Shown here in pieces: positions 1-64,000 of a stretch of DNA of 64,000 nt. Below the pieces are notes generated by a model that did no database searches, was not told the DNA's origin, and worked only from the letters and a program-made list of their open reading frames with translations. The position numbers and the translations under genes were made by a program. The stretch is from Polychytrium aggregatum (Eukaryota > Chytridiomycota > Chytridiomycetes > Polychytriales): NCBI RefSeq assembly GCF_025602895.1, contig NW_026516291.1:124001-188000 (forward strand). The letters run 5' to 3'. Each line of letters begins with the position of its first letter. Position 1 is the first letter of the stretch.

Positions 1-1
1 C

Positions 2-184
2 GCGACGACAGAGCCTTCGATCCTGGAGCAGCTTCTGGAGCTCGCCAAGACCGTCACTCCAGACAACGATCCAGAGCCGGACGAGCAAAATCCAGCAGGC
101 GGATCATCGCCGCTGTTACTCATGTCCTTGATGGACTCGGCTACGAGCCCGTCAGAGTGTTATTTTGACATGCTTCTGAAATAG
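2..184 (+). CDS. C-terminal end of an unknown protein (partial, enters from the left edge)
   Basis: An open frame enters at base 2 and runs 60 codons to TAG at 182-184. The translation is acidic and Ser/Pro-rich (it contains PDNDPEPDEQNPAGGSSP) and ends in a Leu/Met-rich stretch, as expected of a disordered C-terminus. No domain is recognisable, and no start is visible because the window begins inside it. The stop lies about 460 bp from the convergent WD40 gene. It could be a chance frame; coding is favoured only by the composition. Confidence 0.35.
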   Translation, partial: ATTEPSILEQLLELAKTVTPDNDPEPDEQNPAGGSSPLLLMSLMDSATSPSECYFDMLLK

Positions 185-643
185 ATCGGCCGCAGCGAGA
201 CACGATCTGGACACCTTGGCACGCGGCTCCAGTCACTGTGGAAGCGTTGGATCGTTCAAGCGAGGGCTTTGCGTTGCCCGGGCCGGTGTATCCTTGCTTC
301 TTTCCACTAGTTGGCGAAGATTATGCCGCACTCCCTTCCTGTGCCAGAGCAGCTGTAAGCGAATCGGTCAAGTCGGCACGTGCGAGAGGGAGCATATCCA
401 AGGTGGATGTCTCAGTCGAATAGGTCGTAATACAAAAACGAGCGTGCTCCCGGAGTACCAACCTGGCTCCAGAATAATTGAGTGCAGAGACTATCGCTGT
501 AACCGTGACCACTGGTGTGCATGTAGTCAGCCGCGTCGTTTGACAAGATTCATCGCTCTCCAAATGTAGTCGAAAGCATCAACCCCGCTATTATTTGCTG
601 GCCCGGCTCCTCATATCTCGAGCCTGACTTCCGTTTCTCGATT
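185..643. other. Intergenic space between convergent 3' ends
   Basis: About 460 bp between the end of the partial plus-strand gene and the end of the minus-strand WD40 gene. Short overlapping frames exist on both strands, but none has a domain or believable splice sites. It probably holds two 3' UTRs. Confidence 0.4.
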
Positions 644-2551
644 CTATGCCCGCGATTCGTTGTACCGGGTCGCGGCCAGTTGTGTCTCTGGAATATTCAG
701 GTAGATGGGCTGCAAGGTCTGCGGGTCAGAGGGAGGCAATCGAATGAGCGAGGGAGAGAGCGGCGACGAGGGCAGCCTTACCAAAATGCAGACGGGTCGA
801 GACGGGGTCGTGGCGCTCATCAGGATGAACGACCCGGACTGGCTGTACTCGCTGTAGCACCAGTCGGAGAGGGATCGTGGGACCTTGATGACATGCACGC
901 CGTGACGAATCCACTGGGATGCGTCCTCATACTGGTAGCCGGCTTGGTTATAGATCAGCGGCCGTACTCGAGCCCAGGCGACTGAAGCTGGCGGACGAGG
1001 GGCAAGCTCGAAGCTATCGGGATCTTGATCGGAACGCACAAACTCGGTGCCACAACGAGTCCAGACGAAATGCTTGTCTTCACGGTCGTGGGACAGGATG
1101 GAGTTGCCATCGGCTGCAAAGACGATAAAGTCGACATTGTCGTTGTGTCCCTCAAGGATGTGCTTGAGATGGCCTGTCGGTGCCTCCCAGATGGCTATCG
1201 TCTTGTCGCCCGAGCCTGACAGAATCCATTCGTCGTCGGGCGAGATGGTGACGAACCAGACCGTGTCCCGGTGCCCCATAATGGTTTGCTTCAGCTGGCC
1301 CGTGGAGGTGTCCCACACTTTGATTGTCTTGTCCGCCGAGCCGGTGGCCATCCACTTGCCATCGGATGAGAGGGCTGCGGACCACACAGTATCTGCGTGT
1401 CCCTCGAGCGTGTGTTCCACCTGGCCCGTAACAGCATCCCAAATAATAACGACGCCGTCGCGATCGCCCGAGACGATCCACTTGCCATCGCGCGAGACCA
1501 GTATAGCGCTTACATCACCGGTATGTCCAGCGAGTGTCATCTCGCACGGATCCCAGGTGGGTGCTGGACCGCAAGTGACCAGGAACGGGATCTTGTCCTC
1601 GAGCTGGTCGGCATATGTCTTGTAGATCGCCGTCTCCTTCGGTGTGAATGCATACCCCGAGTTGTACACCTGTGGTGCACTCTTGATGATCGGATCGGCA
1701 AACTCGCGGATGAATCGATACGTGTCCTTGACCAGTTCCTTCGTGGTGTCGTCGACGGTGGTGCTGGGTGCCTTGACGATCGCTCCTCGCAGCACAGCCA
1801 GTTGCTCGATGATCGGCTTGACCACATGTGTGAGCGATCCACACTCGAGCCAGAAGAACACATGGGTCTTGACGAACCGAGTGAGCACCGCTGCCACATC
1901 AACCATCTCGGCCGACTGCCACACCGGACTCGACTCGGCCACTCCTTCCACACACCACACAAAGTGTGTGATCCAGTGGGCGACGCTGTATCGCAGCGAC
2001 GGTGTGATCTTGGCTGCGACCCTGTCCTCGAGGTCTGGGATCTTGTCGTGAAAGTCGTAGATATCGCAGATGTTGACCACTGGCTCGTGGGAGAGAATCA
2101 CGCCGAGACATTCATTGGCAAACACCGTGTGGAACGAGGTCGACACATGCCACGGATGGCCAGTCGATGCATCGCCGAGGAGATAGTCCGCCACCGACTT
2201 GTGGTTGAACTTGACCTCGTTGTTGGTGGACTGGCTGTCTCGGGGACCCAGTCCATTGGCGCCAGGATCGAGGACCAGACTGAGGCTCTTGAGACACTCG
2301 CGAACGACGCCGATCTCGAGTCCAAACACATCGACGATGATCTGTGTCGTCAGGATCGACTGGGCCGTGGCGATCGCCGACACCACCGTGACCAGCTCGG
2401 CCGGGTGGCTCGACTGCGAGTGGATCTTGGCGAATGTCTTGTGGTACAGCTGGCCGCCGTCGGTATCTTGATCTTGTGACATGCGATGGTATCCACGAGG
2501 TTGATTTGGCAGACGTGAGGACCGGCCCGCCGAGGAAACAGCAATCCGCAC
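644..2551 (-). CDS. WD40-repeat protein, 5'-truncated paralogue of the TIR-NACHT-WD40 gene at 50 kb
   Basis: A 635-aa open frame without introns. From about residue 34 (starting GQLYHKTFAKIHSQ) it is nearly identical to the post-NACHT helical region of the large NLR at 50097-55530 for about 300 residues. It then carries only three or four WD40 repeats (GHTGDVSAILVSRDGKWIVS, GHADTVWSAALSSDGKW, GHRDTVWFVTISPDDEW) and a different C-terminal tail. The TIR and NACHT parts are missing: homology stops abruptly near base 2457, and the 33 residues before it are unrelated. So it lacks the nucleotide-binding switch and may be a truncated pseudogene, or a decoy or regulator of the intact NLR. The ATG at 2551 is the first in frame. 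Its promoter would have to lie in the ~130 bp shared with the divergent Gly-rich gene. Homology is certain; function is inference. Confidence 0.65.
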   Translation of the reverse strand: MRIAVSSAGRSSRLPNQPRGYHRMSQDQDTDGGQLYHKTFAKIHSQSSHPAELVTVVSAIATAQSILTTQIIVDVFGLEIGVVRECLKSLSLVLDPGANGLGPRDSQSTNNEVKFNHKSVADYLLGDASTGHPWHVSTSFHTVFANECLGVILSHEPVVNICDIYDFHDKIPDLEDRVAAKITPSLRYSVAHWITHFVWCVEGVAESSPVWQSAEMVDVAAVLTRFVKTHVFFWLECGSLTHVVKPIIEQLAVLRGAIVKAPSTTVDDTTKELVKDTYRFIREFADPIIKSAPQVYNSGYAFTPKETAIYKTYADQLEDKIPFLVTCGPAPTWDPCEMTLAGHTGDVSAILVSRDGKWIVSGDRDGVVIIWDAVTGQVEHTLEGHADTVWSAALSSDGKWMATGSADKTIKVWDTSTGQLKQTIMGHRDTVWFVTISPDDEWILSGSGDKTIAIWEAPTGHLKHILEGHNDNVDFIVFAADGNSILSHDREDKHFVWTRCGTEFVRSDQDPDSFELAPRPPASVAWARVRPLIYNQAGYQYEDASQWIRHGVHVIKVPRSLSDWCYSEYSQSGSFILMSATTPSRPVCILVRLPSSPLSPSLIRLPPSDPQTLQPIYLNIPETQLAATRYNESRA

Positions 2552-2682
2552 CCCGGTATCTTCGTTGCCCCGACGGTATCAACGTGCCCGCGCCACAGGC
2601 GGTCGGGGAGCACCGCCGCTGCCCACCAACGAACTCATATGCCAGCGTTGCCTCCTCGCCCGCATCCTTCACCGTCGCAAAC

Positions 2683-5600
2683 ATGCAAATCAAATTCCAA
2701 GTCAACCCTGGAGCCCAGGCCGAAGCCGCTCACTTACTCTTCAAGCGCAAGGGTGGAGGAGGCAGAAGCGGCGGCGGCGGCGGCGGCGGTAGTGGTGGTG
2801 GTGGTGGTGGTGGTGGCCACTGGGATTGGGACCGTGGCCACCATGATAGTACCGGCTCATCAGTTAGTAAGTATCAGCTCTCCCGCGCTGGTGATTGGCG
2901 AAATGAAGCATTCGCAATCGGACAGCAACATAACTGGATTTGACCCTATATTCTTTCGTGACTTCTCCTCTCAATTACAGGCAATCCAATAAAAAACGGG
3001 ACACCCGGGTTTTGACCATTGATCGAATATTTTGTTACCCAATGTTATCGCGCGCTGGCCATGACCATTCGCCACACATCCGACTTTCGCACCGCCGCAT
3101 TGCGATGCTACGCCCTCATCCATAGCCTGCGTAAGGTCGCCTCCATATTCAGTGTATCCAAGAGCACCATCCATCGATGGCACCGAGGATGCAAGCTGGA
3201 TGGCCCATCCCGGGTCCCAGCTCGCAGATCCACTTTCTTCGAGCAGGCATGTCCAGTCATTCGCACCCTGATTGAACAGGACCCGTTCCAGACTGGTCCT
3301 GTGTTGCGGTGCAAGCTCGAGTCCATCCTCCAGAGGAAAGTATCACTCTCACTCTGCCACACTGCCATCCACCGAGCAGGTCTCTCACACAAGAGGGCAA
3401 CACACCTCTACAAGTCCAAGCGACTGGATGAGCGGGTGGCACAGTTCAGGGACCGGGTCCGCTCCATCGACCCACGACGATTCGTTTTTGTCGACGAGAC
3501 AGGGATCAGGAGATCCATTTTCCCTCTTTACGGATACTCGCCGAAGGGTGCTCCGCTTCGCCAGCGCAATCACATGAAGCACAAGTCTGTCTCGGCTGCA
3601 TTTGCAATCAACCACTCTGGTGTGCTGCATCGCATGTACATCCCCACATCATTCAAGACACACTCGATGGTCGAGTTCTTTGATCGAGCGAGCTTCCCAG
3701 ACGACTCTGTGATTGTGATGGACAATGTCAGCATGCACAAGACAATGGCTGTCCTGGACTGCATCGAGCGCCGAGGATGGTCAGTGATCTTCACCCCACC
3801 TGCCTCACTCGACTTCAATCCCATCGAGAACTTCTTTGGGATTGTGAAGCACCAGTACAGGAAGGTGGCAGCGCTGAATGCGTCCGAGGGGTTCAAGATC
3901 GGGATGGTCACATTGTTCGAGTCTGCCGTTCGGAGGGTGCTTCCAGATGTCTTCCCACGGCTGATTGAGCGATGCGCTTCTGGGGTTGAGTTCCCTCCAA
4001 TCAAGCCGCCATTTTCGCGCTCAAATCCCTGGCTTGAACCTCTCGGCGATTTTTGAACAGGGTCGCTTCCCAACCAGCCCGCAAAGACGGGCTCCTGCTC
4101 TCGGGTATAAATGCCGCACCTTCGTCCTGCTGCTTTCTTCCCTCATCTCGCCTTGATCTGATCATCGCGCTATTGTACGATAAAAAAAGTCTCTGCTCTG
4201 ACCAGTACCACTGGCAGACATCCAGCATCCTCTGCCCCCATGCCTCCGAAGCGCAAGGGTGCCGGTGATGGCCAGCCTCGGCCACCCAGGCCCAAGAAAG
4301 CCAAGTCACAGTCGGAGCCTGTCTCTGGTTCGTATTCTGACCCCACGCATGCTTGGTCGTCTGTTGCTCCGTCGCTCACCACCACTGCTTCTGCAGATCC
4401 AATGGATGTCGATCCCACCGAGCCTGGTCCATCTACTTCCTCGAGTACTGGCAAGCGATGTCCCAAGTGCGATGGCACCGATCACGAACGCTGCAACACC
4501 AACAAGTGTCCCAAATACCGGCCCCTCAAGAGTTCTGTCGTCCCACTCGTGGATGGAAGGTCATCCGCCCCTCAGTTCAGCTGCTTCAAGCAGACGATGG
4601 ATGGCTGTTGTCTCAATCCCGCTCTCCACGACAAGATCCAGGCCACCGTCGAGACCATGACCCAGATCCAGTTCGAGGCATCCAGGTTGCTCAACCTACA
4701 CATCCTGAGGTGCATCGAGCAGGATCTTCCCGTCCCTGTCATCTCCAGGGCCACCCCTGCTTTCATCCGCCAATGCTTCAGGATCGTCCAGGACGGTGCC
4801 CTCTCCCCGACCGGGGACAATGAGAAATACAACGAGCATCTGGTCGCTTCCTTTCGCGACTACCAGACCACTCGGCACGCAGACCTGCCTCCGGCCCCTC
4901 GTCTGCCTGATGGTGCTCACAGTCAGCTTCTCACACTGGCTGTCAATGCCTATGCCACCAACTGCACCACCCACCTCGACCTGGCCTACTGGCGACTCCT
5001 TCGCCGCTTCTGCGCTGCCGTCTTCCAGCCAACAAGCACAAGCACGAAGCCATCGAGGCTTGTCTCGAGCTCTTCGAGAAACCAGGGCAGACTCCACCCA
5101 AGGCCGATCTCGAGTTCCTCTATCCAGACTTTGGCCACGTCCTGGACGAGTTTCGGTACAACAACGACCAGGACCGCTTCCGGGCCCTCCATCGCCTCTC
5201 ACACCATGTGAGAATCCTCGCCCGAGACAAGATGCAGGACGATGTCCACAAGTGGATCGACTGTGACATGCCCGCTCTCCGAGTCACCGAACTGCAGCGC
5301 CAGGCCAAGCTGGACGAGCTCACTACCCAAGGCATTCCCTCCGACGACAAGAGGTTCACCACGGCCAAGTCTGAGCTCGGCACCACCAAGGCCAAGATCA
5401 ACAAGCTGGCATCCAGGATCAACTGGGCACTCAAGCAGCTCGCCGTCGACACTCCTCCGGCCGTGTGCACGATGGTCCCTCTCTGTACTGCAAGGGCCAA
5501 GTATGTCAAGATCGACACGGTCACTCTTTGGCAACTCCTGGGTCCAAAGAAGCGCCTTGGACTCACCAGGGACAAGCTCAAGGAAGAAGGTGAGGACGGT

Positions 5601-6980
5601 GTCAACAACCAGGATCGACTCTGGCGCAGTTGCTTCAAGCTGCGTAGCTCCCTCTTCCGTGACCGGGATATCAATCACAAGCTGTTCAACTACGAGATCA
5701 GCACCGATGGCATTGGATGCACCATCGGCCTCGTCAAGTTTCTGCCTCGAACCGATCGCACCGAGACCTCCGAGCCTCCTCCGACCGCCGAGCAGCGTAT
5801 CCAGGCCCACATCGGTGACCCAGACCCCAACCGCACCACTTGGATTGGCATCGATCCTGGAGTCGGCTCCATCTTCACGGCGGTCATCCAAGCACTGGGC
5901 CCCAAGACGAGGTGGTCTCATTCTCCAATGGCCACTACCAGCACATGTGTGGCCATACGTCCAACACCAAGTGGCACAATATCATGAAGTATCGACTCAG
6001 CATCGAGACCTGGATGTCGACCACTCCCTCGCCCAAGGTGTCGTCCTCGGAGGCTTTCAAGGTCCATCTCACCCATGTCCTGCAACCGGAGCTTCGGGTG
6101 CAGCTCGACTTCCACCTTGGCAAGAAGGCCCGTCACCATCGCTTCATGGGCCACAAGAGGCGCCAAGTGGCCGTCGACAGGATGTGCAAGGCCGTCCTGA
6201 AGCACGCCCCGATACGGACCGATGTGGTGATCGCCTTTGGCAATGCGTCATGGCGTCAAGGCAAGGGCTATGCATCCAGCCCTCGGAGGCAGCGATTTGC
6301 TCAGTACTTTGAGCAATTCGAGCACCACCGACGCCGTCCCAATCACCATCATGGAAGCGTCAAGGTGGCCTCGACGAACGAGTTCAACACCTCGCAAGTG
6401 TGCTCCAAGTGCCTGGAGCCAGTTCGGTTGGAAGGACTCGATGCGCCTAGTGTTGCGAATTCCCACTTTGTCAGGAGCTGCAAGAATCCCAGCTGCCGGA
6501 CAGTGTGGAATCGCGACGTCAATGCGGCGCGCAACATGATCACAGTATGCAGGTCGATTGTGGAGATCGGAGGGCGACCGGCGGTCTTCACTCGGAGGCT
6601 GCCAAAGTGATCTGTTTTATTTCTTGTGGCTTTGCTAGACGCGAGCACAGCACATACTACATGTTCATGGAAACGGCTATATTGTCCCGTTTTTTTCTGA
6701 ATAAAGTGTAGTGCGCCTCTTTGTCATCATTTGCATCTTCATTGTTTTGTCGCCTATCGCTTGTACTTTTATCGAAAACTTGTGCACCCGATGGTTTGGG
6801 TACTCCCCGCCCAGTCAAGGAGAAGCCCAGAGTCTTCTTGGCAATCAGCATTCGCAGCGCTCACAAAATGAAACTCCACAAGCGGGATCGTCCAGCCGAA
6901 GCGATGAGGCCGCCGGCGATATGGAAAAGGGCAACCTCAACATAGAGGAACCCGACCCCGCTCAGTACTGGCCATACTGA
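2683..6980 (+). CDS. Small Gly-rich single-pass membrane protein, interrupted at its 3' splice site by a Fanzor transposon
   Basis: Proposed exons are 2683-2866 and 6712-6980, giving about 150 aa. Exon 1 starts at ATG 2683 (A at -3) and encodes a short N-terminus, two poly-Gly tracts and a His/Asp/Trp segment. It ends in phase 1 at a consensus GTAAGT donor (2867). Exon 2 starts straight after a TAG acceptor at 6709-6711. The split codon becomes ATG, followed by a hydrophobic helix (RLFVIICIFIVLSPIACTFI) and an acidic, Ser/Gln-rich tail ending PAQYWPY. The 3.8-kb intron holds all of transposon copy 1, which sits on the TA of the original acceptor. Without it the intron would be about 110 nt, with a TAAC branch-like site and a pyrimidine tract. 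Family unknown. The exon join is inferred from phase and splice consensus, not from RNA. Confidence 0.5.
2976..3003 (+). repeat. Left terminal inverted repeat, copy 1
   Basis: 28 bp from the TA duplication to the AAAAACGGGACA core. Host sequence just before it ends CTCAAT. The TE bases CAG directly after TA create a second potential splice acceptor here. Confidence 0.85.
3061..4056 (+). CDS. DD34E Tc1/mariner-type transposase (copy 1)
   Basis: 331 aa from ATG 3061 (MTIRHTSDF). The upstream frame is open but lacks an ATG. The N-terminal ~50 residues form a helix-turn-helix (ASIFSVSKSTIHRWHRGC) that should bind the element ends. The RNase H-like core shows the catalytic triad D145 (FVFVDETG), D221 (VIVMDNVSMHK) and E256 (FNPIENFFG). 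The 34 residues between the second Asp and the Glu give DD34E spacing. It would cut and paste the element at TA sites in the nucleus. Compared with copies 2 and 3, a 4-nt deletion near 3973 shifts the last codons and adds about 20 residues (ends LEPLGDF). The catalytic core is untouched, so activity is plausible. Confidence 0.9.
   Translation: MTIRHTSDFRTAALRCYALIHSLRKVASIFSVSKSTIHRWHRGCKLDGPSRVPARRSTFFEQACPVIRTLIEQDPFQTGPVLRCKLESILQRKVSLSLCHTAIHRAGLSHKRATHLYKSKRLDERVAQFRDRVRSIDPRRFVFVDETGIRRSIFPLYGYSPKGAPLRQRNHMKHKSVSAAFAINHSGVLHRMYIPTSFKTHSMVEFFDRASFPDDSVIVMDNVSMHKTMAVLDCIERRGWSVIFTPPASLDFNPIENFFGIVKHQYRKVAALNASEGFKIGMVTLFESAVRRVLPDVFPRLIERCASGVEFPPIKPPFSRSNPWLEPLGDF
4106..4112 (+). promoter_or_regulatory. 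TATA-like box upstream of Fanzor, copy 1
   Basis: TATAAAT lies 134 bp before the Fanzor ATG and just after a short inverted repeat (CCCG...CGGG). The same motif is at 63808-63814 in copy 3, but a ~26-bp deletion removes it from copy 2. A promoter role is inference. Confidence 0.4.
4240..6610 (+). pseudogene. Fanzor (TnpB-like RNA-guided nuclease) gene with two frameshifts, copy 1
   Basis: Aligned by eye with the intact 790-aa gene of copy 2, this copy has two 1-nt deletions. One is near 5036 (TTCCAGCC against TTCCCTGCC); the other is near 5901 (GGCCCCAAG against GGCCACCAAG). They break the frame into pieces 4240-5211, 5208-5987 and 5840-6610. The pieces still show the Lys/Arg-rich nuclear signal, the Cys/His knuckle, the RuvC-I Asp segment (WIGIDPGVGSIFTAV), the NEFNTSQVC motif and the final RuvC-III Asp (RDVNAARN). 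All key residues persist, so inactivation is recent. No full-length product is expected. Confidence 0.85.
6611..6710 (+). ncRNA. Candidate guide-RNA (fRNA/omegaRNA) scaffold region, copy 1
   Basis: 100 bp from the Fanzor stop to the element end, the same length and nearly the same sequence in all three copies. In characterised TnpB and Fanzor loci the scaffold RNA comes from the 3' end of the gene plus the right element end, with the guide read from flanking DNA. Here the guide would start in GCGCCTCTTTGTC. A role is inferred from position and conservation only. Confidence 0.3.
6683..6710 (-). repeat. Right terminal inverted repeat, copy 1
   Basis: 28-bp end whose reverse complement starts TACA and contains AAAAACGGGACA. 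On the plus strand it reads as a T-rich pyrimidine run followed by GTGTA. With the host G at 6711 it forms a TAG splice acceptor. Confidence 0.85.
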
Positions 6981-7318
6981 GGCCCGTCCGGCTGCGCTTG
7001 CGAGTCGAATGTGTATCTTCACGTCAATATATCCCAGTTGTTGCTCGAGCGACGTGCTGCATCCCGCATACTGCCCGCGAACTCATTATCCACCAAGCAC
7101 GCTTGCTTGCGCTCATGCTCCTATCTGGCGACAGTATCGCACTTGTATTCAAAAACCATGCCAAAAATCACCATTCTCTCAATTGGTTTGCGCCAAGCTC
7201 GTGCACAAAACCAGGGCGGGTAGCGATCCCAGGAACAACAAAACAAGGAAGATCATAGCCACAGCCACGGAACTGTGGCCACACAACCAAAAGCAGCAGA
7301 GTCATGGTTGCAGATGTA
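6981..7318. other. Intergenic space between convergent genes
   Basis: 338 bp between the Gly-rich membrane protein gene (plus) and the F-box gene (minus). Only overlapping short frames are present; it probably contains both 3' UTRs. Confidence 0.4.
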
Positions 7319-9015
7319 TCAAAAGGTGAAGCTGTAAAAGCCCGAGGGTCCGTACCCGCAGCAGCCAGAGACGAGCTCGGCTTCCTCGGTCTCTTCGTCG
7401 TGGGATACTTCTTCCCAGACCACGAGGGCCTCATTAAGCCTTGGACAGCCACCAACGAGATCCTTGAGCTTGGGCTCGATCAGGACGCTCCAGTCGGCAC
7501 CGGCGCTCGGGTGGTCTGCAGTGCGGGTCAGATACAGCTGCAGGGTGGTCAAGTTTGGGCAGTGGCGAGCAAAGGTATCGATGGCGCTGCACTGCAAATC
7601 GCTTCCAAAGAGCTCAACGTGCCCAAAGAGAGTGCCGAAGCCGCGCTCGAGACACCGGAGTACCTGGTCCTGTTCAATGTGCTTGGCATGGATCTGCTGG
7701 ATGGTTGGGACGGTGCGCTTGAGCATCGATGCAGCTTCAAAGAACTGGTCCGACGGCGACAGGTTGACGTGGGCAAGCCGCCTGAGCCCCATGATGAGCT
7801 CCTGCCACGCATCGACACTTGTCACGCCGTTCCAGCTTGAGCGACGGCACGAGAGGTGCAGGGTGGTAAGGCTCGGGCAGTGTCGAGCAATGAACCGAAG
7901 CACCAGGTCGTTCATGGGCACCTCATTGCCTCTGGCCGGCAGGAGCCGCAGCGACTCAAGGCCAGGTGTCTTTTTGAGGATGATGGGGATCAAGTGCGCT
8001 GGGATGCCATGGCCGGTCAGGGAGGTGAGGTTGTCCCAATGCTGGCCCATCTGCGAGAGAGCTTGCCAGCCCTCATCGCCCATGCTGTCGTCGAACTGGA
8101 GGACGAATCCCTCGAGCTTGTGCTGCAGCGCCAGCGACAGAGGCTGCAATACCGCGAGGATGTCACCGTCCTCGTCGTGCGAGCTGTTGGAATCGACCGA
8201 CTTGAAGATATTGTTGACGCTGATGAATCGGATGTTGGGACAGCTGGCTATCAGGGCCAGGATTCTGGTCGAGAGGCGGTCTGAATGGAAGCGAGCGAGC
8301 GAGCGCATCTGAGAAACCATAAACTTGTTGCAAAAGTCAGGGCGGCCCTCGAGCATCGACAGCGCCGACGAAGTGAGCTGCAAGGTGGTGATGAAGTTGA
8401 GCGGGCTTTGGTGGAATGTAGTTGAGCCCCATCCGGTCTGCATGCTGGCAATCGCCGGAGTAATGGTGAGAAACCGCCCAATGGAGGCGGCGTTGGAGGT
8501 GGTGAGGGCAATACGGGACCACAATGCAGGGTTGGCGACCTAGCATGGCCCAAATGGGTGATTGAAGAACAGGAGCCGTTTCGGCGAGGCAGTGATCCGG
8601 GGAGACAGACGACACCAGCGCGGATGCAGCGAGGCGATTTGCATGCCGATATGGAACAGGATTAGAGAGAGCGATGACCGCAGCAAGGGCGATATGATAG
8701 AAGGACGATGCTAATGGTGCGAGTGGTGCGAGTGGTGCGAAGAGGGGATTGAGAGTGCCATTTCAGGGTGGGTGGCCTTGCGATGGATACACTCTGTCGA
8801 GCTGATTTCCGGCTCGGAACTGGAAAGGGAGCGCACGGCACCTCGCACCGGCATTGCGCAATTACCTTGTACCAGCGCCTCGAGACCAAGCAGGCATGGT
8901 AAAGGTCCAACTGGGTTCTTTTTCCGGCAGCACTATCGCGCGGCAAGCCCAGGAAGCGGACCACGACCATGAGCACTTCTGGCGGAAGAGTGATGATTGA
9001 GCACGGGGAATCCAT
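7319..9015 (-). CDS. F-box / leucine-rich-repeat protein (SCF substrate adaptor)
   Basis: Two exons, 9015-8866 and 8539-7319, spliced in phase 0 (GTAATT donor, CATGCTAG acceptor), giving 456 aa. Residues 8-50 form an F-box: LPPEVLMVVVRFLGLPRD, then YHACLVSRRWYK. The splice joins WYK to VANPALWSRI, the usual F-box ending, which supports the model. The rest is a series of divergent leucine-rich repeats (CPSLTTLHLSCR, CPNLTTLQLYL). F-box proteins bring substrates to SKP1-cullin-1 ubiquitin ligases, with the LRRs as the likely recognition surface; the target cannot be told. The C-terminus is acidic, then Gly/Tyr/Phe-rich. The intron is 326 nt. Confidence 0.8.
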
Positions 9016-9901
9016 TGGTATTCATGGAGAGAGCCGGGGAAGCAACTGGACAGACGCTGCTGGGATGATGCACAGGGGGTGGGCTTGGTCGCCGAGACAC
9101 GGGTGCAGTGAGGGCTGGTTGCTGCGAGAGACGATTTGGGGCTGAATCGCTGCGGCCTGGGAGGTGATGGTGCTGTTGGGGCCTGGAAAAAAAAAAAAAA
9201 GTTCCTGTCTCGTCGCTGCACTGCCCCGTGTTCGCTGCCCTTGTGGGCTCAGTCGCGGCCGCCACAGAGACAATCGCGGCGGTGGCAGTGCAGTCACGCC
9301 ACGCGACACAAACCAGCCAGCCCCGGATCGAGCCGAAAGCCGCCGGATCGAGCCACCGGTATTTATTGCTGCCTCCCGGCGCCGCTTTCGTTTTTTCTCC
9401 TCAACCCATTTCCTTACCTCGTCGCCGGCAGTACCACACCCGACGGCGTCATTTTTATAATGGGGAGACACAACGAACCACAGATTCGCTAACACAGGAA
9501 AGACACCGATGACCTGGGTTTGATAGTAGACTGTGTGACATCTCCAGCGCGGCTCGACCGCAGCTGGGCTTTGCCCAGATCCGGATCCAGATCCAGACTC
9601 AGATCGTGCGTGGGGCTGGCTTGAGTGGCCGGTCCCTGACGATGCTGTAGGATCTGCAGACCACCCTCTGGCGCAATCGCCGGGTGGTCTTTGCGTCCCT
9701 TGGCACACGATACCATCGTCGCTGCTGTGGGAGAACGCTTTGGTGTATTACGAGACCAAAGGTGTACGGTGTGCATGTGGATGGGTCCTTTGATCCTTGC
9801 TCCCTTTCTATTGCCAAGATCGCCATTAAATTGCACTTTCCGCTCAGCGTCGGTGGGGTGCCGGTTGAGATTGCCGGCTGGCGGACTGGACTGGCTGGCG
9901 C
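9016..9901. other. Intergenic: F-box gene promoter and receptor 3' UTR
   Basis: About 890 bp between two minus-strand genes. It contains a run of about 15 A (from 9186) and GC-rich, low-complexity DNA. Open frames here overlap on both strands and look random. The part next to 9016 should hold the F-box gene promoter. Confidence 0.4.
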
Positions 9902-12700
9902 TCATGGCTGGACGAGGGAACCGCTGCTGTCCTTTTGAATCGAACTTGTCCCGTCAATGCTTACACGGGCTGATCCCGGCGAGCGGATGCCCGTGAACGA
10001 GTTGTGGCGGCTCATGGAGCGCCTCACCCCGGCTGCCTGAGCAGCAGGATGATCTGTGATCACGCCGGGACTCGGGGGGATCAGGTGGTTCTCGGGGTTG
10101 CTGGAGGTTGCTCCCGAGACCAAGCTCGTTACGGCCGTCGAGATGTTGCGGTATCCGTGGCCCGGCAGCATGATCATGGCCACCCATATTCCGCAGCCGA
10201 GACAGAGAACGTTCATGAAGATGAGCAATCGGATATCCGGGACGTTCGGCGTGGCCAGCGGAAGACACTGCTGATATCCGTTGGGCTGGTTCTGGATCAG
10301 ACACATCAGCCAGTTCTGCACCCAGGGTGTGCTGGCTGACAGACCAAAGAGCGGCCGGATGATGACGAGCCGAGAGTATAGGAAGGGTATGTAGACGGCG
10401 ATGAAGACAATCGCCAGCAGTGTCGGCTGCCAGAGGGCCTTGATCTCGCTGAGGATGCAGCCGCGCTTGACCAGATCGCGCCGCTGGATGGTGGCCTGGG
10501 GATGTGATCCAACGATGTTGTCAGCAGGCACGGTGTGGGCGATCGTGTTCGTTGAAGCGTTCCGGAGATGATTTTCCAGGCATGGGGCGCCAGGTGTCGT
10601 GCATTCCTACCATCAAGATCCGGACTGATGTGGCCGTATGAAGCAAAATCGATAGCAGAACGATGCCCAGATGCGGCCCAAAGAAGAGACTCAGATCGCC
10701 GTTGCCGCCTGGACTGGAGATGGATGACCCTTCAGCAACTGCATCGGCGGTATAGGCTGCAGAGGCAATGTTATGAATGGCAGCGGGTCTGCAGATCCGA
10801 CACTCACAGACAAATGTCGCCGGGGTAGGCTTCGAGTTTGCCCGTCAGCACCACGGCGAGGGTCATGCTCAAGGAAACACCCCAGCAGAAGACATGGACC
10901 TTTTTCTGGTGATCCGCAAGCAGCCGGTTGTTCCAAACAATGATCTAGATTTGGATTCGAGCGCATGGCAATCAAACAGGATGTCTGTTAGCAGATGAGG
11001 TCTTCGGAATGCGATGGCCACAGTCGGTCATCCAGAGCCTGTTGCTTACCATATGGATCGAGAGCAGCAAGAGCCCAGCCCACAGGACAAGCGACCACAT
11101 GGAGAATAGCAGAATAGTTCCCGTCACCAGGCAGCGGACGTTGTTGCTCTGCGTGGCATCCGTTATTCCATCTGCGGCGCATTGCAAACTGCTATAGGCT
11201 GGGCAGGCACAGGAAAGGACGATCGTAAGAATACAAGCATCGGTAACACTGGCGCTGTTTGTGTTTGTACCCGCTGGCAGTTCCCGAGGGTGAGAGTCGA
11301 GCCATGGACTGCCTCTGCACTTATGGGATGCACCAGATACTGGCGAGGCATGATGCAGCCTGGGCCATTGCGTGCTTCAGGTGCACGACGTTGATGCTCA
11401 CATGGGTATGTGCCAAAGGTAACTGACATCATCAGAACCCCAGCTATGCTAAAGTATGCCGTCAGGCACTTTGGGAACTTGTGGCCGTTCTTGGAAACCA
11501 GGACGGCAACAGCAACGAGCAGGAAGCCAATCAAGGACAGAAGAAACAGGGTCTTGTATAGGATTTCTGCGGCCTGGATCGGGCTGGTGGATAAATGCCA
11601 ATGGCAGCGACGGGCCATCGAATCAGCTTACACTCAACCAAGCCGATTGTCAAATGGTGAATCGCAGTGCGGCCACCGCAAAACACCGAGCGCTGATCAG
11701 CTCACAGCATGCACATCATCTGGCTTGGATTCCGGCGTGTTTGTCCGTCGGTTTGGGCCACTGTTCCAGCTTACCCTTGTGGATAAAACAGCTTGTATTT
11801 TGGACAGGGCAGGCAGCACCCATACTGGCAGTTTGGGTTAGCGCTCTGGGGGTTCGGGTCGACGATGAGCGGGGGTGGACAGGATGCTCCTGAACTCGGA
11901 GGTGGTGCCGTTCCGTTGGTAGAGGTCACGTTGGACGATGAATCGGTCGCCATGAACTGGCCGGAGGAGCTTGTGCAGTTGGCCGAAGCGAAGACAGGCG
12001 CGGAGCAGTTTGGGAGAATGCTGAGCATGCCGACTGCCGAGAGCGTTGTATTGCAGACGGCCTGGAGCTGCAGACACGAGCTACGGCACAGCGGGATAGG
12101 ATCTGCGGGCGGGCGTGGGAAGCCGCAAGTGAGCGAGTGCCGAGAGTACGCTCTCATTCGTTGTGCGGAGCCGATCGCCCGAGCCCACAGCAACTGCTGG
12201 CATCGTACTTACATCCCCCAGGAGCACACGACAGATACCCCTGACGACAAGCGCCGGCCATCAGCGCCGTCGCGCAGGTACGGTCCATGCTCGAGAGCGC
12301 CACAAAGTTCGGCGAGGAAAAGTTCTGCAGAAGCACCGGGTCCACGAGCGACTGGTACTGCGGAATCGGTGCATAGTACGAGGAATTGCTCAGGATGGCG
12401 CTACAGGCGGTTCCGTTGTATGTCATGCATGTTGGGACTGGAAGATAGGAAGTGCGCCGATGGATTAGTTGTGTGCAAACTCTCTACTTGCGGTCCGATC
12501 GGTTGTCGTCACCGCTACGATTGTCAGCCGAACTTTTGTAGCTTACGACGACCGATCCTGGCCATATCTGCCAACACTTCGAGTCGCATGTTGTGGAGGC
12601 AGGTGCAGGGAAAACACTAACCCTGTCCGTGGACACCGAGTGTCAGCAGGAGATGAATTGCCAGAGACCAGAGACACCCCGTTGGGACTGGACTCCTCAT
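9902..12700 (-). CDS. Frizzled-like seven-transmembrane receptor with extracellular cysteine-rich domain
   Basis: Eight exons, all phase-consistent: 12700-12622, 12437-12213, 12102-11775, 11583-11402, 11339-11050, 10944-10808, 10713-10611, 10495-9902. The product is about 645 aa. A signal peptide (CLWSLAIHLLLTLGVHGQ) is followed by a Cys-rich domain with Frizzled-type spacing (CMTYNGTACSAIL, YPIPLCRSSCLQLQAVC), a Ser/Thr/Pro spacer and seven hydrophobic helices. TM1 is TLFLLSLIGFLLVAVAVLVS, TM3 CLVTGTILLFSMWSLVLWAG and TM7 LLIFMNVLCLGCGIWVAMIM. The cytoplasmic tail is Ser/Pro-rich. I see no KTxxxW Dishevelled-binding motif. Frizzled/Smoothened-type receptors are known from amoebae and early-diverging fungi, where Wnt ligands are absent, so ligand and coupling are unknown. 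The start is placed at the ATG before the signal peptide. Confidence 0.75.
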
Positions 12701-13458
12701 CTTGGCGGACGTTAACAAGCGGGATCCAAGGTCGTTGGCGCCTAACAGCAGCAATCCAGCGTTGTAAGAAGGTGCCGGTCCAACTCGAGTGTCGTTGGTG
12801 CACTTTATACCCTGGCTTTCAGTCGGGTGAGCGGCTTTCGATGCTTGTGTCCAAGGCCGCACCAACAATCGTATCCCGGCATTATCATCCTAGCTCAATC
12901 ACATCGCAGCCATATATATCTCGCCGTCTGCAGGATCACTCCCGGCCAAACATGCCCACTTTTTACTCCCCACGTTGGAGGGTGCTCAATAGTGCGACAT
13001 ATGTATGCCACCTCATCGATATGTCGCGCATCTATCTCAGCCTCATCTGGTGCAGCCTCTCCCGGGGTAATCGGTCCGCCTCAATCAGCGCCAATCAAGC
13101 CCCATGCGCCGTGTACATATGAAGAAATCTGCCTGAGTGGAATGCGAAGGCTCCTGCCATGCTAGATGATGCGCTGGCATGCCAGCGAGCGGCCATTGAA
13201 GTGATGGGAACCGGCAAAATCCGCAGCTCCGGGACAGTATCAACGGAATGCGTTTCTAGATGGATTCATTGGTGAGAATGCTGCCCGACGTCAGAAGCCG
13301 GGAGAGTTGTGGGTGAACAAGCATTGCAAATATGTGCGATGAAGCCCAAGCGCATGGCAGCGGCACCTTGGTGCAGCGCTGTCTATGTGGGGGCGAGACA
13401 GGGTCGAGGACCTTCAGACCCAACATGCCAAGCCTAGAGCAGGATGTTGACGGATCGC
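12701..13458. other. Intergenic: receptor promoter region
   Basis: About 760 bp between the receptor start and the end of the E1-alpha gene, both on the minus strand. No gene or strong repeat was recognised. Confidence 0.4.
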
Positions 13459-15384
13459 TTAGGCCTTGGGTGCGGAAGTGGCGTATCCCGAGGCGTCGTA
13501 GGCCTCGGGATACTTCTTCATCAACTCGGCGAGCTCGGCCTTTTGCTCCTGGAGGTTCCAGGGGAGCTCGTCGTAGACATCGGTGAACATGTTCTCGATC
13601 GGGGGCTTCTTCTGCTTCTCGGCACGAGCAAAGGCAGCAAGAATCTCGGCACGGCTCGACTTCTTGAAGGCTGCCTCCTTCTCGTTGTCCCACCAGCCCT
13701 TGTTCTCAAGGTACTTGCGGAAGCGGTTGATGGGCGAGTCCAGTCGCTGCCAGTCGCTCACCTCCTGTGGATGCAACCAGAGTGCCAGGTAGGTCAGCGT
13801 TCCTGCATTTGGAAGACCAGCCAAGCGCACGTTGCTGCCATTGCAGCCTCACACGGTCCGGTAGAATCTGGGCTCACCTTCTTGGAGCGGTACGCAGACG
13901 AGTCATCCGAGGTACTGTGGTGGCCGACGCGGTAAGTCAAGGCCTCGATGAGCACAGGGCGGCCCTCTTCGACGGCGATTCGTCTCGCCTCCTTCATGGT
14001 GTTGTAGACGGCAAGGATGTCGTTGCCGTCCACTCGGGCGGTGGCCATGCCGTAACCGTGACCGCGGCTCGCTGTCGAGCAGCAGATGGCATGGATGTCA
14101 GCAAGAGCGATGGATATGTAGCCTCGCCATCATGCCGACAGCCCTAGCTTCCGCCGTGCGAACATGAGGTGCCCATCCCTCTGGCTCGGCGCATTCGTCA
14201 ATCTCTCGCACGTCAGCCTCTCTCCAGCTCGCACGACAGCCACTCTCCGACTCGCACGATGGCCTCTCTCCGACTCGACTGACAGAGCTGCCTTACCAAT
14301 GCCGTCGCCGCGGTACTGCTCACGGGCCGGGGTCGAGATGGCGTAGCCGTTGTTGCGACAGAAGAAAATGACGGGGCTCTCGGTGGTGGCGGCAATGTTC
14401 AGACCAGCGTGGAAGTCACCCTCCGAGGCAGCGCCCTCGCCAAAGTAGCAAACACAGCACGCCTTCTTGCCCTGTTGCTTGAGGGCGTAGGCGGTGCCGG
14501 CAGCCTGGGGAATCTGGGTGCCCAGGGGCGAGGAAATGGTCTGGACGTTGAGTTCCTTGGTTCCGTAATGGACAGGCATCTGTCGACCCTTGCCGAGATC
14601 CGAGGCGTTCGAGTAGCACTGGTTCATGAACTGGTCCAGCGTAAATCCTCGGTACATAATCACACCGGCCTCGCGGTACTGGCCATAGATGACATCTTCG
14701 AGCGTCAGGGCGGCAGCGCTTCCGAGATGGGCGGCCTCCTCGCCGTAGTTGGTCATGTAGAAGGAGATGCGGCCCTGTCGCTGGGCCTCGTAAAGGATCA
14801 GATCCATGCCGTTGAGGGTAAGCATGTGTTGGTAGAGCTTGAGGCAGAGGTCCTTGTCGAGCTGGGGAAAGAGAACATGGAGGCATATAAGAGCGCTGAA
14901 GGATTCGTGCGGGTCCGCAAAGCCGGCCGGCAACCAGAGCAGTCGGGATCGGCCGTTCAGACAGGGTTGATCGACCGCCCGTGGACGCTGGGCACTGCAT
15001 CACACGCGAGCACTTACCTTGGGGTCCTGGGCAGGGTCCAGGACGTTGCCCTCGGTATCAAGAACTCGGTAGGTAGGAATGGTCTCGTATTTCAGGAGGA
15101 AAGTGAGATTTTCGGTATAGTGGGATCCGTCCACGGCTCCTGGGAACGAGACTTTGTTGCCCGTGGTGACCGTCGACGACACCGATCGGCGCCATGTCGC
15201 AGGAGCAATCTGGGCAGAGCGAAGCGACAGAGCGAGATTATCAGCGAGCACATCCAGCCGATAGTTTGCGAGAGCCAGCCGCCTCGCCGGAGGTCCAGTT
15301 GGTTGCTCGTAACAGTGCGCCGATGAGTCGGTGTCGAAACACGGCGACACTTGCTCACTCCACGCCTGCAGAAACCAAGCTCAT
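13459..15384 (-). CDS. BCKDHA: Branched-chain 2-oxoacid dehydrogenase E1 component, alpha subunit
   Basis: Clear exons are 15018 and upstream, 14861-14297, 14071-13878 and 13764-13459, with correct phases; about 440 aa. The protein is the thiamine-diphosphate-binding alpha chain of the mitochondrial enzyme that decarboxylates the 2-oxoacids of valine, leucine and isoleucine. Family landmarks are [40 protein letters not shown] and [15 protein letters not shown] (ThDP/Mg region). The phosphorylation-loop equivalent reads [18 protein letters not shown], and the chain ends with the WDNEKE helical region. An Arg/Ser-rich stretch before the mature part ([17 protein letters not shown]) fits a mitochondrial presequence. 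The first exon is uncertain: that frame has no ATG, and the ATG at 15384 needs one more small intron. Confidence 0.85.
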
Positions 15385-16231
15385 GGAGGCCAGCAACGGC
15401 CCGGCACTCCGTCTCCGACGATGAAATTCATCCATACGTTTCGCTCCACGATCGCTCTTCGAGCCGAGAGGGCGGCGCCAGAGATCCAGCGGGCAGAGGT
15501 TTGGAGGCTACGTCTCGCGTACATGGTTGAGGGCTGCGAGTCGGGAATGAGTAATGCCATTCAGATGCCGGAGAATAGACGGCAGACGCAAGCGGGGCAT
15601 ATAGGGGGGGCATGCAGCCTGGGTAATGGCGCATGAACGAGTGGCCCTCTTGGATACCGCAGGCAGAGTCGATAGCAGCCTCGATGGCATTGGCGATCGG
15701 GCGACTCTGAGGTGCGGCTGGGGTGGTGGTGGTGGTGCGTCGACGAACCTGGGAGATGAACAAGCGGGCAGGAAGAAGGGATCGAATGTGCTTTGTGTAG
15801 TCCAGAGCCACGATCGTCGAGAGGCCAGATGTGCAGCGGGTACCTGGAGAGAAAGAAGAAGCCGAGGGCGGTCGCCTCCGAGCAGGTCTTCAACGGTCTC
15901 GGGCAGGTCGCTGCTCCCACATCGGCTTTGGTCCCGGCTGGCCTCGGTTGCTCTCCGACCAAACGCCGCCTGGGCAGGAGCGCCACGTGACCCAGCACCC
16001 GTTGGGCCCGGAGCGGGCGTGGGGCCGTCCCGTCGGCGCCTCCGGGGGGCTGCCACAGGGGGCGGCGCAGGGGCGCAGGGGCCGGGGTGCCGCCTGCACG
16101 GCCTGCACGGCCTGCACAAACGAAACAGTTGAGACGGGAGCGGCCCCCAGGCCCGTGATGACTGCAGCGGGAATGGGTGCTGCTCCATTTTCTTGTACTA
16201 TTGCCGTATATTACAACGCAGTGTCCGTGCA
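15385..16231. other. Intergenic: E1-alpha promoter and SET/MYND 3' UTR
   Basis: About 850 bp with long overlapping open frames on both strands caused by high GC. There is a short tandem of GGCCTGCAC near 16098-16125. No convincing gene. Confidence 0.4.
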
Positions 16232-17819
16232 TCACGCCTTGCAAAGGTTGCACTTGCAAATAAGTTTGAACTGTGGCGTTGGAGCGGGAAGGATTCATTG
16301 CATCAAAGGGGTGCATGGAGCGCAAGCAGGGAGAGTGCAAGGAAACGAAAGAGAATACAGGCATTCGATCAGTACCACAGCTTTGCTCAGCACCGCCGCC
16401 AGCACTGGCTCGTCCTATCGCATGTCTCCACAGACCCGCGATCAAGCACAAGATACCCACACGGTCCTTTAACAGCGTCTTCCGGGCATTCTTGGAGAGG
16501 CTGTCCGTGCAGACGTAGCTGAGAGTCAGCTCGTCACCCTTGAGCACTTTAGTCTTGGACACGAGTGTGAGCTCGTGGTCGTCGCCTCGGAACTCGACTG
16601 CCGCATTGGGTGCGCAGGAGTGCGAGATGAAGCTGGAGATGTGATACACGCCGAGGCCCTTGGCGTTGTGCTTGGTAGCAACTCGTCCCTCGGTCCTGAG
16701 CTGATCCACCTCAGTGGACTTGCCCGTGATCTGGTAAGCGTTGAACTGGAACTTGGATCGAAGCTGCTCGTATCGTTCATCGTTGAAGACTGGGCGAGGG
16801 GCAGGGCGGAATGTGCAGATGGTGACAGTGGCGGAGAACATGCAGATGAGCCGTTGCGGGCTCTGCGTCAGTCCATATCCATCACCCTGTCAAGAATACG
16901 GCGGTTTGGTGCCTCGGCGACTCCATAATCGACTGAAGACACATATGCGAAACTCACAGCCATCGAAGCCAGGGACTTTGCTGCCCATGTGCTCGTCGAT
17001 CAGTGCTTTCTCGGCCATCAAATCGATTGTATCGAGCTTCAGGCGCTGGAGGCGTTCAACGTGGTCCCAGGTCGAATATCTTTCCTCCGGCTTTGACTCG
17101 CCGCTAGCTGTGCTTGTTTCGTTCTTTTGAGTTTCCTCGTGGACCAGCCTTCCCATGAATCGGGCAATCAGCATTACCATCAACGTGTCGTGGGTCTGGG
17201 CATAGAGCTCGAGGGGTGTTTGCGCATCGGCGGCTTGATCAGCACCGGGACACAGGAAGCCGTGGTAGAGAGTCGATGCAGTGCTCCTACAGCTTTCAGA
17301 GCAGTAGACTTGGCTGTGGCAGCTGCTGCAGTCGGGATATTCTTCGATATTGTCAGGGCTCAGAGTCTTGAGGCACTGGTCACACACACGGCCTCTCTGA
17401 TCGATAACCAAACCAACGACAGACACAACATATCGGGTCATTAGCATCATGACGAGAGTCAAATAGCCACTGCCAACGTCGTTCCGCATCTGCACGCGCT
17501 GCGCACTCACCTCCAGTCTCCAGTTCCGGGTCGAGGCAAGGGGCTGTTCCTGGTATATGACTTCGTTCTCCTCAAAGTCCTTCAGGGCAATCAGAGCGCG
17601 GCGGATCAGGCGCTTGCCGTCCGGAGTGGTTCCATGCACGACTTCCTCAACCTTGACGTTCATGGACTCGGCTGGAAAGATGTCAAAGTCTGATGGGTGG
17701 AGAACAGAGGCATCAGTGCCAGTCCATGCTGCTCGGCGAAATGGCACTGGGTCGAGGGCGAGGTGGTAGTGGGTTTTCCACTCGATAAACTCGCTTCCGT
17801 CCCCTGTCCAGCATCGCAT
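16232..17819 (-). CDS. SET and MYND domain protein (SMYD-type lysine methyltransferase)
   Basis: Firm exons are 17819-17511, 17396-16958, one ending at 16461, and 16270-16232. The exon start between 16957 and 16790 is uncertain because no single acceptor fits the phase perfectly; a small extra exon (about 16929-16890) is likely. The N-terminal half-SET segment precedes a MYND zinc finger (CDQC, CSSCHSQVYCSESC, then H and C). Next come the central helices and the SET core (ISSFISHSCAPNAAVEF, GDELTLSYV). A tiny 39-nt last exon supplies the post-SET cysteines (FKLICKCNLCKA, stop). The NHSC-type motif reads SHSC here. The family transfers methyl groups from SAM to lysines on histones or cytosolic proteins; the substrate is unknown. 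Confidence 0.75.
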
Positions 17820-18544
17820 TCATTTGGAAGTGCAGTTCAGGGGAGGGCACGATTTCTGGCCGCAGCTCCGAGAATCGCACATGTTGGAGAGGGCTCTACC
17901 CACATTTGGCCTGCTTGTCATTGACCTGTTGGGGGTGCCGATGCAGCGCGAGATCCATCCAGCGATCCATCCAGCGATCCAGTTGGCCATATGAGAGTTC
18001 CAGATCCACCCAGCCCGTGTTCCAAGTCCATGTTCCAGGCCCATGTTCCAAGCATCCATCCAGTTCGCCACCAGTCCGATAGAGGACATCGCGTTGAGGC
18101 CGACAGCCAATCAGACAGAACAGAGAGAGCGGGGTAGGAGCCATCCAAGCGACCACGAAGGACGCATTCAGTGGACAGCGAGGATAAGGCGGTGGACGCA
18201 GAATGGGAGGGCAAGTGTGCAAGAGATGGGATGTGAATATATTGAGTATTAAGAAGGGCGAGCAAAACTTGAAAGAGGAAATAGGCGTCACAAAAACGGC
18301 ATATTTTACAAAATCAAGTGCGAGGGGACGGTGGTCGTGGGGGTGGTGGCGGCGGCGGTGGAGGGGGAGGACATGGCTCTATCATCCAGAGCAACGGATT
18401 GACTCCGGGCCAACAACCAATATGCACAAAAGGGAGGGGTGAACCGGGCATCGTGGTTGGAGGGTGTATGAAACGTGGGGAGAAGGATGGATGCCCATTG
18501 GGAGGGAGTTGCATAGGGAGGAAGCGGCAAGCGGGGTGTGGCGA
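17820..18544. other. Intergenic: SET/MYND promoter and TOM20 3' UTR
   Basis: About 725 bp holding short imperfect tandems (GCGATCCATCCA around 17950-17985, CATGTTCCA around 18025-18050) and a GGT/GGC-rich run near 18335-18370. No gene recognised. Confidence 0.4.
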
Positions 18545-19392
18545 TTATTCTACAGTGATTTCCTCGATGTTGGATGCAGCACCAGCGGAAGAACCTACAT
18601 CCTGCGAGGTAAGCTCCATGATCAGCTCAAAAACGGGTGGCGGGACGGCTTGCTGCAGAACCATCAGGAGCTGCATGGGATCAGGGTACATCTTCAGGGC
18701 GTGGTAGAAGTACTGGGCGGCCTTCTGGTACTGAGTGGGGCCTGGAGACGACATGGAATGGTCCGATCGGGTCAGCAGCGGCGTTTCGTGATAGTTGCTG
18801 AGAAACTGGCTCGTTTGGACACAGGGACCGGAGCCGCACGAGCGGGCCACCGGCCAACACTCGACCAAACAGAGAGACCTTTGTGCCGTATGGATCTATG
18901 TGCCGCTCGACCCAGGCGCCGCGATTCCGATCACGCCCATCTTACCTTGGGCAAGCAGCTCCTCAGCGGTCTGGAGGACCTTCATGAAGTAGGCCTGTCG
19001 CTCCTCGGCGGACAGCTTGGAGGGATCCTCGAGCTTGACAGGCTCGCTGGGGCCGGCGGCAGCAGCAGCCTTGCGAACAGCATCCTCCTGGGCGACCTTG
19101 TCCAGGGCAGCCAAGCGCTGGGCCTCCTTCTTTTGCTTCTCTGTACATGTCAAGTCGGCAACAGACAGCCAGCCAGATCAGCCACAATGCACCGGACAGA
19201 TCGACATGCAGCAGGAGGGCAGGGAGCAGCTGCAGAGGAAGTGTGTGGGCAAAGTGGAGGAGCGGGATGCGTACTGATCTTCTTTCGGAAATCGCGATCG
19301 TGCTGTCGTCGCTGGTCAAAGTAGATGGCATATCCGACGCCGAGGATGCCGACGGCGGCCGCCAGTCCCAGGGAGTACTCCTTCCAGCTCAT
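18545..19392 (-). CDS. TOM20: Mitochondrial import receptor subunit TOM20
   Basis: Three phase-consistent exons (19392-19275, 19140-18946, 18741-18545) encode 169 aa, close to the usual fungal size. The order is typical. An N-terminal membrane anchor (LGLAAAVGILGVGYAIYF) is followed by a basic patch (DQRRQHDRDFRKKIKKQKKE) and a charged Ala-rich linker. The cytosolic receptor domain with a single TPR-like motif follows (QKAAQYFYHALKMYPDPMQL, VPPPVFELIMELTSQ), then a short acidic tail. TOM20 sits in the outer mitochondrial membrane and binds the hydrophobic face of presequences, such as those on the E1-alpha and glutamate dehydrogenase encoded nearby. Confidence 0.9.
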
Positions 19393-20546
19393 GATGGTGA
19401 TGCGCTTGTGCTTGGGGGTGGGGTCGAGATGCAGGCAACAGCGAAGAGACCGACAGGAGGCGGGTTGGCGGCGGCCGTTTTGGATGCGCAGGAACGGCCT
19501 GGGCGTGTTGGCTGTGTGTCGATTTTTTTTTTCTGTGGGCGGTTCATGGCTGCTGGTGTAACACAGTGCTAATGAAATTCATCATCCGCGGAGTGCATGT
19601 GGCTTGGCCATGTGGCGGTGTTGCGGGTGGCTGGCTCTTGGAGTCAGAGACATGGCTCGCGATCGAGTTGGGCAGTCGATAGAGCATGGCGGCTGGGAGA
19701 GGCCCTGGGATCTGCCGATGCGGATGGGGCCCGGCCTACAATCGCCCAACAATACCAGACAGCAGTTTCCTCGTCGACTGCCCATTTCTTTGGATGGGAA
19801 CGCGCATGCTCTCGCTCTTGCAATCCCTCGATCGATACTGCATCGATGCATCGATGCATGCAGCAACATGGTCCTGGCGTGCAGGTCGGCGATCGCTCAT
19901 CGGGATCGGTTTGTTGGATCAATGTGTCTTTGACCAAGACCAGTCCGGCAACGGCGACCAACGACAGCCTCGTGGTGAGTCGGTGGCTTCTCGCTGACGA
20001 ACAAACACTGCTCACTACCACGAAATCTTGGACCATGAACAAACTCGCCTGTCTTGTCTCGTTCATTTTTGGAAGGGCTGTATTCAACACCAGGATGGCA
20101 GCAGAAACGGATTACGGACGTCGGTATCCGGTGCAAAACTTGATAAAATAGATACATAATAAAGGCAGTGCATTCACCCATTTGCCGTCCAAGACCACGA
20201 TCGTGATCACAATCCTGACCAAGATCGTGGCCGCCAGCCGACACGGAGGAAGTAGTATCCATTCAAAACAAACGTGCAAGCGGAGGAACAAGCAATTGTG
20301 GAGACTGGAGTGGCGGCCGGGCAGGGGAGCAGGCGGGAGAAAGGCAGGAGGGGCAGGAATGAAGGGCAGGTGATGGTGGATGGTGGATGGATGGATGGAG
20401 CGGCGAGGCTGACCGAGAAGCATAAGCTGGTGGACAGGTAGGCAGATGGTATAACCAAGACGGCGTCTATGGAGAGCAGTTGCATATTGCGGCAGAAGGA
20501 AATCCTCTTCGTGTCCTTTGGCTGGAGACGTGGGAGGCGAGGGGCT
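19393..20546. other. Intergenic: TOM20 promoter and cyclin 3' UTR
   Basis: About 1.15 kb. It contains a T-run near 19523, alternating ATCGATGCATCGATGCATG around 19845-19862 and a GATGG repeat near 20372-20400. No open frame resembles a protein. Confidence 0.4.
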
Positions 20547-21641
20547 CTAGTTCAGTGAAGCAGAGCGGGCAATGGGCAGCGGGCTGACACTGGCTCGGGG
20601 TTGGAGCTGGCTCTTTTGGTGGATCAACTCTTTGCTCTGGCTGGCAAAGTTGAAGACCATGCTGGACCACTTGGAATAGTCCTCGAAGCTGACATCGAGC
20701 TTCCAGTGGATGGCCTCGAGGAAGGCGCGTTCGGCGGCGTTGATGTCGTCGATGGGCAGTTTTGCGACCGAGGCCCAAGCCCGGTTGTTTGGGCACGAGT
20801 CCAGCAGAAACTTGGTGGCCAGACAGAGGGCTACCAGCAGCATGCGGCGGCCGCAGTTGAGCGACGGGTGGCGGTCGCTGGTATCCTTGGGCATGTTGGT
20901 GTGGAGACGAACGAGATAAAGGAGGGCCAGATGCAGTGTCGAGAAGGATGTGTGCGACTGGCGAAGGAGCTCATAGACAAAGACACGGAGGGGGACGACT
21001 TTGGGAGGGATGCCGGATGGGGCCGGGGTCGGGCTGGGAGGCCACATCCGCTCGATAAGCAGGACGACAGTATCTGCGATGGTTGGAGAGAAAGGTCGGC
21101 GGGTGAGCCTTTGATCTTGCTTGGTTTGGGACCATCACGCCGGCGCCGACCCAGAGAGCCACCATCATCCACCAAGGACTGCAGTGGCAAGGGGAGCCGC
21201 GGGGGTGGTCCGGAGACGTCGCCTATCTCAGCTACGACAAGCACACCACGGCTTTCCCACAGCCGCACCATGATATTTCCTGCGAGCACCTCAATCAGCC
21301 GAGCCAGCTTGACACGATAGCTGGTACATCAGGGCCGACCGGGTACACCAGGCACCTGGAGCATGACCGCCATCTGCGGCTCAATCAAGAACAAGAAACA
21401 CCCCAGGCACCCCCGCCGCTCGCGTCCGCACTTCGCAACGCGGAAGATTTAATACCATACCTATCAAATTGTCGGCAAGCTGCTTCTTTGGATCCTCGCC
21501 ACAGGACGAGCGCAGGGTTTGGTCGCTCCCAGTCGACGAAACTGAGCACGGCGAAGTCTCAGTGTATGCCGAGCAAGGAACCCGGCCATGCTCGCTCGCT
21601 GCGACCTGAGCGGGCCCGGTGGACATTCGTGGGTTGCACAT
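20547..21641 (-). CDS. Pho80/Pcl-type cyclin
   Basis: Two exons, 21641-21461 and 21073-20547, joined in phase 1 (GTATGG donor, CATCGCAG acceptor), 235 aa. The join makes LADNLIDTVVLLIERMW, the helix that normally opens Pcl cyclin boxes, so the splice is well supported. The cyclin box continues with VPLRVFVYELLRQSHTSFST, ALLYLVRLH, LVALCLATKFLLDS, and ERAFLEAIHWKLDVSFEDY. The N-terminus and the last ~30 residues are Ser-rich and disordered. Such cyclins activate a Pho85/CDK5-like kinase in phosphate, glycogen and cell-cycle control; which branch cannot be read from sequence. The ATG at 21641 gives the full frame. Confidence 0.8.
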
Positions 21642-24422
21642 TTTGGAGAACGAGGGGTGCAGCTAGGCTGATAGAGCGGCAGAGGCGAGAAGGTGCTGCA
21701 AAGGGAGCAGGGGGGGGGAGAAGGGTACTTGCAGAGGCAGACGCTGTGGGAAAATCGGCCAGACCGAGGGACGCATCGCCGCTCGGGCTTATATGCAGGG
21801 TCGACTGAGAGGGCCTGTGCACGGGCGGCGAGCGGGCGCTGCTCGCTGGCCTGTCCAATCGCCCAGTCCGACACAGTCCGACACAGTCCGCGTCCCAGCT
21901 CTTTGGTTAGTCGGCCGCGGTCAGGGTTAGTCATTGCGAGCCACAACAAGGAGGCCTGTGCGACGGCGCGGGCCAATCGTTGCGGCCGCCGTTTCGTCCG
22001 CGCGCTTCGGGCGTGGTGTCCTCCACCGCAAGGTTGCGACCCGCTGGCGACAACATCAGTCAGACTGATCTCGCTTGGGGCTCGGCGCAGGCGCAGAAAA
22101 AAAAAAGGCTGAGGACCCGGCCGATGGACTGATTGCTGATGGGGTGTGTGTGCGAATGACACGGGCCGATTGGTCAGATTGTGTGTCTCTGTATCGACCG
22201 AGCGAATGTTTGTATCTATAGTGCATCCGCATTGCATCTGTAGTGAATCCGCATTGCACGGGCAGCGGATCGGCATTGCATTGGCGGTGGATCGGCATTG
22301 TTTCTGTAGTGTGGCTATCGCGCACATGCATCCGCTGTGTGAATGCGCGGATGTCCGTTTTGTCTGCGGGCGGCCGGTCCATCGGTCGAATCGTCTGTCG
22401 GGCTGTGTCGGGCAGGCCTTGGGTGGGTGCCGCCCGATGCCTGTGGATATGGCGACTTCTGTGGTCGCCAATCCCGACCCTTTGCTGGCCGTTGCTCGAG
22501 TCCCACGATTCGATCGCCGTCGCCAGCGCTGCTTCACCTGGCCCTCGATGCTTCATGGCCCCGCCCTTTCAGCACCAAAGCAACAACCTTCGCTGCCACA
22601 GATCCGCCGGCGACCCGACCACTCGCGATCCGTTTGGCCTCGATTCCGTGATTGACGGGCTCTTCCGCCGCCGTCGCTCGGTGGATCTGTGCGGGACGCA
22701 CACCCACATCCGGCAGTACCCACCGCCGGCACCGCACCAGACTAGTGCGCCACGGCTGTGCGACAGCGCGGACGAGCCACTCCCTTGACGACGCGTCACG
22801 CCCCTCGCGTAACGTTTTGCTGGTTCCGTCATATCTCTGTGGAATGCGCTGGGCTTGCTGGCGCCTTGATGCTGCTGGATGCACCGTGAGCACCTTGAGC
22901 ATCCTATCGCCTCGATGGGAGCGCGGTTTCCAGTAGATCCGGCAGCGCAACCGACCAGAACGATGGTAGCCAATTGCCCCCCCCCGACGAGAGACTGCAT
23001 TTGCCGCGCTGGTTGCGGAGCCGCAATGCGTCCATGAGCAAAGTCCGCAACGGGCCTGGCCTGGCCTGGCCGCCAGCACCACTGGAGCTCGCTGGGCGGC
23101 GGGAGCCAACACCGCCTGCACCATTGTTCGTATCGATGGCCGCACGCTGTGTCCGCGATTCGTCTCGATTGCATGGCGTGTGTCGGCCTTGTCTCGACCG
23201 GGTTCACGCCAAGCGACCAACTGCCCTCATTGTCCCTCTCCCTTCACACTCGGGGCCTGCCCATCCGAGCGCCTCCCCTCCGAAACTCGGCAACATCCTT
23301 TGTTTCTCTCCCGCCTTCCTGCACCCAACACACAATCTGCAGGCGGCTGCATCGTAGTCCAGCAAGATCGACTCATCGTTTGTGATGGTGAGAATGCCAT
23401 TTCCTCCCCGCCGGATCAGCACGGGGTCGGCGCGGGATCAGCACTTGGGTGCAAAGGTGACGCTGCCTGCATCGCTCCGCTCGCTTGCGGATTGGTCGGT
23501 GCGAGCGCTGCGGAAAAAAACGCCGCCGGTTCGGCCGCAAAATGGTCCGCATGTCCTTTTGCCGCCATGGGCGGGAATATATTTCCTCCGCCGTGGACTG
23601 GTCGCTGCGGGAACAAAGTGGCCACAAGACCAGTCCTTTGGTGTGCCGGCCGGCCAGCCCTTGACAGCCGCACACGCTCCCCCGGACCCGTGGCTCCTGT
23701 GCGGCAGGGGCCGTCCATGACAGGAGGCGACCTGAGTCACCGGCGATGCAGCTGGCTTCTGGTCCCGGGGTGGCGATGGCTGCTGGCCAGGTTCGACACA
23801 AGTCTCCCCCCCACCCAGCCGGCGCTTGCATGCCGCTGCGGGTGGCGGACGGTGACGATGCGTGCTGCTGTGGAGGGCTGTGCGTTGCGTTCGAAGGCCG
23901 GTGGATTGCGATGGACGGCCGTGCGGATCGGCGTCTGGCGAAGAGAAGGTGGGATCGGAGAGACCGGCGGATGGGGCGGCTGACTTGCGCGGCCACCAGA
24001 TCAAGAAGGCGCCGCGATCAGCATGAGAACGCATGAGCACCACAAAGGGACGAACGGAACTGGACAAACGTCAGCATGAGGCTCGATGAGGGACGCCGGT
24101 GAGGGATTCGGGACAGAAGCCAGGCGGGCACCGTGCGGATCGCCGATGCGCACTCGCTTGCTGCTGCCTCGGCAAAGCCCAACAATACCCCTGTTGCCAC
24201 CAGCCCTCTGACCCCCCCCCTGAACATCGCCTCTGCGGACGATATTCGTGGACATGCTGATACTGGATGCGGCCTGTGTAGATTCGGCACCAAGACGGAA
24301 CATGGCAGCGCAACGACGTGGGCATCGAGGATGATATAGGAGCGACCCCGTTTCATTTGCGAGTCACTGTCAGCGGAGCAGGCCGGCGAAGCACAGCGCA
24401 ACGATGCCACCAACTTCCGCTC
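21642..24422. other. 2.8-kb gene-poor stretch
   Basis: Both strands carry long random open frames from high GC, but no domain or splice pattern stands out. There is an imperfect repeat series around 22220-22310 (CCGCATTGCATCTGTAGTGAA and variants), an A-run near 22099 and C-runs near 22980 and 24212. The part next to 21642 should include the cyclin promoter. Confidence 0.4.
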
Positions 24423-24450
24423 TACAGTCTATCCAGAAAGAAACGGGACA
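24423..24450 (+). repeat. Terminal inverted repeat (Fanzor-side end) of the deletion derivative
   Basis: 28 bp from the TA, sharing TACA...CAGAAA.AAACGGGACA with the right ends of the full-length copies. Confidence 0.8.
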
Positions 24451-24464
24451 GTTCCTTCCTGGCT

Positions 24465-25187
24465 TCAGAGGCCTGAACCCCGCTGACTGACTGTCGGCCC
24501 AGCGGGCAGGCCATGGCATTGCACTCCTGTCTTCGTTGGCAATCGCTTTGTTTTCGTTGATTTCGGGAGCATGGTCTTGAATACACCCGGCCGATCTCCT
24601 GTGGCGATGATCGACTGGCATACCGAGATCATGTTCCTGGCTGCATTGATGTCTCGATCCCACAGCGTATGGCAGCTTGCACAGCTCCGGACAAAGTGTG
24701 GTTTCTCGATATCAAGATACTCGGGTGACTCAAGTCGCTTGAATTCCCGGCAATGTGAGCACACCTGGGATGTGTTGAACTCGTTCACCGAGCACACATG
24801 GATCTTGGAGACGGATCGGTCTGGTGGGCGTCTCTGGTGGTGTATGAACTGCTCAAAGTATTTGGCAAGCCTGAGTCTCCTGGGACTGGATGCATATCCC
24901 TTCCTTTGCTTCCAGGATGCATTCCCAAAGGCAATCACAATATCGGTCTCCCTTGGTGCCTGGTCGATGACTTGCTTGCACATCTCGTGGACGGTGCGCT
25001 GTCGCTTGCCGTAGAGATCGAGTCGCTTGAATCGCCGTCGCCGGGTCAGGCTGAAGTACAGCTGTTTGTCCAGCATGTCTCCATCGAACACATGGCGAAT
25101 GTATTGCAGGAAGGAAGCCACCCAGGGATCTTGGGACTTGGTGTGGTGCTCATCCAGCGCATCTTGGGCTGGAAGCGATTCACACAA
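24465..25187 (-). pseudogene. Fanzor C-terminal remnant
   Basis: A 240-codon open frame matching the last third of the intact Fanzors. It keeps DIVIAFGNASW, the NEFNTSQVCSHC motif with its Glu, the second zinc pair (CASCHTLWDRD) and RDINAARNM with the RuvC-III Asp. The RuvC-I Asp and the recognition lobes are lost, so it cannot be a nuclease. The frame is still open despite many substitutions from copies 1-3; that may be chance, or the short product or RNA may still be made. Confidence 0.75.
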
Positions 25188-25278
25188 TGGCGTCCTTGAT
25201 TCAAATCACAGAATGGTCATGGCCAGCGCGCGATTGTATTGGGTAATAAAATATTTGATCAATCGTCAAAATCACGGG

Positions 25279-25306
25279 TGTCCCGTTTTTTATTGGATCG
25301 ACTCTA
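25279..25306 (-). repeat. Terminal inverted repeat (transposase-side end) of the deletion derivative
   Basis: 28 bp ending at TA 25305-25306; its reverse complement carries CCAATAAAAAACGGGACA, as in the left ends of copies 1 and 2. Confidence 0.8.
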
Positions 25307-25356
25307 GTTGTATACCCAAATTCTACTCCTCCAAACGACAGGGATATGTTCGGCGC

Positions 25357-28300
25357 TTATTTGGAGTTCTTGAAGATCATACCGCTGCCCTCCCAGACAA
25401 GGGCAATCTTGACGATGGCGTTGCAGAGAGCGGCTGGAAGAATGCGATGGGTGAGATGAGTGCGATCAGTAGGAAGCAGATACGGATTGATCAGTGGGAA
25501 GCAGATACGGATCAGAGCACACAAAGGCCAGCAGCCCTGGATGGCCGCCATCTCTCTCGAGGCCAGCTGCACACCACAGGAAGCGCAAGTCACCCGGCAA
25601 AGGATTACACACCGGTGCGGTGGTCGATGCCTTTCTCGTGGGCGGTCTGGCGGGTCTCAAGGCAGGCCTGGATCATAGTGTCCTCAAGACCCGAGTAAAC
25701 CAGATCGTGCTCCTCAGCACCGTAGACAACCTGTGAGTGATGAGGGGAAGGGCCAAGGGATTATTGGAGCGGCCATAGTTGGATGGCAGCGCTGTAGTCG
25801 AGATGGTCGCTGGCATGTGGCTCTTCTTCATCGGCGATTTTTGCTCCGGGCACTCGGAACACAGGCAAATGCCTGTGGCATGTACAACCGCCTCTGTCTG
25901 TTTGCCACAGCCGCCGAGAGGGCGATCCGTACCTGACGACGCTCGGCTTCCGAGAGGCTGCGGCCGCTGATCTCCTCGACGAGCTCGACGAGCTTGGACT
26001 TGCCCTGCTCATCCCACTTTTTGTTCATACGACCGAAGCGGACGTGGCTGAGATTCTGAGGGAAAGAGAAGGGCGGACAGCATCCGAGCAGCAACAGTGT
26101 CAGATCAAAGCATGCAGATCCCGTCTGGCATTGCGCTCATGATCCATGCGACCTACCTTGAGCCATTCGAAGTAGGAGACAGTGACACCACCTGTACCCA
26201 TCCGACGAGATGGATTAGACTCCGGCGCATATGACACATCGTCAGACGCTATCGCAAGCGATGCAGCCGTGTCGTGCCCTGCCATTCTCAAACAAACACT
26301 CAAGAGTATGGCGGTTCATGCAGCCTGGAAACAAGTCAGATTTCCTACCGGCGTTGAGGAGCAGATCCGGGACGATGACGACGCCGCGGTTGATCAAGAT
26401 ATCGTGGCCAGCAGGAGTCACTGGGCCGTTGGCGGCCTCGCCAATGAGCTTGGCCTTGACCTTGTGGGCGTTCTTGGAGGTGATCTGTCGCTCCAAGGCT
26501 GCAGAAGCGAGCGACATCATCAGACTGGTTCTTTGGACTCACGACCTGCATTCCGCCGCTTGTTCGTTTCGCGCCGGAGCTTACCGGCAGGGATAAGGAT
26601 GTCGCACTCAAGCTCGAGGACCTTGGAAGGCTCATCGATGATGGTCGCGCCGGGGAAGCCCTTGAAGCTGCCGGTCTGTTTGCGGTACTCGTGGAGGTCG
26701 TCCATCTTGAGACCCGCAGGGTTGTACACGACGCTGAAGTGAGAATTCCGATCGAAAAGGATTCGAATGTCAGCTCGAGAATGGTGTGCCGAGGCCTGGA
26801 GAACCACCCCAGCGGAAACCGGCCCAAATCCAAGCCGATGGCACATGCGGTCGGTCGGTCGGGCTTACCAGTCGCGCTCGCCGATGGCAATGATCTTGGC
26901 GCCGTTGCTAAATGATCCGATAGAAACTCATTCGTGTCAGTGTCCATCCAGCCTGCTCTGTCGGGCGGGCAGCAGCGCATCAGGCTGCTCCACCAAGCAA
27001 TAGAAATGTAGAGCAGTCCATCAACACTCACGCCTCAAAGAACTTGGAGGCCCAGTATCCCTATCAGGGTCCAAGAAACGACAATGAGAGGTCAGCGAAG
27101 CCGAAGGACGCCCGTCCAGGGCCCTCGTCGAGTGGAAGTGCGTGAGTCGCGGCTGCCAGACACGTTTGGGCATCGTGTGATACTTGCCACATTGCCAAAG
27201 CCCTGGATGACCACGCTACAGTCGCTGATCTTGCCCGAGAGGCCGGTTTGCTTCTGGATCTCTGCGATGGAGAGGGTCGGGCACACGTCAGGCATGCTCC
27301 GAATCGGCGACGTCGCTCTGTGCGTGGGCACAGAGTGAATGGCCTTTACTCGATCATCCGGGCGAGGCTGTGTCCCAGAGCCTCAGTGCTTCGGGGGTGC
27401 GACATAGCCATACCAGGGAAACTCATAAACTCGCGAATGCCGTAGTAGACACCGAGACCCGTGGCTTCGTTGCGGCCGCGGACACCACCCTGATGGACGG
27501 GCTTGCCTGTGACACAGGCAATGCTGTTGACGTCGTTGGGGTTGAACTGGCGGAAGGTATCCATGATCCACGACATTTCGCGAGAAGAGGTACCTGTGCA
27601 AAGTGAGGAAACGCAGTCGCGTGAGAAAATGAGGGGAAAGCTCGGAGAGTCTGTCTAGCATGCTGGCTATCCAGCAATCCTGGATTGCCTTTGCCATGTG
27701 TTCGAATACTCACCGACATCGGGAGCGGGGACGTCCACACCGGGGCCGATAAAGTTCTAAACGATTGAAGATACTCAGGATATGAGCGGGCAGAGTCTGG
27801 CAAACTTGGGACAGCCGCTCAGCGCAGTCGTGAATGAGTTGCTGTGCTCCCCTCCCAAATCCGATCTCAACATCCAGCCAATGAGCGTGGCAGCAATGCA
27901 TACCTTCTGGCAGAGCTCGATGGTGTATCGTCGGGTGATGCGTTCAAGAGTCTGGGTGCAGAGTCGAGATGCCAGGCCGGGGTTAGAAACGACCCTCGGC
28001 ACGGACCCTCTGCCGAGACAATGCCGTGCAACATACCGCAACATCGTACTTCCGAGGGTCGATGCAAATGCCTCCCTTGGCACCGCCAAAAGGGACATCG
28101 ACGACAGCGTTCTTGAAAGTCATGAGCGAGGCAAGAGCCTCGACTTCCTGCAGATCCACATCAGGGGCGTAGCGGATACCGCCTGTGAATGGAGGGGCCA
28201 AGAGTCAGTGAGAGGGTTCTGGGCAGGGACATGTGCTGCGGACGACGGACTATGGATCCTGGGCTGGATGGTGCCCCAAAGGTATGGTAGTTTCGCTACA

Positions 28301-29301
28301 GGCGACGATGATGGGCAGACTGGTCAGCATTGGTTGGTGCGATCGGCCGAGACTGACCTTTGACTGGGGTGCGGTGGCGAGAATGCTGGGCACGGTAGGC
28401 CTTGATGATCTCGACAGTGCCGTCAGGGAGATCAACGGGGAAGGTGACGCTCAGAACAGCATCGACCGCCTTGATATGGGCGCTGTGGCAGCAACAGGGA
28501 GGAGAGTGAATAGCATGGCAAAAGCACGAGTCTATCCACAACGTGGGAGCGTCCAGTAGCGAGCTGTGCAGATATAATCGAGATCCAAGTGTCCCGTGTG
28601 CATGCGCTGTTGCTCCATCCTTGAGGACTTACATGGTGCCCTCGTCCACACCAGAGTGCTTGGCAGCGCGGTCAAAGAAGACCTGGACACTATCGAGAAA
28701 GTCTGAAGAATCCGGGGCCACGACGAGACGAGACCGGTCAGAAATGCGATCCACTGGTGAAGCCGGACGATTGACGAGCCCATGCCAGCGCACGATCATC
28801 GGCCTGTGCTTTCGAGTTATATCCGAGCCAGCTGCTGCTCTCGTGTCCCTGATACTTACTCAGGTCGCCATCGTTCGAGCTGCGCAGGGTCGGGGCTGAA
28901 TGAGCGACACGGTCGCCGTTGTTGCATCGGGATGTTCAGAGACATCGGAACGGAAGTGAGAGAAGGTGGAGCGGGTATCGTCGTTGGGGATTGGCCAGAA
29001 TACCAGAATCAGCGACGCCCGACACAGACATACGGAACAGCGGGCTGCTGCGACAGAGGGCACGGGCTGGTCATTGACACTGGGATTACCGGACATGAAT
29101 GACCGGCTGGCTGCAAGGCGCGCAGACACAGCGGGACGAACCAGCGCGGCGTTGTAGACACGGCCAGACCCGACCAGGGCAGAGTGACTGGAGCCCAACA
29201 GACAGAGGCAGCGGTGTAAGTGCGAATGCGCAACGGGGATGCCACCGTGCCAGGCGGGCTGCACGGAAAGAGAAGAGGGAGGGCGAGCACGGGCGAGGCA
29301 T
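25357..29301 (-). CDS. Glutamate dehydrogenase, GLUD1-type, mitochondrial (17 exons)
   Basis: Exons, all in matching phase: about 29301-29090, 28895-28860, 28702-28633, 28482-28358, 28182-28037, 27951-27904, 27756-27714, 27593-27414, 27261-27188, 27060-27032, 26907-26869, 26733-26585, 26498-26349, 26191-26157, 26055-25933, 25730-25613, 25433-25357. About 520 aa. It interconverts glutamate and 2-oxoglutarate plus ammonia with NAD(P). Landmarks are [30 protein letters not shown], the catalytic-Lys region [36 protein letters not shown], the Rossmann turn VIQGFGN, and [12 protein letters not shown]. An Ala/Arg/Ser-rich presequence ([19 protein letters not shown]) fits mitochondria. The intron after QGFGNV starts GCAAGT (GC-AG). 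The first exon is uncertain: ATG 29301 needs one more intron of about 60 nt. A Fanzor relic lies just past the stop. Confidence 0.9.
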
Positions 29302-30143
29302 GGGCAGGGAAATGGATGCCATTGTCGTTGGAAACACCGCTGCGACTCCCAATGGCCCTTCCCGTGGCGACAAAGAGGGGTCTCCTACCACGATCGCAGA
29401 ATTCGGTTCATTGCGGCGATTTCGGGACAAGACAGAATACGACCGCCAGTGTGGTATAGAGGCAAAACACCCAGCGCAGACAGACAGCAGAGACGGACAG
29501 CGAATCCAACGGATGTGAGTGACCAACTGGCCAGGCCGACAAGCAAAGAGCAAGGATGGAAAGGAGGAGAATTCCACGATGGGACGGATGGCTCTGGCGG
29601 ATAGCCACCCTGCATTTATATCGGTCGACGAGCCGAACCGCAGACCGGCGCCGGGAATACCTCCGACGGGGCTGGAAGGCAGGCGCTGTGGGGCAGCCAC
29701 ACAGACAATGGCAGGAGCGCCCAATCGGCCGGGGGGCTGGCGGGGCGTCGCACAGAGACACCCTTGGAGCGCAGTCGCGGCCGGATCAGCCGGGGTGCTT
29801 GCCAATGGCCTGCCGGACAACAGGGCTCTGCCTGTTCCGAAACAGAGGACGGGGGAACAGGCGCATGGAATTGGCAAGGAGCAGCGAGCGCAGGAAGGCA
29901 ATGGGGGATGTGCATGGCGCCAGCAGCAAGGGCAGGCCTGGCGGGAGCGGAGACGGACTCGATCCACAGGCAATTCGCAGTCAGCCAAGACGATTCGGCT
30001 GGGAGCAGAGACGGGCGATTTCATTTGGGAACGAGTACAGGGGCGGTTGCGCAGGTGTATCGCCGCTCCTCGCGGTGCCATGAAGCAATACAGGATCGCC
30101 GTGGAGCGATGCAGGTCGCCAGCGACTACGCAGCCACCAGCGA
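29302..30143. other. Intergenic: glutamate dehydrogenase promoter and VPS20 3' UTR
   Basis: About 840 bp between two minus-strand genes. A 385-codon minus-strand frame runs across it, but it lacks domains and overlaps the glutamate dehydrogenase first exon in another frame, so I read it as non-coding. Promoter elements were not identified. Confidence 0.4.
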
Positions 30144-31919
30144 CTACGCAGCCACCAGCTGGCCCTCGTCTTCCTCTTCGGCACTCTTGCGGATTTTGGC
30201 TTTGGCCTGGACACGCTGCTCCTGACTCGGCTCTGCAAGGCATTTGGATTGGGAGGGCGGTGGGTTGGACAGGAACGGGTGGGAGCCGACGGGATCGGAT
30301 CAGGCCAGATCAGATCAGCATCCGTGGTTATGGCCAGAGACGCAGAGACCAGAGAGGCTGGCCCTCATCAACACAAACATCGATTGAAACATCAGTCGTC
30401 GAGCCCTACCTGGCAGTTCTGATGGAGGAGACGGCAGATTCGCAAGTTGCGATATGGGATCTGATAGCGGGTGAAGCACACAGGGAGTGTTGGCGTGAGA
30501 ATGAGCTGTCCAGCGACCGAGTGCGACATGGTTTCGGAATCGTCGTGGAGCCAAACACTGGGGACAGTCATGTTGCCGCGATATCCAGGAAATGAAGGGC
30601 TCACCTGCTGGAAGCTTGGTTGTCTGGGCATCGGGTATCCGCGCGTTGAGATCGATGGGTACGTCGGGGAGCTTGCCAACCTGTGCAGCGGCCTGTGTCG
30701 AGAAGAGTAACCAGCGGCCAAGTCAGCGATGTCCTGTGTGTTTACCCAAGTCGTGGCGGCATTGAATGCATTTGTGGAGCCGGAAGCACATGCTCGTATC
30801 CATCCTCGCTGCAGATTCTGAGAAGCACACGGGTCGCAGCGCCAAGGAGCGAGTCCATCACAATCAGGAGCAGTCACGGATGCCCCAGACACCCAAGCAC
30901 GCGCACCTCTTCCTCCAGCATCTGGTCCAGCTCGGCCATGATCTCCTCTTCGTCTTCTTGGGTGATTTGTCCGCTGAGAATGTCGTCGATTTCCTGATGG
31001 TATCAAGAGAAACAGTGCAGCGAGCGTCAGCGGAGCTTTGCCTCACGCACACACGAGCTACTGAGAGCAGGTAAGCAGGGCCAAAGGACTCGAACAGGCA
31101 AGAGTCTCGGGATGCAGCCCCGCGGCCAGGCGATCTGGGTGGGACACTGACCCGCTGGTATTCAATGGCATCGGCCGTGTCGTCCATGAGCTTCTGCACG
31201 GCGTCGACTGACATTTCCTTGTGGATCTCCTTCAGGACATCATTGCCCTGCTGCAGCCCCTTGAGAATATCTTGCTCCACCAATGCATATTCGATCGTGC
31301 CGACCTTGCAGAAGACCGCCGGCGTCAGTTACAGGATGGTGCATTGGTCAACCAGCCACGTACCGGCTTGCCGGCTTGTTGACCGACTTGTTGACCGGCT
31401 GGTTGCCAAAGGCCGTTTCGCGAAATGCATGCATCCATTGCTGTCCCAGATCCTGAGATGACCGGAATCCATGCAGACATACCAGCTGCTCGAGATTCAG
31501 GAGCTGCTCGTCTGTCTTTTCGAGCAGCTGCTCCTGGTACTTTTTCTTCTTGAGAGCCAGCAGCGCCCGCCCCCGGTCTCCACGAGCCAGATGGAATTTG
31601 GCGACCTCGACCTCCTTGTTCAGGACCAGCTCGATCTGGACAACGTTGCGACGCAAGAGCGCGAATGGAAATTGAGGCGAGACACTTGATTAGAGACTCA
31701 CCCGAGTAGCGGTCGATTGCAGCCGAGGAGCGGCATTTTGGCGATGCAGAGGAGAGAACGGCGCTTCGCCTCGGAAAGCGGCCGGGTCAGGGATGAATGC
31801 CGCATGGCGAGGCTTGCCTTTTTCTGATACTGCTTGAGCTTGTCCCGCTGGACCTTGAGGTCCAGGATGGCCTTGTCCTTTGATGTGATTTTACTTGGTT
31901 TGGCTGCAGCGTTTCCCAT
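30144..31919 (-). CDS. VPS20: ESCRT-III subunit VPS20/CHMP6
   Basis: Seven exons, phases consistent: 31919-31818, 31635-31483, 31304-31152, 30993-30907, 30680-30605, 30418-30410, 30232-30144; 222 aa. The protein starts MGN, so Gly2 can be N-myristoylated as in CHMP6. The basic first helix (ITSKDKAILDLKVQRDKLKQ), the second (KKKYQEQLLEKTDEQLLN) and the charged C-terminal helices (IDDILSGQITQEDEEEIMAE) follow the Snf7 fold. The end (ELPEPSQEQ...) is typical. VPS20 links ESCRT-II to Snf7 polymerisation on endosomes during vesicle budding. Intron 1 begins GCAAGC (GC-AG) after QYQKK; using the next GT donor would insert about 35 unconserved residues. Exon 6 is only 9 nt. Confidence 0.9.
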
Positions 31920-33977
31920 AGCGACGCAGGTCGATGGCGGCTGGAGGCAAGGGTGTCGATGGGAAGGCGCTTGTTCCTGGCAACGGTCGGACAGGAAGAC
32001 GGCGACGATGCACGTGAGCACCGGCCATGGCGAGCCCTGCTAGGGCTATCTAGGGCTATCTAGGGCTGTGCAGGGCAGAGACGGCCACGCTGTGGCCAGC
32101 TGCCATTTCGGGCAGGGCTGCCGGAAAAGGCAGGTCCCAGGACGGGTGTGCGACAGCCCGAGCGTGCGACGTGATCGCCACAGCTCGGGTGGCACAGACA
32201 CACGCGATGCGGCCCGTGGCAGCGACGGCGGTGGCACGGACGCGTTGTGCCGCTGAGCCAGACAAGGAGCGCCGAGATCGGGCATGGGTCGGATCATGCC
32301 CGTGGCTCGACAAGGCCGCAGCCGGATCCATACAGACGCAGCCGCCCCGACGCACAGGGGGAGCACAAGGTCCCGGCGTCAATGCCGCCGGCCGTTTTGC
32401 CGTTGTGGCGGCGGGGCCATTGGGCCATTTCGCGGCGTGTGGCGACGGTGCGAAAAGAAAAAGCCTGGCGACAGCGACACGTGAACCGGCTCTGTGCCTG
32501 ATGCACAGCGCCGTGTGTCCCCGGTTAACACTGCCCGCAAGCGCGATGCAGCGACAGGTGATGGGCGATGGTCGCACGCAGCGGGCATGGCCAGCAGTCC
32601 GCGGGTCGGTGCGGGTCGGTGCGGGTCGCATTGCGAGGCCCGACGATGCGACCGAGGCGACTCGATACGAAGGAGCGGGCTGATGCGAGGCGAAGGAGAG
32701 GCAAGCGACAGTTTGCAGGGGTGTCCTTGGCCACGGTGTCGGCGTCAATCACGGGCCAATGTTTCAGCGGCCTTGTCGGGCGAACAGGGCCTCCTGGCTG
32801 TTGCATGAGTTGTTTGTTTGGACCAGTTTGTTTATACCGCGCTGCCGACCAGACGCGACAAGTAAGGGCAGTGCCTGGCGCGGCCCTGTTTCGATGACCA
32901 ACCGAGAGGCGAGCAGAGGCAAGTGGAAGGCGGGCAGGAGACAAACAGAAGGTCAGATCGCCGGGCTGGTGCAGCTGGACAGGTCATGCCGAATGCCAGC
33001 GGTGCTGCTGATGCTGCTCGCACTCGCAGTCGATGGATTGCAGTCGATGGATTGCAGTCGATGGATTGCAGTCGATGGATTGCAGTCGATGGATTGCAGT
33101 CGATGGAGGATGCAGGTGGATTTGCATCCCGGCAAGAGTCGGATCCGGCTGCATGCATTGCGGCGTTGTCTGTGGAGCCGTGTTGCACGCACGGCACGCA
33201 AGGTCGAAAAATTTGAGCTCGAGGGCAGACAGCCGCGCGGTGCAGTGGAGCCTGCGACCGCTGCCTTGCACCAAGGCCCGGCGCACCGAGACAGCAGCGT
33301 CCCCGACGAGGGACACTGGCCGCAACGGGGACAATCAGGCATCGGCTCAAGCCGGATATCCAGGCTGGCCGGTCGGCCGATGGTCTCGACCGGGGCTGGG
33401 ACTTGGAGACACGCGGTCGGTTGACGAGCACCCGCTGGCTCAGGGGTTTCTTGCGATCCGCTGCGTGGTTGCCCATGGCCCGGCGCGCGTTGCAGCAGTG
33501 CGCCACCAAGAGCGCAGCGACTGTTGCCGTAACTGTTGCCGTAGCTGAAGCGCATTGTGTGCATTGGGTGCCAGTGTTGCAGCATGCAAGCACAGACCAC
33601 ACACACAGGGCACTTGATGCAAACACACTCCGCACAGCACACCAACAACGTATCAGCAGCACACCAACAACGCATTAACACAACAAGCTGCCCTTGGTCG
33701 ATTGCCGCCTTGTGTCTCCCCCTTGTCTCGCCGCGTCGGCGTCGCACCACCCGAGGCTGTCATCCGTGCAACCCCGTCGCGGCCGCTGTACGGCACGTCG
33801 GCCGCGTCTGTCGGCTGACACGCTGTCTGCCGCCCTTCGGCGCTCCCGGAGGCGGGGATTCCTTGCCCTTTGCCCCTCACGACCCCACCTCGAATACCGG
33901 TTCGAGATCCATTTATATCGACTTCGACCCCCCCTCACGTCGGTCTCTGGTCTCGCCTGCCTCCCCACCCGCCCACC
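31920..33977. other. 2-kb divergent intergenic region
   Basis: Upstream of both VPS20 (minus) and the multi-pass membrane protein (plus), so it should hold both promoters. It contains three copies of TAGGGCTATC near 32041, a GTGCGGGTCG tandem near 32608, and the 14-bp tandem listed separately. No gene recognised. Confidence 0.4.
33027..33110. repeat. 14-bp tandem repeat, about six units
   Basis: The unit CAGTCGATGGATTG is repeated five times without error, and the sixth unit is altered. The perfection suggests recent slippage. It lies in intergenic DNA upstream of the membrane protein gene. Confidence 0.9.
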
Positions 33978-35512
33978 ATGCCCTTCCTGGATGAACTGAC
34001 GCCCTCCAACGCCGTGCTGTTCATGCAGAGCCTGGACGGCGTCGCCGGCGTCGTCAGCATCACCAGTCTATGCACCATCATCTTCCTCAACAGCTGGCGG
34101 ATCTCCTTCAACTACCGCTCGCTGCTGAGGCTCATGGTCTACACCGACTGCGTCGCCTGGGTCTTTGACTTTCTCTCGCTGACGTACCTGCCCGACACCT
34201 GTCCTGGATGGACGTTCCAAGTCCTCTCCAACGTCGTGTGGTGTATCAAGGTAACGGCCCCACCCTCTCTCTGGCTCTCGTGTGCCTCAAGCGCATCGGT
34301 CGGCCCCCTCCAGCCCAGCACGTTCCTCCATCGCACCCATCCGTCGTCCACTGACGCCCCTGACTCTGCTTGCCATAGGACACATTCAAATTCACGTACA
34401 TCGTCTGGCGAACCATCTATACCTTCTCAGCCACCCGCCAAGATATCGATCCCATCTGGGTCCACATTGGCTCGATGGGCGCCGGCATCGTCTCCTTTGT
34501 TCTCTATGCCGTGTTTATGGCCTTCTACTACAGCGGATTCCGACGTAAGCAGTCGCTCTTCGTAGTCCTTGGGTCGGCAGTATCAATCAACCAGCGCACG
34601 GGCCGGGCCGTCTGGATTGGATCCGCAGCCCTTCCCTATGCCGTGCAATCAAACCCGCAGCCACCATGTCATCAAGCCCGTATCGACAACTTGGCCAAGC
34701 CCTGGAGCACATCTTCTGACGGCTATATATCTGTCTCTCTCTTTGTCGACAGAATGCACCGCCGTCGATGAAGAAAGTGCACAGATCCCGCTCTTGGTCC
34801 TCTATGTGTACTGGCTGATGGTCGATGTCGTCTGCACGCTCTCGATCATCTGGACCGTGTATCGCATCGCCTATCCCAAAACGATGGGCCAGCACAAGTC
34901 GCAAATGCAGCACCTCCGCAACTCGCTGATGAAGTCCATCACGCGCGAGCTCAAGCGTCTTGTCATCACCGCCGGCCTTGGCAGTTTCATCTGCGGCGCC
35001 AAGCTCTACGAGATCTTCCACAGCGGGCCCCCGATCCTCAACATCAAGAACACGCTGTTCACGCTTTGTAAGTCACATCGTTGCTCACTTGCCTCGCAGT
35101 CCTGCTGGTCTCCACGGCTATGACTCGACCGTCAATCTCACCATCGTATCGTCCAACCTTGAATCCCTTCAATCACTCGAATTCAACCCATTCCCGACCG
35201 CCCCGACCGCCCCGACCGTCGTCCTCCTACCAGCCCAACACGTTCTGGTCCTCAGTGTTCTGCGATGGGTTCCATTCGATGAGGCCGAGGTATCAAGCCG
35301 TGAGAACTTTGAACTTGTTGAAAGAAGCTAAGCACCCGTGTCTACTCCCCGCCACCTCTTTCCTCTTTCTGTGGCCCATTGCAGCCCAACGCACCATGGC
35401 CTCCTCACCATCACATGCTCTGCCGCATCTCCCCCCCGTCCCAGAGCCCTGTTGTACATACTTGACTTTTCCGCTTGTCTTTGTCGTGGGCACTGGTCAT
35501 GTCCATCTATGA
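33978..35512 (+). CDS. Unknown multi-pass (about seven-helix) membrane protein
   Basis: Exons 33978-34250, 34379-34544, 34753-35067 and 35100-35512, with GTAACG, GTAAGC and GTAAGT donors and matching phases; 388 aa. The start ATG (MPFLDELTPSNAVLF) follows a long pyrimidine-rich leader. Hydrophobic helices include GVAGVVSITSLCTIIFL, LLRLMVYTDCVAWVFDFL, IGSMGAGIVSFVLYAVFMAF, IPLLVLYVYWLMVDVVCTLS, LVITAGLGSFICGAKLYEI and TLFTLFLLVSTAM. Seven spans with short loops would fit a receptor-like fold, but I recognise no family motif. The last exon runs on into a Pro/Arg/Ser-rich tail and a further hydrophobic stretch; part of this may be intron or UTR. Function unknown. Confidence 0.6.
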
Positions 35513-36283
35513 ATTGCCTTCATGTCTTTGCCCCCCTCCTCCTCCTCTCCTCGATTCCCTTCGCCTCACGATTTTGAACACCGGGATCCTGACGCCAGGA
35601 TGCTCTCAGTCCCAATCCCCTTGGCCCGCCCCGTTCCGATCCCAATGCATACCTTCATCCAACTTTCCAAGTTTCCTCTTGCATCGCCGCCGAGTTTCCT
35701 TTTTTTTTTTTTGATTTGTCCCTCACCCAATCCGCCTTGCACATCTGCGAGTCCATCGACTCACGACCCCGCCACGGATTCTTCCGATGTTTTGCTCGGT
35801 GGCGCGTGCCTCGGCCGCTTCTTTTCTCTTTTTCGGATGCTCCTGTCCTATGTCTCAATCGCTCGGTCCAGTCGTCTAACTCTATCAAAGTACTAAGTAA
35901 CACGCACTAGTTGCCACCAAAACAAAAAAAAAGCCTCACCTCCCCGCAACCACAAAAAGTCCCAGTCGGCTCCGGCCTCGCCCCCCATTCGTCCCACTCC
36001 TTTGCTCTTTCAAGGCGGTCGTTTGGCATCATGATTGGTTCATCGAGGGGGAGGAAGGGAGGTCGGCACTGGCTCACCACAGCCATCGCACGCGGATCCA
36101 TGGATATGTGGAGCTCGTGGATATGTGGAGTCCGTGGATGCGTGGAGTCCGTGGATGCGTGGAGTCCGTGGACAGTCCAGCCAAAATGAACTTGACAGCA
36201 ACAGCAATGAGGCTCCATCGATGAACACCATTCACTCATCACAGCTCTGTCCCGTATGCAACGACCGTAACATGCCCCAAGTC
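35513..36283. other. Intergenic space between convergent genes
   Basis: About 770 bp, pyrimidine-rich, with a T-run near 35700 and an A-run near 35921; most likely 3' UTR of the membrane protein gene, then the BBS8 3' flank. Confidence 0.4.
36101..36168. repeat. 17-bp tandem repeat, four units
   Basis: Units such as TGGATGCGTGGAGTCCG, with small differences between copies, about 115 bp beyond the BBS8 stop codon. Confidence 0.85.
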
Positions 36284-39200
36284 TCATGATCCGACAACCA
36301 AGAGACCGTCGAGTGTCTCGCGCAGCTCCTTGCCCTCGACATGGCCTGGAAAGATCTCGAGGCCCAAGCTCGCATATCGATGCGAGGACTGGATGTCGCC
36401 CTGGGAAAGGAAGAGTTGCGCTGTGCAGACCAGCGTGCATAGAAAACCATTAGCGCAAGGATGATCGAGTGGAGCAGCTATGCGGACCGACTTGTGAGCA
36501 TCGTTGAAACAGCCGGGAGCGACTCGTACCCAAGTTATAGTGTGGCTCATACAAATGCGGCCCCAGCTGCGAGGCTGAGACGAGGTGGCTCTTGCATCGG
36601 TCGAGATTGTCGTTCATCTGGAACTCCATGACCTGGGTAGATACAGCGCCGTCGTTCCTAAGCGTCAGTAACTGCGGTTCGCCCTCAGTGGATGCTGCCA
36701 TTGGTTGATATCCTGGCAGACAACCGACAAACGATTTGGATTCGGTCAGACTTACCCCCAGGTTGTTCCAGGCCTCGCCGTGCTTGGGATTGGCGGCCAC
36801 GGAGAGGCGGAACGATCGGTGGGCCAGCGTCAGGTCGCCCATGCTGCATGCAACGTTGCCAATATTGAACCTGCGGGGCCCCAAGACCCAGCCGCGGCAG
36901 GAATGAGCAAGACTGCCTCGATGTGCCGAGCAACGAAGCCATCGTCGGCCAGCGATCATTCTTGGTGTCCGCCAGCCCTGTGAAGTATCCGCGAGCAGCA
37001 CACCATCGACTTGGTTTGCGAAAACGCACCATATTTCGGCCAGAAGCTCATCTTGGCTCGCCGCATCGAGTGCTCTCTGGAGGTACTCCATTGCAACATC
37101 GAACTGGCTGGCGTAGAAGGCACACAATCCAATGTTGTTCCACAGCTCGGAGCTCTTTGGAGCCCCCATCTGGTGTAGTCAAAGCACGGAGGTTGCATCG
37201 CCATGTGCGGGGGGGGGGCGCATCGTGGTGTTGGGTGCGACACAGGACGAAGATTCATCTGCGAATGTCAGCGCCGAGATGAATCGGGGTGGGAATGCTG
37301 CCATCGTCGAGCGGTGCTGGTGCCGGCAGACCAACCTTGAGCAAGCGGAGATAGAGATTGAGGGCAATCTCGGGCTGGTTGCTGTAAAAATGCGACGATG
37401 CGAGGCAAGCCAGTGCCTCCAGGTGCGAGTGGTCAAGTTGCAGTATCTACGGGACGGAACAGGGCCCAGTGAGCGAGACTTGGACGCAATCAAGCTCGAT
37501 GGAAGGAAGGCTCGTTCTGGCCGTGCGTTTGATTGTGACGCTCGCATCGTTACCATCCGATAATGTCTCATCGCCATCTCAACATTGCCCAGATCTTCGT
37601 AGGTGCGGGCGAGCTCGATCAGCAGCAGAATCGACGCGCTGTGGTTCAAGTCGTTGCCGTTGTTGTAAATCTCCAGGGCCAGATTGGGCTGGTCCAGATG
37701 TATGTACACCTGTCCCAGCAACTGATAGACTACGGGCATGCTCTGGAACCATAGAGTGATGGTATGTGCTGCGAGTCAGAAGGAATTGCATCAGCGGCAC
37801 TACTGCTGGCACCCACCCGTTCCCATGTGGATTCTTTCGCCCCTCCACCGATTTTGTGCGGCCAGAATCGTCGCAGCTTCCTCCATTACTGTCGCCGTCC
37901 CTCGACGTTCGGTTAACACAGCCGCATCCACAACCTACTTGGTCGGCGAGCGAGCTCTTCAAGTGTCGCTCGGCTTCCCGCCACATTCGAAGCTTGGCAA
38001 AGCATCGCCCAATCTGGTATTTCCACCAACCGTCCTTGTAGCCGAGGTGTGTGATGGAGTGTGTGGCGAGCTCCAGGGCCTTTCTGGGATTCTTGACGAC
38101 GTGGAAGAGGTACAGAAAAAACACCTCGATACGGGCCGTTCACACAAACCATCAATACACACTCATTTGAACGTCAGATCCAATGCTCCTGCTCCTGCTC
38201 CCGCTCCTGCATGCTCACTCGTGAAAGGCCCGGCTTGGATGCGACAATGCGCATGTCCATCTTCTCAATCTCGGCGCATCCGGCACTGCCAGTCCCCGAA
38301 GGAAGCAGCGAAGCAGTGCCCAGGCGCACCAGACGACCGGATGAGCTCTGTAGCGCTGCTGTGGTGGTCGGCGGCCGCTGAACCGCTGTGGCACGGCTAC
38401 TGATGGGTGGGATTTCGGTACAATGTTAGGTGGACCAAGTTGCAGGGAGCTGAGGGACTGGCTCTGATGACGACGGCATCAACCTGCCCTGGATCGAAGG
38501 TCGATCCGCGTCTGAGGGAGGGGTAATCGTCGCAGAGTGCATAGTCATCGCAGACGACCAGGCCTCATGTCGGGCTAGGCACTCGTGGTCGCAATCTATA
38601 GATTCGCGATTCCAAAGGAAAGATGGGGTACCTTTCGCCTCGCGTGGGAGCGTTGCGGGTCAGCGGCCGTGAGAAGCCTGTGAGCGGACGGCCGAGCTGG
38701 GTGGTGGGGCGAATGGCCTGGCTTGCGGGTTGCTCGCCGCCATGGAGGAGGAGCGGATCGGCCGAAGCGTCCGCATGCGTGGGGTGGTAAATTGATGTTC
38801 CGGGCCTGCAAGGACACGACGAGGAAAGAATCAACTTTGATGGTCGGCGGCGAGAATCACAGTCCATGACCAGCGTTGGATTGCAGCAACGCTCCCCCCC
38901 CTCCCAACATCTGGCAAAGGCCAGGTCGATCCTGCGAAAGATCCGGGGTTGGTCGATTTCCACTGACCTGGGCAGAGCAGAGAGTGACTCGCGATCCAGG
39001 GCCGAGGCGGCATCGTCAGGGTTGAACTCGGACTCGAGAAGCGACTCGATCTGGATCAGAGCCTTGGCTCGCAGTACCCAGACGGCCTGCTTGCAGAGCG
39101 CGGAGATCAATGATATGACGAGCGGACGGAAGGCGGTGAGTGGTGGATGGAGGATGGAGGATGGAGGATGGAGGATGGAGGATGGAGGATGGAGGATGGA

Positions 39201-39373
39201 CAGGGCAGTCGCTGGCCCGTGGGAAACGGTGTTGCTGTTGAAACGGCCCTGACCTGGTCTTTTGGGTTCTGCACGAGCTGCTCGTTGCAGAGCTGGATGC
39301 AGCTGGCATAGTCGCGTGCTCGGAAATGGCTATAGGCGATAAAGAGCGACGACAGAGGCTGATGCAAGGTCAT
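36284..39373 (-). CDS. BBS8: BBSome subunit BBS8 (TTC8), tetratricopeptide protein
   Basis: Eleven phase-consistent exons: 39373-39254, 39086-38968, 38805-38632, 38399-38219, 38124-37939, 37742-37554, 37446-37336, 37169-37030, 36870-36756, 36632-36530, 36420-36284; 524 aa, close to the animal protein. Family marks are the opening YSHFRARDYASCIQLC, the linker QAIRPTTQLGRPLTGFSRP, SSGRLVRLGTASLL, and the TPR array (YKDGWWKYQIGRCFAKL, SSHFYSNQPEIALNLYLRLL, WNNIGLCAFYASQFDVAMEY, PHLYEPHYNLA). BBS8 is part of the octameric BBSome that carries membrane proteins on intraflagellar trains. Its presence implies a flagellated zoospore. I start at MTLHQPLSS (39373) by analogy with the family, although the frame is open to 39463. 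A Fanzor transposon ends 164 bp upstream. Confidence 0.9.
39145..39200. repeat. 7-bp tandem repeat (GAGGATG)n in BBS8 intron 1
   Basis: About eight near-perfect units inside the first intron of BBS8, purine-rich on the plus strand and pyrimidine-rich in the transcript. Confidence 0.85.
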
Positions 39374-39536
39374 GCCGTTGATGGCGCTGAGGCCGGCGAT
39401 CAAACGGGGCGGTCCAAGCCGATCCAAGGTGATCTGGCGCAAGTTACTGAAGTTGACAGTCACAGGGCTCTGCTGCTACTGATGCATCGGCTGCTCACCC
39501 AAGCCCGCGGACGGCGTGTGATTGAATGGCGCTGAT

Positions 39537-39564
39537 TACAGGCAATCCAATAAAAAACGGGACA
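39537..39564 (+). repeat. Left terminal inverted repeat, copy 2
   Basis: 28 bp identical to the left end of copy 1, starting at the duplicated TA. Confidence 0.85.
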
Positions 39565-39621
39565 CCCGGGTTTTGACCATTGATCGAATATTTTGTTACC
39601 CAATGTTATCGCGCGCTGGCC

Positions 39622-40554
39622 ATGACCATTCGCCACACATCCGACTTTCGCACCGCCGCATTGCGATGCTACGCCCTCATCCATAGCCTGCGTAAGGTCG
39701 CCTCCATATTCAGTGTATCCAAGAGCACCATCCATCGATGGCACCGAGGATGCAAGCTGGATGACCCATCCCGGGTCCCAGCTCGCAGATCCACTTTCTT
39801 CGAGCAGGCATGTCCAGTCATTCGCACCCTGATTGAACAGGACCCGTTCCAGACTGGTCCTGTGTTGCGGTGCAAGCTCGAGTCCATCCTCCAGAGGAAA
39901 GTATCACTCTCACTCTGCCATACTGCCATCCACCGAGCAGGTCTCTCACACAAGAGGGCAACACACCTCTACAAGTCCAAGCGACTGGATGAGCGAGTGG
40001 CACAGTTCAGGGACCAGGCCTGCTCCATTGACCCGCGGCGATTCGTTTTTGTCGATGAGACAGGGATCAGGAAATCCATTTTTCCTCTTTACGGATACTC
40101 GCCGAAGGGTGCTCCTCTTCGCCAGCGCAATCACATGAAACACAAGTCTGTCTCGGCTGCATTTGCAATCAACCACTCTGGTGTGCTGCATCGCATGTAC
40201 ATCCCCACATCATTCAAGACACACTCGATGGTCGAGTTCTTTGAGCGAGCGAGCTTCCCAGACGACTCTGTGGTTGTGATGGACAATGTCAGCATGCACA
40301 AGACAATGGCTGTCCTGGACTGCATCGATCACCGAGGATGGTCAGTGATCTTCACCCCACCTGCCTCACTCGACTTCAATCCCATCGAGAACTTCTTTGG
40401 GATTGTGAAGCACCAGTACAGGAAGGTGGCAGCGCTGAATGCGTCCGAGGGGTTCAAGATCGGGATGGTCACATTGTTCGAGTCTGCCGTTCGGAGGGTG
40501 CTTCCAGATGTCTTCCCACGGCTGATTGAGCGAGCGATGCGCTTCTGGGGTTGA
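39622..40554 (+). CDS. DD34E Tc1/mariner-type transposase (copy 2)
   Basis: 310 aa from ATG 39622, ending LIERAMRFWG. This C-terminus is shared with copy 3 and is therefore probably ancestral. The helix-turn-helix (SIFSVSKSTIHRWHRGC) and the catalytic motifs FVDETG, VVMDNVSMHK and NPIENFFG are all present. A few substitutions (for example DQACSID for DRVRSID, CIDHRGW for CIERRGW) separate it from copy 1. No stop or frameshift, so it is a candidate autonomous transposase that could also mobilise the other copies. Confidence 0.9.
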   Translation: MTIRHTSDFRTAALRCYALIHSLRKVASIFSVSKSTIHRWHRGCKLDDPSRVPARRSTFFEQACPVIRTLIEQDPFQTGPVLRCKLESILQRKVSLSLCHTAIHRAGLSHKRATHLYKSKRLDERVAQFRDQACSIDPRRFVFVDETGIRKSIFPLYGYSPKGAPLRQRNHMKHKSVSAAFAINHSGVLHRMYIPTSFKTHSMVEFFERASFPDDSVVVMDNVSMHKTMAVLDCIDHRGWSVIFTPPASLDFNPIENFFGIVKHQYRKVAALNASEGFKIGMVTLFESAVRRVLPDVFPRLIERAMRFWG

Positions 40555-40780
40555 GTTCCCTCCAATCAAGCCGCCATTTTCACGCTCAAATCACTGGCTT
40601 GAACCTCTCGGCGATTTTTGAACAGAGTCACTTCCCCAACCAGCCCGCAAAGACGGGTTCCTTCGTCCTGCTGCTTTCTTCCCTCATCTCGCCTTGATCT
40701 GATCATCGCGCTATTGTACGATAAAAAAAGTCTCTGCTCTGACCAGTACCACTGGCAGGCATCCAGCATTCTCTGTCCCC

Positions 40781-43153
40781 ATGCCTCCGAAGCGCAAGGG
40801 TGCCGGTGATGGCCAGCCTCGGCCACCCAGGCCCAAGAAAGCCAAGTCACAGTCGGAGCCTGTCTCTGGTTCGTATTCTGACCCCACGCATGCTTGGTCG
40901 TCTGTTGCTCCGTCGCTCACCACCACTGCTTCTGCAGATCCAATGGATCTCGATCCCACCGAGCCTGGTCCATCTACTTCCTCGAGTACCGGCAAGCGAT
41001 GTCGCCAGTGCGATGGCACCGATCACGAACGTTGCAACACCAACAAGTGTCCCAAATACCGGCCCCTCAAGAGCTCCGTCGTCCCACTCGTGGATGGAAG
41101 GTCATCCGCCCCTCAGTTCAGCTGCTTCAAGCAGACGATGGATGGCTGTTGTCTCAATCCCGCTCTCCGCGACAAGATCCAGGCCACCGTCGAGACCATG
41201 ACCCAGATCCAGTTCGAGGCATCCAGGCTGCTCAACCTGCACATCCTCCGGTGCATCGAGCAGGATCTTCCCGTCCCTGTCATCTCCAGGGCCACCCCTG
41301 CTTTCATCCGCCAATGCTTCAAGATCGTCCAGGACGGTGCCCTCTCGACGGCCAGGGACACCAAGAAATACAACGAGCATCTGGTCGCTTCCTTTCGCGA
41401 CTACCAGACCACTCGGCACGCAGACCTGCCTCCGGCCCCTCGTCTGCCTGATGGTGCTCACAGTCAGCTTCTCACACTGGCTGTCAATGCCTATGCCACC
41501 AACTGCACCACCCACCTCGACCTGGCCTACTGGCGACTCCTTCGCCGCTTCTGCGCTGCCGTCTTCCCTGCCAACAAGCACAAGCACGAAGCCATCGAGG
41601 CTTGTCTTAAGCTCTTCGAGAAACCAGGGCAGACTCCACCCAAGGCCGATCTCGAGTTCCTCTATCCCGAGTTTGGCCACGTCCTGGACGAGTTTCGGTA
41701 CAGCAACGACCAGGACCGCTTCCGGGCCCTCCATCGCCTCTCACACCATGTGAGAATCCTCGCCCGAGACAAGATGGTCGACAATGTCCACAAGTGGATC
41801 GACTGTGACATGCCCGCCCTCCGAGTCACCGAGCTGCAGCGCCAGGCCAAGCTGGACGAGCTCACTACCCAAGGCATTCCCTCCGACGACAAGAGGTTCA
41901 CCACGGCCAAGTCTGAGCTCGGCACCACCAAGTCCAAGATCAACAAGCTGGCATCCAGGATCAACTGGGCACTCAAGCAGCTCGCCGTCGACACTCCTCC
42001 GGCCGTGTGCACGATGGTCCCTCTCTGTACTGCAAGGGCCAAGTATGTCAAGATTGACACGGTCACTCTTTGGAATCTCCTGGGTCCAAAGAAACGCCTT
42101 GGACTCACCCGGGACAAGCTCAAGGAAGAAGGTGAGGACGGTGTCAACAACCAGGATCGTCTCTGGCGCAGTTGCTTCAAGCTGCGTAGTTCCCTCTTCC
42201 AAGAGCGGGTCAGGGACAAGAAGCTGTTCAACTACGAGATCAGCACCGATGGCATTGGATGCACCATCGGTCTCGTCAAGTTTGTGCGTCGAACCGATCA
42301 CACCGAGACCATCGAGCCTCCTCCGACTTCCGAGCAGCGCATCCAGGCCCACATCGGCGACCCAGACCCCAACCGCACCACTTGGATTGGCATCGATCCT
42401 GGAGTCGGCTCCATCTTCACGGCGGTCATCCAAGCACCGGGCCACCAAGACGAGGTGGTCTCATTCTCCAATGGCCACTACCAGCACATGTGTGGCCATA
42501 CGTCCAACACCAAGTGGCACAATATCATGAAGTATCGACTCAGCATCGAGACCTGGATGTCGACCACCCCCTCGCCCAAGGTGTCGTCCTCGGAGGCTTT
42601 CAAGGTCCATCTCACCCATGTCCTGCGACCGGAGCTGCGAGTGCAGCTCGACTTCCACCTTGGCAAGAAGGCCCGTCACCATCGCTTCATGGGCCACAAG
42701 AGGCGCCAAGTGGCCGTCGACAGGATGTGCAAGGCCGTCCTGAAGCACGCCCCGATACGGACCGATGTGGTGATCGCCTTTGGCAATGCGTCATGGCGCC
42801 AAGGCAAGGGCTATGCATCCAGCCCTCGGAGGCAGCGGTTTGCTCGGTACTTTGAGCAATTCGAGCACCACCGACGCCGTCCCAATCACCCTCATGGAAG
42901 CGTCAAGGTGGCCTCGACGAACGAGTTCAACACCTCGCAAGTGTGCTCCAAGTGCCTGGAGCCAGTTCGGTTGGAAGGACTCGATGCGCCCAGTGTTGCG
43001 AATTCCCACTTTGTCAGGAGCTGCAAGAATCCCAGCTGCCGGACAGTGTGGAATCGCGACGTCAATGCGGCGCGCAACATGATCACAGTATGCAGGTCGA
43101 TTGTGGAGATCGGAGAGCGACCGGCGGTCTTCACTCGGAGGCTGCCAAAGTGA
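40781..43153 (+). CDS. Fanzor, eukaryotic TnpB-like RNA-guided endonuclease (copy 2, intact)
   Basis: 790 aa without introns. The N-terminus is a basic nuclear signal (PPKRK, RPPRPKKAK, residues 2-22), then a Ser/Pro-rich spacer and a Cys/His knuckle (C74, C77, H82, C85, C90). The middle ~440 residues are helical and probably bind RNA and DNA. The C-terminal RuvC-like nuclease shows D539 (IGIDPGVGSIFTAV) and D760 (RDVNAARNM). The zinc finger is C722-C725/C748-C753. At the usual RuvC-II Glu position the sequence reads VVIAFGNASW, with no Glu. E715 in NEFNTSQVCSKC matches the relocated glutamate I recall for Fanzors. Family members cut DNA guided by an element-encoded RNA. Activity here is inferred. 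Confidence 0.9.
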   Translation: MPPKRKGAGDGQPRPPRPKKAKSQSEPVSGSYSDPTHAWSSVAPSLTTTASADPMDLDPTEPGPSTSSSTGKRCRQCDGTDHERCNTNKCPKYRPLKSSVVPLVDGRSSAPQFSCFKQTMDGCCLNPALRDKIQATVETMTQIQFEASRLLNLHILRCIEQDLPVPVISRATPAFIRQCFKIVQDGALSTARDTKKYNEHLVASFRDYQTTRHADLPPAPRLPDGAHSQLLTLAVNAYATNCTTHLDLAYWRLLRRFCAAVFPANKHKHEAIEACLKLFEKPGQTPPKADLEFLYPEFGHVLDEFRYSNDQDRFRALHRLSHHVRILARDKMVDNVHKWIDCDMPALRVTELQRQAKLDELTTQGIPSDDKRFTTAKSELGTTKSKINKLASRINWALKQLAVDTPPAVCTMVPLCTARAKYVKIDTVTLWNLLGPKKRLGLTRDKLKEEGEDGVNNQDRLWRSCFKLRSSLFQERVRDKKLFNYEISTDGIGCTIGLVKFVRRTDHTETIEPPPTSEQRIQAHIGDPDPNRTTWIGIDPGVGSIFTAVIQAPGHQDEVVSFSNGHYQHMCGHTSNTKWHNIMKYRLSIETWMSTTPSPKVSSSEAFKVHLTHVLRPELRVQLDFHLGKKARHHRFMGHKRRQVAVDRMCKAVLKHAPIRTDVVIAFGNASWRQGKGYASSPRRQRFARYFEQFEHHRRRPNHPHGSVKVASTNEFNTSQVCSKCLEPVRLEGLDAPSVANSHFVRSCKNPSCRTVWNRDVNAARNMITVCRSIVEIGERPAVFTRRLPK

Positions 43154-43253
43154 TCTGTTTTATTTCTTGTGGCTTTGCTTGACGCGAGCACAGCACATAC
43201 TACATGTTCATGGAAACGGCTATATTGTCCCGTTTTTTTCTGAATAAAGTGTA
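43154..43253 (+). ncRNA. Candidate guide-RNA scaffold region, copy 2
   Basis: 100 bp from the Fanzor stop to the right TA, nearly identical to copies 1 and 3. A guide transcribed past the end would begin ATCGCCCGGCTG. Placement follows known TnpB/Fanzor loci; no RNA evidence. Confidence 0.3.
43226..43253 (-). repeat. Right terminal inverted repeat, copy 2
   Basis: 28-bp right end, reverse complement starting TACACTTTATTCAG and reaching ACGGGACA. Confidence 0.85.
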
Positions 43254-44310
43254 ATCGCCCGGCTGAACGATGTCGTTCTCACTGTTGCGATGCTGGCAAG
43301 ATGGACAAACTCGAAGGGACAGGCTCGATGGGGCGGCCATGATTTGCCGACTTGCTCGTTCACGCCGAGTCCGTGATGTGCATGATGCGCATGATATGCA
43401 TACTATGTATGCTATGCATGATATGATATGATCCAGCCGCAACAGACGATGCGTCCGATTGCCGAAAGCCTCTCTGCCCAATCACAACCAAGTCCGATAT
43501 GTCCCAAGAGTCAGCCGACGGGGGCAGAGTCGGCGCCATTTGACCGATCAAGGCTTCTTCACATGTCGCTGAGGGCTTTGCGCTGGCTCGGCGTGGTCGA
43601 TGGCGCCCCTGACCGCCTTTCGGGAAGCGAAGAACGTCCCGATGGATCCTGCGAAGGCGCCAGGGCAAGTGGCTGGACGACAAGAATGAGTTGCCGCGAC
43701 CTGGCCCTGCCGCAGCCGATACGCCAGCTGCACTCTGTGGCTCAAATGCCGATATCGATGGATGCAATGCTATCCGAGTATGTGCATCCCGATTGCCATT
43801 TGGGCCGCCACGCCAAGGCTGATCGGCGGTCGAGCCACTCTCGCTGGGCCCAGGGAAGTGGTCGTCGATCCCGCGCGGTGTCGGATCGTCGCCAGGCGGG
43901 ATCGCCAATCGCCAGTCCACCGGCGTCGGAGAGCGGCTGCCCCTCTGCGCTGCCGCTGCGGTGCGGATGTCGATGGAAACCGCAGCGGCTACTGCGATCC
44001 AGACGGCGACGGCAGTGGCGATGTCGACGCTGGCGGATGTGTGGGCATGGGCGTGGGTATAAAAGGCCGCTGCTGGCCCGCACGTCTGCATCCCCACTTT
44101 CGTTTTCATCGTCATCACCTGCCCATCCTCCCAAGCCCGCTCTGCTCGTCGCCCCGGGCTGCAAGACTTGGCCCCCCTCCTGTCTGGCTCCTTTTCCCTC
44201 GCCGTCTGAACCCGATCCCCTCCGATCGTCTCTGTCATCGTCATCCTCGGTTCTCCAGGCCTCGCTTCCCCCCGTCCCTCGCTCGCTCCTTTGCTCTCCT
44301 CCCGCCCCCC
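43254..44310. other. RAD6 upstream region
   Basis: About 1.06 kb between transposon copy 2 and RAD6. It contains an AT-rich, palindrome-rich patch (GATATGCATACTATGTATGC and neighbours, 43375-43432) and, near the gene, a TATA box and a long pyrimidine-rich leader. Open frames on both strands look random. Confidence 0.45.
44058..44066 (+). promoter_or_regulatory. TATA box of RAD6
   Basis: TATAAAAGG, a strong match to the eukaryotic TATA consensus, about 245 bp before the RAD6 start codon and followed by a C/T-rich leader. Confidence 0.6.
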
Positions 44311-45233
44311 ATGTCGACATCCGCCCGAAGACGTCTCATGCGTGATTTCAAGCGGCTACAGACCGACCCGCCGGACAAGCTCAGCGGTGCCCCTTGCCCT
44401 GATAACGTCCTCGTCTGGAACGCCGTCATCTTTGGCCCCGAAGACACTCCCTTCGAAGACGGCACCTTCAAGCTGATCCTCAACTTTGACGAGTCCTATC
44501 CAACCAAGCCGCCGCACGTTCGGTTCATCAGCAAAATGTTCCACCCCAACGTTTACGCTAATGGCGACCTTTGCCTTGACATTCTGCAGAACCGATGGTG
44601 AGTGCGTCGGCGTTGTTCGGATGCCTCGATTCTGGTAGCCAAGGCTGCAGCAGCCGGGTGGGAGCACCCGTTGTTGATCACATCCTGCCTCAACCCGCCT
44701 ATCTGTGTTTGGGGCTTGCATGTGCTCTCGTCATTAGAGAGCCTTTGTTCGCAGGATGGCTGTCCGCTGGGATGCTGGGATGCTGGGATGCTCTGCTGTT
44801 GGATCCAGTCTTGCTTCTTGCCATGCCATCGTTGCGATTCCTTCTCGGAGCATCCAGCTGGCCGAGTGGGCTGCATTGGTCGACACAAACCTGCTCGCCG
44901 CCGGCATTTCTTTCGTCCAAGAGCTAGCCCACTCTGGAACGCTGCAGCCGGCCTGGACCATCGGCGTTGCAGACACGGCCCCGTAGTCCGGGGTTATCCT
45001 GATCATGGCCCTGATCTTGCCCAACGATCTCTGACTCTGCCCCTTGATTTCCCGGCCCGCTCAGGTCGCCAACCTACGATGTCGCCGCCATCCTGACCTC
45101 GATACAGTCGCTTCTGAACGATCCCAACCCAAACAGCCCCGCCAACGCCGAAGCTGCCCGGCTGTTCCAGGAAAGCCGAAAGGAATACGTCAAGCGAGTC
45201 CGAGAGATTGTCGAAGAATCCTGGCTGAGCTAG
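44311..45233 (+). CDS. RAD6: Ubiquitin-conjugating enzyme E2 RAD6 (UBC2/UBE2A type)
   Basis: Two exons, 44311-44597 and 45065-45233, joined in phase 2 (GTGAGT donor, CGCTCAG acceptor), 151 aa, the length of animal UBE2A/B. The sequence is almost textbook: [36 protein letters not shown], then the HPN motif and active-site Cys in [17 protein letters not shown]. It ends [18 protein letters not shown] through VEESWLS. There is no acidic tail like that of the budding yeast protein. It accepts ubiquitin from E1 and, with RAD18 or BRE1-type ligases, modifies PCNA and histone H2B in DNA damage tolerance and transcription. Confidence 0.95.
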
Positions 45234-46380
45234 GCCAGAGGCCGGTCCTTGGTGCCCACGGATCTGGACGAGCGCCTTTGCATCCCCAGAGCCGTCTGTA
45301 GTGGCCTCTCCAGCCCATCGGCCTGCATTTTTCGGGGCTGATGCCGGTGCTGGGTGGCCGTCCCGACTTTTTCTCATCTCGCTGTACCCCACATCATCGT
45401 TTGTTCACTCTTGAATTGTATTTGCAACCCTCACCCTGTCGAAAGTATGAATGGAACTCGGAAGCCAATAAAAATCATCAACTTCATTGCGTTCCGTCGC
45501 AGCGATCCCGGCGAGCGAGACGGGAGCAAGACGATCAGTCCTGCTGGCTGCCCCAAATCTCCCTCCCATTCCCATGGGCTTGGCTCTGTCGGGATCACTG
45601 TCGCTTGTGGGAGCAGATCAGGCCGTGCAGTGCCAGAGCTGCCTGCCACATCCAACTTCCGGTTTCCAGTTTCCAGTTTTGAGCGAGGTGCCCTCACAGG
45701 CACATTCGCATCTGCTCTCAAGGGCACTGGCTCCAGCATTGCCTCCCTCCCTCTCTCCCTCCCCATCCCTCCCGCAACTCAATGCATTTGTCCCGCCCCT
45801 GGCTTTCGCTGCATCCGATTTGGATCTCGACGGCCCTCTGATTCACTTTGCCACTGCGCAAACAGCATCTTTGCGTGTCTCCCTCGCTGCCCAGCCATCT
45901 ATCCATCCGTCCTTTCGTCTTGGTCATGCGGGTATCCCACGGCGATCTGCTGGAGGATTGGCTGCGATATCCTCGACTCACCGCCCTGCAGTTTTCCCGC
46001 TCGAATCCGATCGGGATCGACGCAGTGCCGCCGTCGCCCTCGTGGGAAAGCACATTTGTCGTCGTCCTTGCCCTGCCCTATCCAAAACTACCCATCCATG
46101 CCACCCGATCATGACGACGCATGCCGCTTGCCTCCCGGCTGTGAACCGCATGGCAGCGTCATTCAGCGGGACGGAGGTAATTTTGCTTAAGCGCCTCGGC
46201 GATCCAGTCACTGGACTGACTCTGGCCATTCGATTGATTGACTCCACCGCACCCATGACGGATGACATAATCCCGTACTGAGATCAAGTCGAATCACAAG
46301 CGGCGAGCATCCAGAGGACGGCCCATCGCGGGCCCGCTTTCACCTTCTCCCTTCCGTGGCCTTTCTCCTCTCCCTGGCTC
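45234..46380. other. Intergenic space between convergent RAD6 and phosphatase genes
   Basis: About 1.15 kb. An AATAAAA signal near 45467 may serve RAD6 polyadenylation. No gene recognised; long frames overlap each other on the plus strand. Confidence 0.4.
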
Positions 46381-48578
46381 TCACGACCAGGTGCAGTTTC
46401 GATCGGTTATGCCACACAGCCCCGAGTAGTCGCAGTCGAGATATCCCTTCCGAGCGATCGACTCAAAGAAGCGGTCGAGACGGCAGCTGGGCACGTCCTT
46501 GGGCGAGTAATCTTCTCCTTTGGCCTGACATCGCGGCAGATGCAGGTACTGTTCGTTGACTGAGACCCGGATCGCATAATCGCGCAGGGTGTGTCCCTGC
46601 CTCAGGACCGGAAATGCACGGCTCCAGTACGCCGCTTGTTCGCTTGGCAGTGTCGGCAAAAGGCTCTCTTGAGACTCTGCAGCGTTCGCAAGGATCTTTG
46701 CAGGTTCCGATCCAGGACAGTGGACAAGCTCGATCAGAACATTGCTGCCGAAAGGCGAGATCGCGGCGGTGCGGAACTGGCGATCGTAGAGCAGGTGCCG
46801 AGTCATGTTGGCCGTCAAGGGCTCGGTGTCCTCGTATAGACCCTGCAACAGATACCGTCAGCCAACTATGTCGTCTATGCCAGCTGCGACTCCAAGGAGC
46901 CGACATCGTGAGGAAAGCCAGCAGCACCGAAGCGACTCGACTTGCTTGCTGCCTACCAGCTGCGTGAACAGGAACAGCAGAGTCTCGGAGTGGCCAAAAC
47001 GAAAGATGCCGAGTCGTCGTTGGCGGTTGCTGGCCAGGGCATCGATGGCCTCAACTAGTCCGTTGGCGATGTTGGTGGCCAGTGAGCATGCCATCACCCG
47101 GTTGATGGGGAAGCTGTATGAAAACTGCATCCAGTGCTTGAGATCGTCGGCATAGTCAAGCCGCTGAAAGTCATCCTCCGAAAACAGTGAGCACCACTCG
47201 TTGCGGATGTCTTGGACAGCGACCTGAAAGGCACAGAGCTTGAACATGGCCGAGACATGCTCGTTGGTGAACGGAATGCCGGCGCGGTCCTGGACTCGGG
47301 CCGTGATGTCTGGGAGAAACCGCTTCCTCCACGCGACGCTCTCGCTGCTTGGGCGAGTTGAATTGAGGACTTGGCCTTCCCACGCTTTGCAGTTGGCAGC
47401 GGGCTCGATCTCATAGTCCATGCTCTGTCGGTGGGGCGGATGGTCAGCCACTATCGCTCCAGCTGAGACGGCACATCATCATCCTGGGCCATGCGCAACA
47501 ATCGGCGGGTCCTGGCGAGAAGCGCTGCAGGCAAACAGGATCAAATGCCCGGGGATGCTCGTAAAAGGTCTTGGCAGCATTCTCTCGAGTATATCTCATG
47601 AATGTCGAGCAGGGCAGTGTGCTGTGCATCCACCCATTGAGCCGGTGAATGAACAGACGATACTCAACTGCCGGCAAGGTGCTGCAGTAGATCGTGGCTG
47701 GTCGCGGGCATTCGTTGGCAGCGCCAGGGCGGCGAAAGAGGCCAAAGGCAAAGGCCTGGGCACTCTGGACCGTCCTGGACTTGTCCGAGGCCCGGAAATC
47801 GTAGAGGTTGGGAGAGTAGGGCTCTGTTTCAAAGTGGGTTCCGAGATGGAATCAGAGAAAGGAGAGCAACAGCGGCGCCAACGGAGATGCAGCCGATATC
47901 ACATACCCAGGAACGCCTGGAATCGGTCTGCCAGCCGCGAGCCCAGTCGATAGAGCTGCTCTTCGCCGGACCGGGTCAGCAAGCTTTCGTCTTCAGGCTG
48001 GAACGGCGAGGTCTATTGGACGCACGAACAGCAAGCGTCAGGCGCAAATGGATCGCATATGGATCGCAAAGAGGACATGAATGCGCATTAGCACAGCTCG
48101 CCTCGACAGCAAAGCAGACGATAGACGGCTGCACTTGCCCAGTTTTGCATCCACGGATACCGGCTCCATCCTGCTGCAGGACGCTGGGTTCTCAAGAAAC
48201 CCTCGATGTCCTTGAACGACAGGATATCAGACCTGCCAGGGTTTCGTGTGCCGTGCCGGATGATCTGTGAAGGGTCAAAGAGCACCGAGTCAGGGAGAGA
48301 GACGATGGGGCGGCAAGATGAGCGTTGCTGGCTTGTCGAGTCTGGCGAGCGAGTGCGGCACCCTCACTAACCATTTGGATCTGCACGAGCTCGCAGGACG
48401 ACGGGGATGAGTCGATGGATGCACCATCGGCGCGGCTGGACTCGGACGGCGGCTCGGGGTATATCGATTTGGTTCCCAGATGCCTGGTGAAATCGAAGCT
48501 TGCGACACGAGAGCCCAGGCATGACGGCCACGGCAGCAGAATGCCAATGGCGAATAGCAGAGCGGACGGGAAGCGCAT
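46381..48578 (-). CDS. Secreted histidine acid phosphatase of the MINPP1 / phytase family
   Basis: Six exons: 48578-48372, 48264-48139, 48012-47907, 47823-47537, 47424-46957, 46842-46381; 551 aa. The exon 4 donor (GTTTGC) is the weakest. A signal peptide (MRFPSALLFAIGILLPWPSC) predicts secretion or entry to the ER. The catalytic RHG motif is RHGTRNP, and the C-terminal proton-donor motif is FGHSE where MINPP1 has HAE. Other matches are YDFRASDKSRTVQSAQAF and GLYEDTEPLTANM. Relatives remove phosphates from inositol polyphosphates such as phytate, useful to a soil or plant-debris saprobe. The intron after WMQNW begins GCAAGT (GC-AG); the GT four bases downstream would break the frame with the next conserved exon. 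Cysteines near the end fit a secreted protein. Confidence 0.85.
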
Positions 48579-50096
48579 CGCGGGCGATGGTGAGAGAGGG
48601 CGAAAGGGCGAATGCTCACAGACGGGCGATTCCTCTCCAAGCCACTTTGGCCGTCTCGTTTTGTTCGAGCCAGGGGGATCATGCTCGCAGCTGTGTCGGC
48701 ATCCCTGTCCCACGAAATGGGCTTCCTCATCATGGCTCCCACATCCCAGCTCAACGACAGGACATTGAGCGTGCTCGATCGGGGTCAGTCCATCGACACA
48801 ATCATTCACGATGGAGGGAGGGTGTCGAGGGTCTTGAATATGGTATCCGATCATCCGACACAGCATCACGATCAGACATATACGAGTCGTCGTATGTGCT
48901 GGCGGTGTCGGTCCATGGCCGAATATCCAGTGCGATCGCATCTTGCACCATGCCCGTCACAGAGACAAATGGTTCAACTCCAAGTTGAGGGTGGTGCGCC
49001 GCTCTGAACAGGATGAGCAGCCCCGGATCGATGAACATACGGCCAGGAGGGTGCCGGATCGTATGCAATGTGAGTGTGATGTTGTTGGTAGTATAGGCTA
49101 TCGAATCCTGCGTGTTCGTCTCCCTGACGCATCCATTGTCGGGGATGATGGAAAGATCAGGAGTTCGAATAGTCGGTTGAATCGGGCTGCCAGGGACTTG
49201 CGATGGAATTAACACTGGTGTGCGATCGTCGGCTTGCCGGAGAGGCAGGCTCCCGATCATGCCCAAAGGAAGCGGATGGATTGAGGAATGGTGCACCTGG
49301 CAGCGACGACGGCGGATAGCCGTCTTGGGCAGGGATACCTGGATGCATGAGATCGAGAGCTGTTCCTGAATGGCACAGATGGAATGATGCAGATGAGGAG
49401 AGGAGAGAGGACGGGGAGCGAGAACCAGAGTATGGCCTGCCACGACGTGGCTGTCGGATTGGTGGCGCTGCAGTCAGAGGTGACACGGGCTGGTCGGCCC
49501 TTGTGAAGCGTGTCCGCCAATCACGCGCGCGTCAGTGGCAAGGACGAGCAAATTTGTCTGGCGGCTTCCAAAAACGGAGGGGACAGCGTCGAACTTCAAA
49601 CCACCGGCAACCGAGCCAGTGCCCTGCTCGATTTACGGCTGCGATACCGATGGCTCTGGTCAGTCGAGCTGGCAAAAGGAAAGGCGGCTGTTCCGGGCTG
49701 GGCCCATGCTGCCTGGAGCAAATTGGTGGTTGGAGCATCAGCCCGTTGTAGGTGCATTGATCGGTGATGGCAATGCGATGCTGCAATCAACTCTCGGAAA
49801 TTGCTGATACACAAGGCTGTTCTTGATTTGAGGCCATTATCGCGTCCTACCCGCGGGCAACTGACACTTCTTGACACACAACGGACGACGCGATTTGGGG
49901 CGAAAGAGGGGAAAGGTCACAGCCATGGAGTCGGTGGGGGCGAACTGTTTTGCTGCCTGGCGGGGCGGGGCGGGGCGGGGCGGGGCGGGGCAGGAGGAAG
50001 AAGTGCGCCACCAAGGGAAAAGCCAACTGAAAAGGGGGGGCTTCGTCTCTACTCCTGCGCTCGGCCTGACTTTCAGATCCCAACGTGAGGCAGAAA
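48579..50096. other. 1.5-kb region with possible disordered-protein exons
   Basis: Between the phosphatase start (minus) and the NLR start (plus). Minus-strand frames 49486-49157 and 49443-48802 encode Ser/Pro/Asp-rich sequence (for example DTASTYDDSYMSDRDAVSDD) that could be exons of a disordered protein. The longer-looking starts are not ATG, and I could not join the exons, so no gene is called. The right end contains the G-rich tandem before the NLR. Confidence 0.35.
49960..49991. repeat. (CGGGG)n run, potential G-quadruplex, upstream of the NLR gene
   Basis: Six consecutive CGGGG units on the plus strand, about 105 bp before the NLR ATG. Four or more G4 tracts separated by single C could fold into a quadruplex on the non-template strand. 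Confidence 0.8.
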
Positions 50097-50543
50097 ATGC
50101 CTTCCCAGGACTACGCCGCAGCGACTCCAACTGCAGAGTGGAAGTGCCGGTTGAAATATGACATCCACGATGTGTTCATCAGGTGGGTGGGCCATCGCAT
50201 TTCTCATCGGACCCACTCGCCACCAACTGACTCCTCACACCCTTCGCAGCTACCGAGTCAGCAGCGAGGAGGGAATGGCCGCTGCCCTGCATGGAGCCCT
50301 GTTAGCCAACAGTCGAGGCGAGACAGCAATACACCCATATCTCGACAACACGTGCCTATGTGACGGCGCTGAGTGGGAGCAGGGTTTCATCAACGGGCTG
50401 TATCGATCAAATGTGATTGTCTTGTTGCTGTCGGAGAAGGGTCTGGAACGCACCTTCGAGGCCCACCTCAAGCCGGACAACCAGTTTCTCGAGGTAACGA
50501 GTGAGCCCACAGCATCGACGGTGAAGGACTGAGTCAGTCCAAC

Positions 50544-50610
<67 letters not shown>

Positions 50611-53600
50611 GTTCTCCCTCCACAGATCCAGCACGCTCTCAAAAGAATGAAGGGCGGCGAGAAGAGTGGACAATCTGTCATCATCCAACCCATCTTCATG
50701 TGGTCGACTGTGGAGACGAAGAGTGGCGGATCGGCTTTCGTCAAGTACTTCCCATCCATCCATGAGTTCCCCGACTACACGCCGATCCATGAGAAGAGTC
50801 CGTTGTTTGATGGCAAGCTAATGTCGATCCGCGAAACCTTTGCCGAGTTGATGAAGCTGCAGGCCCTCGATGCTGCGGATGGAAACGCTCTCAGGAGGTA
50901 TGGATTTCGCTGTCGCATGGAACCTTGTTGGCACGAACTCACGCCCTTTCTATTTGACAGATTGGTGCACAATATTCGTGAGCTCATAACCAAGACTTCC
51001 ATTGCCGACAAGCAAGGCGATATCTACACGAAAGGCGGCAATGTCGTCCTTACCGCCCAACAGGACTCGCTCCTGCGATCGCTCCTCGATCCCGTCGACT
51101 CGAGCCTGGACAGACGGGCACTCGAGGATCTGTATGTCGAGGGCACCCGCCAGTGGCTGTTTGACCAAACCACCGACTGGATCAACCAGGATACCACCGA
51201 CACTGTCCTGTGGGTCAATGCCGTCGCCGGTGTGGGCAAGTCTGTCGCTGCCGCTCAGATCGCCAACATCCTCACTGCATCCAACCAGCTGGTGACGGCG
51301 CTGTTCCTCAAGTACAACGACACCCGCAAGAGCGATCCACGAGTGGTGCTGAACACCCTCGCATACGGTCTGTGCAAGTGGTACTCGCCGATCGGCCGCA
51401 AGCTGCTCGACGCTGGCCACACCAAGGACGACCTCGACAAGATGAGCATCAACGATCTGTTCAAGGCCGTGATTGCCGATCCACTCGAAGCCATTGGCAA
51501 CTACAAACCCAAGGGATCGGTGATGATTCTGGTGGATGCACTCGACGAGTGCTCTCCGCGCGATCAGCTGCTCAGTCTGCTTGCCTGGCGCTTCGTCGAA
51601 CTGAACAAGACTCGTCCGTGGCTCAAGCTGCTGCTGACATCCCGACCCGAGGAGGACATCAAAGCAGCATTCGATGGAGTCGCGACCAAGACGATCGAAC
51701 CCTCGAGTGAGGAGAACATCCGCGACCTCCGGGTGTTCATCCGCCACCGACTTCGAGTGCATGACACTCTCAGCGAGTCGGACCGCATCGAGGCAGTCGC
51801 CATCCTGCTGGACCAGTCCAAGACATTCGTGTGGATCAACCTGATCCTCAACACTGTCGACGCAGCAGCCAAGAGCGGCCCAGTGACACTCACCACGATC
51901 AAGGACATCAACGACAGCGCCGCCGATGTCGGGCAGCTGTACCACAAGACATTCGCCAAGATCCACTCGCAGTCGAGCCACCCGGCCGAGCTGGTCACGG
52001 TGGTGTCGGCGATCGCCACGGCCCAGTCGATCCTGACAACACAGATCATCGTCGATGTGTTTGGACTCGAGATCGGCGTCGTTCGCGAGTGTCTCAAGAG
52101 CCTCAGTCTGGTCCTCGATCCTGGCGCCAATGGACTGGGTCCCCGAGACAGCCAGTCCACCAACAACGAGGTCAAGTTCAACCACAAGTCGGTGGCGGAC
52201 TATCTCCTCGGCGACGCATCAACTGGCCATCCGTGGCATGTGTCGGACTCGTTCCACACGGTGTTTGCCAAGGGATGTCTCGGCGTGATCCTCTCGCACG
52301 AGCCAGTGGTCAACATCTGCGACATCTACGACTTTCACGACAAGATCCCAGACCTCGAGGACAGGGTCGCAGACAAGATCACACCGTCGCTGCGATACAG
52401 CGTCGCCCACTGGATCACACACTTTGTGTGGTGTGTGGAAGGAGTGGCCGAGTCGAGTTCGGTGTGGCAGTCGGCCGAGATGGTTGATGTGGCAGCGGTG
52501 CTCACTCGGTTCGTCAAGACCCATGTGTTCTTCTGGCTCGAGTGTGGATCGCTCACACATGTGGTCAAGCCGATCATCGAGCAACTGGCTGTGCTGCGAG
52601 GAGCGATCGTCAAGGCACCCAGCACCATCGTCGACGACACCACGAAGGAACTGGTCAAGGACACGTACCGATTCATCCGCGAGTTTGCCGACCCGATCAT
52701 CAAGAGTGCACCACAGGTGTACAACTCGGGGTATGCATTCACACCGAAGGATACCGTGATCTACAAGACATATGCCGACCAGCTCGAGGGCGAGATCCCG
52801 TTTGAAGTTAAAACTGGACTTGATTCCACTTGGGGTGCTTGTGAATCCACTCTCCTTGGTCATATGCGGGATGTCAAGTGCGTGGCCATATCCTCCGATG
52901 GCAAGTGGATCGTATCCGGATCAAAAGATGCGACCATCAAGGTGTGGGACGTCGGTACTAGTCAAGTGAAATTTGCTCTTGAGGAACATACTTCCTGGGT
53001 AACCTCCGTGACTATCTCACCTGATGACAAGTGGATTGTCTCTGGCTCAAGTGACAGAACCGTCAAAGTATGGGATTCCGCCACGGGCCAGCTGGAGCAT
53101 AGCTTCGAGGGGCACACAAGTCGTGTAAACTCTATTGCAATCTCACCCGATGGCAAGTCGATCGTCTCTGGGTCGAGTGACAAAACCATCAAAATATGGG
53201 ATGCCACCACAAGCCAACTGAAGAATACACTCATTGGTCATCGGAATGGAATTTGCTCCGTTTCCATTTCACCCGATAGCAAGTCTGTAGTCTCTGGATC
53301 TTTCGATAAAACCATCAGAATGTGGAATGTCGACGGCCTGGAGCTCTACTCGATTGATGCCGCACACAGCGGGCCAGTCAACTGTGTTGTGTTTTCCCCC
53401 GATGGAAGCAAGGTGATTTCCGGATCATCTGATTCTCAGATCAAGGTCTGGAATGCCTCCACGCAGGAGGAGATATGCGCTCTCTCTGGACACAACGGCA
53501 AAGTCACTTCAATCGCCATCTCTCCTGATTGCAACCACATCATCTCAGGCTCCTTCGACTCCAACGTGGTTCTTTGGGATCTGAGATCAAACTTCAAGGT

Positions 53601-55530
53601 ACGCGAATACCATGGACACACTCAGAATGTCAGGGCCGTCGCCATATCCCAGAATGGCCGATTTGCAGTCTCAGGCTCAGGATTCCACAACCAGCCTGGT
53701 GAAATCAAAATATGGGATCTCACTGTCCCCCATCCCGAACGAGACCCACACACGCATTCAATGATGGTGATGTCGGTGTGTCTATCGAAAAACAAAAGAT
53801 TCATCGTTTCAGGCTCAAGCGATAATACTGTCCGGAAATGGAGAGCCGATGACGGAAGCTTCGTCGAATCGCTCTGGAGCCACGAAGATGGGGTGGCATC
53901 GGTAGCCATATCTAATGACGGCGAAGTTATTGCCTCGGGCGCCTTTGATGGATGCATTATGGTGAGAAACAGAAACTCGGAAATGCCCCGAATCATCAGA
54001 GGACACTCTCAGTTCATCAATCCAAACGAGATCAAACCAGAAGGAGGCCCTCGATCTGGATCAGAATTCGCGGAATCAAGAGTTTGGGATCAGTATGGAC
54101 AGCTTCTTGTCCCACTCGAATCATATCGCTTCTGGTTCCACTGGGCGCTTTATTCCGTCAGTGGGGACATCATGGTCACCGAATCCAAAGACAAGTCCCC
54201 CTCGATTTGGAACACTGCTACGGGTGAGAATATTGCGAGGCTGTATGGCCACACAGATGACGTCACCACTATTGCAATATCGGCCGATGGCCGTTCCATC
54301 GCCACGGGCTCCAAGGATTGTACCATCAAGATGTGGGAAGTCTCGAACTTCACTGAGTATTTGAGTATTCCTGTCATCAATGCCTATGCGAAGCGAATCA
54401 CGCTCTCGAAAGATGGACAAACTCTCGCCGTTCTTCGCAGCGACGGTGTTGTGCAAGTTTGGAAGCTTCCGAGCACCACGGCTCTCTTCACAAGCACCAC
54501 TCACAACAACACGGCAATCGACATTGCTCGAGACGCAAGCTTCCTCATTATTGGCTCTCGCGAGAGTATCACACAAGTCGATTTGAAAAATCGCAATGCA
54601 AAGGTCATCCAGGTCGACAACCTTATAACGTCTGTTGCCATCTTACCCGATGGGAAGGAATTTGTCACCGGCTCTGTCGACAAGAAGCTCCGAAAGTGGA
54701 ATGTCGGTGATATGAAGCAAGTTGGAAAAGATCTGAATCATAAAGGAAACATAAGATCAATTATTGTATCCGAAGATGGTTGCTATATAGTCGTGCGAAT
54801 ATCCCACAACGACGTCATCATATGGAAGCGAGATCTGACTCTGCACCAGTATTTGTCTGGGCACGCTGGCAGCGTCAGATCCGTCGCCTTGACTCCGGAC
54901 GGTCAGCAGATGGTATCAGCCGCGGATGACACCATCATCAAAGTCTACGATATGTCCAAGGACAAAAGTCGAAATCTCTATGGTCACAGCCGCGGGGTGT
55001 ATTCAATCGATATCAGCCCTTCCGGCCATGAAATTGTATCCACTTCCGATGACAACACGATCCGCCGCTGGAATTTCCTTTCAGACGCTGGCAAGATGAT
55101 CACCGAAGGTTCACAAGCACATGTATCAATTTCATATAGAGACGATACCACCTTGATTTCCAGGACGAATGACAACGAAATATGGGAATGGAAGCTTGTG
55201 AATGAGCAATATCAAGGAACTAAACTGGATATTCGATATCCTCTGGGGCAATTTGCAGCCATCGATCTCGGCAACTGGAGACTTCAGGAGAATGCCCAGT
55301 CGCAGCTCTGGTTCCGTAATGGGCGGAGCATGTTCAAAGCACCACAATCGATCCCGTGCGGATCAAGATCCAGTGTGAACTCCAAAGGCGATCTTTGCCT
55401 GTTCACAAATCGACCCCTGTTGATCTCGGTAAGTACTCTCGTGACGAACCGCCCGGCTGTTTTCTTGATGACATTCCAGGTATCATCATCTCCGTCTTAC
55501 CAACACATGTCACGTCTGCCTCTCAGTTGA
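50097..55530 (+). CDS. TIR-NACHT-WD40 NLR-type immune/incompatibility receptor
   Basis: Exons 50097-50182, 50250-50493, 50626-50897, 50961-55428 and 55480-55530, phases consistent; 1,706 aa. Residues 21-115 form a TIR domain: YDIHDVFISYR, YLDNTCLCDGAEWEQGF, NVIVLLLS, and DNQFLEIQHAL with E110 at the place expected for the NADase glutamate. A NACHT NTPase follows: Walker A VNAVAGVGKSVAAAQ near residue 290, Walker B MILVDALDECS near 390, then TSRPEEDI. After helical linker regions come a dozen or more WD40 repeats (about 830-1570); the first ones are very alike (SPDGKSIVSGSSDKTIKIWD). Fungal NLRs of this build act in non-self recognition and regulated cell death. The 63-nt intron at 50898 has no in-frame stop and could be retained. 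A truncated relative lies at 644-2551. Confidence 0.88.
50544..50610. repeat. (CTCTCA)n microsatellite in NLR intron 2
   Basis: About eleven perfect hexamer units forming most of the pyrimidine-rich part of the 132-nt intron that ends at 50625. Length changes could affect splicing of the TIR-coding exons. Confidence 0.9.
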
Positions 55531-56673
55531 ACTCTGAAAATAATGTCCTCTTGGACTGAACCATGAGAAACATCCTGACAGTCAGAAGTCTACAGCAGTG
55601 CAGTGGAAACGATGCACATTCCCTGAGGCATATGTGATCTCGGAGCTGAATATAAAGTTTCAGGAGTAAGCAATATCTGAACTCAGATGGAATTGAGAAG
55701 AATCGAGGGGAATCAGCCTCGTTAGTGGTGATCACTATACCACACAATATCCTCGAGGGTGGGACGCTAAATGAAGGAGGGCTGCAGCATCGGATCAACC
55801 GAGGAGAATGAAGATGCGGAGACTCTCTCGATCAATGTGTGTATATCCTTTCATCGAGGATAGCCTGATGTTACTGTTGTGACTGTATCTTGAGGAGGAT
55901 TGTCTTGATCACCACCCGTAAATAAATTAGATTCAATGAAATCAAAGAGTGAGCATCATTGCCTCGAGCTGGATGAGGAAGACTGACTGTGGCAAATGAA
56001 TGGTGTTTGAGGCATTCGAGTGAACTTGTGATGAGTTTCACAGCATCAGTAAGTTGCCTTTAGTTGGGTTGTCGGATTGACAGAGATCCAACTGCATATC
56101 AATCCCCTTGAGGAGTCGAGATACTTGAGGCTTTGGTGCCGTCTGTGTTCCCGATATCTGATACGAGACTTGCGAATGGTCCTGACGATGATTGGCCTCT
56201 TGGCGTGCTGTGTGGTGAGAGCAATTATCGGCACACCAGAGATGTTGCACATCCGATGCCATATGAAATCACCATTAATGGGCGAGCAAACATCGGTCTT
56301 GAGATATCCAGAGGGACCGAGACAATGCTGTCCGACTTGATGGCTGGAATTCATGGCCACATATGACATCGCTGCCTCTTCTTTCATCGACCCCTATCTC
56401 TCATTGGCTCTGCCCATCGGCAACTTGACATGCTTGCACCTGCTTTCACTCCAGCACTTTACAGCACGGCTGGCATCTGCGCTTTCCATTCCACTTGATC
56501 ATCTGATGTGACCTTCTTTCTGAAAGCCAAGGCTTTAAAATCCCCAAGAACATGCTCCATCACATTTGCGCCCAGTCTCAGTCCACTTCCGCAGTTCACG
56601 ACTGAGTCTGATCGACTCTGTGCTGTGCATGTAAAGGCCGCCTCACTTTGTTCTGCACTTTCAAATATATTGA
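55531..56673. other. 1.1-kb region after the NLR, no gene recognised
   Basis: More AT-rich than the rest of the window, with only short frames on both strands. It probably includes the NLR 3' UTR and upstream LINE-related or older repeat sequence. Confidence 0.4.
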
Positions 56674-57468
56674 GTGTCCCTTCCACTGTCATTGCCACCA
56701 CAGTACCACGAAGCTTTGATGTGGAGCTTCGCACAGTTGATCCTGGACAAGATCTTTGTGTTCAAGACCTTCGTTCGGCCCATGCTCGAGTATGGACTGA
56801 CCCTCGAAGTGCTCACGAAACAGCAAGCCGTGATACTCAGACGAGCACAGATGCACTGTCTGACCCGACTCTTCAGAGTGGTGCGGAACACATCCTATGG
56901 AGCGATGCACCTCGGATGCGGACTCATCACCCTGCCCAACCGCCTCAAGCAGCTGGCCCTCCAGCACCGAGCCGTCTGGGAAGACCGTCTGGACCACAAC
57001 GACAAGATGGTCTCGCTGGTGCTGAGATACTCCCGCACCCAGCCCAGCCTGATGGACGCATCCCTCGGCTCCCAGTTCTACCTCGACGAGTACTGGCGGC
57101 AGCTGATCGTGCTGAAAGAGCAGTGCCAGCCGGACTACCCGATGAAGGAGCTGTTCAGGAACGGTTACTACCAGCTCACAGGACCACCAGTCAAGCTGCA
57201 GATTCACATCGATGACGCGCAAGGCTTCGACAGGTCAAAGGAACTGACCTCGGCCCGCACCGTGACGACGACCATGTCGGGACTGTGGGCCGAGCGAGGG
57301 CCCAAGAGAGATCGATATTATCACAACATGATGGTAAGATGGACCCTCGGTGCCTTCCCTGGACACCCGGATGATGCAGAGCGAGAGCGAGGGATGACGG
57401 CTCTCATCTCCCCCAGACTGCTCGATAGGTTCATCACTGCCTCCCTTTCCTCCAACATATACTGCTAG
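56674..57468 (+). pseudogene. Fragment of a non-LTR retrotransposon (LINE) ORF2, C-terminal part
   Basis: An open frame of 264 codons whose part from about 56719 resembles the region after the reverse transcriptase palm of LINE ORF2: FVRPMLEYGLTLEVLTKQQA, LRRAQMHCLTRLFRVVRN, GLITLPNRLKQLALQHRAVW. No catalytic YXDD block, endonuclease or clear zinc knuckle is present, so it is a 5'-truncated or decayed copy, as is usual for LINE insertions. No target-site duplication was identified. Assignment rests on a remembered family pattern and should be treated as probable. Confidence 0.55.
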
Positions 57469-58469
57469 AGCCGACCAGACCTTGATAGCTTTCAATCGAA
57501 ATATAAAAATAATGAAACCGATGGTGGCAATGAATGGGTGCTGGATGTGTGGGAATGTGAATGACAAGCAGTAATTGACTGGCGCTCGATCCATGGATGG
57601 AATGTTCCTGGTTTGGTGACTGTGCCACTCGCTCATTCCACCCATCTCGTCTCATCGCCTGGACATTGCAACTCTCATCACACCCCAGTCCGCCGCATAC
57701 CTCAACCAACATGGCTGCCAGTGTCCATCCTTCAACCCATATCACACAGCTCTCACTCGACCACAACCTGACACCTCTGTCCTTGAAGAAACGAGTCGGA
57801 CTTGATCTCATCGGATTGACAATGACATGTATCGAGCACGACACCGTCGACCATCATGTGCCCACAGCACAGATATGTTCGGGCTCAGTCATGGTGTGAT
57901 ACCATGGACCTCCGAGCTCTGGCTGGATCAAATAGCGGATCTGATACAGCACATTGGGCTCTTCATCGGTGCCGCATTGGCCACACGGATACCACACGAC
58001 GAACCTGATTCCCCCAACCGCCCAGCATCATCGGCTCCCAAACAATCACCCCAAACGAGCACCAGCGACGCCGATGGCAGGGGCGCACCCCAGACACACT
58101 GTTGAGGGTCAAGGTTCCCTGGTTTATCGGCCTGTGTGGATTGGCCACCAATGAGGTCGCCTCTCGGTTGGGTTTGCCTTCTTGCCAAGGACTTGCGCCC
58201 ATCTTGCGGCAAGCAGGCCAATGGATTTGCCGGTGCGGCCTGATACCCCAGCCGACGTGGCCGCATCATCGCGACAGCCCGCGGGACATTCACCTGGGTC
58301 GATTGCATGTCCTGCCTTTCAAACCCAACTGGATACCATCCCCTTCATTTCCGCCCACCAATGTACCCGACCGCTTGTTTCAGGCACGATATAACCCCAT
58401 TCGGTCAGCTGGCCCTGTCTCGCTTCATCCTCCGTTGGCAGCCCTGCTGACTCCTGCTCCAATCCTGCT
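57469..58469. other. 1-kb region upstream of the Sel1-repeat gene
   Basis: Contains the tail of the LINE-like fragment and the Sel1 gene promoter. Open frames on both strands overlap and show no domain. Confidence 0.4.
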
Positions 58470-59924
58470 ATGAACACCCCAACCGGCAACGACAACTCAA
58501 CCGTCGATCGGATGGGCAAGGTCTGCGGACTCAACGGTCTCGGCATGATCGCCATCATCTTCTCCAACGAACGCTTCTCCCTCTCGCTCACCCTCGAAGA
58601 AATCGCACAGTTGCTTCTGCTCTGTCGAGACGCCCGAGGCGCCTTGAATTCCAAGCTGAACCGCTTCCGGCGCTGGTGCCGGGGTGTCGGGCTTTTGCAT
58701 CGCCAAGGAGGGCCTCTGCCGCATCTCGTCAGCGCCAGCGAAATGTGCTTCGTCTCGCGCTGCTTCAGCGACCAGGCTGTCAACGATCTCTCCTGGCTTG
58801 TTTCGCGGGCCGAGCAAGGAGATGTCGTCGTGTCGTTTTTCCTGGCCCTTGTTCTTCTGAATGGGCTCTTGAATGGGCTTCCGGAGCCGGAGCAGCACGG
58901 AAGCATGCCCGAGGGCCAACCGACCCAGTCCACAGGATGGGAACAAGTCATCTATTATCTGGAGAAGGCTACGGATGCTGGCCATTCCCGGGCGCAGTAC
59001 TACCTGGCCCAATGCCTCTACTACGGCTATGGAATTTCCATAGACCACACCAAGGCCGTCCAGCTGTACCATGGAATTGCGAACCAAGGATTCGCACCCG
59101 CCCAGATCGCCCTCGGCCGCTGCCATGAAGACGGATATGGGGTCGACCAAGATTACGACAAGGCCGTCGGATGGTATGCCGAGGCTGCCGCTCAAGGTGA
59201 CGAGGGTGCCCGGACCGCGATTGCGTTTCTGAGAGCCTGGTTCGCTCTGGCGGGCTGGGGTGTTCCGCAAAGCGACGTCGATGCTGTTAGCCTTTGGCAG
59301 CAAGTCCGGGACAGGTCCGCCGGTACTACCCACAGGTCTATCGCCTTGCACATGCTCGGCTGGATGCACTACCTCGGCCGGGGCACAAAGAAGGACTGGC
59401 GCAAGGGAGCCCGGCTGATGCAGGAGGGTACCTCGGACGAATTCCCCCTGGATCCGGACGTCGTTTTGGCTGCAAAGAGATCCTCGTTTGGCTCCGACAC
59501 CCTGGCAGCCCGCAAGTTCTTGAAGCTGTGTGAATATGGCTCGGAGCGCGACTGGTTATGCAAGCATCTCGTCGCAGTCTGCATGATCAACGGGTTTGGA
59601 AGGAGCAGAAACGAAGCGACGGCGTTTGGGATTTTCGAAGAGCTCGCCAACCAAGGGCACAGTGACAGCCAGTTCTGGACGGGAAAGTGCTACTTTGATG
59701 GCCTTGGAGTATCGGTCGACAAGGCGAAGGCGTTCGAGTGGTCCAGCAAGGCAGCAGGGCAGGGCAACTCATACGGGCAGCGATGGATCGGATATTGCTA
59801 TGAGTGGGGAGCAGGTGTCTCCCATAACCGCACCAAGGCAATTGAGTGGTACCGCAGATCCGCCGACCAGAGCAATAGAGACGGGCAGGATTGCATCAGA
59901 ATCTGCAACTACCAGGACTTCTAG
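58470..59924 (+). CDS. Sel1-like repeat (SLR) protein
   Basis: An intronless 484-aa frame from ATG 58470. After an N-terminal ~150 residues without a recognised domain come solenoid repeats of about 36 residues with the Sel1 pattern. Examples are AQYYLAQCLYYGYGISIDHT, AQIALGRCHEDGYGVDQDYD, SQFWTGKCYFDGLGVSVDKA and GQRWIGYCYEWGAGVSHNRT. Middle repeats are degenerate. Sel1 proteins are scaffolds, for example in ER-associated degradation or chitin synthase regulation. Without a signal peptide or membrane span this one is probably cytosolic. The lack of introns stands out among its intron-rich neighbours and fits an expanding SLR family. Confidence 0.8.
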   Translation: MNTPTGNDNSTVDRMGKVCGLNGLGMIAIIFSNERFSLSLTLEEIAQLLLLCRDARGALNSKLNRFRRWCRGVGLLHRQGGPLPHLVSASEMCFVSRCFSDQAVNDLSWLVSRAEQGDVVVSFFLALVLLNGLLNGLPEPEQHGSMPEGQPTQSTGWEQVIYYLEKATDAGHSRAQYYLAQCLYYGYGISIDHTKAVQLYHGIANQGFAPAQIALGRCHEDGYGVDQDYDKAVGWYAEAAAQGDEGARTAIAFLRAWFALAGWGVPQSDVDAVSLWQQVRDRSAGTTHRSIALHMLGWMHYLGRGTKKDWRKGARLMQEGTSDEFPLDPDVVLAAKRSSFGSDTLAARKFLKLCEYGSERDWLCKHLVAVCMINGFGRSRNEATAFGIFEELANQGHSDSQFWTGKCYFDGLGVSVDKAKAFEWSSKAAGQGNSYGQRWIGYCYEWGAGVSHNRTKAIEWYRRSADQSNRDGQDCIRICNYQDF

Positions 59925-60419
59925 ACAGCGACCCTGTCGATTCGGGCATCTGCCAACACAATGCGTTACGAACAGCGGCAGTGCATCTCCCCGGGGAAGA
60001 GGAGCTAGCCACCTTCGCTGCACAATCAAAGTCAGAGCCAGCAACATTAGATCGAGGTATGATGTTCGCCGACAGTCACTGCTTGAGGGTATTGGACGAA
60101 TCGACTTTCCGATAATCTGCTAATGCACCACGACCACATACTGCAAAACACCCAACGCCATGCGCTGCCACGTATCGCACAGCGTCCGCCAAATGAAACA
60201 GGGCGTCGGCGCAGAACAGCGATATCAAAATGCCAGGAACGCCCACACGATCTCCCGTACCGGGACCGCCTTGGCCAGGGTCCTGACCGTCCGATCAGTA
60301 TGGCGCCATATCCGAGCGATGTCTGTTTCCAGCGATCCATTCAAATGAACTGTATTCACATCGCAGCACAAGTGAGAAGCGAGAACACCACCAACAACAG
60401 CGGTCAGAGGCTCAACCGA
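59925..60419. other. Intergenic space between convergent genes
   Basis: About 495 bp between the Sel1-repeat gene (plus) and the DJ-1 gene (minus). Nothing recognised; probably both 3' UTRs. Confidence 0.4.
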
Positions 60420-60998
60420 TCAAAAGTGGGCACCCAGAAGGCGGAGGAACTCCTTCATCATGGCGGGGTGGGCGGGCCACGCGGGGGCGGTAACGAGGTG
60501 GCCATCGACGACAGCGTTCGAGGCCGTCTCGTTGGCGTCGACGGCAGTGCAGCCAGCCAGCGTCATCATGGGCATGGTGGCCGGGTAGAAGCACGCCTTC
60601 TTGGCGTTGATCACCCCGGCGGCAGCCAGGACGAGGCCGCCGTGGCAGATGGCAGCGATGGGCTTGCGGCTGTCCGAAAACTCCTTGACGATGGCCAGGA
60701 CGCGCGGGTTGAGGCTCAGGAACTCGGGCGCACGGCCGCCAGGGATGTAGAGGCCGTCGTAGTCGGCGGTGTCGATGGAGTGGAAGTCAGCGTTGATGGC
60801 GATGTTGTGGCCCCGCTTCTCGGTGTAGGTCTGGAAGCCCTCAAAGTCGTGGACGGCGCTGGCAACGGTCTCGCCGGGCTTCTTGCAGGGGGCAACGACA
60901 TCGACCTGGATATCAAAGACCTCGCAGATCTGGCGGGGGACCATGGCCTCGTAGTCTTCGACAAAGTCGCCAACGATGAACAGAACCTTTTTGCCCAT
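60420..60998 (-). CDS. DJ-1/PfpI family protein
   Basis: A 192-aa intronless frame from ATG 60998 (MGKKVLFIVGDFVEDYEAMV). It follows the DJ-1/PfpI alpha/beta fold: opening beta strand and acidic loop, IPGGRAPEFLSLNP, and the nucleophile elbow with Cys in AAICHGGLVLAAAG. It closes with VDGHLVTAPAWPAHPAMMKE. The acidic residue near the start (E18 region) and the elbow Cys are the usual active-site pair. The family includes methylglyoxal-handling glyoxalase III-type enzymes, deglycase candidates and stress chaperones; which activity applies cannot be decided. Size and motifs are closest to the PfpI-like and plant DJ-1 D/E type rather than human PARK7. A Fanzor transposon ends 216 bp upstream. 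Confidence 0.88.
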   Translation of the reverse strand: MGKKVLFIVGDFVEDYEAMVPRQICEVFDIQVDVVAPCKKPGETVASAVHDFEGFQTYTEKRGHNIAINADFHSIDTADYDGLYIPGGRAPEFLSLNPRVLAIVKEFSDSRKPIAAICHGGLVLAAAGVINAKKACFYPATMPMMTLAGCTAVDANETASNAVVDGHLVTAPAWPAHPAMMKEFLRLLGAHF

Positions 60999-61213
60999 GG
61001 CGATAGCAGCGGCGGTTGACGAAAGTAAGGATGGGAGAGGGCGAGCGGGAGATGGAAGTGCAGATGGGGGCCAAGAGGAGACCGAGGAGCGGCGCTGCGT
61101 CTGGCTTGGCAAGGCGCTGGACCCTTTGGGGCCCTGGTGTGGGGCACGACGCCACCGAGAATCCATCGGTCCCCACCTGCCCCACACCGATCCGAGACGG
61201 CTTTCGACCGAAA

Positions 61214-61241
61214 TACACTTTATTCAGAAAAAAACGGGACA
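61214..61241 (+). repeat. Right terminal inverted repeat, copy 3
   Basis: 28 bp from the duplicated TA, reading TACACTTTATTCAG and on to ACGGGACA, identical to the other right ends. Confidence 0.85.
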
Positions 61242-61313
61242 ACATAGCCGTTTCCATGAACATGTAGTATGTGCTGTGCTTGCGTCAAGCAAAGCCACAA
61301 GAAATAAAACAGA
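61214..61313 (-). ncRNA. Candidate guide-RNA scaffold region, copy 3
   Basis: Again exactly 100 bp from the Fanzor stop to the element end. A transcript crossing the end would carry a guide from host bases 61213 downward (TTTCGGTCGAAAG on the minus strand). Inferred only. Confidence 0.3.
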
Positions 61314-63680
61314 TCACTTTGGCAGCCTCCGAGTGAAGACCGCCGGTCGCTCTCCGATCTCCACAATCGACCTGCATACTGTGATCATGTTGCGCGCCGC
61401 ATTGACGTCGCGATTCCACACTGTCCGGCAGCTGGGATTCTTGCAGCTCCTGACAAAGTGGGAATTCGCAACACTGGGCGCATCGAGTCCTTCCAACCGA
61501 ACTGGCTCCAGGCACTTGGAGCACACTTGCGAGGTGTTGAACTCGTTCGTCGAGGCCACCTTGACGCTTCCATGAGGGTGATTGGGACGGCGTCGGTGGT
61601 GCTCGAACTGCTCAAAGTACCGAGCGAACCGCTGCCTCCTCGGGCTGGATGCATAGCCCTTGCCCTGTCGCCATGACGCATTGCCAAAGGCGATCACCAC
61701 ATCGGTCCGTATCGGGGCGTGCTTCAGGACGGCCTTGCACATCCTGTCGACGGCCACTTGGCGCCTCTTGTGACCCGTGAATCGATGGTGGCGAGTCTTC
61801 TTGCCAAGGTGGAAGTCGAGCTGCACTCGCAGCTCCGGTCGCAGGACATGGGTGAGATGGACCTTGAAAGCCTCCGAGGACGACACCTTGGGCGAGGGAG
61901 TGGTCGACATCCAGGTCTCGATGCTGAGTCGATACTTAATGGTGTTGTGCCACCTTGTGTTGGACTTGTGGCCACACATGTGCTGGTAGTGGCCATTGGA
62001 GAATGAGACCACCTCGTCTTGGTGGCCCAGTGCTTGGATGACCGCCGTGAAGATGGAGCCGACTCCAGGATCGATGCCAATCCAAGTGGTGCGGTTGGGG
62101 TCTGGGTCGCCGATGTGGGCCTGGATACGCTGCTCGGAAGTCGGAGGAGGCTCGATGGTCTCGGTGTGATCGGTTCGACGCACAAACTTGACGAGACCGA
62201 TGGTGCATCCAATGCCATCGGTGCTGATCTCGTAGTTGAACAGCTTGTGATTGATATCCCGGTCACGGAAGAGGGAGCTACGCAGCTTGAAGCAACTGCG
62301 CCAGAAACGATCCTGGTTGTTGATGCCGTCATCACCTTCTTCCTTGAGCTTGTCCCTGGTGAGTCCAAGGCGCTTCTTTGGACCCAGGAGCTCCCAGAGA
62401 GTGACCGTGTCAATCTTGACATACTTGGCCCTTGCAGTGCATGGAGGAACTATCGTGCACACGGCCGGAGGAGTGTCCAGAGCGAGCTGCTTGAGGGCCC
62501 ACTTGATCCTGGATGCCAGCTTGTTGATCTTGGCCTTGGTGGTGCCGAGCTCAGACTTGGCCGTGGTGAACCTCTTGTCGTCGGAGGGGATGCCTCTGGC
62601 AGTGAGCTCGTCCAGCTTGGCCTGGCGCTGCAGCTCAGTGACTCGGAGGGCGGGCATGTCACAGTCGATCCACTTGTGGACATTGTCGACCATCTTGTCT
62701 CGGGCGAGGATTCTCACATGGTGTGAGAGGCGATGGAGGGCCCGGAAGCGGTCCTGGTCGCTGCTGTACCGAAACTCGTCCAGGACGTGGCCAAAGTCTG
62801 GATAGAGGAACTCGAGATCGGCCTTGGGTGGAGTCTGCCCTGGTTTCTCGAAGAGCTCGAGACAGGCCTCGATGGCTTCGTGCTTATGCTTGTTGGCAGG
62901 GAAGACGGCAGCACAGAAGCGGCGAAGGAGTCGCCAGTAGGCCAGGTTGAGGTGGGTGGTGCAGTTGGTGGCATAGGCATTGACAGCGAGAGTGAGAAGC
63001 TGACTGTGAGCACCATCAGGCAGACGAGGGGCCGGAGGCAGGTCTGCGTGCCGAGTGGTCTGGTAGTCGCGAAAGGAAGCGACCAGATGCTCGTTGTATT
63101 TCTCATTGTCCCCGGTCGGGGAGAGGGCACCGTCCTGGACGATCTTGAAGCATTGACGGATGAAAGCAGGGGTGGACTTGGAGATGACAGGGACGGGAAG
63201 ATCCTGCTCGATGCACCGGAGGATGTGCAGGTTGAGCAGCCTGGATGCCTCGAACTGGATCTGGGTCATGGCCTCGACGGTGGCCTGGATCTTGTCGCGG
63301 AGAGCGGGATTGAGACAACAGCCATCCATCGTCTGCTTGAAGCAGCTGAACTGAGGGGCGGATGACCTTCCATCCACGAGTGGGACGACAGAACTCTTGA
63401 GGGGCCGGTATTTGGGACACTTGTTGGTGTTGCTTCGCTCCTGGTCGGTGCCATCGCACTGGCGACATCGCTTGACAGGACCAGATGAGGGACCAGGCTC
63501 GGTGGGATCGACATCCATTGGATCTGCAGAAGCAGTGGTGGTGAGCGACGGAGCAACAGACGAACAAGCATGCGTGGGATCAGAATACGAACCAGAGACA
63601 GGCTCCGACTGTGACTTGGCTTTCTTGGGCCTGGGTGGCCGAGGCTGGCCATCACCGGTACCCTTGCGCTTCGGAGGCAT
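61314..63680 (-). CDS. Fanzor, eukaryotic TnpB-like RNA-guided endonuclease (copy 3, intact)
   Basis: 788 aa, co-linear with the copy 2 protein. It is two residues shorter in the Ser-rich spacer (PGPSSGPVKRCRQC against PGPSTSSSTGKRCRQC). All features are kept: basic N-terminal nuclear signal, Cys/His knuckle, RuvC-I IGIDPGVGSIFTAV, the Glu-less VVIAFGNASW block, NEFNTSQVCSKC, the second Cys pair and RDVNAARNM. Scattered substitutions (for example FTGHKRR, DTPPAVCTIVPPC) do not touch catalytic residues. With its upstream TATA motif retained, this is the best candidate in the window for an expressed nuclease. Confidence 0.9.
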   Translation of the reverse strand: MPPKRKGTGDGQPRPPRPKKAKSQSEPVSGSYSDPTHACSSVAPSLTTTASADPMDVDPTEPGPSSGPVKRCRQCDGTDQERSNTNKCPKYRPLKSSVVPLVDGRSSAPQFSCFKQTMDGCCLNPALRDKIQATVEAMTQIQFEASRLLNLHILRCIEQDLPVPVISKSTPAFIRQCFKIVQDGALSPTGDNEKYNEHLVASFRDYQTTRHADLPPAPRLPDGAHSQLLTLAVNAYATNCTTHLNLAYWRLLRRFCAAVFPANKHKHEAIEACLELFEKPGQTPPKADLEFLYPDFGHVLDEFRYSSDQDRFRALHRLSHHVRILARDKMVDNVHKWIDCDMPALRVTELQRQAKLDELTARGIPSDDKRFTTAKSELGTTKAKINKLASRIKWALKQLALDTPPAVCTIVPPCTARAKYVKIDTVTLWELLGPKKRLGLTRDKLKEEGDDGINNQDRFWRSCFKLRSSLFRDRDINHKLFNYEISTDGIGCTIGLVKFVRRTDHTETIEPPPTSEQRIQAHIGDPDPNRTTWIGIDPGVGSIFTAVIQALGHQDEVVSFSNGHYQHMCGHKSNTRWHNTIKYRLSIETWMSTTPSPKVSSSEAFKVHLTHVLRPELRVQLDFHLGKKTRHHRFTGHKRRQVAVDRMCKAVLKHAPIRTDVVIAFGNASWRQGKGYASSPRRQRFARYFEQFEHHRRRPNHPHGSVKVASTNEFNTSQVCSKCLEPVRLEGLDAPSVANSHFVRSCKNPSCRTVWNRDVNAARNMITVCRSIVEIGERPAVFTRRLPK

Positions 63681-63807
63681 GGGGGCAGAGAATGCTGGAT
63701 GCCTGCCAGTGGTACTGGTCAGAGCAGAGACTTTTTTTATCGTACAATAGCGCGATGATCAGATCAAGGCGAGATGATGGAAGAAAGCAGCAGGACGAAG
63801 GTGCGGC

Positions 63808-63814
63808 ATTTATA
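63808..63814 (-). promoter_or_regulatory. TATA-like box upstream of Fanzor, copy 3
   Basis: TATAAAT on the minus strand, about 130 bp before the Fanzor ATG, equivalent to 4106-4112 in copy 1. Confidence 0.4.
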
Positions 63815-63930
63815 CCCGAGAGCAGGAGCCCGTCTTTGCGGGCTGGTTGGGGAAGCGACCTGTTCAAAAATCGCCGAGAGGTTCAAGCCAGGGATGTGAA
63901 CGCGAAAATGGCGGCTTGATTGGAGGGAAC

Positions 63931-64000
63931 TCAACCCCAGAAGCGCATCGCTCGCTCAATCAGCCGTGGGAAGACATCTGGAAGCACCCTCCGCACGGCA
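63931..64000 (-). CDS. Transposase C-terminus, copy 3 (partial)
   Basis: The last ~22 codons of the DD34E transposase, ending LIERAMRFWG as in copy 2. The rest lies beyond the window. Confidence 0.8.
   Translation of the reverse strand, partial: AVRRVLPDVFPRLIERAMRFWG

Follow-up and report, generated by a model that had tools for sequence, protein, structure and literature searches.

Described mariner and Fanzor systems and the present element

The association of a mariner transposase with a Fanzor has been known since 2013, when Bao and Jurka reported the mariner elements PUl-1 and PGv-1 with Fanzor1 (PMC3627910). Those elements resemble the one described here in combining a mariner-like transposase and Fanzor1 with terminal inverted repeats (TIRs) and TA duplications, whereas PGv-1, compared by its description, is single-copy and has a third protein. 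Neither a TAM, a guide RNA nor a one-sided rule for the flanks is given in the available part of that account (PMC3627910). A further relative is Spu-1 of Spizellomyces punctatus, which carries SpuFz1 (Saito et al. 2023; PMC10432273). It shares Fanzor1 and TIRs with the present element, but is 2.1 kb long, and in the accessible sections of the report a transposase was not found within its ends. The TAM of SpuFz1, CATA, consists of a CA conserved before the left inverted repeat plus the TA, and many nuclease-less 'ghost' copies retain the right-end RNA and this CA motif; Spu-1 was reported at 42 plus 134 loci, compared to 246 right-end matches in the genome studied here (PMC10432273). In Fanzors and TnpBs of SfAV and the IS607 lineage, the TIR and target-site duplication are predicted to lie within the reRNA scaffold, as they are here, although these systems belong to other transposon families and to virus or bacterial hosts (PMC10711439). 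Copy numbers in the hundreds have been described for some Fanzor transposons (PMC10711439), and abundance by itself is therefore no novelty. The role of a Fanzor for its host transposon was stated as unknown in 2023 (PMC10432273).

Within the window (the whole 64,000-nucleotide stretch of DNA analysed), the element consisted of the following features.

39537..43253, + strand: complete composite mariner/Fanzor element, TA at each end (repeat scan, genome search)
39537..39564, + strand: left TIR, 28 bp (327 pattern matches genome-wide, control 0)
39622..40554, + strand: DD34E IS630/Tc1/mariner transposase, 310 aa, intact (domain matches, catalytic triad)
40781..43153, + strand: predicted Fanzor1 protein, 790 aa, intact, with D539 (DPG), E715, D760 and Zn ribbon (domain and profile searches, motif alignment)
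43226..43253, + strand: right TIR, terminal letters GTGTA

The 3,717-bp element is of the IS630/Tc1/mariner type and both starts and stops with TA. The first reading in the earlier note, a complete mariner-type transposon carrying a Fanzor, is supported. Its 'matched 28-bp ends' proved a generous description: inverted repeats are present, but comparison by eye revealed agreement at 21/28 positions and differences at 7/28. Of 30 sequences with both ends located, 28 had TA at both, the remaining two representing a single site, and insertion presumably duplicates a TA target site. A 3-bp TTA duplication was ruled out because the right end reads GTGTA. The transposase triad given in that note (D145, D221, E256) was confirmed, with 34 residues separating the last two (DD34E), and domain searches matched DDE_3 (5.9e-21) and, above the cut-off, IS630 (NF033545; 2.9e-32). 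The Tc3-type HTH family PF01498 occurs once elsewhere in the genome and is absent from the mariner/Fanzor element.

The 790-aa protein, previously read as an intact TnpB-like protein in the orientation of the transposase, contains a Cas12f1-like TNB domain (PF07282; 6.2e-9), which was matched in 21/21 aligned members. The DPG at RuvC-I, given as the criterion for Fanzor1 (PMC10711439), is present as D539-P-G in 'WIGIDPGVGS'. The catalytic Glu is shifted to E715 in NEFNTSQVC, six residues ahead of C722 of the Zn ribbon, and its old place is occupied by Gly (G668 in FGNASW), both residues being invariant in 21/21 aligned sequences; the third catalytic Asp (NRD motif) is D760. A profile search of the PDB with E up to 5 returned SpuFz1 (E=0.001) and GtFz1 (E=0.056) as the sole matches, over the C-terminal 63–84 positions, and a single-sequence search was weak, with LaTranC (E 0.53) beside SpuFz1 (E 0.56). 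The AlphaFold2 model, for which the 21-sequence input comprised 20 near-identical sequences and one partial relative, had a mean pLDDT of 37.6, too low for the fold to be judged. Judged from its sequence, assignment of the protein to Fanzor1 is well supported because of the DPG, the moved E715, the Zn ribbon, the NRD motif and the profile matches to SpuFz1 and GtFz1; the protein comparison named beforehand as a test does place it with Fanzor. A single scan of viral contigs with the 790-aa protein yielded two stretches fitting a pattern, neither of which was confirmed as a relative.

Copies, deletion derivatives and age

Three further stretches of the window carried related sequences.

2976..6710, + strand: second copy; transposase ORF of 331 aa, Fanzor frame-shifted (323- and 356-aa pieces)
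61214..64000, - strand: third copy, left end beyond the window edge; Fanzor of 788 aa intact (61314-63680)
24423..25306, - strand: 884-bp derivative belonging to another, related Fanzor family (the second family); C-terminal piece of 203 aa with TNB domain

The three copies were approximately 96–97% alike in the repeat scan; all three near-identical copies claimed earlier could be found, but the Fanzor of the copy at 2976 is frame-shifted and the copy at 61214 is cut by the edge. The genome searched comprised 64.7 Mb in 418 contigs. A full-element search revealed at least 23 matches, including the element itself, with >99% query coverage and 96–100% identity among the best 40 of 1316 candidates. 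In the genome-wide count with the element ends that had been suggested, the right end was matched 246 times and the left end 327 times at ≤3 mismatches, compared to 0 for the reversed-pattern control; sites on two contigs are counted twice in these numbers, and the left-end count may take in related families with similar left ends. The copy number genome-wide is well over a hundred, and the mean pairwise difference among 24 copies was 3.5%. Among 31 copies chosen by similarity, in which five sites are represented twice, a Fanzor of 766–790 aa was present in 28/31, compared to 19/31 with a transposase of 310 aa or more (Fisher p 0.016; the transposase state of one copy, L030, was judged from deletions in the genome match). 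The pN/pS values were 0.32 for the Fanzor and 0.22 for the transposase, which together with the intact frames fit recent mobility under selection. Genes of the NPHP3_N-WD40, Sel1 and SET types also occur in the genome, where one match to MYND fell slightly short of the cut-off.

Classified by size alone, 47 exact end pairs consisted of 18 of full length, 23 of 3,177–3,658 bp and 6 short ones. In the seven mid-size copies that were mapped, the lost sequence falls in the transposase region, while three mapped short copies (283–312 bp) kept 99–105 nt of the left end compared to 168–216 nt of the right end; the right end is thus retained in the short derivatives examined. By size, only one of the 47 pairs (1,114 bp) could represent a Fanzor-only loss; in the two copies of 1,114 bp that were mapped, parts of both ORFs were missing. 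The deletion classes are few events that were then amplified.

The evidence stopped short of the proposed current or very recent activity: 0/16 sites had an empty allele, copies are approximately 3.5% apart, and divergence within same-site pairs is greater in the element than in the flanks. The 16 joined flanks gave 0 spanning matches in the genome (best 40 of 614 candidates scored), and the polymorphic insertions named beforehand as a test were accordingly not seen in this junction search of one genome, in which the flank also occurred on a second contig at at least 8/16 sites. Two spanning matches at one locus (L010, L019) were neighbouring repeats beside the element, and two others of 58 nt at 76% (L002, W2) were one site; neither set was accepted as empty sites.

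There is an even chance that assembly errors account for the differences between copies and for the apparent duplicates, a single locus having been assembled as both contig C407 and contig C112 and element variants having been placed in the wrong copies, which would bear on activity and age and not on identity. Four elements and a related left end recur on both contigs, shifted by an almost constant distance (approximately 805.5 kb). Moreover, five same-site pairs on duplicate contigs had elements differing by 1.1–3.8%, while 7/10 of their 1.45-kb flanks were 99.8–100% identical, thus differing by about 0.2% or less, and the other three 97.7–98.8% identical. Because same-site elements differ while most flanks are near-identical, the per-copy sequence may be a mosaic produced by assembly or gene conversion. 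The variants nevertheless look real, being mostly substitutions with transitions about twice as frequent as transversions and pN/pS below 1. Gene conversion among copies would give the same picture.

The one-sided T and the predicted guide RNA

39535..39538, + strand: left-flank motif ATTA, a conserved T plus TA; predicted TAM (W)TTA (172/178 exact left ends)
43154..43253, + strand: predicted reRNA/omega-RNA scaffold (5' limit provisional), closing in the right TIR hairpin (right-end conservation, folding)
43254..43268, + strand: predicted guide, about 15 nt of host flank just past the right end (after SpuFz1, PMC10432273, and the SfAV Fanzor, PMC10711439)

The one-sided T rule is what is new here. 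T directly precedes 172/178 exact left ends against a background of 12.3%, and the mirror base, A after the right end, was found in 17/100. A recount of 31 left flanks, reduced from 34 by dropping the left end of the second family, one mis-hit in L010 and a near-duplicate (the copy at 2976 versus L007), revealed T at -1 in 30/31 and A/T at -2 in 25/31. All five exactly paired copies of 283–383 bp, too short for either ORF, were also preceded by T. Elements with closely similar left ends follow the rule weakly, with T in 8/14 (p 9e-6 against the mariner/Fanzor family; G left out of the test). Target preference of Tc1/mariner transposases is usually symmetric, and a symmetric preference fails to account for the one-sided T. 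As the T plus TA parallels the conserved CA plus TA of SpuFz1, the TAM is predicted to be 5'-(W)TTA-3', thus TTA here in place of CATA (PMC10432273). The right end reads GTGTA and not TTA, and the element would therefore be expected to escape its own Fanzor.

Variable sites made up 7/100 in the right-end 100 bp compared to 45/251 in intergenic sequence (19 copies; p 0.008). The right end folds into a TIR-containing hairpin with modest z-scores of -1.3 to -2.3. The second Fanzor family re-forms the TIR hairpin using another 5' arm (6/7 right ends viewed), and a MAFFT alignment of the right ends of both families splits this arm. A guide RNA overlapping the Fanzor ORF received no support from synonymous sites, of which 2/16 were variable in the last 40 codons compared to 88/303 (p 0.25, not significant). 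A search of Rfam at the gathering threshold gave 0 matches across the window.

Proposed retention by the Fanzor and other explanations

We lean towards the view that this is an autonomous IS630/Tc1/mariner transposon in which Fanzor1, a predicted RNA-guided nuclease, serves as a retention device. As in its family, the transposase would excise the element and reinsert it at TA. By analogy with SpuFz1, the right end, reaching from close to the stop codon of the Fanzor as far as the terminal TA, would be transcribed as a guide RNA, the last 15 nt or so of which would be host sequence adjoining the insertion. The Fanzor would then recognise TTA followed by guide-matched sequence, found solely at the empty site, and cut there, so that repair from a filled sister or homologue could restore or spread the element, while the element itself, with GTA in place of TTA at its right end, would be spared. 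The support in hand consists of the two proteins, the one-sided T, the conserved right end, a Fanzor more often intact than the transposase, and the right end kept in short derivatives. More tentatively, the WTTA rule may be the footprint of this retention, TA insertions occurring in both orientations and persisting only with T on the left-end side, where they can be restored after excision. If true, both the sites and the orientations of well over a hundred insertions across the genome would bear the mark of the Fanzor, and RNA-guided selfish retention would have left a natural record in a eukaryote. The element has both proteins intact in one short unit. It exists in many natural copies, for each of which a separate guide is predicted, and it offers a TAM prediction as well as deletion derivatives in which its parts are separated; the retention hypothesis is therefore testable in yeast.

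The T rule could instead be a target preference of a transposase whose two ends are non-equivalent, the Fanzor having later matched its TAM to it, an explanation that we regard as possible though somewhat doubtful. The TIRs differ at 7/28 positions and the ORF-less short copies keep the rule (5/5), the latter also counting against the retention model; against this stand the usual symmetry of such preferences and the weak adherence of elements likened by their left ends alone (8/14). Co-evolution of nuclease and transposase, on which this explanation can draw, has been proposed (PMC10711439). It is unlikely that the transposase alone spreads the element and that the Fanzor, at present without a role in cis, persists as a hitch-hiking passenger. 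In favour of this explanation, the available text of the SpuFz1 study knows of no Fanzor with a function in its host (PMC10432273). Against it, the pN/pS of the Fanzor is 0.32, only the one sized pair of 47 fits Fanzor-only loss, with parts of both ORFs lost in the mapped 1,114-bp copies, and the Fanzor is intact in 28/31 copies, although as a target it is 2.5-fold longer than the transposase.

Structure and identity of the mariner/Fanzor element

The genome consists of 64.7 Mb in 418 contigs, and the window (C407:124001–188000) carries three copies of the mariner/Fanzor element, in agreement with the earlier note. The Fanzor is intact at 39537 (790 aa) and 61214 (788 aa) but not at 2976.

39537–43253, + strand: mariner/Fanzor element, 3,717 bp, TA at either end
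2976–6710: second copy, Fanzor frame-shifted
From 61214, − strand: third copy, element truncated at the window edge

The 28-bp ends of the main element (39537–43253) agree at 21/28 positions by a by-eye count, and its transposase and 790-aa protein lie in the same orientation. The 310-aa transposase (catalytic D145, D221, and E256) matched the IS630 family (2.9e-32) and DDE_3 (5.9e-21), while the 790-aa protein revealed a Cas12f1-like TNB domain (6.2e-9). Assessment of the latter also revealed the Fanzor RuvC motif DPG (D539), G668 at the canonical TnpB glutamate place, a shifted glutamate (E715) separated by six residues from the Zn-ribbon cysteine C722, and an NRD motif (D760); DPG, the displaced glycine, shifted glutamate, Zn ribbon, and NRD are listed as Fanzor criteria in the available text of PMC10711439. 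A 21-sequence profile searched against the PDB (E up to 5) matched SpuFz1 (E = 0.001), Guillardia theta Fanzor1 (E = 0.056), and no others, both matches being confined to the C-terminal part; the single-sequence PDB search returned solely LaTranC (0.53) and SpuFz1 (0.56), both non-significant. Together, D539, G668, E715, D760, and the profile matches give good support for Fanzor1 identity. NLS-like basic runs (PPKRK and RPKKAK) and a Cys/His knuckle could be seen by eye at the N-terminus. The architecture of the element is already known, mariner elements with both transposase and Fanzor having been described in 2013 (available part of PMC3627910), and its insertion pattern is unusually informative.

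One-sided T rule and predicted TAM

Of 178 exact left ends, 172 had T immediately before them and six had a different base, with duplicate contigs retained and two of the six representing one site. T was present at −1 in 32 of the 34 retrieved left flanks; when the left end of a second, related Fanzor family, a mis-hit at locus L010, and one near-duplicate were dropped, T occupied −1 in 30/31 curated flanks and A/T occupied −2 in 25/31. The background frequency of T before TA in the window was 12.3% (2,402 TAs, both strands). The mirror base, A, followed 17/100 listed exact right ends, as determined by intersecting two match lists by hand, and 9/48 retrieved right flanks, with no departure from background (p = 0.17). 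A symmetric, TA-targeting transposase should yield equal frequencies of T on the left and A on the right. Among the titles and abstract openings listed, with subscription literature mostly outside, none described a one-sided target rule in transposase-bearing mariner/Fanzor elements.

Spu-1 of Spizellomyces punctatus carries a conserved CA before the left IR, and the TAM (the target-adjacent motif recognised by Fanzor) of SpuFz1 is CATA, according to the available text of PMC10432273. Both elements have conserved sequence before the left end, CA in Spu-1 and T in the main element, and by this analogy the TAM of the present Fanzor should be (W)TTA. The right end of the main element reads GTGTA, which would protect the donor element from its own Fanzor. 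In elements with nearly the same left ends but AGTC at positions 4–7, T preceded 8/14 (A, C, and T tested as preceding base), and the rule was weaker than in the main family (p = 9e-6; counting one doubled site only once gives 3e-5). Against the Fanzor reading, 5/5 exactly paired copies of 283–383 bp, too small for either ORF, also have T before them; however, the three mapped copies of this class retain the predicted guide-RNA region.

Right end as predicted guide RNA

Across 19 copies, each insertion site being represented once, the terminal 100 bp on the right were variable at 7/100 sites compared to 45/251 in the intergenic spacer (p = 0.008). The right TIR and its upstream sequence form a predicted hairpin (z −2.27 at 60 nt; −1.30 and −1.42 at 104 nt; −1.88 at 200 nt), and the same test revealed no fold at the left end (z 0.06 and 0.22). 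Among seven related-family right ends, four scored −1.66 to −2.26, two were weak (−0.66 and −0.78), and one did not fold (0.63). Since 4/60 random 60-mers from the window reach z −2, these scores are only supportive of a putative RNA. The three mapped short copies retain 99–105 nt of the left end versus 168–216 nt of the right end, and two 1,114-bp copies retain 665 nt and 448–449 nt of these ends, respectively. Spu-1 ghost loci likewise retain the right-end RNA (available text of PMC10432273), a likeness to these short copies.

Genomic copies and other window features

The genome-wide count proposed in the earlier note gave 246 matches to the 34-bp right-end pattern and 327 to the left-end pattern (≤3 mismatches), sites on two contigs being counted twice; the reversed-pattern control gave 0 matches genome-wide. 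Some Fanzor transposons number up to hundreds of copies (available text of PMC10711439). Pairing the first 100 exact matches per end gave 47 elements, characterized by size only: 18 of 3,718–3,763 bp, 23 of 3,177–3,658 bp, and six short ones (283, 312 (×3), 383, and 1,114 bp). In seven mid-size copies (loci L025–L031) the missing sequence falls in the transposase region, and six retain a Fanzor of 766–790 aa. Among 31 copies, which as best search matches are biased towards intact ones, 28 had a Fanzor of 766–790 aa and 19 had a transposase of 310 aa or more (Fisher p = 0.016); the 31 comprise 24 full-length copies (that at 2976 included) and seven deletion derivatives, with five sites entered twice and the transposase state of L030 read from its deletions. 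The pN/pS across the 24 full-length copies was 0.32 for Fanzor and 0.22 for transposase.

Pairwise difference among the 24 copies averaged 3.5%. The proposed empty-site search, with 16 joined junctions against the genome, gave no spanning match among the 40 candidates scored out of 614; at 8/16 junctions a second contig has the same flank, its match stopping at the junction. C407 and C112, a second contig of the assembly, share insertions at a nearly constant offset. Elements in five same-site pairs differ by 1.1, 2.6, 2.6, 3.4, and 3.8%, while 7/10 flanks are 99.8–100% identical and three, with gaps or a repeat region, are 97.7–98.8% identical. Because the elements diverge while their flanks are mostly near-identical, the differences point to assembly variant mixing or gene conversion, and the numbers therefore give no reading of current activity, which the earlier note had suggested, or of copy age. 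The window region apparently occurs twice in the assembly (again at C112:902–991 kb), and the same disparity suggests haplotigs or one locus assembled twice.

A derivative of the second family lies in the window, along with other genes.

24423–25306, − strand: second-family Fanzor derivative, 884 bp, ends of the same kind
644–2482, − strand: WD40 gene
15561–17819, − strand: adjoining SET and sub-threshold MYND ORFs
50647–55530, + strand: NPHP3_N-WD40 gene, NACHT-like
58470–59924, + strand: Sel1-repeat gene

The derivative encodes a 203-aa piece (TNB domain, 6.2e-11) with 57% protein identity to the main Fanzor, and its left-end pattern recurs on C112 at the corresponding offset. Main-family right ends lie at or beside ends of related elements at L010 (~5244–5456) and locus L047 (~1500), an arrangement of nested or adjacent insertions. 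A single TIR-like sequence at 20082 (− strand), a loose match, is perhaps an older relative or chance. The WD40 and NPHP3_N-WD40 genes have an 880-bp block in common, with 97% identity.
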